A stretch of 64,000 nt of DNA from Pseudomonas alloputida (GTDB lineage Bacteria; Pseudomonadota; Gammaproteobacteria; Pseudomonadales; Pseudomonadaceae). Below, piece after piece: positions 1-64,000 of the stretch (within the stretch, counting starts at the first letter, position 1; each line of letters starts with the position of its first letter). The notes under the pieces are model-generated. The model did no database searches. It worked only from the letters and a program-made list of their open reading frames with translations, and was not told where the DNA came from. Made by a program: the position numbers and the translations under genes. Location of the stretch: positions 841,501 through 905,500 of the forward strand of contig NZ_CP128540.1 in NCBI RefSeq assembly GCF_021283545.2, read 5' to 3'.

Positions 1-843
1 GACTGGGATGGGACCGGCGGCAAGGTGCTCGGCAACCTGAACATCGTGCCGCAGGACATCCTGCTGGCCTTGGCGATCTTCCTCGGTGGCCTGTTCGCCA
101 TCCGTGTGGTCAAGCGCTGGCTGAGCGACCGCCTGCTGCCGGAAACCGAGATGGACGCCGGCATGCGGGCCTCGCTGGTGACCCTGGTGGGTTACCTGGG
201 TTTCCTGTTCCTGGCCATGTTGGTGATGTCGACCTTGCGTATCAACCTCACCAGCCTGACCTGGGTGGTCAGTGCCCTGTCGGTCGGTATCGGTTTCGGT
301 TTGCAGCAGATCGTGCAGAACTTCATTTCCGGCCTGATCCTGCTGACCGAGCGCCCGGTGAAGGTCGGCGACTGGGTCAGCCTGGCGGGTGTCGAGGGTG
401 ATATCCGCCGCATCAATGTCCGCGCCACCGAGATCCAGATGTCTGACCGTTCCACGGTGATCGTGCCCAATTCGCAGTTCATCTCGCAGAACGTGCGCAA
501 CGTGACCATGGGCAATGCGCTGGGCGTGGTCAGCATTACCTTGACACTGCCGCTGGAGACTGATGCCAACCGCGTCCGGGAGCTGCTGCTGGCGGCTTAC
601 CATGAGCATGAGGCGATTCTGGATGCGCCAGCTGCCTCGGTGTCGTTCAAGGACCTGACGGCCAGCGGTATGGTGATTGGTGTGAGTGGCTATGTGGCCG
701 GGCCGCGGCAGGTATCGGGAGCACGCAGCGACCTGCTGTTCACCATTCTTGGCCGGTTGCGTGATGAAGGCATTCCACTGTCTTCGCCGCAGAGCATGGT
801 GCTGGTGCAGGAGGGCGCGCGTCCGGCTGACGAGTCGATGTAG
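1..843 (+). CDS. MscS-family mechanosensitive channel, 3' part (5' truncated by window)
   Basis: The reading frame is open from base 1, so the gene starts before the window; about 280 C-terminal residues are visible. They include two hydrophobic helices followed by the Gly/Ala/Ser-rich pore helix (VSALSVGIGFGLQQIVQNF), then the beta domain with the conserved VKVGDWV and VIVPNSQF segments that define MscS channels, and a short alpha/beta tail. In this family the protein sits in the inner membrane and opens on membrane tension to release solutes during osmotic downshock. The missing N-terminal part could make it a large KefA/MscK-like member, but this cannot be judged here. Confidence 0.9.
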   Translation, partial: DWDGTGGKVLGNLNIVPQDILLALAIFLGGLFAIRVVKRWLSDRLLPETEMDAGMRASLVTLVGYLGFLFLAMLVMSTLRINLTSLTWVVSALSVGIGFGLQQIVQNFISGLILLTERPVKVGDWVSLAGVEGDIRRINVRATEIQMSDRSTVIVPNSQFISQNVRNVTMGNALGVVSITLTLPLETDANRVRELLLAAYHEHEAILDAPAASVSFKDLTASGMVIGVSGYVAGPRQVSGARSDLLFTILGRLRDEGIPLSSPQSMVLVQEGARPADESM

Positions 844-899
844 GCATCGGGGGGCAGTCCAGCTGGTAGGAGCGGGGGTGGACACACACCGGAGTTTGG

Positions 900-965
900 A
901 CACAGGCCGCTGTAGGAACGGGTTTACCCGCGAACACCGGCAGAGCCGGTGCCATAACGCGACCC
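900..965. repeat. REP-like intergenic palindrome
   Basis: The gap between the channel gene and the convergent aldehyde dehydrogenase holds a degenerate copy of the short Pseudomonas REP sequence (GGAACGGGTTTACCCGCGAA, then ACCGGCAGAGCCGGTGC). Similar palindromes occur elsewhere in the window. It probably forms a hairpin and may act as a transcription barrier between the converging genes. Confidence 0.5.
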
Positions 966-974
966 CTTGCGATA

Positions 975-2405
975 TCAGCCCAGACAGCGGGTTACATGCT
1001 TGATCGACTGATAGGCCGACAACCCCCAAGGCCCCAGCTCACGGCCGATCCCGCTGCCCTTGGTGCCCCCCCAGGACGTTTCGACGAACACCGCCTGCAC
1101 CGAGTTGATCCACACATGGCCAACCTCCAGCGCATCGGCCACGCGCTCGGCGCGTTCCAGGTCGGCGGAGCATACTGTAGCCACCAGCCCGAAGCGGCTG
1201 TCATTGGCTTCGGCAATGGCCTGTTCCTCGGTGGCAAAGCGCCATGCGCAGAGCACCGGGCCAAAGATTTCCTCGGTCCACAGGCGGCTGTCTTTCGGCA
1301 CATCGGTATACAGCGTCGGGCTGACGAACCAGCCTTCACGGTCCAGTGCATGGCCGCCAGCCAGGCACTGCAAACCTTCTTCCCGCGCCGTGGCAAAGTA
1401 GCTGGCCACCTTCAGCCATTGCGCCTGGCTGGTCAGCGGGCCCATGTCGACCTCTTCGGTCAAAGGATTACCCACCCGCAGGTTTTCCAGTGCCGCCTGC
1501 AAGCGCGGCAGCAGTGCATCGGCAATGCCGTCCTGCACCAGCAGCCGCGATGTGGCCGAACACATCTGGCCGGCATTCCAGCTGATGCCGGCAACAATCC
1601 ATTCCACTGCCTGGTCGACATCGCAATCATCGAACACCACGATGGCCGACTTGCCACCCAGTTCCAGCGTCACCGGCCGGCACTGCGCCGAAGCGCTGCG
1701 CATCACTTGGCTGCCGACGCTGTTGCTACCGGTGAAGGACAACTTGTCCAGGCCGTTGTGATTGCTCAGCGCGGCGCCGGTCTCGGCCTTGCCGTTGACG
1801 ATGTTCAGCACCCCGGCGGGCAACCCCAGGGCGTCGGCGATCTGGCCGTAGGCCTGCTCGATCAGCGGGGTGACCTCTGAAGGCTTGAGCACCACGGTGC
1901 AACCGGCGGCCAGGGCCGGGGCAAGTTTCCAGGCGCTGGTCACCAACGGGAAGTTCCACGGCACGATCAGGCCGACCACGCCCACCGGTTCAAGGCGGGT
2001 GCGGGCGGTGAAACCCGGCGCAGCCAGGGGCACGGTGCGGTTTTTCGATGGCAGCTGCTCGGCCAGCTCGGCGTAATAGCCAAAGGTGGCGATGGCGTCA
2101 TCCAGGTCAATCTCCGCTTCGTGACGCGGTTTGCCGTTATTGCGCATCTGCACGGTGACAAGCGCTTCGCGGCGCTGCCCGAGCTGTTCGGCAAAACCAC
2201 GCAGGAAGGCGGCACGTTCACTGGCGCAGGTGCTTTTCCAGGCGGGCAGGGCGCTGCGGGCAGCGGCGACGGCCTGGTCGACCTGGCTCACGCTGGCGGC
2301 CATCAGCTCGGCGAACGGTTGCCCCAGCGCAGGGTCGTTGACGCTGATGCAGTCGCTGCCTTGGCCTTCGACCCAATGGCCGGCGATATAGTGGGAAGTG
2401 GTCAT
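975..2405 (-). CDS. NAD(P)-dependent aldehyde dehydrogenase
   Basis: 476 residues, the normal length for the ALDH superfamily. It would oxidise an aldehyde to the carboxylate with NAD(P)+ in the cytoplasm. Visible motifs are the IVPWNFPL segment, KPSEVTP, the FTGS cofactor loop, the general base Glu in LELGGKS, the catalytic Cys in GQMCSATS, and EIFGPV near the C terminus. It resembles the betaine-aldehyde/aminoaldehyde branch, but the substrate cannot be fixed from sequence. It follows the NCS1 permease with a 13-base gap, so the two are very likely co-transcribed and the imported compound may yield the aldehyde. Confidence 0.93.
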   Translation of the reverse strand: MTTSHYIAGHWVEGQGSDCISVNDPALGQPFAELMAASVSQVDQAVAAARSALPAWKSTCASERAAFLRGFAEQLGQRREALVTVQMRNNGKPRHEAEIDLDDAIATFGYYAELAEQLPSKNRTVPLAAPGFTARTRLEPVGVVGLIVPWNFPLVTSAWKLAPALAAGCTVVLKPSEVTPLIEQAYGQIADALGLPAGVLNIVNGKAETGAALSNHNGLDKLSFTGSNSVGSQVMRSASAQCRPVTLELGGKSAIVVFDDCDVDQAVEWIVAGISWNAGQMCSATSRLLVQDGIADALLPRLQAALENLRVGNPLTEEVDMGPLTSQAQWLKVASYFATAREEGLQCLAGGHALDREGWFVSPTLYTDVPKDSRLWTEEIFGPVLCAWRFATEEQAIAEANDSRFGLVATVCSADLERAERVADALEVGHVWINSVQAVFVETSWGGTKGSGIGRELGPWGLSAYQSIKHVTRCLG

Positions 2406-2418
2406 GATCGGTTTCCAG

Positions 2419-3918
2419 TCAGGCCATTTCGGCGGTGGTCACAGGCGTATGCGCGGTGCTTTTGCAACGCACCCATCGCGGGCCCAGGGGGCCATAAACG
2501 CCAGCAGGTTCAGGGAACAGGTTGAGCAACAGCAGGTACAGCACGCCAGCCAGCCCCAGCGTGACCGGCAGGCTCAGGTCGATGCCGCCCGCCAGGTCAC
2601 CCAGTGGGCCGACGAACTGCCCCGGCAGGTTGACGAAGCACAGGCCAACCGCCGCGCTGGGGATCCACGCCCCCATGCCGCGCCAGTTCCAGCCGTGCAG
2701 GAACCAGTAGTGGCCACCACGCTGGCCGCGGGTGAATACCTGCAGGTCGTCGGCGTGGTAGAAGCCGCGGCGGGTAATCAGGCCAAGGATCATGATCACC
2801 ATCCACGGGCTGGTGCAGGTAATGATCAGCACGGCAAAGGTCGATACGCTCTGCACGAGGTTGAAGGTGAAGCGGCCAATGAAGATGAAGCCAATCGCCA
2901 GCACGCCGATCAGCAGCGTAGCGCCAGCACGGCTGAGCAGGCGCGGGAACACGCTGGACATGTCCAGGCCGGTGCCATACAGCGCGGTGGTGCCGGTGGA
3001 CATGCCGCCGATCACCGCAATCAGGCACACCGGCAGGAAGAACCAGCTAGGGGCAACTGCCAGCAGGCCGCCGACATAGTTGTTGGCGGCAATGTAGTCC
3101 GGCGCCTGGGTGGCGACCAAGGTGGCCGTACACAGGCCGAACAGGAACGGAATCAGCGTCGCCCCCTGTGCCGCGATCACTGCCAGCATGATGCGTGCCT
3201 TGGGGGTTTCGCGTGGAATGTAGCGCGACCAGTCACCCAGGAAGGCGCCAAACGACACCGGGTTGCTCATGGCCAGGATCGCCGCGCCGACGAACGCAGC
3301 CCAGAAGCCTGCCTGGCCAAGGTTGACGCTGCCTGCGTAGCCGGCATCGAAGGGCCCGGCAAAGGCGACGATGCCCAGCAGGAACAGCAGGCTCGAGGCC
3401 CAAACGGCAATCTTGTTGACCCACAGCATGAAGCGGAAGCCAAAGATGCATACCACCAGGACCAGCACCGCGAACAAACCATAGGCCAGGCCGAGGGTCA
3501 GGTCGGTCTCTGGCAGGCCGGCCAGGCGCTTGGCACCACCGACCAACGCATCGCCCGAGCTCCACACCGAGAGCGAGAAAAACGCCACCGCCGTAAGCAG
3601 CGACAGGAACGAGCCGACGATGCGCCCGTGTACGCCAAAGTGCGCGCCCGATGAAACAGCGTTGTTGGTGCCGTTAAGCGCGCCAAACAGCCCCATCGGT
3701 GCAAGGATCAGCGCGCCGATGCCAACGCCAAGCAGAATCGCCCACACACCCGCCTGGAATGACAACCCGAAAAGCACCGGGAAGCTGCCCAGTACGGCGG
3801 TAGCGAAGGTATTGGCACCGCCGAAGATCAGGCGGAACAGGTCTAGCGGGGAGGCGTCGCGTTGATCGGCGGGGATCTGTTCGACGCCGTTGGTCTCGAT
3901 ACCGGTCGAGTGGCTCAT
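2419..3918 (-). CDS. NCS1-family nucleobase/cytosine-type permease
   Basis: About 499 residues with roughly twelve hydrophobic segments. The sequence fits the NCS1 (purine/cytosine permease, CodB-like) family: a hydrophilic N terminus, the first helix with GANTFATAVLGSFPVLFGLSF, and the GNLLGVLV-like region replaced by GLFGALNGTNNAVSSGAHFG. I chose ATG at 3918 because GGAG lies about 8 bases upstream; an open frame runs further up to 4056 but lacks family similarity. It lies between a SnoaL-like gene (92-base gap) and the aldehyde dehydrogenase. The substrate is probably a nucleobase, hydantoin or related small N-heterocycle imported with H+ or Na+. Confidence 0.9.
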   Translation of the reverse strand: MSHSTGIETNGVEQIPADQRDASPLDLFRLIFGGANTFATAVLGSFPVLFGLSFQAGVWAILLGVGIGALILAPMGLFGALNGTNNAVSSGAHFGVHGRIVGSFLSLLTAVAFFSLSVWSSGDALVGGAKRLAGLPETDLTLGLAYGLFAVLVLVVCIFGFRFMLWVNKIAVWASSLLFLLGIVAFAGPFDAGYAGSVNLGQAGFWAAFVGAAILAMSNPVSFGAFLGDWSRYIPRETPKARIMLAVIAAQGATLIPFLFGLCTATLVATQAPDYIAANNYVGGLLAVAPSWFFLPVCLIAVIGGMSTGTTALYGTGLDMSSVFPRLLSRAGATLLIGVLAIGFIFIGRFTFNLVQSVSTFAVLIITCTSPWMVIMILGLITRRGFYHADDLQVFTRGQRGGHYWFLHGWNWRGMGAWIPSAAVGLCFVNLPGQFVGPLGDLAGGIDLSLPVTLGLAGVLYLLLLNLFPEPAGVYGPLGPRWVRCKSTAHTPVTTAEMA

Positions 3919-4010
3919 GGTGGTGCTCCAGCGCGGTTGTTGTAGCCAGCGCAGTGCGCGGGCCTTCTTGTGGGTGCGATGGCAGGGCGGCAGCGCCGCG
4001 TAAAGGGTGA

Positions 4011-4400
4011 TCAGGCCGGCGTTACGACCGACAGGTGCTCGTGGCAGGCCAGCCACTGGTCACCATGGCGACGGAAGACGATGGTCTCGCGCTCGCTCAA
4101 CGGGTGCTCTTCACCGCCGATGCGGATATGCGTGGCCACATCGTGCATGAACACAGCCACGTCGCCTTGCAGGCTTACATGGGCGTTGCCCGATTCGCAG
4201 GCAAGCACGGTAAAGCCCTCGGCCTGCCACTGGGCCCACAGCTCTTCATAGGCGCGACGCGACAGCAGCGGATACGGCAAGGTGTGGAACAGAAAGGTGG
4301 CGTCTTCGCTGAAGCAAGCGAAATAGCGGGCGGTGTCGTTGCTGGCGAACGCCGCGACGAGGTCGGCGGCGGCTTGCCGCACTTGAAGTGTCTGGTCCAC
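4011..4400 (-). CDS. SnoaL-like / nuclear transport factor 2 fold protein
   Basis: 129 residues starting at GTG 4400, which has GAGG upstream. The protein reads as a single NTF2-like/SnoaL-4 domain: an N-terminal helix (LVAAFASNDTARYFACFSED), then strands including ATFLFHT, FTVLACESG, VAVFMHDV and a final ETIVFRRHGDQWLACHEH. Such proteins are small cone-shaped enzymes or binding proteins, and no function can be assigned from sequence. It is the first gene of the minus-strand unit with the NCS1 permease and aldehyde dehydrogenase, which suggests a role in the same catabolic pathway. Confidence 0.8.
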   Translation of the reverse strand: MDQTLQVRQAAADLVAAFASNDTARYFACFSEDATFLFHTLPYPLLSRRAYEELWAQWQAEGFTVLACESGNAHVSLQGDVAVFMHDVATHIRIGGEEHPLSERETIVFRRHGDQWLACHEHLSVVTPA

Positions 4401-4486
4401 GGGAGTGGCCTCACGGTTTTTTTGTGATTGTGGTGAAGCGATTCTGGTGGCGGTGGGCGAGGGGAAAAATCGCTGGCGGCAAATAA

Positions 4487-4510
4487 TCAGTTCAGAAATT
4501 TGTGAACTGA
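4487..4510. promoter_or_regulatory. Near-perfect 24-base palindrome, candidate operator
   Basis: Two perfect 8-base arms (TCAGTTCA and TGAACTGA) flank the spacer GAAATTTG, whose inner six bases AAATTT are themselves palindromic. The element sits in the divergent promoter region between the SnoaL-like gene (start 4400) and ycaC (start 4612). This is the expected place for a dimeric repressor or activator to control both units. No regulator gene lies next to it, and the protein that binds is unknown. Confidence 0.6.
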
Positions 4511-4611
4511 TGGGGCACAGGGCAGTACAGGCAAGCCGACTGACGGTCTCTCCCACCCTCCATCCTTGCCTACGCTGATACTCCCAACCCGCTGAAGCAA
4601 GGAGATCCACT

Positions 4612-5232
4612 GTGGCCTTCCAATACAAGCGTCTGGACAAGAACAACGCAGCCGTACTGCTGGTCGACCATCAGACCGGTTTGCTCTCGCTGGTAAGGGA
4701 CATCGACCCCGACCGCTTCAAGAACAACGTGTTGGCCCTGTCCGACCTGGCCAAATACTTCAAGTTGCCGACCATCCTCACCACCAGTTTCGAGACGGGG
4801 CCCAACGGCCCACTGGTGCCGGAACTGAAAGAGCAGTTCCCTGATGCCCCCTACATTGCACGCCCGGGCAACATCAATGCCTGGGACAACGAAGATTTCG
4901 TCAAAGCGGTAAAAGCCACCGGCAAGAAGCAGCTGCTGATTGCTGGTGTGGTCACTGAAGTATGCGTGGCCTTCCCGGCCCTGTCGGCATTGGAGGAGGG
5001 CTTCGAGGTATTCGTCGTCACCGACGCCTCTGGCACGTTCAACGAACTGACCCGTGACTCGGCCTGGCGACGCATGGAGGCTGCCGGGGCGCAACTGATG
5101 ACCTGGTTCGGCGTGGCCTGCGAACTGCACCGTGACTGGCGCAACGACATCGAAGGGCTGGGTACCCTGTTCTCCAACCATATCCCGGACTACCGCAACC
5201 TGATGACCAGCTACAACAAGCTGGCCAAATAG
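4612..5232 (+). CDS. ycaC: YcaC-like isochorismatase-family hydrolase
   Basis: 206 residues, GTG start with AAGGAG seven bases upstream. The sequence follows E. coli YcaC closely from recall (LDKNNAAVLLVDHQTGLLSLVRD, PTILTTSFETGPNGP, INAWDNEDFVKAVKATGKKQ, FPALSALEEGF). The family is a cysteine hydrolase of the isochorismatase fold; the catalytic triad is visible as Asp in LVDHQ, Lys in KATGKKQ and Cys in TEVCVAFP. The natural substrate of YcaC is not established. It is divergent from the SnoaL/NCS1/ALDH unit and shares its regulatory region. Confidence 0.95.
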   Translation: MAFQYKRLDKNNAAVLLVDHQTGLLSLVRDIDPDRFKNNVLALSDLAKYFKLPTILTTSFETGPNGPLVPELKEQFPDAPYIARPGNINAWDNEDFVKAVKATGKKQLLIAGVVTEVCVAFPALSALEEGFEVFVVTDASGTFNELTRDSAWRRMEAAGAQLMTWFGVACELHRDWRNDIEGLGTLFSNHIPDYRNLMTSYNKLAK

Positions 5233-5240
5233 TGCCTTCT

Positions 5241-5261
5241 GGGGGCTGCACGACAGCCCCC
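5241..5261 (+). terminator. GC-rich hairpin after ycaC
   Basis: Arms GGGGGCTG and CAGCCCCC with a short loop lie 8 bases after the ycaC stop. There is no clear T run, so it may be a weak intrinsic terminator. Confidence 0.5.
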
Positions 5262-5338
5262 ACATCAATCTGCAAGCGAAGCGGCAAACTGGCATTAATC
5301 GACCATACTCACTCTTCATTAGCCTTCAGGAGCGTGTC

Positions 5339-6154
5339 ATGTCGAAGCCGTCCAGGAAGCCCCCCAAAAAACAGCCAGAAAAACTGGGCGGTAAGGCGTA
5401 CGAAAAAGCGCTCAAGAACCTGCATGTAGAGTTGGTGAAGCTACAGGAGTGGGTGGTCGCCAAGGGCCTGAAGGTATGCATTGTCTTCGAAGGCCGCGAT
5501 GGCGCCGGCAAGGGCGGCACCATCAAGGCCATTACCGAGCGTGTCAGCCCGCGGGTGTTTCGTGTAGTGGCGCTGCCCGCACCGACCGAGCGGGAAAAGA
5601 CCCAGATGTACGTGCAGCGTTACCTGGGCCATCTGCCTGCGGCGGGTGAAGTGGTGATCTTCGATCGCAGCTGGTACAACCGTGCGGGCGTTGAGCGGGT
5701 AATGGGCTTTTGCTCTGGCGAGCAAGTGGACAAGTTTCTGACCGGAGTACCCGGGTTCGAAAGGGTCATGGTCGATTCAGGGATCATCCTCATCAAGTAC
5801 TGGCTTGAAGTCAGCGCCGATGAGCAGACCCGGCGCCTGCAGGACCGCATCAACGACGGCCGCAAGCTGTGGAAGTTGTCGCCGATGGACCTCAAGTCGT
5901 ATAGCCGCTGGGATGAATACACCCAAGCGCGTGACGAAATGTTCCAGGCGTCGGATACCGCTTGGGCACCGTGGTTCATGGCCAATTCCAACGACAAACG
6001 TCGCGCCCGGCTGAATATCATCAGCCACCTGCTCAGCCGTATTCCCTACAAGGACATAACCCGCGACCAGCAGGTGAAGCTGCCCAAACGCGGCAAGATC
6101 GGCAAGTACAAGGCAGTCGCCTACCCGTTCAAGTTCGTCGAAGAACGCTTCTGA
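5339..6154 (+). CDS. ppk2: Polyphosphate kinase 2
   Basis: 271 residues, the size of a one-domain PPK2. It transfers phosphate between inorganic polyphosphate and nucleotides (class I enzymes usually make NTP from NDP, or polyphosphate in reverse). The Walker A motif is FEGRDGAGKGG, Walker B is VIFDRSWYNRAGVE, and the lid region is WLEVSADEQTRRLQDR. The first ~20 residues are Lys/Pro rich. ATG 5339 has CAGGAG about 8 bases upstream. It stands alone between ycaC and the CPA2 antiporter. The subclass (ADP, GDP or NMP preference) cannot be decided here. Confidence 0.95.
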   Translation: MSKPSRKPPKKQPEKLGGKAYEKALKNLHVELVKLQEWVVAKGLKVCIVFEGRDGAGKGGTIKAITERVSPRVFRVVALPAPTEREKTQMYVQRYLGHLPAAGEVVIFDRSWYNRAGVERVMGFCSGEQVDKFLTGVPGFERVMVDSGIILIKYWLEVSADEQTRRLQDRINDGRKLWKLSPMDLKSYSRWDEYTQARDEMFQASDTAWAPWFMANSNDKRRARLNIISHLLSRIPYKDITRDQQVKLPKRGKIGKYKAVAYPFKFVEERF

Positions 6155-6190
6155 ACCCCTCCCAGCAGGGAGCTGCGAAGGTACGAGCTC

Positions 6191-7387
6191 ATGCCACATG
6201 ACGGCAGCCTGTTGCAGGCGACGGTGGTATTCCTTTTGGCGGTGGTACTTCTGGTACCGCTGGCGCAGCGTCTGAAAATGGGCGCAGTACCGGGATACCT
6301 GTTGGCGGGTATCCTGATTGGTCCGTCGGTGTTTGGCCTGCTCGGCAACCCGGACAACGTGGCGCGGCTGTCGGAAATGGGCGTGGTCATGCTGTTGTTC
6401 GTGATTGGCCTGGAGCTGTCCCCAAAGCGTCTGTGGACCATGCGCCGGGCGCTATTTGGCGTCGGCAGCTTGCAAGTGGGGCTGACCGCTGTGCTGCTTG
6501 GGCTACTGGCATTCTGGCTGTTCGACCAATCGAAACCTGCCGCCATCGTGCTGGGCCTGGGCCTGGCGCTGTCGTCCACTGCCTTTGGCTTGCAGGTACT
6601 GGCCGAGCGCAAGGACCTGGGCAAACCTCATGGCCGCATGGCCGTGGCCATCCTGCTGTTCCAGGACATTGCCGCCATTCCCTTGATTGCCGTGGTGCCG
6701 CTGCTCGGTGGCGATGTCAGCACTGCTGACGAAGGTGCCTGGCCCTTGCTGGCTGTGGTTGTCGGCATTGGTGTGCTGATTGTTTTTGGCCGTTATCTGC
6801 TGACCCCGATATTCAAGTGGACGGTGGGTTCGGGCCTGCCTGAACTGTCGACCGCCACGGCCTTGCTGGTCGTGCTGGGCACCGCTTGGTTGATGGAGCA
6901 TGTGGGTGTGTCGATGGCGCTGGGGGCCTTCCTGGCCGGTGTGCTGATGGCCGAGTCGCCGTTTCGCCACGAACTGGAAACCCAGATCGAGCCGATCAAA
7001 GGCCTGTTTCTTGGATTGTTCTTCGTTGGCGTAGGTATGAGTGCCGACTTGCGCCTGCTGTTCGGCATGCCGCTGATGGTGTTGGGCCTGACGTTGCTGC
7101 TGGTCGCCATCAAGCTGCCCTTGTTGTATGGCCTGGGGCGCACGATGGGTGGGCTCAACAAGTCCCAGGCGCTCTGCCTGGGCGTTGTGCTGGCTTCGGG
7201 GGGCGAGTTCGCCTTCGTGGTGTTCAAGCTGGCGCTGGAGCACCAAGTGCTCACGCAAGCAGTACACGACCTGCTGGTGCTGGCCATCACCTTGTCGATG
7301 GCGGTGGTGCCCTTGGTCATGATGGCCTTGGCGCGGCAGCTGCACGATGACAGCCCTGTGCAGGCATCCCCTGAAACGGGGCAGTGA
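6191..7387 (+). CDS. CPA2-family monovalent cation:proton antiporter membrane core
   Basis: 398 residues, all hydrophobic helices of the Na+/H+ exchanger (KefB/KefC-type) domain. The motifs GYLLAGILIGPSVFG, FVIGLELSP and LLFQDIAAIPL (the QD pair of the CPA2 ion site) are visible. Kef proteins continue with a cytoplasmic RCK/TrkA-N domain of about 200 residues; here the frame ends soon after the last helix, so the regulatory domain is absent. The gene ends 40 bases before the AI-2E family gene. It probably exchanges K+ or Na+ for H+ across the inner membrane. Confidence 0.92.
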   Translation: MPHDGSLLQATVVFLLAVVLLVPLAQRLKMGAVPGYLLAGILIGPSVFGLLGNPDNVARLSEMGVVMLLFVIGLELSPKRLWTMRRALFGVGSLQVGLTAVLLGLLAFWLFDQSKPAAIVLGLGLALSSTAFGLQVLAERKDLGKPHGRMAVAILLFQDIAAIPLIAVVPLLGGDVSTADEGAWPLLAVVVGIGVLIVFGRYLLTPIFKWTVGSGLPELSTATALLVVLGTAWLMEHVGVSMALGAFLAGVLMAESPFRHELETQIEPIKGLFLGLFFVGVGMSADLRLLFGMPLMVLGLTLLLVAIKLPLLYGLGRTMGGLNKSQALCLGVVLASGGEFAFVVFKLALEHQVLTQAVHDLLVLAITLSMAVVPLVMMALARQLHDDSPVQASPETGQ

Positions 7388-7427
7388 ACTGCGCCGTGCT
7401 GGTGCACTGAATATCGGGAGATGAATC

Positions 7428-8525
7428 ATGCAGTCGAGTTTCAAGTTGGACAGCGCCCTTTCGCGGGGCTTGCTCGATGTGCTCATCAAGGCCGGTCTGG
7501 TGGCAGCCTTGGTGATCTTCGCCTTCCAGGTGTTCCAGCCGTTCCTGGAGTTGATGCTGTGGGCGGTGATTCTGGCGGTCACCTTGTACCCGTTGCATTG
7601 CCGCATCCAGCACCGCACCGGGCTCAAGCAAGGCTATGCGGCGACGCTGGTGGTGCTATTGGTTCTGGTGCTGCTGCTGGTGCCTATCTACCTGGTGGTG
7701 ATGTCCATCGGCGAATCGGTGGACAGCCTGGTGACGCTACTCAAGAGCGGCGCCTGGAGCGTACCGGTCCCGCCTGATTCCGTGGCGGCCTGGCCACTGA
7801 TCGGGCCGAAGGTGCACGCGCTGTGGTTGGCGGCCTCCGAAAACATGGCCAGTGTACTGAATCAGTGGATGCCCCAGATCAAGGGGGCCGGGCTAACGGT
7901 GCTGGGCGCTGCGGCGAGCGCCGGCGGGGCCTTCCTTCTGTTCATCGGCGCAATCATCATTTCCGGGGTCATCATGGCCTTCGGTGAACGAGGTGAAATC
8001 GCTACCCAACGCATCGCCATGCGGGTTTCAGGCGCAGAGCGCGGTAAACCCTTGGCCACGCTGTGCACGGCCACCATTCGCGCGGTGGCGCAAGGGGTGA
8101 TCGGCATTGCCTTCATCCAGATGTTGCTGATCGGTGTCGGCTTTGTCGTAAAAGGTGTTCCCGGTGCCGGGATGCTGGCCATCGTCATCCTCATGCTGGG
8201 CATTGCACAGGCCCCGGCGACGCTGGTGACCTTGCCGGTGATCATTTATGTGTTCAACGCCGAAGGCTTCACGGTGGCGACCATCATTTTTGCCATCTAC
8301 ACCTTCGTCGCCGGCCTTGCCGACAACGTGCTCAAACCGCTGCTGCTGGGGCGCGGGGTTGATGTACCGATGCCGGTGGTACTGATCGGGGCATTAGGTG
8401 GCATGGTGGTCAAAGGCATCATCGGCTTGTTTATCGGCCCGGTAATCCTCGGCGTGACGTACGTGCTGTTCTGGCAATGGGTTGCGCTGCAGGTGCCGGA
8501 GCAACCGGCACCCCCTGCCGCCTGA
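7428..8525 (+). CDS. AI-2E family transporter (PerM/YdiK-like membrane protein)
   Basis: 365 residues with about eight hydrophobic segments in the 2+5 arrangement of the AI-2E/UPF0118 family: an N-terminal pair (LVAALVIFAFQVFQPFLELMLWAVIL), a soluble loop, then a C-terminal bundle with GLADNVLKPLLLGRG, the most conserved family segment. The family includes exporters and antiporters of unclear substrate, and the name does not prove autoinducer transport. The stop is three bases before the efflux lipoprotein gene, so it belongs to the same operon. Confidence 0.9.
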   Translation: MQSSFKLDSALSRGLLDVLIKAGLVAALVIFAFQVFQPFLELMLWAVILAVTLYPLHCRIQHRTGLKQGYAATLVVLLVLVLLLVPIYLVVMSIGESVDSLVTLLKSGAWSVPVPPDSVAAWPLIGPKVHALWLAASENMASVLNQWMPQIKGAGLTVLGAAASAGGAFLLFIGAIIISGVIMAFGERGEIATQRIAMRVSGAERGKPLATLCTATIRAVAQGVIGIAFIQMLLIGVGFVVKGVPGAGMLAIVILMLGIAQAPATLVTLPVIIYVFNAEGFTVATIIFAIYTFVAGLADNVLKPLLLGRGVDVPMPVVLIGALGGMVVKGIIGLFIGPVILGVTYVLFWQWVALQVPEQPAPPAA

Positions 8526-8528
8526 GCC

Positions 8529-10043
8529 ATGCCCAACCGCTGCTATGGCCTGGGGCTGCTGATGGTGCTGGCCGGTTGCACTCAGGTTGGTCCGGATTTC
8601 GAGAAGCCCCAAGCGCCGTGGCTGGACGGTTGGAGCACGCCCATGATCGAGCAGGCAGGGCGCAGCGCGGCGGCGCCCGACCTGCGTCAGTGGTGGGCGG
8701 TGTTTGCCGACTCGACCCTGGACGCGCTGATAGCCGAGGCCGATGCCAACAACACCAACCTGCGCGTGGCTGGCCTGCGTATCGCTGAAGCCCGTGCCCA
8801 GTTGGCCATCGTGCAGACCGGGCGTTATCCGCAGCTGCAGCAACTGAGTGCGCAAAGCCTGTACCTGAAGCAGGATCAGTCTGGTACGCCTTCGGCCCGT
8901 GATTCGGTGTTCTGGCAATCCAGCGTGGGCTTCGACATCGGCTGGGAAATTGACTTCTGGGGCCGCTTCAGTCGCGCCATCGAAAGCGCCGATGCCGTCT
9001 ACTTCGCCTCCCAGGCCAACTACGCCGATGCCATGCTGCTGCTGCGTGCGCAAGTGGCCGACACCTACTTTGCCCTGCGTACCGCCGAAGCGCGGCTGGC
9101 GATCGCACAAGAGAACGCCAAGCGCCAGGCGCGTAGCCTGGAGATTACCGAGCGGTTGTTCCGCCACGGCGAAAACGACGAGCTCGACTGGCAGCAGGCG
9201 CGTACTCAATACCTGGCGACCCTGGCCACCATTCCCGAGTTCGAGAACCAGCTCAACGCCCTGCGCAACATACTGTGCTCGCTGCTTGGCCGCCCGCCCG
9301 GGCCGCTGCCGCAGCTGGAGGCCGGGCATGGCCAACTGCCCTTGCCCAACCGGGCAGTGTTGCAGGATGTACCTGCCAGCCTGCTGCAGCGCCGCCCGGA
9401 CATCCGCGCCGCCGAGCAGGCAGTGGCGGCGCAGTCGGCGCTGGTCGGGGTGGCCGAGGCCGATCTTTATCCACAGCTGAGCTTGCTCGGCAGTATCGGC
9501 TGGACCTTCCTATCGGCCAATCATCTGCCCGACACCTTCGACCTGGCGGCTGGCCCAAGCCTGATCTGGAACCCGTTCGACTATGGCCGGCGCAAGAACA
9601 CCGTACGTGTGGAAGATGCTCGGTTACAGCAACTGATCGAGTTGTACCAGCAGGGCGTGCGCGAAGCCGCCCGTGAGGCCGACGATGCTGCCAGCGGGCT
9701 GGTGCGCTCGCTGCAGAGTGCAACCATTCGCGAGCAGGCCTCTCAGGCTGCACAGCGCTCGCTGAATCTGGCCAGCTCGCAGTATCGCGAAGGCTTCGCC
9801 GATTTTCAGCGGGTGCTCGATGCTCAGCAACTGCTGTTGCAGCAACAGGACGGCTACCTGGTCAGCCGTGGCAACGCGGTCAGCAGCCTGGTGACGTTGT
9901 ACAAGGCCCTGGGCGGTGGTTGGGACGCCAGCCGCGCGCCGATCGACCCGGCCACCCGCCAGCAAATGCAGCAACGCACCGACTGGGGCGAGTTGCTCGA
10001 CGAGCCAGCCCCCACCGCGCATGCACAAGGTGAAACCGAATGA
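8529..10043 (+). CDS. Outer-membrane efflux lipoprotein, NodT/OprM type
   Basis: 504 residues. A short signal ends in a lipobox (VLAGC), followed by the usual VGPDFEKP start of RND/MFS outer-membrane factors. The two OEP repeats are visible: the first around ADANNTNLRVAGLRIAEAR and GWEIDFWGRF, the second from RRPDIRAAEQAVAAQ with SSQYREGFADFQRVLDAQQ. It forms a trimeric channel through the outer membrane. The stop overlaps the HlyD adaptor start by four bases (ATGA), so the channel, adaptor and DUF2955 pump form one export system. Confidence 0.95.
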   Translation: MPNRCYGLGLLMVLAGCTQVGPDFEKPQAPWLDGWSTPMIEQAGRSAAAPDLRQWWAVFADSTLDALIAEADANNTNLRVAGLRIAEARAQLAIVQTGRYPQLQQLSAQSLYLKQDQSGTPSARDSVFWQSSVGFDIGWEIDFWGRFSRAIESADAVYFASQANYADAMLLLRAQVADTYFALRTAEARLAIAQENAKRQARSLEITERLFRHGENDELDWQQARTQYLATLATIPEFENQLNALRNILCSLLGRPPGPLPQLEAGHGQLPLPNRAVLQDVPASLLQRRPDIRAAEQAVAAQSALVGVAEADLYPQLSLLGSIGWTFLSANHLPDTFDLAAGPSLIWNPFDYGRRKNTVRVEDARLQQLIELYQQGVREAAREADDAASGLVRSLQSATIREQASQAAQRSLNLASSQYREGFADFQRVLDAQQLLLQQQDGYLVSRGNAVSSLVTLYKALGGGWDASRAPIDPATRQQMQQRTDWGELLDEPAPTAHAQGETE

Positions 10044-11137
10044 GCGACGCCACGCCAACGCCGCCCCCATCAGCCCCGGATCGCGGCATACGCTGGGTGC
10101 TGCTGCTGATTGCCGTCAGCCTGCTCTGGTACTTGCTGGCTGACCGCTATACGCCGTACACCCAGCAAGCTCGCCTGCAGGCTTACGTAGTCCCGGTGGC
10201 CGCCGAAGTGGCCGGGCAGATCAAGCGTGTGGCCGTAGGCAACAACCAGGAGGTGCGCCAGGGCGATGTGCTGTTCGAACTCGATCAGGAGCAGTACCGC
10301 ATTGCCTTGGCCCGTGCCGAAGCCGACCTCGATACCGTGCGGCGGCAGATCGGCGCCAGTACCGCTGGTATCGATTCGGCGCAAGCAGCGCTGGTGGCCG
10401 CCCAGGCCAACGAACGCAAGGCGCGGCAGGACGCCGAGCGCCTCAAACGGCTGATTGACGAAGACCCCGGTACGGTGTCGGTGCGCCGTCTGGAAGGCGC
10501 CCAGGCCACCCGTGACCAGGCCATCAGCCAAGTGGCGGCGGCCCGCGCCGAGGTGGAGCGCGCCCGTGAGCAGCAGGGCGGGGCACAGGAAGACAACGCC
10601 CAACTGCGCAGTGCCGCGGCCAATTTGGAAAAGGCCCGCCTGGACCTTGCCCGTACTGTGGTGCGTGCCGACGCAAACGGCCTGATCACCGACCTGCGCA
10701 CAGACGTTGGCCACTATGTCGGGGCAGGTAGCCCGATGATGACCCTGATCAGTATCCATGACGTGTGGATAAGTGCCGACATGACCGAGAACAACCTCGG
10801 TCGCTTGCGCCCTGAAACCCCGGTGCTGGTGGTGCTCGATGCGCTACCGGGCACCGTGTTGAAAGGGCGTATACGCAGCATTGGCTATGGCGTGAGCGTG
10901 GGGCAGAGCACGCCGCCGGGTACGCTGCCGACCGTGCAGAATAGCCGCGAGTGGCTGCGTTCGGCGCAGCGCTTTCCGGTGATTATCGAACTGGAGCGCG
11001 ATCAGCTTCAGGACAAGACCGTGCTGCGGGTCGGTGGGCAGGCCGAGGTCATGGCCCTGCCTAGCGAAGGCAACCCACTGAACCTGCTGGGCCGGTTGTT
11101 CATGTGGCTGATGAGCTGGCTGTCGTATGCCTATTGA
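10040..11137 (+). CDS. HlyD/EmrA-type membrane fusion adaptor
   Basis: 365 residues. One N-terminal membrane anchor (WVLLLIAVSLLWYLLADRYTPYT) is followed by the biotinyl-lipoyl half-motif (YVVPVAAEVAGQIKRVAVGNNQEVRQGDVLFELD), a long coiled coil rich in Ala, Arg and Glu (about residues 95-200), the second lipoyl half (VRADANGLITDLRTDVGHYV) and a beta-barrel domain. It bridges the inner-membrane pump and the outer-membrane factor. It overlaps the genes on both sides, which points to translational coupling in the operon. Confidence 0.95.
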   Translation: MSDATPTPPPSAPDRGIRWVLLLIAVSLLWYLLADRYTPYTQQARLQAYVVPVAAEVAGQIKRVAVGNNQEVRQGDVLFELDQEQYRIALARAEADLDTVRRQIGASTAGIDSAQAALVAAQANERKARQDAERLKRLIDEDPGTVSVRRLEGAQATRDQAISQVAAARAEVERAREQQGGAQEDNAQLRSAAANLEKARLDLARTVVRADANGLITDLRTDVGHYVGAGSPMMTLISIHDVWISADMTENNLGRLRPETPVLVVLDALPGTVLKGRIRSIGYGVSVGQSTPPGTLPTVQNSREWLRSAQRFPVIIELERDQLQDKTVLRVGGQAEVMALPSEGNPLNLLGRLFMWLMSWLSYAY

Positions 11138-12149
11138 ATTGCGCCGCCTGCGCGCACTGCGCCTGGCCTGGGGCGTGGCGCTGTGCCTGGCGGTGAGCTT
11201 TGGTATCGGCTTGCCGGTGCCGATCCTGGCGCCGGTGTTTGCGGTGCTGTTGCTGGCCATGCGCAGTCAGCCATTGCCCCTGCGTGCAGAACCGGCCCTT
11301 GCGCTACTGGTGCTGCTCGCTTGCGGCAGCGGGTTGCTGCTGATTCCGCTGTTGCGCCATGCTCCGTTGGCCGGGGTGTTACTGGTCGGGGTGGGTGTTT
11401 TCCTGACCTTGCGCTATGCGCTGAAGGGCGGCAACGGCCTGCTGGCCAACCTGCTGGTGGTCGGCCTGACCATGATCGCTGCTGCCGGCACCAGTGACTT
11501 CACCCTGGCATTGTCGGTGGTCGAAGCGCTGGCCAAAGGCATGCTGCTGGCAGTGCTGGGCACGTCGGTGGTGCATACGTTGTTCCCCGAACCTGCCAAT
11601 GCGCCAGCACCGCCGGTGCCGCCGCTGCTGGGTAGCGAGCATGTCAGCTGGGTGGCGCTGCGTGCCACGTTGATCGTGATGCCGGCCTTTCTGCTGGCAT
11701 TGATCGCCCCTGATCAGTACATGCCGTTGATCATGAAGGCCGTGAGTGTGGGGCAACAAGCAGGCGAAACCCGCGCGCGGCACGCCAGCCGGGAGCTGAT
11801 CGGTTCAACCTTGCTTGCCGGGGTGTTGGCGATAGCGCTGTGGGTAGCGCTGAGCCTGTTCGTTCACCTGTGGATGTTCTTCTTGTGGGTACTGCTGTTC
11901 GCCCTTTGGCAGGCTCGGCGCCTGTACCAGGCGGTGCCGAGCCGGCAGAGCCCGGCGTACTGGGTCAGTTGCCTGACGACCATGTTGATCTTGCTGGGGC
12001 AGTCGGTGCAGGACAGTGCAGGTGGGCAGGATGTGTACAAGGCATTTGCGGTGCGTATGGCGCTGTTTCTGGCGGTGTCGGTGTATGCCAGCGCCATGTT
12101 GATCTGGATTGACCGGCTTCGGAGTCGGCGCGGGCTTCTTCGCGGTTAA
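11127..12149 (+). CDS. DUF2955/FUSC-like inner-membrane exporter component
   Basis: 340 residues with about ten hydrophobic segments in two blocks (around residues 10-145 and 180-330), the arrangement of DUF2955, which is related to FUSC/aromatic-acid exporters such as AaeB. It starts 11 bases before the adaptor stop. Together with the adaptor and outer-membrane lipoprotein it should form a three-part efflux pump. Substrate unknown; AaeB-type relatives export aromatic carboxylic acids. Confidence 0.85.
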   Translation: MPIELRRLRALRLAWGVALCLAVSFGIGLPVPILAPVFAVLLLAMRSQPLPLRAEPALALLVLLACGSGLLLIPLLRHAPLAGVLLVGVGVFLTLRYALKGGNGLLANLLVVGLTMIAAAGTSDFTLALSVVEALAKGMLLAVLGTSVVHTLFPEPANAPAPPVPPLLGSEHVSWVALRATLIVMPAFLLALIAPDQYMPLIMKAVSVGQQAGETRARHASRELIGSTLLAGVLAIALWVALSLFVHLWMFFLWVLLFALWQARRLYQAVPSRQSPAYWVSCLTTMLILLGQSVQDSAGGQDVYKAFAVRMALFLAVSVYASAMLIWIDRLRSRRGLLRG

Positions 12150-12167
12150 GCCCGCTCTCCAGGCAAT

Positions 12168-13880
12168 TCAGGGCTGCCAATCAACCCCACTCTCTTCCAG
12201 ATAGGCATCCACCGCGGCGCCCACCGTCGGATGAAAAGCCTTCTCCCCCATATGTTCGAACAACTCGAACTGGCGCATCTTGTCCTTCACCGGGTCCTTC
12301 ATTTCGGCGAACTGCAACTCCACCCCCCGCGCCTCCAATGCCCGGTCCAGCTCGGCCAGCATGTCCGCCGAAGTGATATCGATACTGGTCACAGGCTCAG
12401 CGGCAATTACCACCCGCTGCACAGGCGTTGGCGACGCGTCCACCGCCGCCATCACTGTGTTCTGGAACTGCTCGGCGTTGGCAAAGAACAACGGCGCGTC
12501 CCAGCGCAGCAGCACCAGCCCTGGAATACGCCGGGCCTGTGGATAACGCTGTATGTCATGGTAGCCGCGCAGCCCATCGGCCCGGCCGAGCACTGCGTAA
12601 TGCGGCCGCCAGCCGTCCCACAGGAACTCGATCACCGACACCGCCACTGCAATGCAGATACCGGGAATGGCGCCGAACACCGCCACGCCGACAAAGCAGG
12701 TGAACGACAGCCAGAACTCCCACTGCTGCATGCGGAAGATACGCTTGAGGTCGGCAAATTCGAACAGCCCCAGTGCAGCGGCAATCACCACCGCAGCCAA
12801 AGCGCTGTTAGGCAGGTGCTGCATCAGATTGGGCGCTACCAGCAGCAACAGGGTTACCGCCAGGGCGCCGATGATGCCGGTGAGCTGGGTCTGCGAGCCG
12901 GCAGCTTCGGCCACTGGGGTGCGTGACGAACTGCTGCTGATCGGGATGCCCTGAAACAGCCCCGAGGCCACGTTGGCCACGCCCAGACCGAACATTTCCT
13001 GGTTGGGGTTTACCCGCATCTTGAGGCGCGCGGCATAGGAGCGTGACAGCACACTGGTGTCGGCGAACGACACCAGCGCCACTGCAATCCCGCCCAGTAG
13101 CACCTCGACCAGGTCAATGTCGCTGACCCAGGGGAAGACGAAGCCGGGCAGGCCCTGAGGCAATTGCCCGAGTACCTTGACGCCCATCTGATCGAGGTTG
13201 AACACGCTCACTGCCAGCGTCGCCAGTACCACGGCGATCAGGATGCCCGGCAGGCGCTTGAACGGTTTGAGCAGCAGAATCAGCGCCAGGCTACCGGCAC
13301 CCACGACAAAGCTTGGCCAGTGCCCTTGGCCGGCGTATAGCGCCTGGCCCAAGTACCAAAGGTCGCGCAAGGGGCCTTCGCTGTCGACTTTGATGCCGAA
13401 AAGCTTGGGCAACTGGCTGATCAATACGGTCAGGGCGATGCCGTTCATGTACCCATAGCGGATGGGCTTGGACAGCAACTCGGTGATAAAGCCCAGGCGC
13501 AGCAGCCCGGCAATCACACAGAACGCCCCGGCGACCAGCGCCATCATGCTGGCGATGGCGATCGCCCGCTGCGGGTCGCTGGCGGCGTATTGCACCACCA
13601 CAGCCAGGATAGGCGCGGCCAGCGCCGAGTCCGGGCCCAGCACCAGGATACGGCTGGGACCGAACAGGGCATAGGCCAGCAGGGGGATGATGGTAGCGTA
13701 CAGGCCATAGATACCGGGGACGCCGGAAGCCTCGGCGTAGGCGATGCCCACAGGCACGAGCATGGTGGTGAGCACCAGGCCGGCGGCGATGTCCTTGGGT
13801 AGCCAGGCTGCCTTGTAGTGGAGCAGGGTGACCAGGCCGGGTAACCAGCGTTGCCAGTCGAAACGAGTGGGTTGGGGCAT
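12168..13880 (-). CDS. SulP-family anion permease with C-terminal STAS domain
   Basis: 570 residues. The N-terminal two thirds hold the SulP transporter with about 12-14 helices and the signature region DIAAGLVLTTMLVPVGIAYAEASGVPGIYGLYA. The last ~130 residues form a STAS domain (VLLRWDAPLFFANAEQF, VIAAEPVTSIDITSADML). Proteins of this type import sulfate, bicarbonate or dicarboxylates; the substrate cannot be told from sequence. It converges with the DUF2955 gene, separated by 18 bases that end a REP-like palindrome. Confidence 0.93.
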   Translation of the reverse strand: MPQPTRFDWQRWLPGLVTLLHYKAAWLPKDIAAGLVLTTMLVPVGIAYAEASGVPGIYGLYATIIPLLAYALFGPSRILVLGPDSALAAPILAVVVQYAASDPQRAIAIASMMALVAGAFCVIAGLLRLGFITELLSKPIRYGYMNGIALTVLISQLPKLFGIKVDSEGPLRDLWYLGQALYAGQGHWPSFVVGAGSLALILLLKPFKRLPGILIAVVLATLAVSVFNLDQMGVKVLGQLPQGLPGFVFPWVSDIDLVEVLLGGIAVALVSFADTSVLSRSYAARLKMRVNPNQEMFGLGVANVASGLFQGIPISSSSSRTPVAEAAGSQTQLTGIIGALAVTLLLLVAPNLMQHLPNSALAAVVIAAALGLFEFADLKRIFRMQQWEFWLSFTCFVGVAVFGAIPGICIAVAVSVIEFLWDGWRPHYAVLGRADGLRGYHDIQRYPQARRIPGLVLLRWDAPLFFANAEQFQNTVMAAVDASPTPVQRVVIAAEPVTSIDITSADMLAELDRALEARGVELQFAEMKDPVKDKMRQFELFEHMGEKAFHPTVGAAVDAYLEESGVDWQP

Positions 13881-14003
13881 GGTGTCGGCTCTGGGCGAGA
13901 AGGGCGCTGAACCTCAGCTTAGATGCTGAAGGCGGGGGCCGCTTTGCGGCCTGGCACGACGCAAGGCCGCCCCTGCCAAGGGCGCGCATGTCTGGGCAAA
14001 ACA

Positions 14004-14035
14004 AAACCCCTTGAAGCGCAAGCCTCAAGGGGTTT
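14004..14035. terminator. Bidirectional-looking hairpin between sulP promoter and ychF start side
   Basis: Arms AAACCCCTTGA and TCAAGGGGTTT enclose a 10-base loop. The T run lies on both strands. It sits 21 bases after the ychF stop on the minus strand, so it is the likely end of the ychF transcript. Confidence 0.8.
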
Positions 14036-14056
14036 GTGTGTGCTGCAGGTTACCGC

Positions 14057-15157
14057 TTAGACGTTAAAGCGGAAGTGCATCACGTCGCCGTCTTTGACGA
14101 TGTAGTCTTTGCCTTCCAGACGCCACTTACCGGCTTCCTTGGCACCGGCTTCACCCTTGAACTGGATGAAGTCGTCATAGGCCACCACTTCAGCGCGGAT
14201 GAAGCCTTTTTCGAAGTCGGTGTGGATAACGCCGGCTGCCTGCGGGGCAGTGGCACCGACGCGAACGGTCCAGGCGCGTACTTCCTGCACGCCGGCAGTG
14301 AAGTAGGTCTGCAGGTTCAGCAACTCGTAACCGGCGCGGATCACGCGGTTCAGGCCAGGCTCTTCCAGGCCCAGGGCCTCGAGGAACATGTCCTTCTCTT
14401 CACCGTCTTCCAGCTCGGCGATTTCCGCTTCGATCTTGTTGCACACCGGCACCACTACCGCGCCTTCTTCCTCGGCAATGGCCTTGACCACGTCCAGGTG
14501 CGGGTTGTTGTCGAAGCCGTCTTCGGCCACGTTGGCGATGTACATCACCGGTTTGCTGGTCAGCAAGTGGAAGCCACGGATGACGGCCTTTTCGTCGTCA
14601 GCCATGTGCTTCATCAGGCTGCGCGCAGGCTTGCCTTCGGTAAAGTGTGGAATCAGCTTTTCCAGAATGGCCTTTTGCGCCAAGGCGTCCTTGTCGCCGC
14701 CCTTGGCGTTGCGGGCTACCTTCTGCAGTTGCTTTTCGCAGCTGTCGAGGTCGGCGAAGATCAGTTCGAGGTCGATGATCTCGATGTCACGCTTGGGGTC
14801 GACGCTGTTGGAAACGTGGATCACGTTCTCGTCTTCGAAGCAGCGCACCACGTGGGCAATGGCGTCGGTCTCGCGGATGTTGGCGAGGAACTTGTTGCCC
14901 AGGCCTTCGCCTTTCGAGGCACCGGCAACCAGGCCGGCGATGTCGACGAATTCCATGGTGGTCGGCAGGATGCGGTTTGGCTTGACGATTTCAGCCAGCG
15001 CAGCCAGGCGAGCGTCGGGCATGGGCACGATGCCGCTGTTCGGCTCGATGGTGCAGAAAGGGAAATTCTCCGCCGCGATGCCAGACTTGGTCAGGGCGTT
15101 GAACAGGGTGGACTTGCCGACGTTGGGCAGGCCGACGATGCCGCAATTGAAACCCAT
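14057..15157 (-). CDS. ychF: Redox-regulated ribosome-associated P-loop ATPase YchF
   Basis: 366 residues, full length. The OBG-family NTPase has G1 [12 protein letters not shown] near the N terminus, G3 DIAGLV, and a non-canonical G4 as usual for YchF, which prefers ATP over GTP. The C-terminal TGS domain ([30 protein letters not shown]) is complete. It is the last gene of the minus-strand run behind pth, 24 bases after it. Confidence 0.97.
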
Positions 15158-15181
15158 GGGTATTCCCCTCTCTAAAGGAAA

Positions 15182-15766
15182 TCAGGCCTTCTGGCTGTGC
15201 AGCTCGCGCATCGCCTTGGCGAAATCGCCGGCAAGCACGTCCGGCAGCACGCCGAGGGCAAAATCGATGCTGGCGTCGAGCTTCTCCTGCTCGGCGCGCG
15301 GCGCGCGGCCCAGGACGAAGTTGGATACCAGTTTGGCGTCACCCGGGTGGCCGATGCCAAGCCGCAGGCGGTGGAAGTCGTTCTGGTTGCCGAGCTGCGC
15401 GATGATGTCGCGCAGGCCGTTGTGCCCACCATGGCCGCCGCCGCGCTTGAGCTTGGCAACGCCCGGGGGCAGATCGAGTTCGTCGTGTGCCACCAGTATC
15501 GCTTCCGGCTTGATGCGGAAGAAATTGGCCAAGGCCGCTACGGACTGGCCGCTGCGGTTCATGTAGGTGGTGGGGATCAACAAACGAACGTCGTTGCCCT
15601 GATGGCTGAATTTAGCCGTCAGGCCGAAATACTTTTTGTCAGCGGTCAGCGAAACACGCTGGGCGCTGGCAAGGCGTTCAACGAAAAGAGCCCCTGCGTT
15701 ATGCCGGGTCTGTTCGTATTCGGGGCCGGGGTTACCCAGGCCAACGATCAACTGGATGGCGGTCAC
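15182..15766 (-). CDS. pth: Peptidyl-tRNA hydrolase
   Basis: 194 residues. It frees tRNA from peptidyl-tRNA that has dropped off ribosomes. The family signature [17 protein letters not shown] carries the catalytic His and Asn; the second conserved region is YMNRSGQSV and the third [25 protein letters not shown] with the catalytic Asp. It lies between rplY and ychF in the same orientation. Confidence 0.97.
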
Positions 15767-15792
15767 GTCAGGGGCTCTTCCTTGGAGTTGGT

Positions 15793-15821
15793 GGGTTACA
15801 GTGCGCGCGGCACTGTAACCC
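15793..15821 (-). other. Intercistronic hairpin between rplY and pth
   Basis: Twelve-base perfect arms (GGGTTACAGTGC and GCACTGTAACCC) with a five-base loop lie in the 79-base gap between rplY and pth. There is no T run, so it may be an RNA processing or stability element, or a partial attenuator that lowers pth expression relative to rplY. Confidence 0.6.
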
Positions 15822-15845
15822 GATCAACGCCGGCGTGCGAGTGGA

Positions 15846-16439
15846 TTACTCGGCAGCGCCTTCTGCTTCTGGAGCAACGCGTGGAGCGTGAACGTTGGCA
15901 ACAGCTTTGTCATCACCGTGGGCCAGAGCGACGAACTCTACGCCTTTCGGAGCTTTCAGGTCCGACAGGTGGATGATGGTGCCGATTTCAGCGTTGGCCA
16001 GGTCGACTTCGATGAACTCAGGCAGGTCCTTGGCTTCGCAGGAAACTTCGATCTCGGACTCAACGTGGGAGATCTCGCCGCCTTTCTTGACCGGGGCTTC
16101 TTCGTTGATGAAGTGAACCGGAACCTTGGCGGTCAGCTTCTGGCCAGCAACGACGCGAACGAAGTCGGCGTGCATGATGAAGCCTTTGGCCGGGTGGCGC
16201 TGCAGGGCCTTGACCACGACGTTTTGCTTGGCACCGTCGACGTTCAGTTCCAGAACGTGGCTGAAGGCAGCCTCGTTTTCGAACAGTTTGGTGATTTCCT
16301 TGGCCAGGATGGTCAGGGACTGGGCGTCCTGGTTACCACCGTAGACAACGGCTGGGATGTTCGCGGAGTGACGCAGGCGGCGGCTCGCACCTTTCCCCAG
16401 GTCAGTACGCGCTTGGGCGTTCAGAGTGAATTCAGTCAT
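15846..16439 (-). CDS. rplY: 50S ribosomal protein L25, long (Ctc) form
   Basis: 197 residues beginning [23 protein letters not shown]. The L25 5S-rRNA-binding domain covers about residues 1-95 and the Ctc beta domain the rest, ending in an Ala/Glu-rich tail. I chose ATG 16439 over an upstream frame start at 16499 because GGAG lies 8 bases before it and family proteins start here. A terminator separates it from prs, so it has its own promoter in the interval or receives read-through. Confidence 0.96.
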
Positions 16440-16495
16440 TTTGTTTCTCCAAAGTAGCCCCCCGAGGGCGTTTGCGACCAGCGCCAACGGGGATG

Positions 16496-16534
16496 GCAAA
16501 AAAGCCCCGCCCCAACACAGGTTGGGGCGGGGCG
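16496..16534 (-). terminator. Rho-independent terminator of prs
   Basis: On the minus strand a 13-base perfect GC-rich stem (arms GCCCCGCCCCAAC and GTTGGGGCGGGGC, loop of four) is followed by six T. It lies 24 bases after the prs stop and before rplY. Confidence 0.9.
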
Positions 16535-16557
16535 CTTCACATCAACACGTGTCCCGC

Positions 16558-17499
16558 TTAGCGGAACATCGCGCTGATCGATTCTTCGTTGCTGATGCGG
16601 CGTACCGCTTCAGCGACAACCGGTGCGATATCCAGCTGGCGGATACGGTCACAGGCTTGAGCAGCGGCAGACAGCGGAACGGTGTTGGTCACCACCAGCT
16701 CGTCCAGTACCGACTTCTCGATGTTCTCGATTGCGCGGCCCGACAGGACAGGGTGCGTGCAATAGGCGTAAACCTTGGCAGCGCCGTGCTCTTTCAGGGC
16801 CTTGGCCGCGTGGCACAGGGTGCCGGCGGTGTCGACCATGTCGTCTACCAGGATGCAGGTGCGCCCTTCGACGTCGCCGATGATGTGCATAACCTCGGAG
16901 TGGTTAGCCTTTTCGCGGCGTTTGTCGATGATACCCAGATCGACGCCCAGGGACTTGGCGACAGCGCGTGCGCGCACGACACCACCGATGTCCGGGGAGA
17001 CGATCATCAGGTTCTCGAAACGCTGGTCTTCGATGTCGTCAACCAGTACGGGCGAGCCGTAGATGTTGTCGACGGGGATATCGAAGAAGCCTTGAATCTG
17101 GTCAGCGTGCAGGTCGACGGTGAGTACACGGTCGATACCTACGACAGTGAGCATGTCAGCAACGACTTTGGCGCTGATGGCTACACGTGCCGAACGCGGA
17201 CGGCGGTCCTGGCGGGCATATCCGAAGTAGGGAATCACGGCGGTGATTCGGGATGCTGAGGAGCGGCGGAAGGCGTCGGCCATCACTACCAGTTCCATCA
17301 GGTTATCGTTGGTCGGGGCGCAGGTCGGCTGAATAATGAAAACGTCTTTACCGCGAACATTTTCATTGATCTCAGTACTGATCTCGCCGTCGGAGAATTT
17401 ACCGACAGAGACGTCACCGAGAGGGATATGCAGCTGACGTACGACACGCCGAGCCAGATCGGGGTTAGCGTTCCCCGTAAAGACCATCATCTTGGACAC
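16558..17499 (-). CDS. prs: Ribose-phosphate pyrophosphokinase (PRPP synthetase)
   Basis: 313 residues. It makes PRPP from ribose 5-phosphate and ATP for purine, pyrimidine, His, Trp and NAD synthesis. The N-terminal [16 protein letters not shown], the catalytic flexible loop region [10 protein letters not shown], and the PRPP loop [13 protein letters not shown] are all present. I chose GTG 17499 (VSKMMVF), the start used for Pseudomonas Prs from recall; an open frame reaches 17574. It lies just after tRNA-Gln in the ispE operon and ends at a strong terminator. Confidence 0.97.
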
Positions 17500-17547
17500 G
17501 CGCAGTACCTGAAGGCTGAGGGTATACCTGGATGAGTATAAGGAAAA

Positions 17548-17622
17548 TGGCAGGGGCGGCTGGATTCGAACCAACGCATGGCAGGATCAAAACCTGCTGC
17601 CTTACCGCTTGGCGACGCCCCT
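17548..17622 (-). tRNA. tRNA-Gln (anticodon TTG)
   Basis: On the minus strand the 75-base sequence starts AGGGGCGTCGCCAAGCGG, has the loop TTTTGAT with anticodon TTG at 17590-17588, the GGTTCGAATCC T arm, and ends CGCCCCT-G-CCA, so CCA is encoded. The acceptor arms AGGGGCG and CGCCCCT pair fully. It lies 20 bases after ispE and before prs, as in other Pseudomonas, and is probably cut from the ispE-prs transcript. Confidence 0.97.
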
Positions 17623-17642
17623 GTATCTGTTGCTGCGAACGC

Positions 17643-18503
17643 TCATGCGCTCGACTTCTTGACCAGACTTTGCAGCTTACGATGCAACATCGAAACATTG
17701 CTTCCTTTGGCCACAAACCCTGTTTGGGTCGCTGAAAGAAGGGCCAGAACTTTATCAGCTTCGGCTTTGCTTGGGAAGGCCCCAAACACACAACTTCCAG
17801 TGCCGGTTAGTCGAGCCTCAGTGAATTTTCCCAGTGAATTCAACGCATTGCGAACTTCTGGGTAATTCTGCTCTACCACCGGTTGGCAGTCATTTCGACT
17901 GTTTCCCTCGGGAACGGGGCGCATCTTAAGGGGGAGAGAATCACGTGTCAACTGTGGATGTGAAAAAATTTCTACTGTGCTGACAGACACTTGCGGCACC
18001 AGCACGACATACCAGGGTTCGATCGGGTCGACCGGGGTCAGTTGTTCGCCTACGCCTTGCGCGAATGCTGCGTGGCCGCGTACGAACACCGGCACATCGG
18101 CGCCCAGGCTCAGGCCCAGTGCGGCCAGGCGGTCTTCGTCCCAGTCCAGTTGCCACAGGTGGGCCAGGGCCAGCAGGGTGGTCGCGGCGTCTGAGCTGCC
18201 ACCGCCGATACCTCCGCCCATGGGCAGTACCTTGGTCAGCCAGATGTCGGCGCCAAGCGTGGTGCCCGATTGTGCTTGCAGCATGCGCGCGGCCCGTACG
18301 ATCAGGTTGCTGTCGTGGGGGACGGCCTCGATCTCGGTGTGCAAGCGGATCACGCCATCGTCACGCAGGGCAAAACTCAGTTCGTCGCCATGGTCTAGAA
18401 ACTGAAACACCGTTTCCAGTTCGTGGTAGCCGTCTGCGCGGCGGCCGATGATGTGCAGCCACAGGTTGAGCTTGGCCGGGGCGGGCAGGGTGAGCTTTTG
18501 CAT
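17643..18503 (-). CDS. ispE: 4-diphosphocytidyl-2-C-methyl-D-erythritol kinase
   Basis: 286 residues, GHMP kinase fold. It phosphorylates CDP-ME in the non-mevalonate isoprenoid pathway. The start [24 protein letters not shown] holds the conserved Lys and Asp region, and the ATP-binding glycine-rich loop is [15 protein letters not shown]. It starts 4 bases after lolB ends, so the two are tightly coupled. Confidence 0.97.
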
Positions 18504-18507
18504 GCGA

Positions 18508-19125
18508 TCAATGCCCCAGCTGGCGCGGCTGCCAGTCCTTGACCACCAGGGTCACGTCCAGGTCCTTGCCGTGCAGCTTCAGGCGCTCGGGCAACCAGTA
18601 GCCGTTCTGTTCGGTGTAGCTCAGGTACTGCACCTGCCAGCCATCCTGGTCGAGGCTGGCCAGGCGGCTGTCGCCATCGAGGGTCAGCTTGCTCTTGCTG
18701 TCGGGGGCGGGCAGGCCGCGCACCCACCAGACCAGATGCGAAACCGGCAGCTGCCAGCCCAGTTGTTCTTCCAGCAGGGCTTCCGGGCTGGTGGCTTCGT
18801 AGCGGCCCTGGTTGGCCACTTCCAGCACCACGCCACCCGGGCGGCCGGTAAGGCGCGCGGCGCCACGGCCCAGCGGGCCGGCCAGGCGAATGTCGTAATA
18901 ATCCTGGCGTTGCAGCCAGAACAGCGTACCGCTGCCGGAATCGCGCGGGGCGCGGATGCCGACCTTGCCGTTGATCTGCCAGCCATCGAGGCTGCTCAGC
19001 TGCGCTTTGTGGGCGCGCCACTGTTGCGGGTCGCCGTGGCCCTGCAGGGCCTCACGGCTACCGAAGCCGGCGCAGCCGGCCAGCAGGGCGATCAAGGTAA
19101 AGGTGATGCAATGGCGCAGGAACAT
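18508..19125 (-). CDS. lolB: Outer-membrane lipoprotein receptor LolB
   Basis: 205 residues with a signal peptide ending in the lipobox LLAGCAGF. The mature part follows Lol[37 protein letters not shown] and the loop with a Leu/Pro-rich tip ([19 protein letters not shown]). It takes lipoproteins from LolA and inserts them in the outer membrane. It lies between the TPR lipoprotein gene (4-base gap) and ispE. Confidence 0.96.
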
Positions 19126-19129
19126 GGCG

Positions 19130-20851
19130 TTAAAGAGTCTCGGATCCGGTCAGGCGCAAGAGGGTCTTGCGCAGGATAGGGCTGTCGGCCTGGGCTTCGA
19201 AGCCCTTGGCCCATACCTGGCGGGCTTCGCGGCGCTTGCCGTTGGCCCACAGCACTTCGCCCAGGTGGGCGGCCACTTCGTGGTCGGGGAAGTTGGCAAA
19301 GGCCTGGCGCAGGTAGGTTTCAGCTGCGTCGAGGTTGCCCAGGCGATAGTTGACCCAACCCAGGCTGTCGAGCACTGCCGGGTCATCGGGGGTCAGCTGG
19401 TGGGCTTTGTCGATCAGCGCCTTGGCTTCGGTATAGCGGGTGGTGCGGTCGGCCAGTGTGTAGCCAAGGGCGTTCAGGGCCATGGCGTTTTCTGGCTCGC
19501 GGGTGATGATGGCGCGCAGGTCTTTTTCCATCTGCGTCAAATCGTTGCGCTTCTCGGCCAGCATGGCGCGGGTGTAAAGCAGGTTGAGGTCGTCCGGGTA
19601 GCGCTGGATGGCTTGTTGCAGCACCTGGTTGGCCTGGGCGTCCTTGTTGTTGTTGCTGTAGCTTTCCGATTCGATCAGGAATAGCTGGATGGCGTAGTCT
19701 GGCTGGGCTTCGCGCGCGTCGGCGAGCAGGCGCGAGGCCTCGGTGCCGCGGCCGTTGGCGATCAGGATGTCGGCCTGGCGCAGTTGTGCCGGCAGGTAGT
19801 CTGGGCCCGGGCCGACCAGGGCGTATTCACGCAGAGCGCCAGCAGGGTCGTGGCGCTCCTCGTGGATGCGGCCCAGGTTCAGGTGCGCGGCGTCAACGTA
19901 GCTGTCGCGCTCGACCAGCTCCTGCAAGTAGCCTTCGGCTTCATCCCAGTCTTTGTTCTCCAGGCACACCAGCGCCAGCGAGTAGCGCAATTCGTCATCA
20001 TCGGGGTATTGCTGGACCAGGCTGATGAACTCGCCTTTGGCATCGGCGATACGGTCCTGTTCGACCAGGGTGCGAGCGTAAGTCAGGCGCAGGCGTTTGT
20101 CGTCCGGGTTGTCGCGAATCGCCCCGCGCAGCAGTGGCAGGGCCTCCGGACCTCGGTCCAGGGCCTGCAGCAGACGGGCGCGCAGCAGGATCGGGGCGAC
20201 TTCGCCGTTTTGTGCCGGGTGCGACTCGAGCAGTTCCAGGGCTTCTTCGGTCTTGCCGTCCTGGTTCAGCAGCAGGGCCTTGCCGAATATCAGCTGGCCG
20301 TTGTCGGGGTATTTCACCAGCAGGCGTTCGAAACTGTGTAGCAGGCCGTCGCGGGTGCTCTGGTCGGTTTCGGCTGCGGACAGGGCGAGGAAGTCGAAGT
20401 GGGTGTCGCCCTGGCCCTGCAGTACCTTTTCCATGTAGGTCATGGACTCGTCATAGCGACCGGCGCGGGCCAGCTGGATGGCCGCGGCGCGCTGGGCGTC
20501 GAGGTTCTGCGGGTCGTTGCGCGCCCAGACCAGTGCATTCTCCAGTGACGGCTCGTCGGCGCCGAGATACTCGGCAATGCGGTAGGCGCGCTCGGAAACT
20601 GCGGGGTCCTGGGTTTTTGCCGCCTGATCGGTGTAGTTGGCCAGGGCGATGTCGAAACGGTTGCGCTGGCCGGCCAGCTCTGCCACCAACAGGCTATAGA
20701 GTGTGTCCTGCTTGAACGAGCCATACACCACGGGCTTTTCCGCCTCGCCCTTGCCAGCTTCGGCGACGGGAGGCTCGGCCTTTTGCGGGGCCAGGCTTTG
20801 GCAGCCCTGTAGCAGGGCGAAGGCAAGCAGCAATGCGTATGGTTTGTTCAT
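19130..20851 (-). CDS. TPR-repeat lipoprotein
   Basis: 573 residues starting [17 protein letters not shown], a lipoprotein signal with Cys at about residue 17. The rest is a chain of tetratricopeptide repeats from about residue 50 to the end, e.g. [27 protein letters not shown] and [23 protein letters not shown], typical of Pseudomonas outer-membrane-bound TPR proteins next to lolB. It likely serves as a protein-interaction scaffold in the periplasm; no precise role is known to me. I preferred ATG 20851 over 20890 because the signal peptide begins there. Its upstream region is where the accessory island begins. Confidence 0.92.
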
Positions 20852-21073
20852 AGAAAGGCTTATAGGAGGACTCACCGGCGGTCGGAGCATGATGACACAA
20901 GCGCGGAGGCAAACCCACCTGCGAAGGTCGTGGTTTACAGGCTGGGTGGTGCTGAGTAGGACAGCGGGGTAGGGGAGAGGTTCGAGGGGGCTTCTGACGC
21001 AATGACCCAGCCCCTGCCTTTATATTTTACGTCCCTGGAAGTAGGAAATGGGAGAGCACAAGCGCCATGAGAA
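20852..21073. other. Gap between TPR gene and IS66; no gene seen
   Basis: About 220 bases lie between the TPR start and the IS66 target duplication. No convincing coding frame is visible. The base composition falls toward the IS. This is the left junction of the accessory island. The TPR promoter should lie here on the minus strand. Confidence 0.5.
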
Positions 21074-21081
21074 GCGTAATG
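21074..21081. repeat. IS66 target site duplication, left copy
   Basis: GCGTAATG stands directly before the left inverted repeat and again at 23465-23472 directly after the right one. Eight bases is the usual duplication size for IS66. Confidence 0.95.
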
Positions 21082-21181
21082 GTAAGCGTCCGGCGAACTC
21101 ACCTTCCGAACTCCAGCATTAAGGGCGATGGTGTCCGCGTATTTTTAAGCGGACGCGATCACCCTTATCGCCAGGATTTCC

Positions 21182-21502
21182 ATGCGCCAACGAAGCTCTT
21201 ATCCGAAACCATTCAAAGCCCAAGTCGTTCAGGAATGCCTGCAACCTGGCGCGACGGTGTCCAGTGTTGCCATCAGCCACGGCATCAATGCCAACGTCAT
21301 CCGCAAATGGCTGCCGCTCTATCGAGATCAGCCTGCAGCAGCTTCACTACCGGCTTTCGTCCCGCTAAAAGCCCCACCTAAACGGCCAGTCGAGGCGTCA
21401 GTGATCATCGAGTTGCCCATGGCCGGGCAAGTGATCACGGTGAAATGGCCAACCTCAGATCCTGAGGGCTGCGCGCAATTTATCCGGGCTGTCTCTCAAT
21501 GA
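21182..21502 (+). CDS. tnpA: IS66 accessory protein TnpA (OrfA)
   Basis: 106 residues with the helix-turn-helix of IS66 OrfA/IS3-like transposase A near the N terminus (FKAQVVQECLQPGATVSSVAISHGINANVIRKWLPLYR). It is thought to help DNA binding in IS66 transposition. The stop overlaps the tnpB start by four bases (ATGA). Confidence 0.92.
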   Translation: MRQRSSYPKPFKAQVVQECLQPGATVSSVAISHGINANVIRKWLPLYRDQPAAASLPAFVPLKAPPKRPVEASVIIELPMAGQVITVKWPTSDPEGCAQFIRAVSQ

Positions 21503-21834
21503 TCCGCATCGATGCGATCTGGCTGGCCACCGAGCCGATGGACATGCGCGCCGGTACCGAAACCGCTTTAGCCCGAGTAATCGCGGTGTTTGGTGCGGCG
21601 AAGCCGCACTGCGCTTATCTGTTCGCCAATCGCCGGGCCAACCGGATGAAAGTGCTGGTGCACGACGGCGTGGGCGTCTGGCTTGCCGCACGGCGACTGA
21701 ACCAAGGCAAGTTCCACTGGCCCGGCATTCGCCATGGCTGCGAGGTCGAGCTCGACAACGAACAACTCCAGGCGTTGGTACTGGGCTTGCCGTGGCAGCG
21801 CGTTGGCGCCGGCGGTGTGATCAGCATGCTGTAA
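21499..21834 (+). CDS. tnpB: IS66 accessory protein TnpB (OrfB)
   Basis: 111 residues matching the IS66 Orf2/TnpB family: WLATEPMDMRAGTETALARV, then NRRANRMKVLVHDGVGVWLAARRLNQGKF. It is required for transposition of many IS66 elements but its biochemical role is not known. It is translated by overlap with tnpA. Confidence 0.93.
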   Translation: MIRIDAIWLATEPMDMRAGTETALARVIAVFGAAKPHCAYLFANRRANRMKVLVHDGVGVWLAARRLNQGKFHWPGIRHGCEVELDNEQLQALVLGLPWQRVGAGGVISML

Positions 21835-21897
21835 ACGCCGGCCATTTGGCCGGTCTACTTGTCGTCGTCCCGCGCCTGCTCTGGCACAATCGGCGGC

Positions 21898-23433
21898 ATG
21901 ACTTTCTCGCCCAACCTCGACCAGATGACCCCGGAACAGCTTCGTGCCTTGGCGGCACAGGCGTTGCAGTTGCAATCACAGGTCGAGGCGATGAGCAGGA
22001 AGATCCAAAACGATGAAATCCTCATCGAACAGTTCAAGTTCGAAATCGCCCTGCTCAAACGGCACAAGTTTGCCAAGCGCAGCGAGCAAATCAGCCCGGC
22101 TCAAAGCAGCTTGCTGGATGACCTGCTCGACACAGACCTTGAAGCTATCGAGGCCGAGCTAAAACAGCTCCTCCCAGCTGCGCCACAGTCCGAACCACGG
22201 CAATCCCCGAAACGTGCGCCCTTGCCGCCGCAGTTTCCACGCACCGTCATTCGCCATGAACCCGAAAACACTCAGTGCGCCTGTGGTTGCCAGCTCCAAC
22301 GCATCGGCGAAGACGTCAGCGAAAAGCTGGATTACACGCCGGGCGTGTTTACCGTCGAGCAACATGTGCGGGGCAAATGGGCCTGCCGTCAGTGTGAAAC
22401 ACTGATCCAGGCGCCGGTGCCGGCGCAGGTTATCGATAAAGGTATCCCGACCTCAGGTTTGTTGGCCCACGTGATGGTGGCCAAGTTTGCCGATCACTTG
22501 CCGCTGTATCGGCAGGAGAAGATTTTTGGCCGCGCCGGGCTGGCAATTGCTCGCTCGACCCTGGCGCAGTGGGTTGGACAAACCGGTGTGCGACTTCAGC
22601 CGTTGGTCGATGCACTGCGTGAAGCGGTGCTGAACCAGGGTGTGATCCACGCCGACGAAACACCGGTGCAAATGCTTGCGCCAGGCGAGAAGAAAACCCA
22701 CCGGGCTTATGTCTGGGCCTACAGCACCACGCCGTTTTCGGCGCTCAAGGCGGTGGTTTACGACTTCAGCCCAAGCCGTGCTGGCGAACATGCGCGCAAC
22801 TTCCTGGGTGACTGGAACGGCAAGCTGGTCTGCGACGACTTCGCTGGCTACAAAGCCGGGTTTGAACAAGGCATCACTGAAATCGGTTGCATGGCCCACG
22901 CCCGTCGCAAGTTTTTCGATCTGCATGTGGCGAACAAAAGCCAATTGGCCGAACAGGCGCTGCACTCGATCAGCGGCCTGTACGAGGTCGAACGCCAGGC
23001 GCGAGACATGAGTGATGAAGATCGTTGGCGAATACGTCAGGAACTAGCGGTACCGATCAGCAAAACACTGCATGAGTGGATGTTGGCCCAGCGTGACCTG
23101 GTGCCCAACGGATCAGCCACGGCCAAAGCCCTCGATTACAGCCTGAAACGCTGGGTAGCGCTGACGCGCTACCTGGACGATGGGGCTGTGCCCATCGACA
23201 ACAACCAGGTCGAGAACCAGATACGGCCATGGGCACTCGGGCGCTCGAACTGGTTGTTTGCCGGGTCGTTGCGCAGCGGCAAACGCGCGGCGGCGATCAT
23301 GAGCTTGATCCAGTCGGCACGCATGAATGGGCATGATCCGTATGCCTATCTCAAGGATGTGCTGACGCGGCTGCCGACCCAACGGGCCAGTGAGATCGGG
23401 CAGTTGCTGCCGCATCAGTGGGTACCGGCCTGA
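21898..23433 (+). CDS. tnpC: IS66 family DDE transposase TnpC
   Basis: 511 residues from ATG 21898. An N-terminal leucine-rich coiled coil (LRALAAQALQLQSQVEAM..EIALLKRHKF) is followed by a zinc-binding part (CACGC..CRQCE) and the DDE catalytic core: Asp in VIHADETPVQM, Asp in LVCDDFAGY and Glu in NNQVENQIRPWALGR. The length is normal and no frameshift is visible, so the enzyme should be active. Confidence 0.95.
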   Translation: MTFSPNLDQMTPEQLRALAAQALQLQSQVEAMSRKIQNDEILIEQFKFEIALLKRHKFAKRSEQISPAQSSLLDDLLDTDLEAIEAELKQLLPAAPQSEPRQSPKRAPLPPQFPRTVIRHEPENTQCACGCQLQRIGEDVSEKLDYTPGVFTVEQHVRGKWACRQCETLIQAPVPAQVIDKGIPTSGLLAHVMVAKFADHLPLYRQEKIFGRAGLAIARSTLAQWVGQTGVRLQPLVDALREAVLNQGVIHADETPVQMLAPGEKKTHRAYVWAYSTTPFSALKAVVYDFSPSRAGEHARNFLGDWNGKLVCDDFAGYKAGFEQGITEIGCMAHARRKFFDLHVANKSQLAEQALHSISGLYEVERQARDMSDEDRWRIRQELAVPISKTLHEWMLAQRDLVPNGSATAKALDYSLKRWVALTRYLDDGAVPIDNNQVENQIRPWALGRSNWLFAGSLRSGKRAAAIMSLIQSARMNGHDPYAYLKDVLTRLPTQRASEIGQLLPHQWVPA

Positions 23434-23464
23434 CTTACGCAAGGTGAGTTGGGCGGACGCTTAC

Positions 23465-23472
23465 GCGTAATG
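23465..23472. repeat. IS66 target site duplication, right copy
   Basis: GCGTAATG, identical to 21074-21081. Confidence 0.95.
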
Positions 23473-23497
23473 TGCGGAGTTAGGGGCTGTTCCCGTT

Positions 23498-23645
23498 TCA
23501 CATGTATAGCCAAAGAAAGGCGCAGGCCATGGCCACTGCGCTTTCATAATTCCGCTTGAGCTTGTCGAAGCGCGATGCGGCCGCCCGCTAGTGCTTCAAC
23601 CGGGCGAAGGCGTTTTCAACCAGGTGCAGCCTGAAAAACCTTGAG
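23498..23645 (-). pseudogene. 3' remnant of an IS5-family (IS427-like) transposase
   Basis: On the minus strand the frame reads LVENAFARLKH-stop-RAAASRFDKLKRNYESAVAMACAFLWLYM-stop. This is the conserved C-terminal end of IS5/IS427-group transposases. A TAG replaces the usual Trp after LKH, and nothing of the catalytic core remains upstream. It lies between the IS66 element and the cytidylyltransferase gene, an old scar of mobile-element traffic at the island edge. Confidence 0.8.
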
Positions 23646-23710
23646 CCATTTACCCGCCGCGATCCTCGAATCTACCGTCAGGGTTAGTCGCACCGACAAT
23701 TTTGTCGAGA

Positions 23711-24436
23711 TCACCGGTCAGGATAGATCCGCTCGTATAGTGCCACGTCGCTGGGGCAGTCAATTTCTCCCCAGGGAGCGTGCGTCGCCACGCCGGCGAC
23801 TGGAAAACCTTCGCTGACGAGTGTCCCTAAAAGCGATGTCATGTCAGTTTGGTCGCGTGCCTGAGGCGTGAGCCCTTGCAATTGCTTTTTCAACGCCTGC
23901 CAACCCGCTGGCGTGACTTTGAACAAGCCCATGTACTGGCCCTGAATGACTTCAAGACTGGTAGCGGTCTGTCCAATAGCGCTCACCCATCCATCGACTA
24001 AGCGGAAGTTCTCCAGATCTGGTAGCGGATCGTTGAAGCGTTGCTGCCAGAGACGCACTGCAGCGGGATCGTAGCCCAGGACAATATCGGCTGGATGGTT
24101 AATTAGCTCGGATACTAGGGTGCTGTCGTAGAAGATGTCACCGTAGCTAACAAGGCAAGGCTCTGCGCTCAACCAATCGCTGGCGCAATTTAGAGAGCTG
24201 AAAATACCGGAGCTGTGCCAGCGGTGGTTGTAAAACAAAGTGTCGGCGAATGGTGCAAGCATTTCGCTTCGATAGCCTGCAACGATGCCAACCTCGCTGA
24301 CATCGCATCGACGGAGCGTTTCAATCGCGCGCTGTAGCAGTGGCACACCGTTAAAGGGTACCAAGGCCTTGGGGCGTTCATCGGTCAGGGCTTGTAAGCG
24401 GCTCCCGCGACCAGCAGCAAGAATGACGGCTTTCAT
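23711..24436 (-). CDS. LicC/Cj1416-like cytidylyltransferase (putative CTP:phosphoglutamine cytidylyltransferase)
   Basis: 241 residues from ATG 24436. It is a nucleotidyltransferase of the GT-A type, in the LicC/phosphocholine-cytidylyltransferase group: MKAVILAAGRGSRLQALTDE with RPKAL (phosphate and Lys contacts), NHRWHSSGIFSSL (matching the N.Y..TNNIYSL segment of LicC), the metal site VSYGDIFYD, and a C-terminal WGEIDCPSDVALYERI. The upstream gene overlaps by four bases (ATGA). Together with the two upstream genes it matches C. jejuni Cj1416, which makes CDP-L-glutamine from phosphoglutamine and CTP. By domain alone it could be a phosphocholine or aminoethylphosphonate cytidylyltransferase; the neighbours favour phosphoglutamine. 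Confidence 0.82.
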   Translation of the reverse strand: MKAVILAAGRGSRLQALTDERPKALVPFNGVPLLQRAIETLRRCDVSEVGIVAGYRSEMLAPFADTLFYNHRWHSSGIFSSLNCASDWLSAEPCLVSYGDIFYDSTLVSELINHPADIVLGYDPAAVRLWQQRFNDPLPDLENFRLVDGWVSAIGQTATSLEVIQGQYMGLFKVTPAGWQALKKQLQGLTPQARDQTDMTSLLGTLVSEGFPVAGVATHAPWGEIDCPSDVALYERIYPDR

Positions 24437-25035
24437 GAAAAAGCTCCGAAGGCATGTCGCACGCGTTGAATATCCAATGGATCGGCAGGTAGTTCTCGCT
24501 CGGGGTGCCACATGATCCCGGTATGCCGACGGTGGTCGTCATACACAGCCTCGATCACGCCGTCGTCGGCCAGGGCTAGTACGCGGTAGCCGTCGGGCGC
24601 CTCGCGAAAGCCGTATTCATGATAGGAATTCACTCGCCGCCGTTGTTCTTGCATGTTGATCATGTGCTCACCTACATGGCCGGCCAAGCGTTCCAAAGTG
24701 CCGCCAGCTCGCGTCAACATTACCTGCATGCCGCGGCATACACCGAGCACCGGAAGCCGTAGATTTTCCGCAAGATCAAGCAAGACCCTCTCAGTGACGT
24801 CGCGTGTGTCGGCTGTCCCACTCAGGGCCTGGCAACTCCCTCCACCGGTAAGCAGGAGGCCCTGAGGGCGCAATGATTGGACTAACGCCATGCTGACTCT
24901 TGGATCGTTTGGAAGGTACAGCGGGGTCAGCCCACATTGGTCTAAGAATTCAACCCAGCGCTGGTCGAGCGCGTCCCGCCATTCCTGGCGTTCGGCGTTG
25001 AACTGCCTGAGCATGGTCATCCCAACCAAAATCAT
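24433..25035 (-). CDS. Class I glutamine amidotransferase-like hydrolase (Cj1417-like, putative CDP-glutamine hydrolase)
   Basis: 200 residues from ATG 25035. It is a peptidase C26/PuuD-type domain: LLTGGG near residue 60, the nucleophile Cys in VLGVCRGMQVML, and the His of the triad in GIMWHPERE. It overlaps the kinase stop and the cytidylyltransferase start by four bases each (ATGA), so the three are translationally coupled. Alone it would be named gamma-glutamyl-GABA hydrolase. In C. jejuni, Cj1417 of this family cleaves CDP-L-glutamine to glutamate and cytidine diphosphoramidate, and the gene order is the same. No polyamine genes are near to support PuuD. Confidence 0.82.
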   Translation of the reverse strand: MILVGMTMLRQFNAERQEWRDALDQRWVEFLDQCGLTPLYLPNDPRVSMALVQSLRPQGLLLTGGGSCQALSGTADTRDVTERVLLDLAENLRLPVLGVCRGMQVMLTRAGGTLERLAGHVGEHMINMQEQRRRVNSYHEYGFREAPDGYRVLALADDGVIEAVYDDHRRHTGIMWHPERELPADPLDIQRVRHAFGAFS

Positions 25036-26201
25036 GCCAGCACCTGTATACGCCGCTCGGCGCAGTCGAGCAGCAGGCTTGTCGCCGCCAATAGGGTTTT
25101 GAATCGAGTATCGCCCACGCCGATAGCTGCGGGAATGGCGAACTCTCGGGCTCGGATCGACATATGCGAGTTCTCGCCTCCGTAGGCGGTGATGAAACCA
25201 GCAATGCGGTGGGTAAAAATCCAATCAAAACCCGGATCAGCGTTTTCGATTAAGACAATGCAACCCTCTATGTCCGGTGCCAATTGCCCTGGAAGCACAT
25301 GGGCCACCCGCGCATGAGTGGCACTTCGAGTGATGAAGTTGGGATTGCACCAGTGCACTCGATGGCCGAATAGATCTTGCGGCTGACAAATGATGCTTGG
25401 CGTACGGACTAACTGCGTTTCATACCAGCGGCTGCGGTTGTGGGCAATCGCTTGGTGCAAACGTTTGCGATCAATGTCGGCGTAACCGCGGGTAAAGTCG
25501 GTGATTTGCGCAAAGCTGAGTTGGTCGCGGTCAAGACCATGTACCTCACCCCAATCGCATAGTGAGCGCAAAACATCCGAAACAAACGCTGCATAGAGGT
25601 ATTTGAGCTTCTCGCGCGATGCAATAGCGGCTTGAGCAAATTGGAGGAACTGCTCGGCGGAAACGTTAAGACCGCACTGGTCGAAAGCTTGCTGCATGGC
25701 GTTGACCTGGGCCCGAGATACAGTTAGCCCGTTCGTAGATTTTGGGGGGCGTTGTAATGGGCGCTGCCAGTCAAAATAACTCTCCGGAGTCTCGTCGTAG
25801 CGCGCCACACGTATATCGTAGGTACCTGGCCGGACATGACCGTGGAGCTTTAGGAAATCGTCCTTATGCAACGTCTGGAAATCGCTGGCCATCTCGCGAC
25901 CGATACTATTGACCCCTCCGGTCACATGATCGATGAAACCGGCAGATACTACCCCCGCTGTTTCCAGCGATTTAATTATTGCGGTACCTACGAACGCTGC
26001 ACGGGCAGCGCCAGCGAATACTTCAGCGACCACGTTGGCCGCCGATAGAGCATTCCTCATACGTTGCAAGGACTCGCCCCGAGGTTGCCTCGCCATTAAA
26101 CTCTGCACCTTGTCAGTAATACTCGGTAGACGTGTCAGGTCGGAGAAGAACGGGCCGCTGGGGGAAATAATGTGCTCGGTCAACTGGCGTAGCTCGTTCA
26201 A
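25032..26201 (-). CDS. Glutamine kinase-like protein, C-terminal half with phospho-histidine domain (after in-frame TAG)
   Basis: 389 residues in exactly the same frame as the preceding half, separated by one TAG at 26204-26202. The first codon after it is TTG, the only early start available, with no good ribosome site. Residues 1-300 are a helical linker/substrate domain. The last ~60 hold the PEP-utiliser swivelling domain with catalytic His in GGENSHMSIRAREFAIPAAIGVG (His346 here, 743 in the joined chain). Joined length is 786 codons including the TAG. The closest known role I can name is the L-glutamine kinase Cj1418. Either the gene is broken, the halves work as two subunits, or TAG is read through. 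Confidence 0.75.
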   Translation of the reverse strand: MNELRQLTEHIISPSGPFFSDLTRLPSITDKVQSLMARQPRGESLQRMRNALSAANVVAEVFAGAARAAFVGTAIIKSLETAGVVSAGFIDHVTGGVNSIGREMASDFQTLHKDDFLKLHGHVRPGTYDIRVARYDETPESYFDWQRPLQRPPKSTNGLTVSRAQVNAMQQAFDQCGLNVSAEQFLQFAQAAIASREKLKYLYAAFVSDVLRSLCDWGEVHGLDRDQLSFAQITDFTRGYADIDRKRLHQAIAHNRSRWYETQLVRTPSIICQPQDLFGHRVHWCNPNFITRSATHARVAHVLPGQLAPDIEGCIVLIENADPGFDWIFTHRIAGFITAYGGENSHMSIRAREFAIPAAIGVGDTRFKTLLAATSLLLDCAERRIQVLA

Positions 26202-27392
26202 CTAGCATTCGTGCTGCCTGGTACTAAGAGTCCGGAGCGCCGGCAGCGCGGCAGCGGCATCGGGGCTAGTAAGCTCTGGCGTGAAGCAAGTAGGAATGAT
26301 CGCGAACTCGATCTTGTCATGCAGATGAGGATGCATGGCCAAGTACTCGCCGCACTGTTCGACTACGCGCTCGGCAACATCTTGAGGTACCGAGGCCGGG
26401 ATGAATGACTCGATGCTGTGGGCAATGCAGATGTAAGGAGAGCCACCCACCTGGTACATCAGCGGTTTGCGCCGCAGATCCCGGTAGCCGTATCGGAATC
26501 TGGCAGAGGCCCAATTAAGGTCAGTGATCAGCTCCTTATATAGCGAGTAGGCTAGCGCTCGCGGCTTGATACCGATCATTTCCGCCGGGTTCCAGTCCGG
26601 CATAAGGCCAAGGAAGGCGGTCGACGTAGGACGCAGATGGTGTTGCTTGCAGATCAGCTCTTCGAGCTGGGAAACCTCGTGCTCCAAAACTTTGCGTAGT
26701 TGGGCGTCGGCAAGTGCGCTGGCATTACGGGGCCCATCTGCGGTCATGGGACGTACTTGGAATAGCAGAGGGCCATCGACAGTGATCGCGAACTCTATGT
26801 CCAAGGCATCGCGCCCGGTTAGAACTTGTACCTCTTCGAGCAAAGCAAACAACCCTGGTAATTCCGCAGGCTCGCTTGCCGCTTCGCTGCCAAGGGAGAC
26901 GAAAGCATGCACAGTCTCGTTGCCGGTAGTGACACCGTCAGTACTGGCACCTGGTACATAGTCAACTACGTAATATGGCAAACCCGTCTCTGGATCACGG
27001 GTCATCGCCACTCCGCTGGCCAATACTCCTCTCGCCATCTGCTGCACCAGCACATCATCGCGCTCGCGAGCTAGGCCGTAGGAGGCGATCACCGTCTTGA
27101 TGGCTTCGCCGAGTGCCTGGCCGCCACACACATCTAGAACTGACGCGTACATTCCTGCACCGGAATGGCCGTCGCGGTCTTCGGCTAGGCAGCTGGATCG
27201 TACAATCAGCGGCTCATCGCCAAAGAACGCCTGACAGTGCGCGATCACTGCCTGCCAGTCCTCCCGCCACTGTGCCACGGTGAATCGATGAAGGGGCAAC
27301 ACTTGCCCGGTGCTCAGAAGTGGTGCCAGTTGCTGCAGGGTATCGGCCTTGCCGGAAAAAGCGAACACGGGAGAAGGATTTACTGAGTGCAT
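26202..27392 (-). CDS. Glutamine kinase-like protein, N-terminal half with PEP-synthase-type ATP-grasp domain
   Basis: 396 residues, ATG 27392 with AGGGAAGA upstream. It carries the PPDK/PEP-synthase N-terminal ATP-binding domain: LIVRSSCLAEDRDGHSGAGMY, DVLVQQMARGVLASGVAMTRDPETG and LDIEFAITVDGPLLFQVRPMT. After about residue 230 it continues into a helical region and stops at TAG with ...STRQHEC. ATP-grasp and His domains in one chain are found in PEP synthase, rifampin phosphotransferase and the glutamine kinase Cj1418, where the chain phosphorylates the amide nitrogen of glutamine. The neighbours decide for Cj1418. The gap to the upstream ATP-grasp gene is 59 bases. Confidence 0.78.
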   Translation of the reverse strand: MHSVNPSPVFAFSGKADTLQQLAPLLSTGQVLPLHRFTVAQWREDWQAVIAHCQAFFGDEPLIVRSSCLAEDRDGHSGAGMYASVLDVCGGQALGEAIKTVIASYGLARERDDVLVQQMARGVLASGVAMTRDPETGLPYYVVDYVPGASTDGVTTGNETVHAFVSLGSEAASEPAELPGLFALLEEVQVLTGRDALDIEFAITVDGPLLFQVRPMTADGPRNASALADAQLRKVLEHEVSQLEELICKQHHLRPTSTAFLGLMPDWNPAEMIGIKPRALAYSLYKELITDLNWASARFRYGYRDLRRKPLMYQVGGSPYICIAHSIESFIPASVPQDVAERVVEQCGEYLAMHPHLHDKIEFAIIPTCFTPELTSPDAAAALPALRTLSTRQHEC

Positions 27393-27451
27393 ATGTCTTC
27401 CCTAATCAGTCGAATCAGTCCGTTGCAGGGGGCTGTCAGTTCATGTCAGGT

Positions 27452-28762
27452 TTAAGCCAATTCGGCGCCGGTATAAGTCGCGAGTTCAAGGCCGTAAAGT
27501 GAGGACAGCTCGCGTAGGAAGCGATTGCCCTTTTTCGCCGCAGAGTGGGGGCAGTCGTCCTCAACGATGACGTGGCCAATTGTGCCGATGTTGCCGCTAT
27601 AGACGTTTACCGCCTGGCCAGGCGCAACGTGGGCGGTGCAAAACCGGATGGCGTACTTGTCCAGTAATGGCTGTAGGGTGTCGGGGTCGTAGTCGTGGGC
27701 GATATGACCGCCATTGCGGGAGGCGACAGTTACGACGCTACCTGCGCGCTGAAGCACTGAGTCGTCAATTAGAATGGGCTCGCCCAGATGCAGACGGACT
27801 AGCAGTTCGAACGGGTCGATGCCGGTCAGCATCCGGTACATCTGCGGCGCTACGCTACCCATCATGCGTGCGTTGATCTCCACTAGACAGGGCCCTTTGG
27901 CATCGCGCAACAGTTCAACATGATAAAGGCCAACATCCAGCCCCAGAGCGCTGAACACTGCCTGCACATATGCTTTGATCTCGTCGCGCTGTGCTGCGTC
28001 AAGGCCTGACGGCATGGTCGCGGTCATTTCTAATATTTCGCTATGGTCGGCGCGGAAACGGATGGTGGTCGCAAAGCAGGAGACCTTGGTGTCCTGGACG
28101 ATGACTTCCGCTGAATGCAATGTACCGTCGATGTATTGCTCGACCAGATAGTCGCGGCTTACCAAGTGGTCGATCATAGGATCAGCACCCTTGCGACTCT
28201 GGCGCAGCTCGGCGAGAAAGGCGTCAAAGTCGGTCTGGCTATGGCATATGGCGGAAAACTGCTTGGCGAACCCTCGGGTCGGCTTGACAACGAATGGCAG
28301 CGACAAACTCGGAACGACCCCATTGATCAGTTGCTCCTCGCTTAGTACTTCAAAATCAGGAGAGCGTAGTCCGTGTGCCCGCAGCGTTTCGCGCAGTCGA
28401 CTCTTGTATACCGCCCCGCACAGAGCTTCGTACCTCGGGTAGAGGGTGCCGATGCGCTGGGCCTCCCGCGCCACCGGTACTATGGCTGCTTCAGAGGTAG
28501 AGATCAGGGCGTCAATAGGGCGCTCTGCGTGCAGGTTGGCCAACAACCGGCTGAATTCGCCGCCTTCCAGATTATCGATACGCAAATAAGCATCCACATA
28601 TCGCAGGTAAGGCTCGAGACGGGAGGTGTCGTCCTTGATCGAGATCGTCAGGAACGAGGCGTCGCGCTGATGAATGAAGGTGACGTGGCAGCCAAGCCGT
28701 TTGGCTGCCTCAAAAGCCAGCAGGCCGCTTACGGTGCTGTCGACGAAAACCACGTGTTTCAT
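27452..28762 (-). CDS. ATP-grasp ligase, carboxylate-amine (amino acid/peptide) type
   Basis: 436 residues. It is an ATP-grasp enzyme of the BacD/carbamoyl-phosphate-synthase-L type: an N-terminal Rossmann-like domain (MKHVVFVDSTVSGLLAFEAAKRLG), the ATP-binding strands FVVKPTRGFAKQFSAI and LVEQYIDGTLHSAEVIV, and the Mg-binding CLVEINARMMGS. Such ligases activate a carboxylate as acyl phosphate and join it to an amine, often an amino acid. The phaseolotoxin cluster also has ligases of this kind from recall. It follows the transporter fusion by 12 bases. Substrates cannot be told from sequence. Confidence 0.85.
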   Translation of the reverse strand: MKHVVFVDSTVSGLLAFEAAKRLGCHVTFIHQRDASFLTISIKDDTSRLEPYLRYVDAYLRIDNLEGGEFSRLLANLHAERPIDALISTSEAAIVPVAREAQRIGTLYPRYEALCGAVYKSRLRETLRAHGLRSPDFEVLSEEQLINGVVPSLSLPFVVKPTRGFAKQFSAICHSQTDFDAFLAELRQSRKGADPMIDHLVSRDYLVEQYIDGTLHSAEVIVQDTKVSCFATTIRFRADHSEILEMTATMPSGLDAAQRDEIKAYVQAVFSALGLDVGLYHVELLRDAKGPCLVEINARMMGSVAPQMYRMLTGIDPFELLVRLHLGEPILIDDSVLQRAGSVVTVASRNGGHIAHDYDPDTLQPLLDKYAIRFCTAHVAPGQAVNVYSGNIGTIGHVIVEDDCPHSAAKKGNRFLRELSSLYGLELATYTGAELA

Positions 28763-28774
28763 TGGAACCTCGGA

Positions 28775-29392
28775 TTACCAGGGATGAAAGTAAATAGTGC
28801 TGAGCCCGAACAGCATTGCGAAGCAAGCGACCGTCGAAGGTGCGCCATACTTGGGAATTCTCAAGCTGGTGACCTGGAGGATGCCGACCAGGGCCATTAG
28901 GCCGACGATCACACCGGCACCGTAATGCCCGGCCGATAACCCCATCAGCGCCAGCGCAAAGACAAATCCTGAATATGTGGTGGGTAGCCCCTGATATCCC
29001 CCGCCAGCCGATGTGCCGGGCATGCCAAACAGCGATAGCCGCAAAATGGCCGTGAAAACCAGAGTTACTGCGGCCAGCGTGGCCGAAAGAGACTGGTCGA
29101 GGATTAGGATGACAAGGGCTGGCGTGATGCTGAAATTGAGCAAGTCGGCAAAACTGTCTAGATGCTTGCCGAAGGCCCGTTGCGCGCTGTTCGCAGCCAG
29201 GTAGCGCCGGGCTATGTGGCCGTCAAGGAAATCGAGCATCGCGGCCAGGCAAATCATCGTCGCCGCCAGAACAAACCGTCTTTGCAACGCAAAATAAACA
29301 GTACCGAAGGCCAGGCCGATATTGAACATTGTTAATATGTTCGCCAAATCCAAAAGACGGACGAACGGAAACACACGCGCCAATGTGGGCAT
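28775..29392 (-). CDS. Possible separately translated CDP-alcohol phosphatidyltransferase (internal start)
   Basis: The in-frame ATG at 29392 (Met 407 of the fusion) has a perfect AAGGAG six bases upstream. The 205-residue product from it begins exactly where PssA-type enzymes begin, just before the first helix, and contains the complete DG..AR..G..D..D motif. This suggests that two genes became fused by loss of a stop codon, or that the cell makes both the fusion and the free enzyme. Confidence 0.5.
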   Translation of the reverse strand: MPTLARVFPFVRLLDLANILTMFNIGLAFGTVYFALQRRFVLAATMICLAAMLDFLDGHIARRYLAANSAQRAFGKHLDSFADLLNFSITPALVILILDQSLSATLAAVTLVFTAILRLSLFGMPGTSAGGGYQGLPTTYSGFVFALALMGLSAGHYGAGVIVGLMALVGILQVTSLRIPKYGAPSTVACFAMLFGLSTIYFHPW

Positions 29393-30610
29393 ATTGTTCT
29401 CCTTGAAGAAATTATTTAGACAGGTTGTTTTCCCTTGATCGCGAACTGTCGTTCGCAGGGCGTTGGATGCGACGAAATAGAAAGCAACGAAGATAATGCT
29501 CGTGCTGAACAGGCCAACATACTTAACCAGTATTGAGCCGGCGAAGATGGTGATTATCATGCCTAAGTAGACCCCCGCATACTGGACAGATGCCATCAAC
29601 GGCATGGCGCTGGTAGGTGTGCTCCTGACAAGATCGGCTTGCAATTTGAAAAATGCCAGTTCGAAAAAGAATATGTAGAGAAAATACGCGATGTAACTGG
29701 ACTGAATATCATGGCCGAACGCTGCGAGCATCATGAACAGGCCGCTGACTACAGCCATCGGCATAGGTAGCGGTTGCACATTACACTTGCCCAAACGATA
29801 GAACAGTACTGCGCCCACCAAAGCTGCCACACTATTGACGGCCTGCAACAAACCGACATACACCTCTCCCAAGCCCAGCACATAGGCCGGTAACAGCACC
29901 CTGGACACATTGAAGAAGCCCTGAAAAAGGCTGACGAAGACGATGAACTGATAGAGGCTGAGGCGTAACGCGGGATACTCATGCAAAAGCGAACCAAGGG
30001 CAGTCAATAGTCTTGGTGCGACCTGCACGGTGATCGGAGGCTTTGTTGGCGCAGGTAGTAGATAGGCCGCCAAAGCCGCGATGGAAAAAAGACTGACAGT
30101 AATGAGCAGGGCTAACCCAGGCGTCATGTTGGCTTTGAACAGTAGCAGACTGATGCCTGCCAGGCCGCCGGCAATGAATTGTGCGGTGAGTGTCAGAGGC
30201 ACTGAGCTGGCGATTTGCGCACCCGGGAAATAACACTTGATGGCAACAATACGCCCTACCCGTTGCAGCGCATCCAGGGTGCCAATGACTACCGCGCCTA
30301 ACACGACGACTTCCACATGATGTGGCAGGATTTTGTAGGTGGCCGCCGCGCAGCCCAGCGACAGCAAGTTGGCACTCCACAGCAAGGTGCGAGGTGCTAG
30401 ATAGTCAGCCAGTCGGTAGATTGGAGCGACAAGAATTACCGGTAGAACCATTGGTGCAAACAGCACCACTTGGGAAAGTATTAGACTAGCAGTATGAGCA
30501 TAAATATAGTAGGAAAAATAAATATAGCTCAGCGTAGAGGCCGAAATAGCACACAAGTTAACGCCCCAAAGAAGCACTGAGTGCCTACGAGATACTGCAA
30601 ATTCTTCCAT
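28775..30610 (-). CDS. MFS transporter fused to a CDP-alcohol phosphatidyltransferase domain
   Basis: 611 residues. Residues 1 to about 400 are an MFS-like permease with about 12 helices. From about residue 407 (MPTLARVFPFVRLLDLANILTMFN) it becomes a PssA-like CDP-alcohol phosphatidyltransferase with the motif DFLDGHIAR...FGKHLDSFAD, which keeps all four Asp; the AR-to-Gly spacing is 12 residues instead of the usual 8. It is the first gene of the operon. The second half could also be made alone (see 28775-29392). The enzyme half should act at the membrane surface on a CDP-linked donor; the MFS half may export the product. Confidence 0.82.
   Translation of the reverse strand: MEEFAVSRRHSVLLWGVNLCAISASTLSYIYFSYYIYAHTASLILSQVVLFAPMVLPVILVAPIYRLADYLAPRTLLWSANLLSLGCAAATYKILPHHVEVVVLGAVVIGTLDALQRVGRIVAIKCYFPGAQIASSVPLTLTAQFIAGGLAGISLLLFKANMTPGLALLITVSLFSIAALAAYLLPAPTKPPITVQVAPRLLTALGSLLHEYPALRLSLYQFIVFVSLFQGFFNVSRVLLPAYVLGLGEVYVGLLQAVNSVAALVGAVLFYRLGKCNVQPLPMPMAVVSGLFMMLAAFGHDIQSSYIAYFLYIFFFELAFFKLQADLVRSTPTSAMPLMASVQYAGVYLGMIITIFAGSILVKYVGLFSTSIIFVAFYFVASNALRTTVRDQGKTTCLNNFFKENNMPTLARVFPFVRLLDLANILTMFNIGLAFGTVYFALQRRFVLAATMICLAAMLDFLDGHIARRYLAANSAQRAFGKHLDSFADLLNFSITPALVILILDQSLSATLAAVTLVFTAILRLSLFGMPGTSAGGGYQGLPTTYSGFVFALALMGLSAGHYGAGVIVGLMALVGILQVTSLRIPKYGAPSTVACFAMLFGLSTIYFHPW
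29398..29403 (-). promoter_or_regulatory. Internal Shine-Dalgarno AAGGAG inside the MFS-transferase frame
   Basis: AAGGAG on the minus strand, six bases before the in-frame ATG at 29392. It is the strongest ribosome site in the operon and lies at the domain boundary. Confidence 0.6.
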
Positions 30611-31000
30611 TGCTCGCGCCTATTATATAGCTTCCTGCCATGCACGAAGCATACCCTGCATTGGAAATCGTTTTTAAGATAAGCTTAACAAAACTGAAAT
30701 ATAAAAATGCTTCTTGTTGGTGTGTCACCAAGTAAGTGTGCATCATTCCAGTTCATCATTACCGCTGCTAAACCTCATCAATAAAACTTCTAAACATCGG
30801 CAAAATTAATAGCTGGAAACCGACTGACTGATAGCTCGATGCAATCCAACTCGTATCGCTGTCTCAGTGAGGAATATCGATGTAGCGGTGAAGACTAGGT
30901 CCGGAAGGAGGGTAGGGCAACAGTTGGGCATGTATTTGGGAAATGGACTACAAGACTGTGGATAAATCTTTTGGAAATATGTCAAAAGTCTTCTCGACCC
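30611..31000. other. AT-rich gap upstream of the island operon; no gene seen
   Basis: About 390 bases of visibly AT-richer DNA hold no coding frame of note. The operon promoter must lie here on the minus strand. A TATAAT occurs 11 bases before the ATG at 30610; if used, the leader would be only a few bases long. I see no convincing -35 partner, so this is weak. Confidence 0.4.
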
Positions 31001-31070
31001 GGTCGGCGTAGTTGGCTAGGGCGATGTCGAGCCGATGGCTCTGGCTTTTGCTCTTACTGTCGCTTCTAAG
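31001..31070 (-). pseudogene. Remnant of a second TPR-lipoprotein gene copy
   Basis: Read on the minus strand this stretch encodes RLDIALANYADRVEKTFD, against [18 protein letters not shown] in the TPR lipoprotein (plus-strand position about 20600-20660). At DNA level about 40 bases are clearly related but diverged. Nothing else of the gene is left. It lies between the island operon and hemA, the place where the TPR gene would stand without the island. Confidence 0.6.
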
Positions 31071-31097
31071 CGCGCGGTTGATCAGGCGCTGCAGATT

Positions 31098-31235
31098 GCG
31101 ACTTCAGGAGGCCGAGCGTAGGGCTTGCTCCCGGGAGGACCGCGCTGCAGGCCCCATCCTCGGGCACAGCGCTTGACGGGCATCCATGCCCGTCACCTCC
31201 CTGCGCAAGGCCTGCGTTCGGCCTCCTGAAGTCGC
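31098..31235. repeat. Long intergenic inverted repeat (hairpin element)
   Basis: Perfect 18-base arms GCGACTTCAGGAGGCCGA and TCGGCCTCCTGAAGTCGC lie 102 bases apart. Inside, the stem continues imperfectly and a second hairpin GACGGGCAT-CC-ATGCCCGTC occurs at about 31170-31189. From recall, elements with this outer sequence recur between genes in P. putida genomes. It may be a mobile REP-like unit or a structured RNA. Confidence 0.7.
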
Positions 31236-31277
31236 GAAGATCAAGATCAGGATCAAAAGCCAGATCAAAAGCCGGCA
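31236..31277. repeat. Short direct repeats GATCAAAAGCC
   Basis: GATCAAGATCAGGATCAAAAGCC is followed at once by AGATCAAAAGCC, a short tandem array next to the long hairpin. Meaning unknown; it may belong to the same repeat unit. Confidence 0.45.
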
Positions 31278-31414
31278 AGACCTGAAAACACCGCTAGGGC
31301 AGGCTACGAAAAGGCGATAGCCGCTGCGCTATCAGCACAATAGCGAACGGTGGTTGTCCAAAAACCTGCGAAAGAGGACAATTATCGGCTTCCCGTCACA
31401 ACCAGCGACCTTGC

Positions 31415-32688
31415 ATGGCCTTTCTTGCACTTGGTATCAACCATAAGACTGCCTCGGTAGACGTACGCGAGCGCGTGGCGTTTACCCCAGAGCAGCTGGT
31501 AGACGCCCTGCAGCAGCTCTGCCGACTGACGTCCAGCCGCGAGGCGGCGATCCTGTCGACCTGCAACCGCAGTGAGCTCTATATAGAGCAGGACCACCTG
31601 TCCGCCGACGCCGTGCTGCAGTGGCTGGCCGACTATCACCGCCTCAGCATCGACGAGCTGCGCGCCAGCGCCTACGTGCATGAAGAGCACGACGCCGTGA
31701 AGCACATGATGCGTGTGGCTTCGGGCCTGGACTCGCTGGTTCTGGGCGAGCCTCAGATCCTGGGCCAGATGAAGTCCGCCTACGCCGTGGCCCGCGAAGC
31801 CGGTACCGTCGGGCCGTTGCTCGGGCGCCTGTTCCAGGCCACCTTCAGCGCCGCCAAGCAGGTGCGTACCGATACGGCCATCGGTGAAAACCCGGTTTCG
31901 GTTGCGTTCGCCGCGGTCAGCCTGGCCAAGCAGATTTTCGCCGACCTGGGCCGCAGCCAGGCCCTGCTGATCGGTGCCGGCGAAACCATCACCCTGGTCG
32001 CCCGCCACCTGCACGAGCAGGGCGTACGCCGTATCGTGGTGGCCAACCGCACCCTGGAGCGCGCCAGCATCCTGGCCGAGCAGTTCGGCGCGCATGCCGT
32101 GCTGCTGGCAGACATCCCCCAGGAACTGGCCAACAGTGACATCGTGATCAGTTCCACCGCCAGCCAGTTGCCGATTCTGGGCAAGGGCGCGGTCGAGAGC
32201 GCACTGAAACAGCGCCGACACAAGCCCATCTTCATGGTCGACATCGCTGTACCTCGCGATATCGAAACCGAAGTCGGCGAGCTGGATGATGTCTACCTGT
32301 ACACCGTCGACGACCTGCACGATGTAGTGGCGGAAAACCTCAAGAGCCGCCAGGGCGCGGCCCAGGCGGCCGAAGAGCTGGTATCCGTGGGCGCCGAAGA
32401 CTTCATGCTGCGCCTGCGCGAACTGGCTGCAGTGGACGTGCTCAGGGCCTATCGCCAGCAAAGTGAGCGCCTTCGCGACGAAGAACTGCAAAAGGCCTTG
32501 CGCCTGCTGGCCAATGGCGGCAACCCCGAAGACGTGCTGGCCCAGCTGGCCCGGGGCCTGACCAACAAACTCCTGCATGCGCCCAGCGTGCAGCTGAAAA
32601 AGCTCTCGGCCGAGGGTCGCCTCGATGCGCTGGCCATGGCCCAGGAACTCTTTGCCCTCAACGAGGGCTCCACGGACAAATCCCCGCA

Positions 32689-32692
<4 letters not shown>
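31415..32692 (+). CDS. hemA: Glutamyl-tRNA reductase
   Basis: 425 residues. It reduces glutamyl-tRNA to glutamate-1-semialdehyde, the first step of the C5 haem pathway. The catalytic Cys lies in [11 protein letters not shown], the NADPH domain has [11 protein letters not shown], and the C-terminal helical dimerisation domain is complete. The first gene of the hemA-prfA-prmC-moeB-murI run; its stop overlaps the prfA start by four bases. Confidence 0.98.
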
Positions 32693-33770
<1,078 letters not shown>

Positions 33771-33771
<1 letters not shown>

Positions 33772-34601
33772 TGACTGTCATCGCCAGCCTGTTGCGCAAC
33801 GCGCAGTTGCCTGAATCGCCCACTGAGCGCCTGGATGCCGAACTGCTGCTGGCTGCGGCCATCGGTAAATCGCGCAGCTACCTGCATACCTGGCCCGAGC
33901 GTATTGTCAGCAGCGAAGATGCCGAGACCTATGCCGGCTACCTGAAGCGCCGCCGTGGCGGCGAGCCAGTGGCCTATATCCTTGGGCTGCAGGGCTTCTG
34001 GAAGATCGACCTGGAGGTCGCGCCGCATACCCTGATCCCGCGGCCGGATACCGAGCTGCTGGTCGAGACGGCGCTTGAACTGCAACCCGCTTCGCCCGCC
34101 AAGGTTCTCGACCTGGGTACCGGTACGGGTGCCATCGCTCTGGCGCTGGCCAGCGAGCGCCCGGCCTGGCAGGTGACAGCGGTTGACCGGGTAGAGGAGG
34201 CTGCTGCCCTCGCCGAGCGCAACCGCCAGCGGTTGGGCCTGGCCAACGCTCGGGTACGGCTGAGCCACTGGTTCGACAGCCTGGCCGCGGAGCGTTTCGA
34301 CCTCATTGTCAGCAACCCGCCCTACATCGCCGCTGAAGACCCGCACCTGGTGGCCGGCGACGTGCGCTTCGAACCCAGCAGTGCCCTGGTGGCCGGTGCC
34401 GATGGCCTGGACGACCTTCGCGTGATCGCCGCCCAGGCCCCCGCGCACTTGTTGCCAGGTGGTTGGCTGCTGCTGGAACATGGCTACGATCAGGCGGCAG
34501 CGGTACGTGCTCTGCTGGCTGAACATGGCTTTATCGAGGTGGCCAGCCGCACGGACCTGGGCGGCCATGAACGCATTACCCTGGGGCGACTGTCATGCTG
34601 A
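33771..34601 (+). CDS. prmC: Release factor glutamine methyltransferase
   Basis: 276 residues. It methylates the Gln of the GGQ motif in release factors with SAM. An N-terminal helical domain is followed by the Rossmann domain with VLDLGTGTGAIALALA and the catalytic NPPY in IVSNPPYIA. Its start overlaps the prfA stop by one base and its end overlaps moeB by 7 bases. Confidence 0.97.
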
Positions 34602-35350
34602 GTGATCAGGAACTGCTGCGTTACAGCCGCCAGGTGCTGCTGTCCCAGATCGACATCGATGGCCAGCTGCGGCTCAAGCAGAGCAAAGCGCTGATCATCG
34701 GGCTGGGTGGCCTGGGCTCGCCAGTCGCCCTGTACCTGGCCGCCGCTGGCGTGGGTGAGCTGCACCTGGCCGACTTCGACACCGTCGACCTGACCAACCT
34801 GCAACGCCAGGTCATCCACGACAGTGCCAGCGTTGGCATGAGCAAGGTCGACTCGGCCTTGCAGCGCTTGCAGGCAATCAACCCGGAAGTCAGCCTGGTT
34901 GCTCACCGCCAGGCACTGGACGAGGACTCGCTGGTGGCTGCGGTGGCGGCGGTCGACCTGGTGCTGGACTGCTCCGACAATTTCTCTACCCGCGAGGCGG
35001 TCAACGCTGCCTGTGTCGCCGCCGGCAAGCCGCTGGTCAGCGGAGCGGCAATCCGTCTGGAAGGTCAGCTGTCGGTGTTCGACCCGCGGCGTGACTACAG
35101 TCCGTGCTATCACTGCCTGTACGGGCATGGTAGCGAAGCTGAACTGACCTGCAGCGAAGCAGGCGTCATTGGCCCGCTGGTGGGGCTGGTGGGTAGCCTG
35201 CAGGCGCTGGAGGCGATGAAGCTGCTGGCGGGCTTCGGTGAGCCGTTAGTCGGCCGCTTGCTGTTGATCGATGCCCTCGGCACCCGTATCCGCGAGCTTC
35301 GTGTCAAGCGCGACCCGGCTTGCACGGTCTGTGGTAAGCGCGATGGCTGA
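34595..35350 (+). CDS. moeB: Molybdopterin-synthase adenylyltransferase MoeB (HesA/MoeB/ThiF family)
   Basis: 251 residues. It adenylates the C-terminal Gly of MoaD-like proteins. The nucleotide motif is [21 protein letters not shown], the conserved RQ in NLQRQVIHD, the Asp in DCSDNFSTR, and two zinc Cys pairs CYHC and CTVC. It overlaps murI by 8 bases. Confidence 0.95.
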
Positions 35351-36140
35351 GCGCTCGGCGCCGATCGGCGTCATGGACTCGGGGGTTGGCGGATTGTCGG
35401 TGCTGGCCGAGATCCAGCGCCTGCTGCCCAACGAAACGTTGCTGTATGTGGGCGATTGCGGGCATATACCCTACGGTGAGAAGTCGCCGGACTATATCCG
35501 CGAGCGCTGCCGACGCATTGCCGGGTTCTTCCATGAACAAGGCGCAAAGGCCATGGTCCTGGCCTGCAACACTGCCACGGTGGCGGCAGTGGCCGACCTG
35601 CGTGAGTTGTATCCGACCTGGCCGTTGGTGGGCATGGAACCGGCCGTCAAGCCTGCAGCGGCAGCCACCCGCTCGGGCGTGGTCGGTGTGCTGGCCACCA
35701 CCGGTACCCTGCAGAGTGCCAAGTTCGCAGCCTTGCTCGATCGCTTCGCAAATGACGTACAGGTTATTACCCAGCCTTGCCCGGGGCTGGTCGAGCTGAT
35801 CGAAGCCGGTGACCTGGTAAGCCCGGCGGTGCGCCAGCTGCTGCAAGGTTATGTGCAGCCGCTACTGGCTGCAGGTTGCGATACGCTGATCCTCGGCTGC
35901 ACCCATTACCCTTTCCTTCGCCCATTGCTGGCCGGCATGGTCCCGGATGACGTGGCCATCATCGACACCGGCGCGGCCGTGGCGCGTCAGTTGCAACGGC
36001 TGTTGGGTGCCAATGATCTGTTGGCCGAAGGCCCGGCCGGCGCTGCACGCTTCTGGACCAGCGCTGACCCAGAAGCCTTAAGAAAAATCCTACCTGTGCT
36101 GTGGCATAAGTCCGACGATGTGCAAAGCTTTGCGTTGTGA
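35343..36140 (+). CDS. murI: Glutamate racemase
   Basis: 265 residues from ATG 35343. It makes D-glutamate for peptidoglycan. Both catalytic Cys are seen, in [12 protein letters not shown] and [11 protein letters not shown], and the start [14 protein letters not shown] is typical. I took ATG 35343 rather than 35271 since family proteins start here and the frame before it lies inside moeB. Confidence 0.97.
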
Positions 36141-36244
36141 AAAAAACGTGAAAAAAGGCTGAACTATCGTTCCACTTCTGCTTTCTACCGCTTTGCCTGA
36201 GATGAGGCGGACAAATAACAGCATCAGAAAGAAGGATGTTTCTT

Positions 36245-36763
36245 ATGAGGAAACTGCTCGGCTTGGCAGCGGCTGCTGCCTTTGTTTTGGGGCAAGCGAT
36301 GTCGGCACAGGCTGCCGATGTTTCGTTTTCGGTGGGGCAGACTGGCGATTCGACAATGGTCTACCGGCTAGGGCTGCAATCGAATTGGGACGCGAGTTGG
36401 TGGCAGACCAGCGTTGGTCGGCTGACCGGCTATTGGGATGGGGCCTACACCTACTGGGATGGCGACGAGACCGCGAGCAATCACAGCCTGTCCTTCGCGC
36501 CGGTGTTCGTCTATGAATTTGCCGGGGAGTCGGTAAAGCCTTACATCGAAGCCGGCATCGGGGTGGCGGCGTTCTCCAGCACCGAGCTGGAAAGCAACGA
36601 GCTGGGTTCGGCGTTCCAGTTCGAGGACCGCATTGGCTTTGGTTTGCGCTTTGCCGGCGGGCATGAGATTGGGGTGCGGGCGATTCACTATTCCAACGCC
36701 GGCATCAAAGAGCCCAACGATGGTGTAGAAAGCTACAGCCTGCATTACAGAATGGCGCTCTGA
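36245..36763 (+). CDS. pagL: Lipid A 3-O-deacylase (PagL, acyloxyacyl hydrolase)
   Basis: 172 residues from ATG 36245, which has GAAGGA about 9 bases upstream (an ATG at 36236 is in the same frame). The signal peptide ends at SAQA. The mature part has the beta-barrel pattern of PagL with the catalytic His and Ser in AIHYSNAGIKEPNDG and a downstream Glu. It would remove the 3-O acyl chain of lipid A in the outer membrane. The gene stands alone after murI. Confidence 0.88.
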   Translation: MRKLLGLAAAAAFVLGQAMSAQAADVSFSVGQTGDSTMVYRLGLQSNWDASWWQTSVGRLTGYWDGAYTYWDGDETASNHSLSFAPVFVYEFAGESVKPYIEAGIGVAAFSSTELESNELGSAFQFEDRIGFGLRFAGGHEIGVRAIHYSNAGIKEPNDGVESYSLHYRMAL

Positions 36764-36771
36764 ATTCACCT

Positions 36772-36862
36772 GCATTCGCGGGCAATGCCCGCTCCTGCCG
36801 GAATACCACAGCATTAAAGGTCTGGGTAATCTGCAGGAGCGGGCTTGCCCGCGAAGAAGGTA
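36772..36862. repeat. Pair of inverted REP sequences
   Basis: CGCGGGCAATGCCCGCTCC and GGAGCGGGCTTGCCCGCG face each other about 50 bases apart between pagL and the convergent SDR gene. This paired arrangement (BIME-like) is common after convergent Pseudomonas genes. Confidence 0.75.
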
Positions 36863-36878
36863 ATGCTGATTTCAGCGG

Positions 36879-37577
36879 TCAACGCGCCAGCGGCCACAGG
36901 CTACTAAGGTCCAGCGTCTCCAGGACCAGTTCCGGTTCTCTCTGAGGCCACCGGCGCAGCAACTCCTCTGCGGCACTGCCGGGCGTCCACGCCTCCGGTA
37001 TCGCCTGTGCCGACGTTACCGTAACCTTCAACGATTGTGGCGCTACGATGGTCAGTGCTACCCCTTGGTCCTCAAGGGCCTTACGCTGCTCACGCAGCCA
37101 TTGCGGCAAGTTGTTCCAGCCCGCAGTCACCTGTGTCGGTGCAAACAGCTGCAACGCCGAATAGCGGTTGAAAAGCCCCATCACCTGGGGCGACTGCCCC
37201 TTTGTCAGCAACGGCAGCGCTTTGCTCAGGCAATGCTCTGCGGCCAGCTGGTTGGTGGTGACGATCGCTTCGATCAGCTCACTGTCACTGACATTGTCTG
37301 GCAGGTAATCGGTGGTGCCGGTGTTGAGAATCAGCCCGTCCAGCGAACACCAGGCATGGCAAATCTGTTGGCACGCATCGGTGACGTGTTGTTCTTCCTG
37401 CAACTGCCACGGCAAACGCAACAATTGGTTGCCGTAGCGTGCCCCCAAATCATCCAGTGCATCGCTATCCTTGCCACTCGCGGCAACGCGATGTCCTTCA
37501 TCGAGCATCCGCTCCACCAAAGCCAAGCCAAGTCCGTTGCTTGCGCCTGTAACCCAAAAACTACGCGAGTTAATCAA
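36879..37577 (-). CDS. Short-chain dehydrogenase/reductase
   Basis: 232 residues. The N-terminal dinucleotide motif is VTGASNGLGLALVERM; the middle has LILNTGTTDY in place of the usual NNAG, and the normal YxxxK active site is not clear (NRYSALQLF is the likely place), so activity may be unusual. It starts with TTG overlapping the phrB stop by four bases. It is the last gene of the light-responsive ybgA-pplR1-phrB-SDR operon. Substrate unknown. Confidence 0.82.
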   Translation of the reverse strand: MINSRSFWVTGASNGLGLALVERMLDEGHRVAASGKDSDALDDLGARYGNQLLRLPWQLQEEQHVTDACQQICHAWCSLDGLILNTGTTDYLPDNVSDSELIEAIVTTNQLAAEHCLSKALPLLTKGQSPQVMGLFNRYSALQLFAPTQVTAGWNNLPQWLREQRKALEDQGVALTIVAPQSLKVTVTSAQAIPEAWTPGSAAEELLRRWPQREPELVLETLDLSSLWPLAR

Positions 37578-39016
37578 GACGTTATCCCCTGATTCTGCCG
37601 GCGTGGCAGCCCTTTGAATGCTTCCAGGGCCCGCTGGCGACTGCTGCTGAGATCTACGATTGGACTTAGGTACGAAGTATTACCGAAAAGGTCCGTCGAT
37701 TTAATGGGTTGATGGATGGCTTTTTCATCGAGCTCCTGTAGTTCCGGTACCCAGTGGCGAATGAACCGACCCTGTGGATCGAAGCGCTGCGACTGTGAAA
37801 CCGGGTTGAAGATACGGAAATAGGGCACCGCGTCGGTGCCGGTGGAAGCACTCCACTGCCAACCCCCGTTGTTGGCGGCCAGGTCGCCGTCTATCAGGTG
37901 GCGCATGAAGTGCCGCTCGCCCTTGCGCCAGTCAATCAGCAGGTTCTTGCTGAGGAACATGGCCACGACCATGCGCAAGCGGTTGTGCATCCACCCGGTG
38001 TGCAGCAATTGGCGCATGGCGGCATCAATGATCGGGAAGCCGGTGCGGCCCTGCTCCCAGGCCGCCAGGTCTGCCGGGGCGTCACGCCAGGGCAGGGCTT
38101 CGGTCTGGGCGCGGAAGGCGCGGTGGCGCGAGACCTGTGGATAACCGCTCAGGATGTGCTTGTAGAACTCACGCCAGAGTAGCTCATTGATCCAGGTCTG
38201 CACGCCTGTGCTGCCACTGTCGAACTCGCCCCGGTTGCCGGCCAGTGCACCGTGCAAGCATTGGCGGGGCGAAATCACGCCGGCGGCCAGGTAGGGGGAA
38301 AGCTGGCTGGTACCAGGCTTGGCAGGCAAGTCGCGCAAGTGGTGGTAGTCGTCGATGGTTTCGTCCAGGAAGCGTGACAGGCGGGACTGTGCCTCAGCTT
38401 CACCGGCTGGCCAGTGGTCGCGCAATGCGGGCGTGGTTTTTCCGAACCCCTCTACATGTTGCGGGATTGGGTCGCTGCCGATGTTCAGCGGGGCCTGGCG
38501 CTTCACCCGCCGTGCCAGGGCGGGCAGGCTGCGGTGCAGATGCTCAAGGCAGGTCTTCTTGAACTGGCTGAACACCTGGAAGTAATCGCCACTGCGAGTG
38601 AGTACGGTGCCCGGACGGAAGAACAGCTGGTCGAGGTGGCTGTGCGCCTGGATGGCCGACTTTTCCAACATTGCGCGGGTGGCATCATCCCGGCGCTGCT
38701 CATTGATGCCGTACTCCTCGTTCCAGTGCACGCTTTGCACCTGATGTTGGCGGCAGATATCGAGCACCGCCTGTGGCGCCTGGTCCCAGGTATCGATTGT
38801 GCGGATCAGCAGGGGGATGTTCAGCTTTTCCAGTGATTGGCGCAGGTCATGCAGGTTACGTAGCCAGAAGTCGACTTTGCAGTCGGCATCGTCATGGGCT
38901 TGCCATTGTCCGGGGCTGACCAGCCACAGGGCGATGGTCGGGCCGCGTTCGGTAGAGGCGCTGAGTGCAGTGTTGTCATCGATACGCAGGTCGCTGCGCA
39001 GCCAGGTCAGGTGCAT
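37574..39016 (-). CDS. phrB: Deoxyribodipyrimidine photolyase
   Basis: 480 residues. It repairs cyclobutane pyrimidine dimers with blue light. The N-terminal antenna domain starts MHLTWLRSDLRIDDNTALS; the FAD domain holds TSQLSPYLAAGVISPRQ, WINELLWREFY, and the conserved NNGGWQWSASTGTDAVPYFRIFNP segment split over two lines of the family signature. The start overlaps the MerR stop by 10 bases. Confidence 0.97.
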   Translation of the reverse strand: MHLTWLRSDLRIDDNTALSASTERGPTIALWLVSPGQWQAHDDADCKVDFWLRNLHDLRQSLEKLNIPLLIRTIDTWDQAPQAVLDICRQHQVQSVHWNEEYGINEQRRDDATRAMLEKSAIQAHSHLDQLFFRPGTVLTRSGDYFQVFSQFKKTCLEHLHRSLPALARRVKRQAPLNIGSDPIPQHVEGFGKTTPALRDHWPAGEAEAQSRLSRFLDETIDDYHHLRDLPAKPGTSQLSPYLAAGVISPRQCLHGALAGNRGEFDSGSTGVQTWINELLWREFYKHILSGYPQVSRHRAFRAQTEALPWRDAPADLAAWEQGRTGFPIIDAAMRQLLHTGWMHNRLRMVVAMFLSKNLLIDWRKGERHFMRHLIDGDLAANNGGWQWSASTGTDAVPYFRIFNPVSQSQRFDPQGRFIRHWVPELQELDEKAIHQPIKSTDLFGNTSYLSPIVDLSSSRQRALEAFKGLPRRQNQGITS

Positions 39017-39906
39017 GGGGGATTTATCTCTACAGGCTGTCGAACATGGGCTTGAAGCACGCGCAATGCCGCCTGCGGGGTGTCGAACAGGAAAAGGTCG
39101 GGCAGCTCAAAAGCCTTCAAGCGGGTTTCATGCAGGGCCAGCGTGGCACCGCCCAGCAGCTTGGGGATCGGCAAGCCTTGCAGGGTGCGCAGCAACGCCT
39201 TGTCGTCGATGCGTGGCCCCAGGTGCAGGAGTAAGGCGCGTGGTTTGAGCGCGTTGACGGCGCTTAGCAATTGCGGGCCTGCGACGGGCTGCTCGAGCAC
39301 CTCGACCGGGAAGCCATTGCTGGTGAGTAGCCAGGCGCACAACCATAAGTCCGGGCTGAAGGTGCGTTCGCTGTCTTCGGCCAGCAACACGGCAGGCCCT
39401 TGCAGCAGCTGGTTGTCGTGGTACACGCGGGCACCGAGCTTGCTGCGCAGCCAGCTGTGAAAAAACACCTGCTCCAGCCGAGCGTTGAAGTAATTGCGCC
39501 AGCGCAGGTCGAGCATGTCGAGGAGCGGCAGCAGCAATTGCTCGCACAGGGTGACCGCCGGGTACAGCGCCATGGCCTGGTTGAGTTGCTGGTCGAGGGC
39601 GCGCTGTGAAAGGCCGGCGATGGCTTCGATCAGCTGGAATTGCCGGGCTTGCCAGTCACCCTTCGGTGGGGTGCTGGCGGGTTTGTCGAGCAACTCGCGG
39701 ACTTGGCCGACCGACGCGCCACGCTGCAGCCAAGCCAGAACGGCTTCGACGCGTTCGACCTGCTCAAGTGGGTACAGGCGATGCCCCTTGGCGGTGCGCT
39801 GTGGCTTGAGCAACCCATACCGGCGCTCCCAGGCGCGCAGGGTGACCGGGTTGACGCCAGTGCGACGGGCAAGTTCGCCGATGGGCAGCAAGTCCTCAGA
39901 CCGCAT
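39007..39906 (-). CDS. pplR1: LitR/CarH-type MerR regulator, class II (PplR1-like)
   Basis: 299 residues. Residues 5-75 form the MerR helix-turn-helix (IGELARRTGVNPVTLRAWERRYGLLKPQRTAKGHRLY). The rest resembles the B12-binding module of CarH/LitR, but the segment that should hold the DxHxxG ligand reads EDSERTFSPD, so the His is absent, as expected for class II LitR that do not use adenosylcobalamin. In P. putida KT2440 PplR1 represses phrB and other genes in the dark, from published work. It overlaps the genes on both sides. Confidence 0.88.
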   Translation of the reverse strand: MRSEDLLPIGELARRTGVNPVTLRAWERRYGLLKPQRTAKGHRLYPLEQVERVEAVLAWLQRGASVGQVRELLDKPASTPPKGDWQARQFQLIEAIAGLSQRALDQQLNQAMALYPAVTLCEQLLLPLLDMLDLRWRNYFNARLEQVFFHSWLRSKLGARVYHDNQLLQGPAVLLAEDSERTFSPDLWLCAWLLTSNGFPVEVLEQPVAGPQLLSAVNALKPRALLLHLGPRIDDKALLRTLQGLPIPKLLGGATLALHETRLKAFELPDLFLFDTPQAALRVLQAHVRQPVEINPPCT

Positions 39907-40864
39907 TGCGCAAGCCCAGGCTCTCGGGGTGAGGCTGCAGGTAGGCTTGTTGCTGCAGGTAGGGGTCTGGGTGCTTGCGCAAATGGTGTTTGAGCAAGGT
40001 CAGTGGCACTACCAGTGGTACCACGCCTTGTTGGTATTGGCCGATGACTGCCTGCAACTCCGCCTTGTCCTGCTGCGTCAGGGCATCCTTGAAGTAGCCG
40101 CTCAGGTGCTGCAGCACGTTACTGTGGGTGCCGCGGCTGGCGCAGCGGCGCAGGGCCTGCATCAGCTGGCTGAAATAGCGCGGGCCGATGCTCTGTGGTT
40201 CATCAGCCTTGCTCATGCTGCCAAGCAGGCGGCCGAGGGTGCGATAGGCCTGGGGATTGTTGGCCATCAGCAAATACTTGTAGCGCGAATGAAAGCGCAC
40301 CAGCGCGCCACGGTTCAGGCCCTCGGCCAGCAGGCGCTGCCAGTCGGCGTAGGCGTAAACGCGGCTTATGAAGTTCTCGCGCAGCACAGGGTCATGCAGG
40401 CGGCCTTCTTCTTCTACTGGCAGGTCCGGGCGCAATGCGCAGAAAGCCTGGGCATAGACGCCACGGCCACCATGCACGGCCGGGTGGCCGTTGTCCTGAT
40501 AAACCTTTACCCGTTCCAGGCCGCATGAAGGTGACTTCTGCATGAAGATGTAGCCGCAGATGTCGTCAAGCTCGTTGGCCATCTGCTCGCCATAGGTGCG
40601 CAGCGGGTCGGTCAGGTCCTTGCCGGGGTCGCGGGTGCCGACCACTTCGGGTTGCTCGGGGTTGCCGACCAGGCGAATCGGGTCGCGCGGGACACCCAAG
40701 CCGATTGCCACTTCCGGACACACGGGTAGCCAGTCGAAGTGCTGTTCCAGCTGTTTACGGCACAGGTCGGAGGCCTTGTGGCCGCCGTTGTAGCGCACGC
40801 TGTGCCCGGTCAGGCAGGCGCTGATGGCGATACGCGGCTTGCTGTGGGCGGAAGGGTCGTGCAT
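39896..40864 (-). CDS. DUF523 (TudS-like) and DUF1722 (YbgA) fusion protein
   Basis: 322 residues. The first ~155 are DUF523 with three conserved Cys in ISACLTG, LPVCPE and SPSCGLERV, which in the TudS thiouracil desulfurase bind a 4Fe-4S cluster. The C-terminal part is DUF1722/YbgA. From recall this family often sits next to photolyase genes. It is the first gene of the light operon, right behind the PplR1-like sites. Confidence 0.9.
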   Translation of the reverse strand: MHDPSAHSKPRIAISACLTGHSVRYNGGHKASDLCRKQLEQHFDWLPVCPEVAIGLGVPRDPIRLVGNPEQPEVVGTRDPGKDLTDPLRTYGEQMANELDDICGYIFMQKSPSCGLERVKVYQDNGHPAVHGGRGVYAQAFCALRPDLPVEEEGRLHDPVLRENFISRVYAYADWQRLLAEGLNRGALVRFHSRYKYLLMANNPQAYRTLGRLLGSMSKADEPQSIGPRYFSQLMQALRRCASRGTHSNVLQHLSGYFKDALTQQDKAELQAVIGQYQQGVVPLVVPLTLLKHHLRKHPDPYLQQQAYLQPHPESLGLRNAV

Positions 40865-40885
40865 GGCTGCCTCCGAAAATAAACC

Positions 40886-40909
40886 TGTACGTGACTCGAA
40901 ACTTGTACA
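40886..40909 (-). promoter_or_regulatory. PplR1-like box upstream of the light operon
   Basis: TGTACG, 12 bases, TGTACA. The published PplR1 consensus is T(G/A)TACA-N12-TGTA(C/T)A, so there is one mismatch. The box is 21 bases before the DUF523 start. It is also embedded in a longer inverted repeat (AATAAACCTGTAC and GTACAGGTTTATT). Confidence 0.75.
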
Positions 40910-40935
40910 GGTTTATTTCAGCACAGCGCTGAAGT

Positions 40936-40959
40936 TATGCAAACTAGTATTTTTGTATA
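40936..40959 (-). promoter_or_regulatory. Second, weaker PplR1-like box
   Basis: TATGCA, 12 bases, TGTATA: one mismatch to the consensus, with the same N12 spacing, 26 bases beyond the first box. Confidence 0.4.
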
Positions 40960-40967
40960 GTTCGGCA

Positions 40968-41993
<1,026 letters not shown>

Positions 41994-42004
41994 TCAGGCA
42001 AACC

Positions 42005-42028
42005 TGTACAATGCCAAAATTATGTATA
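42005..42028. promoter_or_regulatory. PplR1-like box in the divergent FAD oxidoreductase/yfcH promoter
   Basis: TGTACA, 12 bases, TGTATA: a perfect fit to T(G/A)TACA-N12-TGTA(C/T)A. It lies 51 bases before the oxidoreductase start and 113 before yfcH and could control both. Confidence 0.8.
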
Positions 42029-42140
42029 AGGTTATTCCGTGTTGGCGGCAGGTTGGCCTATGTTTATCCGAGAGCGTCGGGTCAAAAAAGTGCCTTGCTG
42101 TTAAAAATAGACCACCGACGCATTCTGCGAGGACACAGCC

Positions 42141-43046
42141 ATGCATATATTGCTGACAGGTGGCACCGGTTTGATTGGCAAGCATCTGTGCCAGTACTGG
42201 CTGGGCCAAGGGCATCGGCTTACGGTTTGGAGCAGGCGTCCTGAACAGGTGGCGAAAATCTGTGGTAGCGGGGTGCGTGGTATCGCGCGCCTGGAGCAGT
42301 TAGAGGCCGACGATCATCTTGATGCGGTGGTCAACCTTGCCGGTGCGCCGATTGCCGACAGGCCCTGGACGGCCGCCCGGCGCAACGTGCTGTGGGCCAG
42401 CCGTGTCACCCTTACCGAGCAATTGCTGGCTTGGTTGGGCACCCGTGAGCAGCGCCCGGAGGTGTTGATCTCCGGCTCTGCGGTAGGTTGGTACGGAGAC
42501 GGTGGCGAACGCGAACTGACCGAGGCCTCTCCCCCGGTGCGTGAAGATTTCGCCAGCCAGTTGTGTATTGCCTGGGAAGAGACCGCCCAGCGTTCGCAAG
42601 CGCAGGGAATACGCGTGGTACTGGTCCGTACCGGCCTGGTGCTGGCCAGCGATGGCGGCTTTTTGTCGCGCCTGCGCATGCCCTTCAAACTGGGGCTGGG
42701 CGGGCCTTTGGGCAATGGGCGGCAATGGATGCCCTGGGTTCATATAGACGACCAGGTCGCCCTGATTGATTTTCTCTTGCAGCACAAGGATGCCAGCGGT
42801 CCTTATAATGCCTGCGCGCCGGAGCCTGTGCGCAACCGTGAGTTTGCCAGGCGACTGGGCCGCGCCCTGCATCGGCCGGCGCTGTTGCCAGTGCCGGCAT
42901 TGCTGCTCAAGGCCGGGCTTGGCGAGATGTCCACCTTGCTGCTGGGAGGCCAGCGGGCGCGCCCGGTACGCTTGCTGGAAGCCGGCTTCACCTTCCGCTT
43001 CAACGATCTGCAATCGGCGCTGGACAACCTGTCCAGTCGCCTCTGA
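42141..43046 (+). CDS. yfcH: TIGR01777 NAD(P)-dependent epimerase (YfcH-like)
   Basis: 301 residues, extended SDR fold. The cofactor motif is [34 protein letters not shown] and [10 protein letters not shown] are characteristic of this family, and a DUF1731 tail ends the protein ([19 protein letters not shown]). Physiological substrate unknown. It is read toward hemH with a 13-base gap. Confidence 0.93.
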
Positions 43047-43059
43047 CATAGGACGCTGC

Positions 43060-44076
43060 ATGACCGATCACGCCCTGCTGCTGGTCAACCTGGGTTCCCC
43101 GGCCTCCACCTCGGTGGCCGATGTGCGCCGCTACCTCAACCAGTTCCTCATGGACCCGTACGTGATCGACCTGCCGTGGCCGGTGCGGCGTTTGCTGGTG
43201 TCGCTGGTCCTGATCAAGCGCCCGGAGCAGTCGGCACATGCCTACGCTTCGATCTGGTGGGAGGAGGGCTCGCCTCTGGTAGTGCTGACCCGTCGCCTGC
43301 AGGCCGCGATGGCCGAGCACTGGCCCCATGGCCCGGTGGAAATCGCCATGCGCTACGGCCAGCCGGCCTTGCCTGATGTGTTGGCGCGGCTGGCCGCCCA
43401 AGGTGTGCGCAAGGTGACTTTGGCACCGCTTTATCCACAGTTCGCCGACAGCACGGTGACCACTGTGATCGAGCAGGCAAAACAGACGGTCAGCGAGCAC
43501 CAGTTACCGTTGCAGATGCGCGTGCTGCAGCCGTTCTATGAGCACCCGGCGTACATCGAGGCGCTGGCAGCCAGCGCCCGGCCGTACCTGGAGCAGGGTT
43601 ACGACCACCTGCTACTGAGCTTCCATGGTTTGCCGGAACGGCACCTGAAGAAACTGTTTCCGAAGGGGGTCAAGCACGACCTGCGCGCTGCCGATTGCTG
43701 CCACGGTGCAACCGCCGAAGTAAGTTCGGTTTGCTATCGCGGGCAATGCCTGGCTACGGCCAAAGCCTTTGCGCAGAGCATGGGCATACCGGATGGCAAA
43801 TGGTCGGTATCGTTCCAGTCGCGGCTGGGCCGGGACAAGTGGATCGAACCCTACACCGAGACGCGGCTGGATGAGCTGGCCAAGGCCGGTGTGAAGAAGC
43901 TGCTGGTGATGTGCCCGGCGTTTGTGGCGGATTGCATCGAGACGCTGGAAGAGATAGGCATGCGTGGCAGCGAGCAGTTTGTCGAGGCGGGCGGCCAGGA
44001 GCTGGTGCTGGTGCCGTGCCTGAATGATCACCCGGAGTGGGTGAGGGTGTTGGCTGATATGTGTGAAAAGGCCTGA
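43060..44076 (+). CDS. hemH: Ferrochelatase
   Basis: 338 residues from ATG 43060. It inserts Fe2+ in protoporphyrin IX, the last haem step. The start [21 protein letters not shown], the catalytic His in [12 protein letters not shown] and the Glu-rich C-terminal site [15 protein letters not shown] are present. Further upstream frame is rejected because it lies inside yfcH. Confidence 0.97.
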
Positions 44077-44080
44077 ATCG

Positions 44081-44103
44081 AAGGGGCCGCTTTGCGGCCC
44101 CTT
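44081..44103. terminator. Bidirectional hairpin between hemH and uraA
   Basis: Arms AAGGGGCCGC and GCGGCCCCTT with a TTT loop between the two converging genes. Confidence 0.75.
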
Positions 44104-44111
44104 CCGACCGG

Positions 44112-45377
44112 TCATACATCCAGCTTCTTGTGCTTCCAGCTGTCATTACCCGGCAGAATCAGGTTCAGGGCAATAGCCACAATGGCGCACAGGGCGATGC
44201 CCTTCAGGCCCCAGTCATCCGGGCCGTCACCGCTGCCGATCAGCACGCCGCCGATACCGAACACCAGTGTCACCGAGACGATCACCAGGTTGCGTGCCTC
44301 GCCCAGGTCAATCTTGTGGCGGATCATGGTGTTCATGCCCACCGCTGCAATCGAGCCGAACAGCAGGCAAAGAATGCCGCCCATCACCGGCACCGGGATG
44401 CTCTGCAGCAGCGCGCCGAACTTGCCGATGAACGCAAGGGTAATGGCGAAGACCGCCGCCCAGGTCATGATCTTCGGGTTGTAGTTCTTGGTCAGCATCA
44501 CCGCGCCGGTCACTTCGGCATAGGTGGTGTTGGGCGGGCCGCCGAACAGGCCGGCTGCAGTAGTCGCCAGGCCGTCGCCCAGCAACGTCCGGTGCAGGCC
44601 AGGCTTTTTCAGGTAGTCACGGCCGGTCACGCTGCCCACTGCAATCACCCCGCCGATATGCTCGATCGCCGGCGCCAGCGCAACCGGGACGATGAACAGA
44701 ATGGCCTGCCAGTTGAACGCAGGGGCGGTGAAATTGGGAATTTCCAGCCACGGTGCGGCAGCGATCCTGGCGGTGTCGACCACGCCAAAGGCGAACGACA
44801 GGGCAAAGCCCACCAGCACGCCGGAGATGATGGGTACCAGGCGGAAAATGCCCTTGCCGAATACGGCAACGATCAAGGTTGTCAGCAGCGCTGGCATCGA
44901 GATCAGCATGGCCGTCTTGTACGGCATCAGTGCCGTACCGTCCCCACCTTTGCCCATCGCCATGTTGGCGGCGATCGGTGCCATGGCCAGGCCGATGGAG
45001 ATGATCACCGGGCCGATCACCACCGGCGGCAGCATGCGGTCGATGAAACCGGTGCCTTTGATTTTTACCATCAGCCCCATGAAGGTGTACACGAAGCCGG
45101 CAGCCATTACGCCACCCATGGTCTCGGCAAGGCCGAACTGGCCTTTGGCGAGGATGATCGGCGTGATGAAGGCAAAGCTCGAGGCCAGGAACACCGGTAC
45201 CTGACGACCGGTGACCAGCTGGAATAGCAGCGTGCCGATGCCGGCGGTGAACAGCGCGACGTTTGGGTCGAGGCCGGTGATCAGGGGCATCAGCACCAGC
45301 GCGCCGAATGCCACGAAGAGCATCTGCGCGCCCGAAACGACCTGGCGCCAGAGCGGGTCGTTGAAGCCGTCCTGCAT
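44112..45377 (-). CDS. uraA: Uracil permease (NCS2 family)
   Basis: 421 residues with 14 expected helices. The start DPLWRQVVSGAQMLFVAFGALVLMPLITGLDPNVALFTAGIGTLLF and the middle LAPAIEHIGGVIAVGSVTGRD (with the substrate-site Glu and His) are typical of UraA. It imports uracil with H+. It begins 2 bases after upp and forms an upp-uraA salvage operon. Confidence 0.96.
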   Translation of the reverse strand: MQDGFNDPLWRQVVSGAQMLFVAFGALVLMPLITGLDPNVALFTAGIGTLLFQLVTGRQVPVFLASSFAFITPIILAKGQFGLAETMGGVMAAGFVYTFMGLMVKIKGTGFIDRMLPPVVIGPVIISIGLAMAPIAANMAMGKGGDGTALMPYKTAMLISMPALLTTLIVAVFGKGIFRLVPIISGVLVGFALSFAFGVVDTARIAAAPWLEIPNFTAPAFNWQAILFIVPVALAPAIEHIGGVIAVGSVTGRDYLKKPGLHRTLLGDGLATTAAGLFGGPPNTTYAEVTGAVMLTKNYNPKIMTWAAVFAITLAFIGKFGALLQSIPVPVMGGILCLLFGSIAAVGMNTMIRHKIDLGEARNLVIVSVTLVFGIGGVLIGSGDGPDDWGLKGIALCAIVAIALNLILPGNDSWKHKKLDV

Positions 45378-45379
45378 GG

Positions 45380-46018
45380 TCAGGCGTCCTTTTGCTTGGT
45401 GCCGAAGATCTTGTCACCGACATCACCCAGGCCTGGCACGATGTAGCCGTGCTCGTTCAGGCGCTGGTCGATCGAGGCGGTGTAGATCTTCACGTCCGGG
45501 TGGGCTTTTTCCACCACCTCGATGCCTTCTGGTGCGGCGACAAGCACCATGGCGCGAATCTCTTTGCAGCCGGCCTTTTTCAGCAGGTCGATGGTGGCAA
45601 CCATCGAGCCGCCGGTGGCCAGCATCGGGTCGATGATCAGGGCCAGGCGCTGGTTGATGTCCGGCGCGAGCTTTTCCAGATAGGTGTGGGCTTCGAGGGT
45701 TTCTTCGTTTCGGGCAACGCCGACGGCGCTGACCTTGGCCCCCGGGATCAGGCTGAGCACGCCGTCGAGCATGCCGATGCCGGCGCGCAGGATCGGTACT
45801 ACGGTGATCTTCTTGCCGGCGATTTTTTCAACCGAGACCTTGCCACACCAGCCGTCGATCTCGTAGGTTTCGAGGGGCAGGTCCTGGGTGGCTTCATACG
45901 TCAGGAGCGCGCCGACTTCCTGGGCGAGTTCGCGAAAATTCTTGGTGCTGATATCGGCACGGCGCATCAGGCCAAGCTTGTGGCGGATCAGCGGATGGCG
46001 GATCTCACGAGTGGGCAT
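45380..46018 (-). CDS. upp: Uracil phosphoribosyltransferase
   Basis: 212 residues. It makes UMP from uracil and PRPP. PRPP loop: [22 protein letters not shown]; uracil region at the C terminus: [24 protein letters not shown]. It is the first gene of the upp-uraA operon, divergent from hpt. Confidence 0.97.
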
Positions 46019-46180
46019 AGGGGAGGGCTCCGAAAGGCGGGCAAAAAAACCGCGCTAGATTAATCTATTCAGCCTGTGCTGTCGTCTGGTCATTCTGGAC
46101 GTTAGTCCATAAATGCTTGATCTGTGACGAGCGGATGCGTACCTTTGCCCGCTTTTCCAAAATGCCCCCCGGAGCGCGCC

Positions 46181-46738
46181 ATGTCCGCCGATCTCGAGCA
46201 TATCCGTCAAGTCATGCATGAAGCTGACTGCCTGTACACCGAAGCCGAAGTCGAAGCGGCCATCGCCAAAGTCGGCGAGCAGATCTGCAAGGACCTGCAC
46301 GACAAGAACCCGGTTGTGTTCTGCGTGATGAACGGTGGCCTGATCTTCTCCGGCAAACTGCTGACCCACCTGCAGTTCCCGCTGGAAGCCTCGTACCTGC
46401 ATGCTACCCGCTACCGCAACCAGACCAGCGGTGGCGAGCTTTTCTGGAAGGCCAAGCCGGAAGTGTCGTTCATCGACCGTGACGTGTTGATCGTTGACGA
46501 TATCCTCGACGAAGGCCACACCCTCAGCACCATCATCGAGTTTTGCAAGCATGCCGGCGCCCGCTCGGTGTACACCGCTGTGCTGATCGACAAGGACCAC
46601 GACCGCAAGGCAAGCCCTGACCTCAAGGCCAACTATGTGGGCCTGCCTTGTGTCGATCGCTATATCTTCGGTTACGGCATGGACTACAAAGGTTACTGGC
46701 GCAACGCTAACGGCATCTTCGCCGTAAAGGGGCTGTAA
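46181..46738 (+). CDS. hpt: Hypoxanthine-guanine phosphoribosyltransferase
   Basis: 185 residues from ATG 46181, with GGAG 7-10 bases upstream. It salvages hypoxanthine or guanine with PRPP. PRPP loop: VLIVDDILDEGHTL; the substrate region is VGLPCVDRYIFGYGMDYKGYWRN. It is followed 2 bases later by wbuC-like gene. Confidence 0.94.
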   Translation: MSADLEHIRQVMHEADCLYTEAEVEAAIAKVGEQICKDLHDKNPVVFCVMNGGLIFSGKLLTHLQFPLEASYLHATRYRNQTSGGELFWKAKPEVSFIDRDVLIVDDILDEGHTLSTIIEFCKHAGARSVYTAVLIDKDHDRKASPDLKANYVGLPCVDRYIFGYGMDYKGYWRNANGIFAVKGL

Positions 46739-46740
46739 CC

Positions 46741-47214
46741 GTGCGCCAGCCTGCGTTCATCGACCAATCGCTGTTCGCCGGGCTGGCCGAAAAGGCCGCT
46801 GCCAACCCGCGCGGGCGGCAGCACCATAACTTTCACGCTATGGAAGAGCCCTGCCACCGCATGGCCGTCGGGCTGCAACCAAGCACCTACATTCCGCCGC
46901 ATCGCCATTTGAGCGCCGACAAGGCTGAAACCTTGATAGCGCTCAAGGGGCGTTTTGGCCTGTTGATCTTCGATGAACAAGGCGCGGTGACTGACAAGCG
47001 GGTGCTGCAGGCCGGTGGCGACTGTCTGGGTGTGGATCTGGCGCCTGGTACCTACCATGGCTTGGTGGTGCTGGAGCCTGACAGCATCCTGTTCGAGTGC
47101 AAGGCTGGGCCATACCGACCAGTGGGCGAGGGCGAGCACGCACACTGGGCGCCGCGCGAGGGTGAGGCCGGCGTGGCCGATTACCAGGCCTGGATGCGCG
47201 CGCAGTTCGATTGA
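46741..47214 (+). CDS. WbuC-family cupin metalloprotein
   Basis: 157 residues, GTG start. Cupin motif 1 is in PPHRHLSADKAETLIALKGRFGLLIFDE and the second in VDLAPGTYHGLVVLEPDSILFECKAGPY; the C-terminal WAPREGE follows. WbuC proteins are often near O-antigen genes but here it follows hpt. Role unknown. Confidence 0.88.
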   Translation: MRQPAFIDQSLFAGLAEKAAANPRGRQHHNFHAMEEPCHRMAVGLQPSTYIPPHRHLSADKAETLIALKGRFGLLIFDEQGAVTDKRVLQAGGDCLGVDLAPGTYHGLVVLEPDSILFECKAGPYRPVGEGEHAHWAPREGEAGVADYQAWMRAQFD

Positions 47215-47265
47215 TACTGCCTGTACCCGGCGTGCTAGAGTGCTCCTTCATACAAGGAGCCTCAC

Positions 47266-47736
47266 ATGCGTGCGATTCTTCCCCTCCTGCTGGCGGTCAG
47301 CCTGCCGCTCGCTGCCGCACCGCTGCACAGTCAGTTCCTGCCTCCTGATGACCAGTCCCTGCGCCAGGAAGCACCGACCAGCCAGCAATTGCTGCAAGTG
47401 ACTGACTATTCGGTGGTCGTAGGGGCTCAGCGCCAGTCCGATCAGCAGCCGATCCCGATCACATCGTCGTTGCAGGTGCGCCTGAAAGGCAAGCCGCTGA
47501 GCAAGGGTGCGACCATTGCCCAGGTGCTGCTGACGTTCGATGGTGAAGCGGCCAAAAGCCTGAAAAAGCCTGTGTATGACGCTAAAACCCGCACCTTGAG
47601 CCTGAACTACCCGGTGAGCAACTACCGGGTGGTCATGGACCTGCTGCGTAACGAAACCCTGTACGTGCAGTTTCTGACTTACGGCAACGGCCACATCTGG
47701 GCCGACTTGCACACCGGGACGGTACGTACGCGTTGA
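47266..47736 (+). CDS. Periplasmic protein of unknown function
   Basis: 156 residues. The signal peptide is MRAILPLLLAVSLPLAAA. AAGGAG lies just before the ATG. The rest is a mainly beta-strand soluble domain (ITSSLQVRLKGKPLSKGATIAQVLLTF, YPVSNYRVVMDLLRNETLYVQFLTYGNGHIWADLHTG). I do not recognise a family with known function. It stands between wbuC and the PA4642-like gene. Confidence 0.82.
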   Translation: MRAILPLLLAVSLPLAAAPLHSQFLPPDDQSLRQEAPTSQQLLQVTDYSVVVGAQRQSDQQPIPITSSLQVRLKGKPLSKGATIAQVLLTFDGEAAKSLKKPVYDAKTRTLSLNYPVSNYRVVMDLLRNETLYVQFLTYGNGHIWADLHTGTVRTR

Positions 47737-47804
47737 GGCGCGAAGCCTGCGGGGGGTAAACTGCCGGCCTTCGAAATTCCGTGATGGTCCAGTTGGAGTC
47801 GGCA

Positions 47805-48095
47805 ATGCGTAAAGACAAGAAACAGGTAATCGGTGACGAAATCAGCGACGACTACATCAAGTCGTTCCTTCAGTTCGAGCCGGCCGATGGTGTGACTTCG
47901 CCGTCGCTGCACAAGCTGGTCAAGGCCTACCGTGGCCTGCGCGTGGACGACTTCGAGCGCTTTGTAGGCTTCTTCGTCGAAGCTGGCCTGGACCTGGACG
48001 GCAAGGACGAGCACGGCAAGACCTTCGTCGAGCAGATTGCCGACCAGCGCAATGCCCCTGAGTACATCGAGATCATCGATAAAGCCCGTGGCTGA
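47805..48095 (+). CDS. Conserved small protein, PA4642-like
   Basis: 96 residues from ATG 47805 with TTGGAG upstream. It is acidic and probably helical: DDYIKSFLQFEPADGVTSPSLHKLVKAYRGLRVDDFERFVGFFVEAGLDLDGKDEHGKTF. It resembles a conserved Pseudomonas protein of unknown function that stands near mqo. No signal or membrane segment is seen, so it is cytoplasmic. Confidence 0.85.
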   Translation: MRKDKKQVIGDEISDDYIKSFLQFEPADGVTSPSLHKLVKAYRGLRVDDFERFVGFFVEAGLDLDGKDEHGKTFVEQIADQRNAPEYIEIIDKARG

Positions 48096-48109
48096 TCTGT
48101 AGCCAGTGC

Positions 48110-48206
48110 CGGCCTCTTCGCGGGCGCGCCCGCTCCCACAGGAGTCGCGCCGCACCTGCGGGCATTACCGAACCTGTGGGAGCGGGCATGCCCGCGAAGA
48201 GGGCGG
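48110..48206. repeat. Pair of inverted REP sequences
   Basis: TTCGCGGGCGCGCCCGCTCC and GGAGCGGGCATGCCCGCGAA in opposite order, separated by about 40 bases, before the terminator shared with mqo. Confidence 0.8.
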
Positions 48207-48231
48207 TACAGGCTGATCAAGCGCCAGGCAC

Positions 48232-48256
48232 AAAAAACGCCCCGAGGGGCGTTTTT
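48232..48256. terminator. Bidirectional Rho-independent terminator before mqo end
   Basis: Arms AAAAACGCCCC and GGGGCGTTTTT, loop GA. It serves the PA4642-like gene on one strand and mqo on the other. Confidence 0.9.
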
Positions 48257-48271
48257 GCGTTTCAGACCGGC

Positions 48272-49780
48272 TTAAGCGTAGTGCTTGGCCGCCGGGCTGC
48301 TCTCTGCCAGGTCCAGGGCCGCGTCGTTATCGGCACTGATCTTGTGGTACAGCGCAGCATCGGTTGCCAGGGTCTTCTCGCGAGCCGGGAAGATTTCCTT
48401 GAGCTTGGCAGCCCAGGCACCCTTGGCCTGCTCGGGGAAGCAGCGCTCGATCAGTTCCAGCATGATCGATACGGTTACCGAAGCACCCGGCGATGCGCCG
48501 AGCAGTGCAGCCAGGCTGCCGTCCTGGGCCGAGACCAGCTCGGTACCGAACTGCAGCACGCCGCCTTTTTTCGGGTCTTTCTTGATGATCTGCACGCGCT
48601 GACCCGCCACTTCCAGGCGCCAGTCCTCGGCCTTGGCCTGCGGATAGAAACGACGCAGGGCTTCCAGACGCTGCTCCATCGACTGCATCACTTCGCTGAC
48701 CAGGTACTTGGTCAGGTCCATGTTGTCGCGGGCCACGGCCAGCATCGGGCCGATGTTGCCCATGCGCACCGACAGCGGCAGGTCCATCAGCGAGCCGTGC
48801 TTGAGGAACTTGGTAGTGAAACCGGCATACGGACCGAACAGCAGCGAAGTCTTGCCGTCCACGACGCGTGTGTCCAGGTGCGGCACCGACATCGGCGGGG
48901 CGCCGACAGCGGCCTGGCTGTAGACCTTGGCCTGGTGCTGCTTGACGATTTCCGGGTTGTCGCAACGCAGCCACTGGCCGCTGACAGGGAAGCCGCCGAA
49001 GCCTTTGCTTTCCGGGATGCCGGACAACTGCAGCAGCGGCAGGGCCGCGCCGCCAGCGCCGAGGAAGACGAAGCGGGCGTCGACTTCACGGCTGCCGCCG
49101 CTGTTGACGTCCTTGATGCTCACGGTCCAGCCGCTGCCGTTACGGCGCAGGCCGACCACCTTCTTGCTGTACTTGACCTGCGCGTCCGGCGAGTCGCCCA
49201 GCAGCTTGAGCAGCTTGTTGGTCAGTGCGCCGAAGTTGACGTCGGTGCCTTTGGCCACGCGGGTAGCGGCGATGTGCTGGTCGGCCGGGCGGCCAGGCAT
49301 CATCAGCGGCATCCAGTCGTTCATCACGGCCTTGTCTTCGGTGTATTCCATCTCGGCGAAGGCGTGGTGCTGCTTGAGCAGCTCGAAGCGCTTCTTGAGG
49401 AAGGAAACACCCTTGTCACCCTCGACATAGCTCAGGTGCGGGACAGGGTTGATGAAGGCACGCGCCGAGCCGAAGTTGCCCTTCTTGGTCAGGTAGGCCC
49501 AGAACTGGCGCGAAACCTCGAACTGGGTGTTGATGTGCACGGCCTTCTTGATGTCGATGCTGCCATCGGCGGCCTGCGGCGTGTAGTTCAGCTCGCACAG
49601 GCCGGCGTGGCCGGTGCCTGCGTTGTTCCAGGGGTTGGAGCTTTCCGCGGCCCCGGAGTCCATCGCCTCGACGACCTCAAGCTTCAGGGTCGGGTCAAGC
49701 TCCTTGAGCAGTACGGCCAGGGTGGCACTCATGATGCCCGCGCCTACCAGTACCACATCAACCGATTCGTTCTGCGCCAT
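48272..49780 (-). CDS. mqo: Malate:quinone oxidoreductase
   Basis: 502 residues. It is a membrane-attached FAD enzyme oxidising malate to oxaloacetate with transfer to quinone. FAD start: [24 protein letters not shown]; family segments [16 protein letters not shown] and [35 protein letters not shown] are present. It ends at a terminator shared with the convergent PA4642-like gene. Confidence 0.97.
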
Positions 49781-50381
49781 TTAACGCGTCTCCACAATCT
49801 ACAGCTACCTAATTGACAGCATAGGACCTGGGTTTGCCAGGGTCGCCATGTCCGACTTTTCGCAGTTCTTGCAACTTCCGCGGACACCGCCAATCAGTCT
49901 TCGGGTTCGTGCATTGAACGCCGTTTGCCACAGGTGCGGCAATTCGACTTATGGTCAAGGTGTCGTGCGTGCGTTATGGAACGGTTCAGACACTCATACG
50001 GGATGAGCGCATCTGCCGCCTGTTCAGGGCTGTTCGGGACACATCTGCCGCTTTTGCACATGCCAGACTGTTCATTTGCTCGCCACACTCTTGTGAAGTT
50101 GTGAAAACCGTTTTTTCACGCTCTTTTGGAGACGTGAACCTCAAAAGGGGACTGCGCGATGGCAACCCGCAGGTTCATGCAGTGTGAAGGGCCAGAAAAA
50201 GCAGGCACGACAGCCGATGCAAGACCTGAGTGGAAGGCTCTCTGTGGGCGAAGCGGTGAAGTTGCCGGGGTCAATCGGCGAGTGCGGGGCCCGATCAGGA
50301 GACGTCCTTATAATCGGGGGGAGATTATAGCGATGTCGCGGGCAGAAATGTCGCCATTCGTGGTTTTTATTGCAGCGTTTG
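49781..50381. other. Gap of about 600 bases upstream of mqo; no gene seen
   Basis: Short frames occur but have neither ribosome sites nor recognisable similarity. The mqo promoter should lie in its left part. I see no repeat or structured RNA that I can name. Confidence 0.5.
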
Positions 50382-50615
50382 TCAGGCAGCGAGGAGGCGC
50401 TGGTGCCAACGGCGGTTTGCGCGAGCGCAAACCCGGGCTTCGGCGGGCAGCTCGCGCCCCAGCCAGGCCAGCTGAATTTCGCTGATCTGCACCCAGTCGA
50501 TGCCCCGTGGTGCCTGGCTGCATTGCTTGAAGGCCAGGCATTTGCCATCCGCGTCAAGGCGGGCATAAGCGTTGTGACGCGACCGTTGGAAGAGCTGAGT
50601 CCAGAGCGAGGTCAT
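50382..50615 (-). CDS. Small conserved Pseudomonas protein of unknown function
   Basis: 77 residues: MTSLWTQLFQRSRHNAYARL, then DADGKCLAFKQCSQAPRGIDWVQISEIQLAWLGRELPAEARV and a basic tail. AAAGGA is about 10 bases before the ATG. It looks like a real small protein, with balanced composition and a beta-rich middle, and I think similar ones exist in other Pseudomonas. It is divergent from yajG. Confidence 0.6.
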   Translation of the reverse strand: MTSLWTQLFQRSRHNAYARLDADGKCLAFKQCSQAPRGIDWVQISEIQLAWLGRELPAEARVCARANRRWHQRLLAA

Positions 50616-50760
50616 GGCGGCGAGTCCTTTGCGTTAGGGCTTGGCGCAAGGATAAGGGTGTGGCGATGAAACGATTGTGACAAGCGGGCCGGGCCGATGA
50701 CTGGTCTGTGCCTGGCTAGGTATACTGTGGGCCTTTGCCGCATTTTCTGGAGAAACGCGC

Positions 50761-51345
50761 ATGTTGCAACGTCTGTTGTTCGGTTTGATCGCCGTGGCCA
50801 GCCTTAGCCTGGTCGGTTGTGCCCACAGCCCGCAACAACTCAACCCGCAACCCACGCTCAAGGCCCAGCTGGCCCCGGTCGGCCATGGCCAGCCGGTGGT
50901 GGTCCGGGTAGTTGATGGCCGGCCTTCACAGTCCCTGGGTACCCGCGGTGGCATGTACCCCGAGACCAGCACCATCAGCGTCAGCGGTAACGACGTGGTG
51001 CCCAAGCTGCAGGCTCAGGCTGAAGCCGCTGTGCGCCTGCTCGGCTTCACCCCGACCCCGAACGCCGGCAATGCACCGCAGCTGACCGTGACCCTGGCCG
51101 AGCTGAAGTATCAGTCGCCGAAAGACAACCTTTACGTGACCGAGGCTACCATCGGCGCCACCTTCCGCGCTGATGTGACCAATGGCGGCCGCCGTTACAG
51201 TGGCCGTTATGGCGCTTCGCTGGACCAGCGTTTCGGCATGGCGCCGAACCAGGACACCAACACCCAGCTGGTGGGTGATGTGCTGAGCGATGCCCTGACC
51301 CGCCTGTTCAAGGACCCGAGCATCGGGCAGGTGCTGGGTCAGTAA
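50761..51345 (+). CDS. yajG: YajG-family lipoprotein
   Basis: 194 residues. Signal and lipobox: MLQRLLFGLIAVASLSLVGC. The mature protein has VVVRVVDGRPSQSLGTRGGMYPETSTISV and EAAVRLLGFTPTPNAGNAPQLTVTLAELKYQ, as in YajG. Its function is unknown; in some genera it is near amp/cyo genes. It ends at a strong terminator. Confidence 0.9.
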   Translation: MLQRLLFGLIAVASLSLVGCAHSPQQLNPQPTLKAQLAPVGHGQPVVVRVVDGRPSQSLGTRGGMYPETSTISVSGNDVVPKLQAQAEAAVRLLGFTPTPNAGNAPQLTVTLAELKYQSPKDNLYVTEATIGATFRADVTNGGRRYSGRYGASLDQRFGMAPNQDTNTQLVGDVLSDALTRLFKDPSIGQVLGQ

Positions 51346-51362
51346 GCTTCAGGTGGTGCAAG

Positions 51363-51399
51363 AAAACCCGCTGCCTGAGTGACAGGCAGCGGGTTTTTT
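51363..51399 (+). terminator. Rho-independent terminator after yajG
   Basis: Arms AACCCGCTGCCTG and CAGGCAGCGGGTT with a five-base loop and a run of T. It may also serve the convergent small gene at 51420. Confidence 0.9.
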
Positions 51400-51419
51400 G
51401 TTGTCTGGCCGGTACAGAT

Positions 51420-51626
51420 CTACGCCGCTTCTATGTGGAAATCCAGCAAGCTGAACCCAGTGCCGGCATCCACTTCGGGCAAGTCCTCATGCACATGTCC
51501 GCCAAGCGCACAGTAGACCAGCCACTGGCGGTCCTGCACGTTGATGGCAAAACCATCGATCAGCGCCTGTTGTTCATCGCTCTGGGCAACGAGGTAGAGG
51601 CGGTCCTGGTTTTCGGCGTGCAACAT
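51420..51626 (-). CDS. Small conserved protein of unknown function
   Basis: 68 residues starting MLHAENQDRLYLVAQSDEQQALIDGFAINV and ending GTGFSLLDFHIEAA. ATG 51626 has CGGAGC about 9 bases upstream; a long in-frame extension to 51926 overlaps another gene and is not plausible. No domain recognised. It is divergent from the small membrane protein gene. Confidence 0.65.
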   Translation of the reverse strand: MLHAENQDRLYLVAQSDEQQALIDGFAINVQDRQWLVYCALGGHVHEDLPEVDAGTGFSLLDFHIEAA

Positions 51627-51786
51627 GAAAAAGCTCCGGGTCATCAAAAGGTCGACAGGGTCGCCTGTATGGATGACGAGCGGATGACAGATGAAATTTA
51701 ATGACAGTTTGTCGCCAAGGCCGGGCGCCACGGTGCGACTTGGGTAGAATGCTGGCCTTTGCCACTGCTCACACCGAGGTTGCGTG

Positions 51787-52047
51787 ATGTCCTTGCAAGT
51801 GCTCTGGGGGTTCCTGGCCGCCCATCCCACCAAGCTGATCAACCTGCTGGCGCTGCTGCTGACCTGCCCGGGCGGTTTGCTGCTGCACAGTGCGCGGCGG
51901 CGCGAGGCCGAAACCCGCGCGTACATGGCAGTAGACGAGGGGGTAGTGGACGCTTTCGAACTTCGGGTGCCGAAATACTTCTACATCCTGGGCTTTTCGT
52001 GCCTGGCGATGGCGCTGCTGCTGTCCTGGTTCAGCACCTGGGTCTGA
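51787..52047 (+). CDS. Small inner-membrane protein of unknown function
   Basis: 86 residues with two hydrophobic segments: WGFLAAHPTKLINLLALLLTCPGGLLLH near the N terminus and FYILGFSCLAMALLLSWF at the C terminus, with a charged cytoplasmic or periplasmic loop between. GAGG stands 7 bases before ATG 51787. Conserved-looking; no function known to me. Confidence 0.75.
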   Translation: MSLQVLWGFLAAHPTKLINLLALLLTCPGGLLLHSARRREAETRAYMAVDEGVVDAFELRVPKYFYILGFSCLAMALLLSWFSTWV

Positions 52048-52055
52048 GAACCATC

Positions 52056-52074
52056 GGGGCTGCAACGCAGCCCC
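52056..52074. terminator. Hairpin between the small membrane protein and acyltransferase genes
   Basis: Arms GGGGCTGC and GCAGCCCC with an AAC loop between convergent genes. Confidence 0.65.
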
Positions 52075-52082
52075 AAACCTGA

Positions 52083-53249
52083 TCAGGCTACAGGTGCCTG
52101 CTGCCTGACCTGATACTGGTTGCGCACCGGCGTCGCATACTGCAACACCAGGTACGGCCGCTGCTCTTGCGGGCAGGCATCCAGGCGCCGTTGCCATTCT
52201 TCCTTGGCCTTGGCCAGCTCATCCGCCGGGAACACCCTCTCGGCGCTTGGCACCTGCAGGGCTTCGTCCTTGCCCTCCCACATCGCATATGCCAGGTAAT
52301 GCACCGGGAACAGTCGGTAGCCCCCCAGAATCTGCCGGTCAATCTCTGCCGCCAGCTGTTTTGTGTCTTCGTGGTACTCGGTTACCGGCGGCGCGAAGTT
52401 GATGTGGACTCGGCCCTTGTAGCCGGTAATGCCTTTGGCAATGCTGTTGTCATCTTCGCCCGGCGCCTTCTTGTAGGTGCCGGTAGTGGCGCGGATGTAC
52501 AGCTCGCGGGCCTTGGCCTGGTCGCACGGGTCGTATTCGTAGCTGATCGACACCGGGGTCAGGTTCAGGCTCTGGATCACTGCACCGAACGGTTCGTCCT
52601 TGCGGCTCATGTGGAACATCTTGAGGATCGCCGAGTCGGTACGGTCGTCACCGTCCTTGGCCCGACCTTCGGCCTGGGCGATCCAGATCGAGGTGGCATC
52701 GTTGCGGATCGAGTGGTTGATGTAAGCCGACAGCAGTTGGTAAGCAGCCAGTTTTTCGCGCCGCCCGCTGATCGAACGGTGCACGATGAAGCTCTTGTTC
52801 AGGCGCATCATGTCGCTGACAAAGGGCTTTTGCAGCAAATTGTCGCCAATGGCGATGCGCGGCGTGGGCAGGCCGGCGTGGTACACCGCATAGTTGACGA
52901 AGGCCGGGTCCATGACGATGTCACGGTGGTTGGCCAGGAACAGGTAGGCGGTGCCGGCCTTGAGCTGTTCCACACCCGAGTAGGTGACGCCGTCGGTGGC
53001 GCGATCGATGGTCTGGTCGACGTAGTACTCGACTTTGTCCTGCAAGGTCGAGACACAGGTAACACCGGCGAATTCCTTGCGCAGGCGGCGTGCGATCAAG
53101 GGCTTGAGCAACCAGCCGAGAGCGCCGGCCGCCCGTGGAAAGCGGAAGTGGGTGAGGATATCGAGGAATGCCGGGTCGCTGAGCAGGCGTGCCAGAACGG
53201 CAGGGACCTCAGCGTCGTCGTACGGTCGGATGGCATCGAATTCGCCCAT
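52083..53249 (-). CDS. PlsB/PlsC-like acyltransferase
   Basis: 388 residues from the second of two adjacent ATG codons (53249), which has the better distance to AAGAGAG. The acyltransferase region has FLANHRDIVMDPAF in place of the usual HxxxxD, FIVHRSISGRREKLAAY and IWIAQAEGRAKDGDDRTDSAILKMF, related to glycerol/dihydroxyacetone-phosphate acyltransferases. It probably acylates a phospholipid or related acceptor at the membrane. The His-to-Asp spacing (one longer than HX4D, unless the inner Asp is used) is worth noting. Confidence 0.82.
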   Translation of the reverse strand: MGEFDAIRPYDDAEVPAVLARLLSDPAFLDILTHFRFPRAAGALGWLLKPLIARRLRKEFAGVTCVSTLQDKVEYYVDQTIDRATDGVTYSGVEQLKAGTAYLFLANHRDIVMDPAFVNYAVYHAGLPTPRIAIGDNLLQKPFVSDMMRLNKSFIVHRSISGRREKLAAYQLLSAYINHSIRNDATSIWIAQAEGRAKDGDDRTDSAILKMFHMSRKDEPFGAVIQSLNLTPVSISYEYDPCDQAKARELYIRATTGTYKKAPGEDDNSIAKGITGYKGRVHINFAPPVTEYHEDTKQLAAEIDRQILGGYRLFPVHYLAYAMWEGKDEALQVPSAERVFPADELAKAKEEWQRRLDACPQEQRPYLVLQYATPVRNQYQVRQQAPVA

Positions 53250-53374
53250 CATGCTCTCTTGTTGGAAACGGCTAGGGTAATAAGGTAGGGACGGGCTCCG
53301 AAAAACGGCTCGGACGCACACAGACCCTGTAAACAGACCGGCAATTATACGCATAAGTCACTGCGGAGGCCGCG

Positions 53375-53560
53375 ATGCTGGAAACCGACTTCTATGATTG
53401 CCCTTATTGTGGCGAACGTGTGGAAACTACCGTCGATCTGTCTGCGGGCGACCAGGTTTATACCGAGGATTGCCAGGTGTGCTGTCAGCCTGTGGTGTGC
53501 ATTCTGCAGGTGCATGGTGACGAATGGATGCTTGAAGTCCGCCGCGAGGACGACACCTGA
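53375..53560 (+). CDS. CPXCG-motif cysteine-rich protein
   Basis: 61 residues with two Cys pairs: YDCPYCGERV and DCQVCCQPVVC. It fits the CPXCG family of small probable zinc proteins of unknown role. It overlaps the DUF2007 gene by one base. Confidence 0.9.
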   Translation: MLETDFYDCPYCGERVETTVDLSAGDQVYTEDCQVCCQPVVCILQVHGDEWMLEVRREDDT

Positions 53561-53820
53561 TGCAGCGTATCTACGAACCGGAAAGCCTGCTTGAGGCGCA
53601 AATGCTGGCAGGCATGCTTGCCAGCGAGGGGATCGATGTACACGTGGTCGGCCGTGACCTTGTCGGTGCCGCCGGCGAGCTGCCCTTGCAGGGCCTGCTG
53701 GGGCTCGTCGTGGCTGATGAGCAGGCCGAATGCGCACGGCAGCTGATCGATGCGTACAATGATGCCCAGCCACTGGTTGGCGACGAACCGGAGAATGTCC
53801 CCGGTACCTTGATCTGCTAG
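53560..53820 (+). CDS. DUF2007 putative signal-transducing protein
   Basis: 86 residues of a PII-like ferredoxin-fold type: MQRIYEPESLLEAQMLAGMLASEGIDVHVVGRDLVGAAGELPLQGLLGLVV. Its start overlaps the CPXCG stop by one base, so the two are coupled. Ligand unknown. Confidence 0.88.
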   Translation: MQRIYEPESLLEAQMLAGMLASEGIDVHVVGRDLVGAAGELPLQGLLGLVVADEQAECARQLIDAYNDAQPLVGDEPENVPGTLIC

Positions 53821-53835
53821 GTTCTGAATTCGCCC

Positions 53836-54456
53836 ATGTGTGGACGTTATGCCCTGTTTCGCTGGCCCCAGGCCCTTGCCAGTCTGCCGGGCTTTCCCGT
53901 CGGCCAGCCGGCCCAATGGAATATATCGCCTGGGGCGTCGGTGCTGATCCAGCGTCAGCTTGACGGCCAGCAGCAACTGGCCAAGGCGCGCTGGGGGTTG
54001 ACCCCGGCCTGGCTCACCGACCTGTCCCGCACCCCTGCCCATGCCCGCGCCGAAACGCTGGCCGAACAACCGATGTTTCGCGATGCATTTCGTCAGCGCC
54101 GCTGCCTGATGCCGGCCAACGGCTTTTACGAATGGCGTGGCAGCGTGCGCAAACGCCCGTTCTGGTTGACCCCGGGGGAGGGCGCGTCGCTGTACTTTGC
54201 GGCGGTGTGGGAGGCCTATCCGGTGCAGGACCAGGTATGGCTGAGTTGCGCGGTGGTGACCCAGGCGGCCATGAATCAGCGTCGGCCGCTCATCCTCGAC
54301 GAAGCGGGGCAGGCGGCCTGGCTTGACCCGGACACGCCGATTACCCGCTTGCACGAGCTGCTGGCCAGCCCACCGGCGACGTTGCGTGAGCGGGCCTTGG
54401 CCAATTTCGTCAATGACCCGAAGCTGGATGCGCCGGAGTGTCTTACCCCTGCTTGA
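53836..54456 (+). CDS. yedK: SRAP-domain abasic-site processing protein (YedK/HMCES family)
   Basis: 206 residues. Cys2 in MCGRYALF forms a covalent link to abasic DNA in the family; NARAET is seen as HARAETL, and RRCLMPANGFYEWR and the HxRMP-like end (here NQRRPLILDE) are present. Members protect single-stranded DNA at abasic sites. The gene follows DUF2007 with a 15-base gap. Confidence 0.92.
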   Translation: MCGRYALFRWPQALASLPGFPVGQPAQWNISPGASVLIQRQLDGQQQLAKARWGLTPAWLTDLSRTPAHARAETLAEQPMFRDAFRQRRCLMPANGFYEWRGSVRKRPFWLTPGEGASLYFAAVWEAYPVQDQVWLSCAVVTQAAMNQRRPLILDEAGQAAWLDPDTPITRLHELLASPPATLRERALANFVNDPKLDAPECLTPA

Positions 54457-54473
54457 TGGGGGGCTGTGCCGGC

Positions 54474-54548
54474 CCTTTCGCGGGCAAGCCCGCTCCTACA
54501 ATGATCGTGTTACCCCTTTAGGAGCGGGCTTGCCCGCGAAGAGGCCGG
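54474..54548. repeat. Pair of inverted REP sequences
   Basis: TCGCGGGCAAGCCCGCTCCT and AGGAGCGGGCTTGCCCGCGA face each other, 23 bases apart, between yedK and the M48 gene. Confidence 0.85.
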
Positions 54549-54635
54549 TTCAGGCGACGAAAATCTTCCCTGCGGCTATGGCAGCCACTGGCGACTCGGC
54601 CTAGGATACGGCGCATGTGGATAGGGAGTGTTTTC

Positions 54636-55454
54636 ATGCGTAAGTCTTTTGTCATCAGCCTGCTGAGTGCTGGCATCCTGCTGGCCGGCTGCCAGGCGGT
54701 GAATACCACCAGCGGCGGTGCTGTTGGCGTCGAACGCCAACAGTACATGTTCAGCATGCTCTCGACCGATGAGGTCAACCAGATGTACGCGCAGTCGTAT
54801 CAGCAGACCCTGGGTGAAGCATCGAGCAAGGGTGTGCTCGACAAGTCCAGCGCCGATGCCAAGCGTGTGCAGGCCATTGCCAACCGCCTGATCGCCCAGG
54901 CGCCCAAATTCCGCCCGGATGCCGCGCAGTGGGACTGGCAAGTCAACGTGATCAAGAGTGATGAACTGAACGCCAACTGCGGCCCGGGCGGCAAGATCAT
55001 CGTCTACACCGGGCTGATCGATCAGCTCAAGCTCACCGATGCGGAAATTGCCGCAGTGGTGGGGCACGAGATTGCCCACGCCTTGCGCGAGCATAGCCGC
55101 GAGGCCATGTCCAAGGCATACGGTGTGGAAATGGCTCGCCAGGGTGCCGGTGCCATCTTTGGCCTCGGCCAGAGCAGCATGGCCATGGCCGACACGGTGG
55201 TGAACTACGCCATGACCTTGCCCAACAGCCGGGCCAACGAAAACGAGGCCGACCTGATTGGCCTGGAGCTGTCGGCCCGTGCCGGCTACGACCCGAATGC
55301 CGCGATCACCCTGTGGAACAAGATGAGCAAGGCTTCCGAAGGTGCACCGCCTGAGTTCATGAGTACTCACCCGGCGTCCGCGAGCCGCATTGCTTCGCTG
55401 CAGGCGGCGATTCCGAAGGTGATGCCGCTGTATCAGGCTGCCGCCAAGCCGTAA
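54636..55454 (+). CDS. M48-family metalloprotease lipoprotein
   Basis: 272 residues from ATG 54636. Lipobox ILLAGC. The zinc site is HEIAH in AVVGHEIAHALREHSRE with the third ligand Glu in NENEADLIGLELSARAGYDP. It belongs to the LoiP/BepA-like periplasmic proteases of outer-membrane quality control. GGAG lies 8 bases before this ATG; 54615 is an in-frame alternative without signal. Confidence 0.92.
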   Translation: MRKSFVISLLSAGILLAGCQAVNTTSGGAVGVERQQYMFSMLSTDEVNQMYAQSYQQTLGEASSKGVLDKSSADAKRVQAIANRLIAQAPKFRPDAAQWDWQVNVIKSDELNANCGPGGKIIVYTGLIDQLKLTDAEIAAVVGHEIAHALREHSREAMSKAYGVEMARQGAGAIFGLGQSSMAMADTVVNYAMTLPNSRANENEADLIGLELSARAGYDPNAAITLWNKMSKASEGAPPEFMSTHPASASRIASLQAAIPKVMPLYQAAAKP

Positions 55455-55467
55455 ATGCCTGAATCCT

Positions 55468-55486
55468 GGGGCTGCATGGCAGCCCC
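55468..55486. terminator. Hairpin after the M48 protease gene
   Basis: Arms GGGGCTGC and GCAGCCCC, loop of three, between convergent genes. Confidence 0.65.
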
Positions 55487-55499
55487 CCCGGTTTTCCCT

Positions 55500-56084
55500 T
55501 TACCCAATCCAGCCACTGGCCTTCATTGCCGAATAGACGGCCACGATTGCCAGTACGAAGAACGCCGTTGCCGCCAGGCGGCGAATCAGCGTCAACGGCA
55601 GTTTGTCTGCCGCGAAGTTACCCGCCAGTACCACCGGCACGTTGGCAATCAGCATACCCAGGGTTGTGCCGATAATAACCATGATCAGGTGCGGATACTG
55701 CGCCGCCAGCATCACGGTAGCGACCTGGGTCTTGTCACCGATTTCGGCCAGGAAGAACGCAATCAGCGTCGTCAGGAACGGCCCGAAACGGCGAGCCGGG
55801 TTCTCGTCGTCATCCATCTTGTCCGGTACCAGCGTCCACAGTGCGGTGGCCGTAAAGCTCGCAGCCAGGATCCAGTGCAGGGCCGAATCGCTGAAGAAGC
55901 TGCCGACCCACGCCCCCACGGCACCGGCTGCGGCATGGTTGGCCAAGGTGGCGGCGATGATGCCGGCGATGATCGGCCAGGGTTTGCGGAAGCGGGCAGC
56001 GAGAATGAGTGCGAGCAGTTGCGTCTTGTCGCCGATCTCGGCCAGGGCAACGATAGCGGTGGGGACCAACAGTGATTCCAGCAT
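55500..56084 (-). CDS. TMEM165/GDT1-family Mn2+ exporter
   Basis: 194 residues with six helices. Two copies of the E-x-G-D-K-[ST] signature are visible, in ALAEIGDKTQLLAL and FLAEIGDKTQVATVML. Members move Mn2+ or Ca2+; in bacteria Mn2+ export is known. The gene is preceded by a yybP-ykoY riboswitch, which senses Mn2+, and so its function as a Mn exporter is well supported. Confidence 0.92.
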   Translation of the reverse strand: MLESLLVPTAIVALAEIGDKTQLLALILAARFRKPWPIIAGIIAATLANHAAAGAVGAWVGSFFSDSALHWILAASFTATALWTLVPDKMDDDENPARRFGPFLTTLIAFFLAEIGDKTQVATVMLAAQYPHLIMVIIGTTLGMLIANVPVVLAGNFAADKLPLTLIRRLAATAFFVLAIVAVYSAMKASGWIG

Positions 56085-56169
56085 CAGGATTCCTACGGGG
56101 GCGGGTCGACACGGCTATGACACGTACAGCCTCCCCGCCCCGGGTAAGGTGTGCGTGTCATAGGTCTTG

Positions 56170-56312
56170 TCAAACCCTCGATCCGTCTATGCGGATCTCT
56201 CCATGCAGGCGTGCATGGTGGGTCGCACGCGCCATGGTCTGTGGACCAAGTATGTTGACGCGTACCGGGCGAGCTGGGTGCTCGCGGGAGACTACTCCCC
56301 TAGGACGGTGCG
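56170..56312 (-). promoter_or_regulatory. yybP-ykoY manganese riboswitch
   Basis: On the minus strand the leader reads GGGGAGTAG (56300-56292), then about 40 bases later CAACATACTTGG, then GACC..., ending with paired regions before the GDT1 gene. GGGGAGTAG and ACATACTTG are the hallmark conserved parts of this class, which binds Mn2+ and turns on exporters. It lies about 90 bases upstream of the ATG. Confidence 0.85.
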
Positions 56313-56352
56313 GATTCTGCCTAGGCAAAACGTTTTCGGCAAGCGCTGTTTT

Positions 56353-57351
56353 TTATCCGCGAGTTGCCTGGTAGATGCGGAAACCGTCGGCCTCGTCACG
56401 TACCTGGCAGTTGCCCAACGCCCCTTCGATCAGTGGTTGGTAGCGCAGGAAACTGTTGGCGACCAAGCGCATTTCGCCACCTTTTCGTAGATGAACGGCC
56501 GATTTTTTCAGCAAGTTTTCCGAAGCCTGATAGTTGGTATGAACGCCGGTGTGGAATGGCGGGTTGCTCAGTATAAGGCTCAGTTCGGTAGGGGCGGCGT
56601 CGATGCCATCGCCGCTGATCACTTCGCCTTCCAGGCCGTTGGCAGCCAGCGTCAGGCGGCTGGCGGCCACGGCGAAGGCATCCACGTCCAGCAAGGTCAC
56701 CCGGCTTTGTGGGTAACGGCGTTTGAGCGTGGCACCCAGTACCCCGGCACCGCAGCCAAAGTCCAGCATGTGGCCACCGGGCAGTCCGTCAAGATGCTTC
56801 AGGAGCAGGGCGGTACCTCGGTCGAGTCGGCCATGGCTGAATACCCCAGGCAGGCTGACCACCTGCAACGGGCCGTCTTCGAGGGCCAGCTCGAAGCGCT
56901 CGGCCAGGCTTTCCAGCGGTTTTGCCTGCGGTGCCTGGTCGATGGTCACTTGCCACAGCTGGCAGTGCCGGGCGCTGTCGAGTTTGCGTGGCTTGCCAAA
57001 GGCCTGCAGCTGCTTGGCCGCGCCCTCGATGCCACCGCGCTTCTCGCCGACCAGGTACAGCTCGCGGCCAGCCAGGCGCGATGCCAGGGCGTTGAGCAGA
57101 TAGGCGGCCAGCTCGCGGGATTTGGGCAGGAACAGCACGGCGCTGTCGAATGCTGCTTCAGGGGCCTCGACGCCGTAATGGCTGCGGCCTGCGAAGCGGC
57201 TTTCGAGCATGGCCTGATCGCCGGCATGCCAGGTCCAGGCCTGGGCCTGAGGCAACTGGCCGAGCAGGTCGTCGGCGGGGGCGCCGGCGATCAGCAGCGG
57301 CCCCTGAAACAGCTCTGCCTGACGGAGCAACACTTCACTGCGCGGGTCCAT
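56353..57351 (-). CDS. rsmC: 16S rRNA m2G1207 methyltransferase RsmC
   Basis: 332 residues with the RsmC two-domain build: an N-terminal degenerate methyltransferase domain (about 1-155) and an active C-terminal domain with [19 protein letters not shown] and the catalytic NPPF in [11 protein letters not shown]. It methylates G1207 of 16S rRNA with SAM. The riboswitch follows its stop. Confidence 0.94.
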
Positions 57352-57405
57352 GGACGACGTCTCCTGGAAAAAAGTGGCGCAGTGTAACAGAGGCGGGCGC
57401 CTGGC

Positions 57406-58371
57406 TCAGCTGACCACGCGGCGTGGCTGCCCGGCGAAGAAGGCCTGGGCGTTCTCGCTGAGCTGGCCGACGATGCGCTGGCGCGACTCCACGGCACCCC
57501 AGGCGCTGTGCGGGGTGATGATCAGGCGCGGGATGCCGGGCTCCAGCAGCGGGTTGCCGTTGACCGGCGGCTCCACGCTCAGCACGTCGGTGGCCGCGCC
57601 GCCCAGGTGACCACCGCGCAGGGCATCGGCCAACGCCTGTTCGTCGATCAGGCCGCCACGGGCGGTGTTGACCACCAGCGCGTTGGGCTTGAGCAGGGCC
57701 AGTTCGCGGGCACCGAGCATATGCCGGGTGTGCTCGTTCAGCGGGCAGTGCAGGGTCAGTGCATCAACTTGCGGCAGCAACTCGTCCAGCGGCAGCCGAT
57801 CGGCGCGCTCCGGGCGGCCTGGGATCTGCCCGCTCAGTACACGCATACCGAAGGCTTCGGCCAGCCTCGCCACTGCGCCGCCCAGTTCGCCGTGGCCGAG
57901 CAGGCCGAGGGTTTTGCCCTCCAGCTCGACGATAGGAAAGTCCAGCAGGCAGAACTGGCTGGCCTTGGCCCACTGGCCATCGGCCACCGCCTGGTTGTAG
58001 TCGCACAGCCGAGTGGCCAGGGCCAACAGCAGGGCCAGGGTATGCTGGGCTACAGACGGCGTGCCGTAGCCCTGGCAGTTGCACACGGTGATGCCCTGGG
58101 CACGGGCGGCGGCCAGGTCGACATTGTTGGTGCCGGTGGCGGCCACCAGGATCAGCTTCAGTTGCGGGTTGGCGGCCAGGGTTGCGGCGTCGAGCATGAC
58201 CTTGTTGCTGACCACTGCCACGGCGCCCTGCAAGCGTTCCGCGACCTGTTCCGGGCGGGTGGCGGCGAACAGTTCGAACTGGTCGAACTGCTGCTTCAGG
58301 GGCGAAAGGTCGAGGTCGCCAAGGTCCAGGGATTGGTGATCGAGAAACACGGCGCGACGCGGGCTGGGCAT
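57406..58371 (-). CDS. D-2-hydroxyacid dehydrogenase (glycerate/hydroxypyruvate type)
   Basis: 321 residues. NAD site: LGLLGHGELGGAVARLAEAFGM. Catalytic Arg in NTARGGLIDE, Glu follows in SVEPPVNGNP, His in IITPHSAWG. It resembles hydroxypyruvate reductase HprA, reducing hydroxypyruvate to glycerate. Substrate not proven. Confidence 0.92.
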   Translation of the reverse strand: MPSPRRAVFLDHQSLDLGDLDLSPLKQQFDQFELFAATRPEQVAERLQGAVAVVSNKVMLDAATLAANPQLKLILVAATGTNNVDLAAARAQGITVCNCQGYGTPSVAQHTLALLLALATRLCDYNQAVADGQWAKASQFCLLDFPIVELEGKTLGLLGHGELGGAVARLAEAFGMRVLSGQIPGRPERADRLPLDELLPQVDALTLHCPLNEHTRHMLGARELALLKPNALVVNTARGGLIDEQALADALRGGHLGGAATDVLSVEPPVNGNPLLEPGIPRLIITPHSAWGAVESRQRIVGQLSENAQAFFAGQPRRVVS

Positions 58372-58404
58372 GAAGATCTCCGGTGGCAGGGAGGGATAAG
58401 GGCG

Positions 58405-58490
58405 TTGTGGCCATTTGCGGGCATGCCCGCGCCCACAAGGTCACCACAACCCTTGCAGGAGCGGGCTTGCCGGCGAAGAGGCCCTCGGCT
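58405..58490. repeat. Pair of REP-like sequences
   Basis: TGCGGGCATGCCCGCGCCCA and GGAGCGGGCTTGCCGGCGAA lie in the interval between the divergent dehydrogenase and acyl-CoA ligase genes. Confidence 0.7.
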
Positions 58491-58664
58491 TCGGCGCAAA
58501 CCTGAAGCCGCCGCCGCAGTGTCTAGCTCAACCTTGCTGCCCGTCAACGCCCGCCACTCATACCTCTGCCGCGCAAATCATTCCTTCGGCTGATTTGGCC
58601 GTCACATTGGCGAACTACAGTAAACCCAGACTTGTCCGGCCCGCTTTTCAGAAAAGGGATCCCC

Positions 58665-60347
58665 ATGTTGCAGACACGCATCATCAAGCCCGCCGAGGGC
58701 GCCTATGCCTATCCATTGCTGATCAAGCGCCTGCTGATGTCCGGCAGCCGCTATGAAAAGACCCGGGAAATCGTCTACCGCGACCAGATGCGGCTGACGT
58801 ATCCACAGCTCAACGAGCGCATTGCCCGCCTGGCCAACGTGCTGACCGAGGCCGGGGTCAAGGCCGGTGACACCGTGGCGGTGATGGACTGGGACAGCCA
58901 TCGCTACCTGGAATGCATGTTCGCCATCCCGATGATCGGCGCTGTGGTGCACACCATCAACGTGCGCCTGTCGCCCGAGCAGATCCTCTACACCATGAAC
59001 CATGCCGAAGACCGCGTGGTGCTGGTCAACAGCGACTTCGTCGGCCTGTACCAGGCCATCGCCGGGCAGCTGACCACTGTCGACAAGACCCTGCTACTGA
59101 CCGATGGCCCGGACAAGACTGCCGAACTGCCCGGTCTGGTCGGCGAGTATGAGCAGCTGCTGGCTGCTGCCAGCCCGCGCTACGACTTCCCGGATTTCGA
59201 CGAGAATTCGGTGGCCACTACCTTCTACACCACTGGCACCACCGGTAACCCCAAGGGCGTGTATTTCAGTCACCGCCAGCTGGTGCTGCACACCCTGGCC
59301 GAGGCCTCGGTCACCGGCAGTATCGACAGCGTGCGCCTGCTGGGCAGCAACGATGTGTACATGCCCATCACCCCGATGTTCCACGTGCATGCCTGGGGCA
59401 TCCCCTACGCTGCCACCATGCTCGGCATGAAGCAGGTGTACCCAGGGCGCTACGAGCCGGACATGCTGGTCAAGCTTTGGCGTGAAGAGAAGGTCACTTT
59501 CTCCCACTGCGTGCCGACCATCCTGCAGATGCTGCTCAACTGCCCGAACGCCCAGGGGCAGGACTTCGGCGGCTGGAAGATCATCATCGGCGGCAGCTCG
59601 CTCAACCGTTCGCTGTACCAGGCCGCCCTGGCGCGCGGCATCCAGCTGACCGCCGCGTATGGCATGTCGGAAACCTGCCCGCTGATCTCCGCGGCACACC
59701 TGAACGATGAACTGCAGGCCGGCAGCGAGGATGAGCGCGTCACTTACCGTATCAAGGCCGGTGTGCCGGTGCCGTTGGTCGAAGCGGCCATCGTCGACGG
59801 CGAAGGCAACTTCCTGCCCGCCGATGGTGAAACCCAGGGCGAGCTGGTACTGCGTGCGCCGTGGCTGACCATGGGCTACTTCAAGGAGCCGGAGAAGAGC
59901 GAGGAGCTGTGGCAGGGCGGCTGGCTGCACACCGGTGACGTCGCCACCCTCGACGGCATGGGCTACATCGACATCCGCGACCGCATCAAGGATGTGATCA
60001 AGACCGGTGGCGAGTGGGTTTCCTCGCTCGACCTGGAAGACCTGATCAGCCGCCACCCGGCCGTGCGCGAAGTGGCGGTGGTGGGGGTGGCCGACCCGCA
60101 GTGGGGTGAGCGCCCGTTTGCCCTGCTGGTGGCACGTGACGGCCACGATATCGACGCCAAGGCGCTGAAGGAACACCTCAAGCCATTCGTCGAGCAAGGT
60201 CATATCAACAAGTGGGCGATTCCAAGCCAGATCGCCCTTGTTACTGAAATTCCCAAGACCAGTGTCGGCAAGCTCGACAAGAAACGCATTCGCCAGGACA
60301 TCGTCCAGTGGCAGGCCAGCAACAGCGCGTTCCTTTCCACGTTGTAA
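58665..60347 (+). CDS. Medium/long-chain fatty acid-CoA ligase (AlkK-like)
   Basis: 560 residues from ATG 58665, with AAGGGA 5-10 bases upstream. AMP-forming ligase: P-loop YTTGTTGNPKGV, AYGMSETCPLISAAH, TGDVATLDGMGYIDIRDRIKDVIKTGGEWVS and the catalytic Lys in KTSVGKLDKKRI. It resembles AlkK and activates fatty acids to acyl-CoA. It precedes the DUF1302 and DUF1329 genes in the same direction. Confidence 0.94.
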   Translation: MLQTRIIKPAEGAYAYPLLIKRLLMSGSRYEKTREIVYRDQMRLTYPQLNERIARLANVLTEAGVKAGDTVAVMDWDSHRYLECMFAIPMIGAVVHTINVRLSPEQILYTMNHAEDRVVLVNSDFVGLYQAIAGQLTTVDKTLLLTDGPDKTAELPGLVGEYEQLLAAASPRYDFPDFDENSVATTFYTTGTTGNPKGVYFSHRQLVLHTLAEASVTGSIDSVRLLGSNDVYMPITPMFHVHAWGIPYAATMLGMKQVYPGRYEPDMLVKLWREEKVTFSHCVPTILQMLLNCPNAQGQDFGGWKIIIGGSSLNRSLYQAALARGIQLTAAYGMSETCPLISAAHLNDELQAGSEDERVTYRIKAGVPVPLVEAAIVDGEGNFLPADGETQGELVLRAPWLTMGYFKEPEKSEELWQGGWLHTGDVATLDGMGYIDIRDRIKDVIKTGGEWVSSLDLEDLISRHPAVREVAVVGVADPQWGERPFALLVARDGHDIDAKALKEHLKPFVEQGHINKWAIPSQIALVTEIPKTSVGKLDKKRIRQDIVQWQASNSAFLSTL

Positions 60348-60353
60348 CCATTG

Positions 60354-60384
60354 TGCGGGTCGCGCACGTCAGAGCGTGACCCGC
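60354..60384 (+). terminator. Weak hairpin after the acyl-CoA ligase
   Basis: GCGGGTC and GACCCGC pair over a 15-base loop six bases after the stop; no T run. Confidence 0.4.
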
Positions 60385-60678
60385 ATGCTAGAGAGCCCGC
60401 CGCCTTGCCAAACGACAGAAATGCGCCATCCTTGAGCACTACCAGCCCGCAACCGAAGCAAAACTGCAGCGAGTTGGTGGCATGGAGCGCAAATCACACT
60501 TTAGAGGGATCAAGCGCCTGTGCCTGCTGGCTATAGTCGGGGCCAGGGGATTTTCAGGAATGGGGGAGGGCGACATGCGCAAGCTGTGTCGCCGCAGGTG
60601 CAAGCCTGCAATCCGGTCGCTCGGGCCGTTCTTGAAAGGACTCACTGCCATAACAAAAAAGTACATGGAGTAGCGTCG
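60385..60678. other. Gap before the DUF1302 gene; probable promoter region
   Basis: About 290 bases without a well-supported gene. A 63-codon frame (60482-60673) is open but lacks a ribosome site and known similarity. The gap is long enough for a separate promoter of the DUF1302-DUF1329 pair. Confidence 0.45.
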
Positions 60679-62565
60679 ATGAAATCTGCAAACCTGTTCT
60701 GGCGCCGGGCCAAGCTGCCCTTGGCCGTCAGCCTTGCTTCCACGCTCGCAAGTCCTGCTTTCGCTGTCAGTTTCAACATTGGTGAAATCGAAGGCCAGTT
60801 CGACTCGTCGCTCTCCATCGGCGCCAGCTGGTCGACGGCCAACCCCAACAAGAACCTGATAGGGGTGAACAACGGCGGCAAGGGCCTGTCACAGACATCC
60901 GACGATGGCCACCTGAACTTCAAGAAGGGCGAAACCTTCTCCAAGATCTTCAAGGGTATTCATGACCTGGAGCTCAAGTACGGCGACACCGGTGTGTTCG
61001 TGCGCGGCAAGTACTGGTACGACTTCGAACTGAAGGACGAAAACCGCGAGTTCAAGGACATCAGCGACTCCAACCGCAAGGAAGGCGCCAAGTCGTCCGG
61101 GGCCGAGCTGCTCGACGCCTTTGTCTACCACAACTACTCCATCGGCGATCAGCCTGGCTCGGTGCGTTTTGGCAAGCAGGTAGTGAGCTGGGGCGAAAGT
61201 ACCTTCATCGGCGGCGGCATCAACTCGATCAACCCCATCGACGTGTCGGCGTTCCGCCGTCCCGGAGCCGAGATCAAGGAAGGCCTGATTCCGGTCAACA
61301 TGTTCTACATCTCGCAGAGCCTGACCGACAACCTGTCGGCCGAGGCCTTCTACCAGCTCGAATGGGACCAGACGGTCGTCGATAACTGCGGCACCTTCTT
61401 TTCTCAGCCGGACATCATCGCCGACGGCTGTACCGACAACTTGCGCGTGCTCAATAGCAGCCGCACGGTGCCGGGCGCTGCCCAGCAGTTCCTCGCCACG
61501 CGGGGCGTGAACATCAACGAAGAGGGTGTGATGGTGCGCCGTGGTGCCGACCGCGATGCGCGTGACAGCGGCCAGTTCGGTGTGGCCATGCGCTATATGT
61601 TCGAGCCGTTGGACACGGAGTTCGGCGCCTACTTCATGAATTACCATAGCCGTGCACCCATCTTCAGTGCCACAGGGGCCCCGCCGTCCGTGTTCGCCGG
61701 GCTGAGCGCCCTGCCTGCGCAGCTGCGCGCATTGGCGCCTCTGATCGTGGCGGGTAATTCCGAGTACTTTGTGGAATACCCCGAGGACATCCGCCTTTAT
61801 GGCTTGAGTTTCTCCACCACGTTACCCACTGGCACCGCCTGGAGCGGCGAAGTCAGCTACCGCCCCAACGCGCCAGTGCAGCTCAATACCACGGATATCC
61901 TGTTCGCTGGTGTCCGTCCCATTGGCGGCGCGTTGAGCAACGCATCGCTGCTGACCGGTACGCCGGGGCAAGACCTGCATGGGTATCGCCGTAAGGAGAT
62001 CACCCAGTTCCAGACCACACTGACCCATTTCTTCGACCAGGTGATGGGTGCCAGCCGGATGACTGTAGTCGGTGAAGTGGGTGTTACCCATGTCGGCGGC
62101 CTGGAGAATGCCCACGATACCCGCTACGGTCGCGACCCGGTGTTCGGCCCAGGTCCGTTGCCATCCACCGGTGGCGCCGATACCTGCCAGGCGCTCAATG
62201 GCAGCACCATCGCCGGCGCCGGTGCGGGGGCGTCCACCGCCAACCTGAACCGCAAATGCGAGAACGACGGCTACACCACCAGCACTTCCTGGGGTTACCG
62301 CGGCCGTGTCATCTGGGACTACAACGACGTATTCGCGGGTATCAACCTGAAGCCGAGCGTGGCCTGGTCGCATGACGTGTCCGGTTATTCGCCTGGCCCT
62401 GGCGCCAACTTCGAGGAAGGCCGCAAGGCTGTCAGCCTGGGCCTGGACGCCGAGTATCAGAACACCTATACGGCGAGCCTGTCGTACACCAACTTCTTCG
62501 ACGGCAAGTACAGCACCGTGGATGACCGCGACTTCGTCGCCCTCAGCTTCGGCGTGAACTTCTAA
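60679..62565 (+). CDS. DUF1302 outer-membrane protein
   Basis: 628 residues from ATG 60679 with GGAG upstream. The signal peptide ends ...STLASPAFA. The rest is rich in short amphipathic strands and ends in FGVNF, the terminal aromatic typical of outer-membrane barrels. Family members are nearly always paired with DUF1329, as here with a 25-base gap. Role unknown; in Pseudomonas the pair is tied to lipid or hydrophobic substrate use. Confidence 0.9.
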   Translation: MKSANLFWRRAKLPLAVSLASTLASPAFAVSFNIGEIEGQFDSSLSIGASWSTANPNKNLIGVNNGGKGLSQTSDDGHLNFKKGETFSKIFKGIHDLELKYGDTGVFVRGKYWYDFELKDENREFKDISDSNRKEGAKSSGAELLDAFVYHNYSIGDQPGSVRFGKQVVSWGESTFIGGGINSINPIDVSAFRRPGAEIKEGLIPVNMFYISQSLTDNLSAEAFYQLEWDQTVVDNCGTFFSQPDIIADGCTDNLRVLNSSRTVPGAAQQFLATRGVNINEEGVMVRRGADRDARDSGQFGVAMRYMFEPLDTEFGAYFMNYHSRAPIFSATGAPPSVFAGLSALPAQLRALAPLIVAGNSEYFVEYPEDIRLYGLSFSTTLPTGTAWSGEVSYRPNAPVQLNTTDILFAGVRPIGGALSNASLLTGTPGQDLHGYRRKEITQFQTTLTHFFDQVMGASRMTVVGEVGVTHVGGLENAHDTRYGRDPVFGPGPLPSTGGADTCQALNGSTIAGAGAGASTANLNRKCENDGYTTSTSWGYRGRVIWDYNDVFAGINLKPSVAWSHDVSGYSPGPGANFEEGRKAVSLGLDAEYQNTYTASLSYTNFFDGKYSTVDDRDFVALSFGVNF

Positions 62566-62590
62566 GCATACAGATCCAGGACGACACGAC

Positions 62591-63955
62591 ATGAACAAGA
62601 CCAGAAGTCTGCTGCAAGCCGGTGTGCTGGGCCTGTCCCTGCTGGCGACCAGCGTCATGGCTGCGGTATCCGCCGACGAGGCGGCCAAGCTGGGCAGCAC
62701 CCTGACCCCGATGGGTGCCGAGAAGGCCGGCAACGCCGACGGCTCCATCGGCCCGTGGGAGCCGCTGTCGAAGACCGCAGGCAGCGTCGACGGCAAGGGC
62801 TTCCTGTCCGACCCGTACGGCAGTGAAAAACCGCTGTTCACCATCACGGCGCAGAATGCCGACCAGTACAAGGACAAGCTCTCGCCGGGCCAGCTGGCCA
62901 TGTTCAAACGCTACCCGAACACCTACAAGATCCCGGTGTTCAAGACCCATCGCGGCGCAACCGTCCCGGCCGATGTGTTCGCTGCCATCAAGGAAAACGC
63001 CACCAAAACTACCCTGGTGGAAGGCGGCAACGGCCTGAGCAACTTCCGCACGGCGGTGCCGTTCCCGATCCCGAAAAGCGGCCTTGAGGTGATCTGGAAC
63101 CACATCACCCGCTACCGCGGCGGCAGTGTCAGCCGCCTGGTGACCCAGGCCACGCCGCAGCAGAATGGCTCGTTCAACCCCGTATACTTCTCCGACCAGT
63201 TCGTCTTCCGCGACAAGATGAAGGACTACGACCCGAACAACCCAGGCAACATCCTGTTCTACTTCAAGCAGGAAGTTACTGCGCCTGCGCGCCTGGCCGG
63301 GACTGTGCTGCTGGTGCACGAAACCCTCGACCAGGTGAAGGAGCCGCGCAAGGCGTGGATCTACAACGCCGGTCAACGCCGTGTGCGCCAGGCACCGCAA
63401 GTGTCGTATGACGGCCCAGGTACCGCCGCCGACGGCCTGCGTACGTCGGACAACCTGGACATGTTCAACGGTGCACCGGACCGTTATGACTGGAAGCTGG
63501 AAGGCAAGAAGGAACTGTACATCGCCTCCAACGCCTTCAAGCTGGATGACCCCAAGCTGAAGTACGCCGACATCATCAAGGCCGGGCACATCAACCAGGA
63601 CCTGGCCCGTTACGAGCTGCGCCGCGTCTGGCACGTAGTTGCAACCCTCAAGCCAGGCCAGCGGCACATCTACGCCAAGCGGGACTTCTACATCGATGAG
63701 GACACATGGCAGGCCGCAGTGATCGACCAGTACGACGGCCGTGGCCAACTGTGGCGCGTGTCCGAGGCCCATGCTCAGCCTTATTACAACGTGGAAGTGC
63801 CTTGGTACACCCTGGAAGCGATCTACGACCTGCAGTCCGGTCGTTACCTGGCCCTTGGGATGAAGAACGAAGAGAAACGTGCCTACGACTTCGGCTTCAG
63901 TGCCAGCAAGGCCGATTTCCAGCCCGCAGCGCTGCGTCAGTCGGGTATTCGCTAA
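62591..63955 (+). CDS. DUF1329 periplasmic/outer-membrane protein
   Basis: 454 residues with signal peptide ...LSLLATSVMA. DUF1329 resembles LolB/LppX-like folds that carry lipids between membranes. Segments such as FPIPKSGLEVIWNHITRYRGG and GQRRVRQAPQVSYDGPGTAADGLRTSDNLDMFNGAPDRYDW are typical. Paired with DUF1302; role probably transport of a hydrophobic compound. Last gene of the window. Confidence 0.9.
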   Translation: MNKTRSLLQAGVLGLSLLATSVMAAVSADEAAKLGSTLTPMGAEKAGNADGSIGPWEPLSKTAGSVDGKGFLSDPYGSEKPLFTITAQNADQYKDKLSPGQLAMFKRYPNTYKIPVFKTHRGATVPADVFAAIKENATKTTLVEGGNGLSNFRTAVPFPIPKSGLEVIWNHITRYRGGSVSRLVTQATPQQNGSFNPVYFSDQFVFRDKMKDYDPNNPGNILFYFKQEVTAPARLAGTVLLVHETLDQVKEPRKAWIYNAGQRRVRQAPQVSYDGPGTAADGLRTSDNLDMFNGAPDRYDWKLEGKKELYIASNAFKLDDPKLKYADIIKAGHINQDLARYELRRVWHVVATLKPGQRHIYAKRDFYIDEDTWQAAVIDQYDGRGQLWRVSEAHAQPYYNVEVPWYTLEAIYDLQSGRYLALGMKNEEKRAYDFGFSASKADFQPAALRQSGIR

Positions 63956-64000
63956 GCTGAAATCACTGAACGCCGTGTGATCCCCAGAACGCCCCGGCTC

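What the first reader, a model, noticed from the sequence alone, without database searches (positions are those of the whole stretch)
23711..30610. Candidate phosphoramidate (P-N bond) biosynthetic operon in a Pseudomonas island
Three coupled genes (PEP-synthase-like kinase, class I amidotransferase-like hydrolase, LicC-like cytidylyltransferase) have the same families and the same order as C. jejuni Cj1418-Cj1417-Cj1416. Those enzymes convert glutamine, ATP and CTP to cytidine diphosphoramidate. In C. jejuni the product goes to capsule O-methyl phosphoramidate; here there are no capsule genes. Instead the operon holds an ATP-grasp ligase, an MFS transporter and a CDP-alcohol phosphatidyltransferase. 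I infer a secreted small molecule carrying a phosphoramidate, perhaps an antimetabolite in the manner of phaseolotoxin.
Basis: partly seen in the sequence, partly recalled or inferred. Interest (0 to 1): 0.93.

Follow-up and report, generated by a model that had tools for sequence, protein, structure and literature searches.

The report
Pseudomonas phosphoramidate small-molecule gene cassette
A soil-type Pseudomonas carries a small mobile set of genes that looks built to put a rare phosphorus-nitrogen group, so far known mainly from Campylobacter capsules, onto an exported amino-acid-like molecule, although a key gene is interrupted in this particular strain.

Summary
On the minus strand, 30610 to 23711, lie an MFS transporter, CDP-alcohol phosphotransferase, ATP-grasp ligase, glutamine-kinase-family enzyme, C26 hydrolase and LicC-like cytidylyltransferase. 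The same six genes, in order, occur in five other Pseudomonas genomes. The last three fit the Campylobacter Cj1418-1417-1416 families better than PEP synthase, rifamycin phosphotransferase or PuuD. Two things were missed: the kinase gene is cut by an in-frame TAG (a 99%-identical intact protein exists), and MFS and phosphotransferase are separate genes in the relatives.
Of 40 other kinase loci examined, 21 carry the Cj1415-like kinase and/or methyltransferase expected of surface O-methyl phosphoramidate, 7 a CDP-alcohol phosphotransferase, 12 neither, none both; one strong branch of a kinase tree separates the two kinds. The phosphotransferase is closest to phosphatidylserine synthase, the ligase to L-amino acid ligases; a distant Agrobacterium vitis version adds a LysE exporter.
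Best reading: a decayed copy of a cassette that moves a phosphoramidoyl group from CDP-NH2 onto a hydroxy amino acid (serine guessed), ligates and exports it. Antimetabolite action is unproven. New variant of a known kind.

The parts
29393..30610 (-). MFS transporter part (about 390-410 aa in relatives); in this window the frame runs on into the next gene
   Evidence: homologues P0001-P0004 end in TV[AT][TI]KGKQ and two more residues, the window tail differs after residue ~394
28775..29392 (-). CDP-alcohol phosphotransferase, 205 aa, AAGGAG upstream of its ATG (by eye); complete catalytic motif; PSS-like
27452..28762 (-). ATP-grasp ligase, 436 aa, L-amino acid ligase fold
26202..27392 (-). glutamine-kinase-family gene, N-terminal half (396 aa), ends at in-frame TAG
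26202..26204 (-). in-frame TAG stop that interrupts the kinase gene
25032..26201 (-). glutamine-kinase-family gene, C-terminal half (389 codons from the TTG after the stop), with the phosphohistidine-domain motif GGENSHM
24433..25035 (-). C26/class I amidotransferase-like hydrolase, 200 aa, Cys-His-Glu triad kept
23711..24436 (-). LicC-like cytidylyltransferase, 241 aa
21082..23464 (+). IS66-family element (27-nt inverted ends, 89% complementary; three transposase genes) flanking the cassette
30998..31045 (.). 48-nt stretch 81% identical to part of the TPR gene on the other side of the island (20623-20670)

Best explanation
A six-gene, horizontally moving cassette for a secreted small molecule that bears a phosphoramidate. 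Inferred route: (1) kinase: Gln + ATP gives N-phospho-Gln; (2) cytidylyltransferase: with CTP gives CDP-Gln; (3) hydrolase: removes glutamate and leaves CDP-NH2 (cytidine diphosphoramidate); (4) CDP-alcohol phosphotransferase: moves the H2N-P(O)(O-) group from CDP onto the hydroxyl of an amino acid, most likely serine or a similar hydroxy amino acid, releasing CMP; (5) ATP-grasp ligase: joins the product (or its acceptor) to another amino acid; (6) MFS protein exports it. Steps 1-3 follow from family membership and from what is published or recalled for C. jejuni; step 4 is inferred from gene linkage and the PSS-like enzyme; the acceptor, step 5's substrates and any toxic action are guesses. 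In this strain the kinase gene is interrupted, so the pathway is probably silent or impaired here; intact copies exist in relatives.
For: Six-gene synteny in five other Pseudomonas loci. Kinase over the NF004508 cut-off (782 vs 501 bits, the tool itself scoring past the TAG), phosphohistidine motif kept; 9 of the 120 listed relatives are called 'glutamine kinase' by JGI and 28 of 120 carry an APS-kinase domain (both counted by eye). Hydrolase: best family NF045546; Cys, His, Glu invariant in 11 of 11. In 40 other kinase loci: 21 with APS-kinase-like and/or methyltransferase gene, 7 with CDP-OH_P, 12 with neither, 0 with both. Tree of 30 kinases: a 100/100 branch separates the six rows with CDP-OH_P seen beside them (plus P0210 and P0193, put in that group by similarity alone) from nine rows of the other kind. 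CDP-OH_P: only PSS chains match at E<=0.001; 79.6 bits to PSS vs 24 and 22 for other classes; the residues said to hold the catalytic serine in MjPSS (D62, S63, D66, F105) and R101 are kept in 6 of 6 cassette proteins (numbering from PMC8633023 passages, placed by me on the alignment). Ligase: five best structure matches are L-amino acid ligases. A. vitis/Allorhizobium plasmids: triad + LysE + CDP-OH_P. Chimaeribacter L007 couples a 51%-identical ligase and a CDP-OH_P to a PEP-mutase front end.
Against: Kinase interrupted and MFS frame altered in this strain. Hydrolase below its equivalog cut-off (91 of 250). CDP-OH_P below the pssA and archaetidylserine-synthase cut-offs (60 of 107 and 74 of 240), and MjPSS R104, whose fungal counterpart by my alignment affects serine binding, is L or V here, so serine is not assured; S63 is not kept in L007 and three of four rhizobial relatives. 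CDP-OH_P proteins usually use lipid donors or acceptors, so a lipid product is not excluded. Two kinases of the same clade (Cupriavidus, Microvirga) have no CDP-OH_P, hydrolase or cytidylyltransferase found nearby. Only 5 of 398 sampled Pseudomonas genomes, own included, hold the set. No self-resistance gene was recognised. No C. jejuni sequence was available for a direct test.
Confidence: 0.6

Rival explanations
1. The triad makes CDP-NH2 for a surface phosphoramidate (glycan or flagellin), as in C. jejuni, and the other genes are unrelated neighbours.
For: Many other kinase loci look like this: 21 of 40 carry the Cj1415-like kinase and/or methyltransferase; a Pseudomonas (G154, L073) has the surface-type set.
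Against: No glycan, APS-kinase-like or methyltransferase gene among the six; the six genes stay together in five other genomes whose flanks, by eye, differ between L003, L004, L005 and the site shared by L053 and L054; kinases of the two kinds separate on the tree.
Confidence: 0.08
2. A phosphoramidate lipid: the CDP-OH_P enzyme moves the phosphoramidoyl group from CDP-NH2 onto diacylglycerol, or makes a phospholipid from CDP-diacylglycerol and a pathway product; the MFS protein moves lipid.
For: The families and structures that CDP-OH_P matches are mostly lipid enzymes.
Against: [quoted passage not shown] LysE-family exporter in the A. vitis version.
Confidence: 0.15
3. On the state of this copy (compatible with the best explanation): the two kinase halves still work as a two-subunit enzyme, so the cassette is active in this strain.
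For: The stop is followed directly by a TTG; Allorhizobium ampelinum S4 has the kinase as two ORFs, and the second ORF as I called it starts at the homologous residue.
Against: A 99%-identical intact single protein exists (P0210) and all five other Pseudomonas cassettes have one ORF; no good ribosome site seen before the TTG (by eye). For S4 the RefSeq second gene starts further on.
Confidence: 0.2
4. On the state of this copy (compatible with the best explanation): a dead remnant, relic genes carried by an IS-flanked island with no present function.
For: In-frame stop in the kinase, altered MFS end, IS66 next door; the P. entomophila locus L006 has MFS and ligase but no match to the other four genes.
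Against: CDP-OH_P, ligase, hydrolase and cytidylyltransferase frames are intact with motifs kept; says nothing about what the intact cassettes do.
Confidence: 0.3

Closest known systems
Campylobacter jejuni Cj1415-Cj1418 (CDP-phosphoramidate synthesis for capsular O-methyl phosphoramidate; PMC11800397 passages)
   Same: Families of kinase, hydrolase and cytidylyltransferase and, from recall, their order.
   Different: No Cj1415-like CDP-amidate kinase, no methyltransferase, no glycosyl/MeOPN transferase; instead CDP-OH_P, amino acid ligase and exporter.
Phaseolotoxin (pht) cluster of P. syringae (PMC3927611 passages)
   Same: A P-N natural product with a PPDK-like protein (phtL) and an L-amino acid ligase (phtU).
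   Different: In the part of the table seen (phtF-phtV, several entries 'hypothetical') no cytidylyltransferase, C26 hydrolase or CDP-OH_P is named; pht has an adenylylsulfate kinase (phtS) and an amidinotransferase that this cassette lacks.
Rhizobial phosphonate clusters aepX-aminotransferase-cytidylyltransferase-CDP-OH_P (four plasmids) and Chimaeribacter L007
   Same: Cytidylyltransferase-type gene plus CDP-OH_P back end; L007 also has a homologous ATP-grasp ligase and an MFS protein.
   Different: P-C front end (PEP mutase) instead of the P-N front end.
Bacilysin BacD and the hil operon HilD/HilE (PMC3684760 passages)
   Same: ATP-grasp ligase plus exporter acting on a modified amino acid.
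   Different: No phosphorus chemistry.
Phosphatidylserine synthase (MjPSS, 7b1k/7pow)
   Same: Fold, catalytic motif, most serine contacts.
   Different: Below family cut-off; R104 replaced; predicted donor CDP-NH2, not CDP-diacylglycerol.

Membership tests
CDP-amidate module (Cj1418/1417/1416 type) | kinase of NF004508/PRK05849 over its cut-off (that this model covers Cj1418 was not tested) | tested here: met
   782 bits vs 501, one TAG inside; pieces 387 and 384 bits
CDP-amidate module (Cj1418/1417/1416 type) | intact kinase gene | tested here: not met
   in-frame TAG at 26202-26204
CDP-amidate module (Cj1418/1417/1416 type) | hydrolase over the NF045546 equivalog cut-off | tested here: not met
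   91 bits vs 250, yet best family; the three other hydrolases scanned, one of them surface type, do not pass either (87, 106, 112 bits)
CDP-amidate module (Cj1418/1417/1416 type) | hydrolase Cys-His-Glu triad | tested here: met
   C98, H175, E177 invariant in 11 of 11
CDP-amidate module (Cj1418/1417/1416 type) | cytidylyltransferase specific for phosphoglutamine | tested here: inconclusive
   LicC-like, over no specific cut-off; LWxxR(F/M) and QYxG(L/I) in 8 of 8 triad-linked proteins and in 0 of 2 phosphonate ones (by eye)
CDP-amidate module (Cj1418/1417/1416 type) | direct similarity to the C. jejuni proteins | not testable with these tools
   I could reach no C. jejuni genome or protein
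O-methyl phosphoramidate surface pathway | Cj1415-like kinase and methyltransferase beside the triad | tested here: not met
   not among the six window genes and not found in the five sister loci
CDP-alcohol phosphatidyltransferase superfamily | D1xxD2G1xxAR...G2xxxD3xxxD4 motif | tested here: met
   all four Asp kept; PF01066 55 bits, cut-off 22
Phosphatidylserine synthase | TIGR00473 cut-off | tested here: not met
   60 of 107 bits; five relatives 55-83 bits
Phosphatidylserine synthase | serine-site residues D62, S63, D66, F105, R101, R104 | tested here: inconclusive
   first five kept in 6 of 6, R104 replaced in 6 of 6
L-amino acid ligase (BacD-like ATP-grasp) | fold and ATP-grasp domain | tested here: met
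   3vot E 3.9e-30, TM 0.77/0.82; 44 bits by sequence
L-amino acid ligase (BacD-like ATP-grasp) | dipeptide-forming activity | not testable with these tools
   needs an assay
Phaseolotoxin-type antimetabolite | toxic product and self-resistance gene | not tested
   no product known; no resistance gene recognised in the cassette

The most novel reading that the evidence does not exclude
A CDP-alcohol phosphotransferase that uses CDP-NH2 as donor and a hydroxy amino acid as acceptor, making an O-phosphoramidoyl amino acid (for serine, an isostere of phosphinothricin and a glutamine mimic built from glutamine), which is masked as a dipeptide and exported: a new natural-product class with a P-N warhead, parallel to the P-C class that uses the same back end.
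Probability: 0.4. Interest if true: 0.88.

Novelty: new variant of a known kind. Interest (0 to 1): 0.72.

Why it matters
A 2022 review calls the glutamine kinase C. jejuni-specific (PMC9561416, passage). Here the family is spread through the phylum (10 of 298 genomes besides the window's own in a phylum sample; 13 of 289 in a sample of one other class, unnamed but by its size probably Alphaproteobacteria) with at least two settings: surface decoration and, probably, secreted small molecules. It points to concrete enzymes that could show how nature makes and transfers P-N groups, and to a genome-mining handle (triad plus CDP-OH_P without the Cj1415-like kinase). No title, abstract start or passage that I saw from ten paper searches (some listings were cut, for instance 15 of 67) describes such a cluster; the library lacks most subscription journals.

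Tried and rejected
PEP synthase, rifamycin phosphotransferase, prodigiosin ligases (PigC/RedH) and PuuD as identities: rejected on NCBIfam scores. A natural MFS/CDP-OH_P fusion: rejected, the five relatives have two ORFs. A plasmid-borne copy of the Pseudomonas cassette: the first-ranked ligase match on plasmids is 29% identical. Class-wide spread of the ligase: 1 of 369 genomes of the window's class at E<=1e-60, its own; Dickeya and Burkholderia relatives are known to me from protein listings only and I did not see their neighbourhoods. Promoters and terminators: 5 found against 5.1 expected, and 8 against 7.6. Phosphonoalanine literature: nothing held. FR-900137 as product: the review passage classes it as a hydrazide; not pursued. 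The first protein (window:30000-30200) was an arbitrary piece and tells nothing.
Full report
Observation. The window is 64 kb of a 6.44-Mb genome in one contig, a Pseudomonas by its relatives. On the minus strand six genes run from 30610 to 23711: MFS transporter, CDP-alcohol phosphotransferase (CDP-OH_P), ATP-grasp ligase, PPDK-type kinase, C26/class I amidotransferase-like hydrolase, LicC-like cytidylyltransferase. Kinase/hydrolase and hydrolase/cytidylyltransferase overlap by ATGA.

Two corrections. The kinase gene is interrupted: ORFs 27392-26202 and 26201-25032 are in one frame with a TAG between, and the NF004508 search reports one TAG inside a full-length 782-bit match, the only match at E<=1e-60 in the genome. 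An intact 786-aa protein (P0210, 224 member sequences, contigs up to 11 kb, neighbourhood not seen) is 98.7% and 99.2% identical to the two halves. Second, MFS and CDP-OH_P form one 611-aa frame here; the five relatives have separate ORFs, and an AAGGAG-ATG start for CDP-OH_P is still present inside the window frame (by eye).

Setting. The cassette has GC 0.556 against 0.622 around it. Beyond its 3' end lies an IS66 element with 27-nt inverted ends at 21082-23464. A 48-nt piece 81% like the neighbouring TPR gene lies at the far side (30998-31045), followed by a sequence with many copies in this genome. The outer neighbours are hemA (31415) on one side and the TPR gene and lolB on the other, so the block looks inserted beside hemA; I did not obtain an empty site.

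The cassette recurs. With the ligase as bait, five further loci carry all six genes in the same order and strand: L003 (P. endophytica), L004 (Pseudomonas sp. UBA6562), L005 (Pseudomonas sp. 8O), L053 and L054 (unnamed G363, G203). In a sample of 398 Pseudomonas genomes six, the window's own included, have a ligase at least 70% identical; the next best is 31%. By contig coordinates G369, G144 and G345 are the genomes of L005, L004 and L006, so five of the six hold the set and one, P. entomophila L006, shows only MFS and ligase. Flanks differ by eye between L003, L004 and L005; L053 and L054 share a site. So it is a rare, moving unit.

What the triad is. Kinase halves: 387 and 384 bits with NF004508 (PRK05849); the next families score 35 (RedH) and 24 (PEP synthase), and the best PEP-synthase model for the N-terminal half 34. 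The motif GG.NSHM is invariant in 12 intact relatives. Hydrolase: best family NF045546, gamma-glutamyl-CDP-amidate hydrolase, 91 bits; PuuD-type 37; the cut-off of 250 is not reached, nor by the three other hydrolases scanned (87, 106, 112 bits). Cys, His and Glu of the triad are invariant in 11 of 11. Cytidylyltransferase: LicC (1jyk) is the second-best solved relative. NF004508 itself is named 'hypothetical protein' and I could reach no C. jejuni sequence, so the link to Cj1418 rests on: nine of the 120 listed relatives (of 3332 found) named glutamine kinase by JGI, 28 of 120 with an APS-kinase domain (counted by eye), and loci that reproduce the C. jejuni set with an APS-kinase-like gene and a methyltransferase. 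That Cj1415-1418 make CDP-phosphoramidate 3'-phosphate from glutamine, ATP and CTP I take from passages of PMC11800397; the separate reactions of Cj1416-1418 and their gene order I recall.

Two kinds of locus. I examined 40 kinase loci other than the window: the five Pseudomonas cassettes, 11 loci from a phylum sample, 11 of the 14 plasmid records that cover at least 80% of the N-terminal half (H19, H26 and H27 not fetched), and the 13 loci of a 289-genome sample of another class, unnamed but probably Alphaproteobacteria. By tblastn (E 1e-4, 1e-3 and more queries) 21 have an APS-kinase-like and/or methyltransferase gene, seven have a CDP-OH_P gene, 12 neither, none both. Of the 12, three (L091, L097, L098) lie among polysaccharide- or sugar-type genes by annotation. 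Several loci are near copies (L085/L088, L091/L098, L086/L096, the Pseudomonas set), so these are not independent counts, and some contigs are short. In a maximum-likelihood tree of 30 intact kinases a 100/100 branch separates the six rows whose CDP-OH_P neighbour I saw, together with P0210 and P0193 that I grouped with them by similarity, from the nine APS-kinase/methyltransferase rows; one of the nine (L083) is a very long branch. The Cupriavidus and Microvirga kinases sit on the CDP-OH_P side, next to A. vitis, but neither CDP-OH_P nor hydrolase nor cytidylyltransferase was found near them: a result that my reading does not explain.

The CDP-OH_P enzyme. The full motif is present. Against solved structures the profile scores 79.6 bits with M. 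jannaschii phosphatidylserine synthase, 24 with PgsA and 22 with a phosphatidylinositol-type synthase. The AlphaFold model (mean pLDDT 85.8, seven sequences) matches at E<=0.001 only PSS chains (4 of 4). PMC8633023 (passages) names D62, S63, D66 and F105 as contacts of the likely catalytic serine and reports that R101E abolishes activity; placed by me on the alignment, all five are kept in 6 of 6 cassette proteins, while R104 is L or V. In C. albicans Cho1 the residue that I align with R104 (R189) is tied to serine binding (PMC8727905 passages). Outside the cassettes S63 is T in L007 and G in three of four rhizobial proteins. Hence serine, or another hydroxy amino acid, is the likeliest acceptor, not a proven one.

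The ligase and the exporter. The ligase model (pLDDT 91.4) is closest to L-amino acid ligases, the five best chains. Relatives of the MFS-ligase pair occur in Hydrogenophaga beside a PF10014 dioxygenase (Pfam match for L010; L008 by eye), which resembles the hil operon proposed to make a dipeptide antibiotic (PMC3684760 passages). In Chimaeribacter L007 a 51%-identical ligase lies with PEP mutase, a 2-aminoethylphosphonate-type aminotransferase, a nucleotidyltransferase, CDP-OH_P and an MFS protein. Four rhizobial plasmids line up PEP mutase, aminotransferase, cytidylyltransferase and CDP-OH_P. So similar back ends serve P-C and P-N front ends.

A distant version. Plasmids of grapevine-associated Allorhizobium ampelinum S4 and Agrobacterium vitis VAT03-9 hold kinase-hydrolase-cytidylyltransferase-LysE-CDP-OH_P, with a divergent block of LysE, asparaginase-like and class II aminoacyl-tRNA-synthetase-like genes and, in VAT03-9, a VioC/GntD-family hydroxylase (327 bits with GntD, cut-off 345). 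A LysE-family exporter plus, perhaps, an amino acid hydroxylase again point to a hydroxy amino acid as the thing decorated. That the divergent block belongs to the pathway is my guess.

Mechanism and limits. The best account is CDP-NH2 synthesis, transfer of the phosphoramidoyl group to a hydroxy amino acid, ligation and export. For serine the product would be isosteric with phosphinothricin; that, and any toxic action, is chemical reasoning only. In this strain the interrupted kinase makes activity doubtful. Allorhizobium S4 also has two kinase ORFs, the second, as I called it, starting at the residue homologous to the window's restart (RefSeq starts that gene further on), so a working split enzyme is not excluded.

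Verdict. Real, well conserved, and a new variant of the CDP-amidate pathway.

Noticed in passing
L085:8914-11309 (Allorhizobium ampelinum S4 plasmid pAtS4e): Kinase present as two ORFs; the second, as called by my script, begins at the residue homologous to the window's restart after its TAG (L088 residue 414 aligns with P0210 residue 398). The related A. vitis plasmid (L088) has one ORF.
   Followed up: partly
L073 (unnamed Pseudomonas G154), 5420-10404: Surface-type set kinase-hydrolase-cytidylyltransferase-APS-kinase-like-methyltransferase next to genes that by eye look like flagellar hook proteins: possible O-methyl phosphoramidate on a Pseudomonas flagellum or glycan.
   Followed up: partly
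L084 (Cupriavidus taiwanensis plasmid) and L089 (Microvirga lotononidis plasmid): Kinases on the CDP-OH_P side of the tree without a hydrolase or cytidylyltransferase found nearby, beside a HisC-like aminotransferase and a TPP enzyme (families scanned for L084, by eye for L089); in Cupriavidus near nifK. A third use of the kinase is possible.
   Followed up: partly
L007:313-12593 (Chimaeribacter californicus): PEP-mutase cluster with nucleotidyltransferase, CDP-OH_P, ATP-grasp ligase (51% to the window's) and MFS: a P-C counterpart of the cassette.
   Followed up: partly
L088:1095-4713 (A. vitis plasmid pRvVAT039a): Divergent block with a VioC/GntD-family hydroxylase, AsnA/AsnS-like protein, asparaginase II-like protein and LysE beside the P-N genes.
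   Followed up: no
L008, L010 (Hydrogenophaga MAGs), about 8050-11300: PF10014 dioxygenase gene (Pfam match shown for L010, L008 by eye) followed by the MFS-ATP-grasp pair, like the hil operon.
   Followed up: no
window 31098-31235: Inverted-repeat element (31-nt arms) in a stretch with many copies in the same genome (31 own-genome matches to the query, itself included), next to the cassette's upstream end.
   Followed up: no
P0196, P0218, P0220 and 25 other listed proteins: Glutamine-kinase-family proteins that also carry an APS-kinase domain (PF01583), which ties the Cj1415-like step to the kinase in the surface-type pathway.
   Followed up: no
window 8529-12149: Outer-membrane efflux protein, HlyD-type adaptor and DUF2955 gene in a row: an efflux-like operon, unrelated to the finding.
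   Followed up: no
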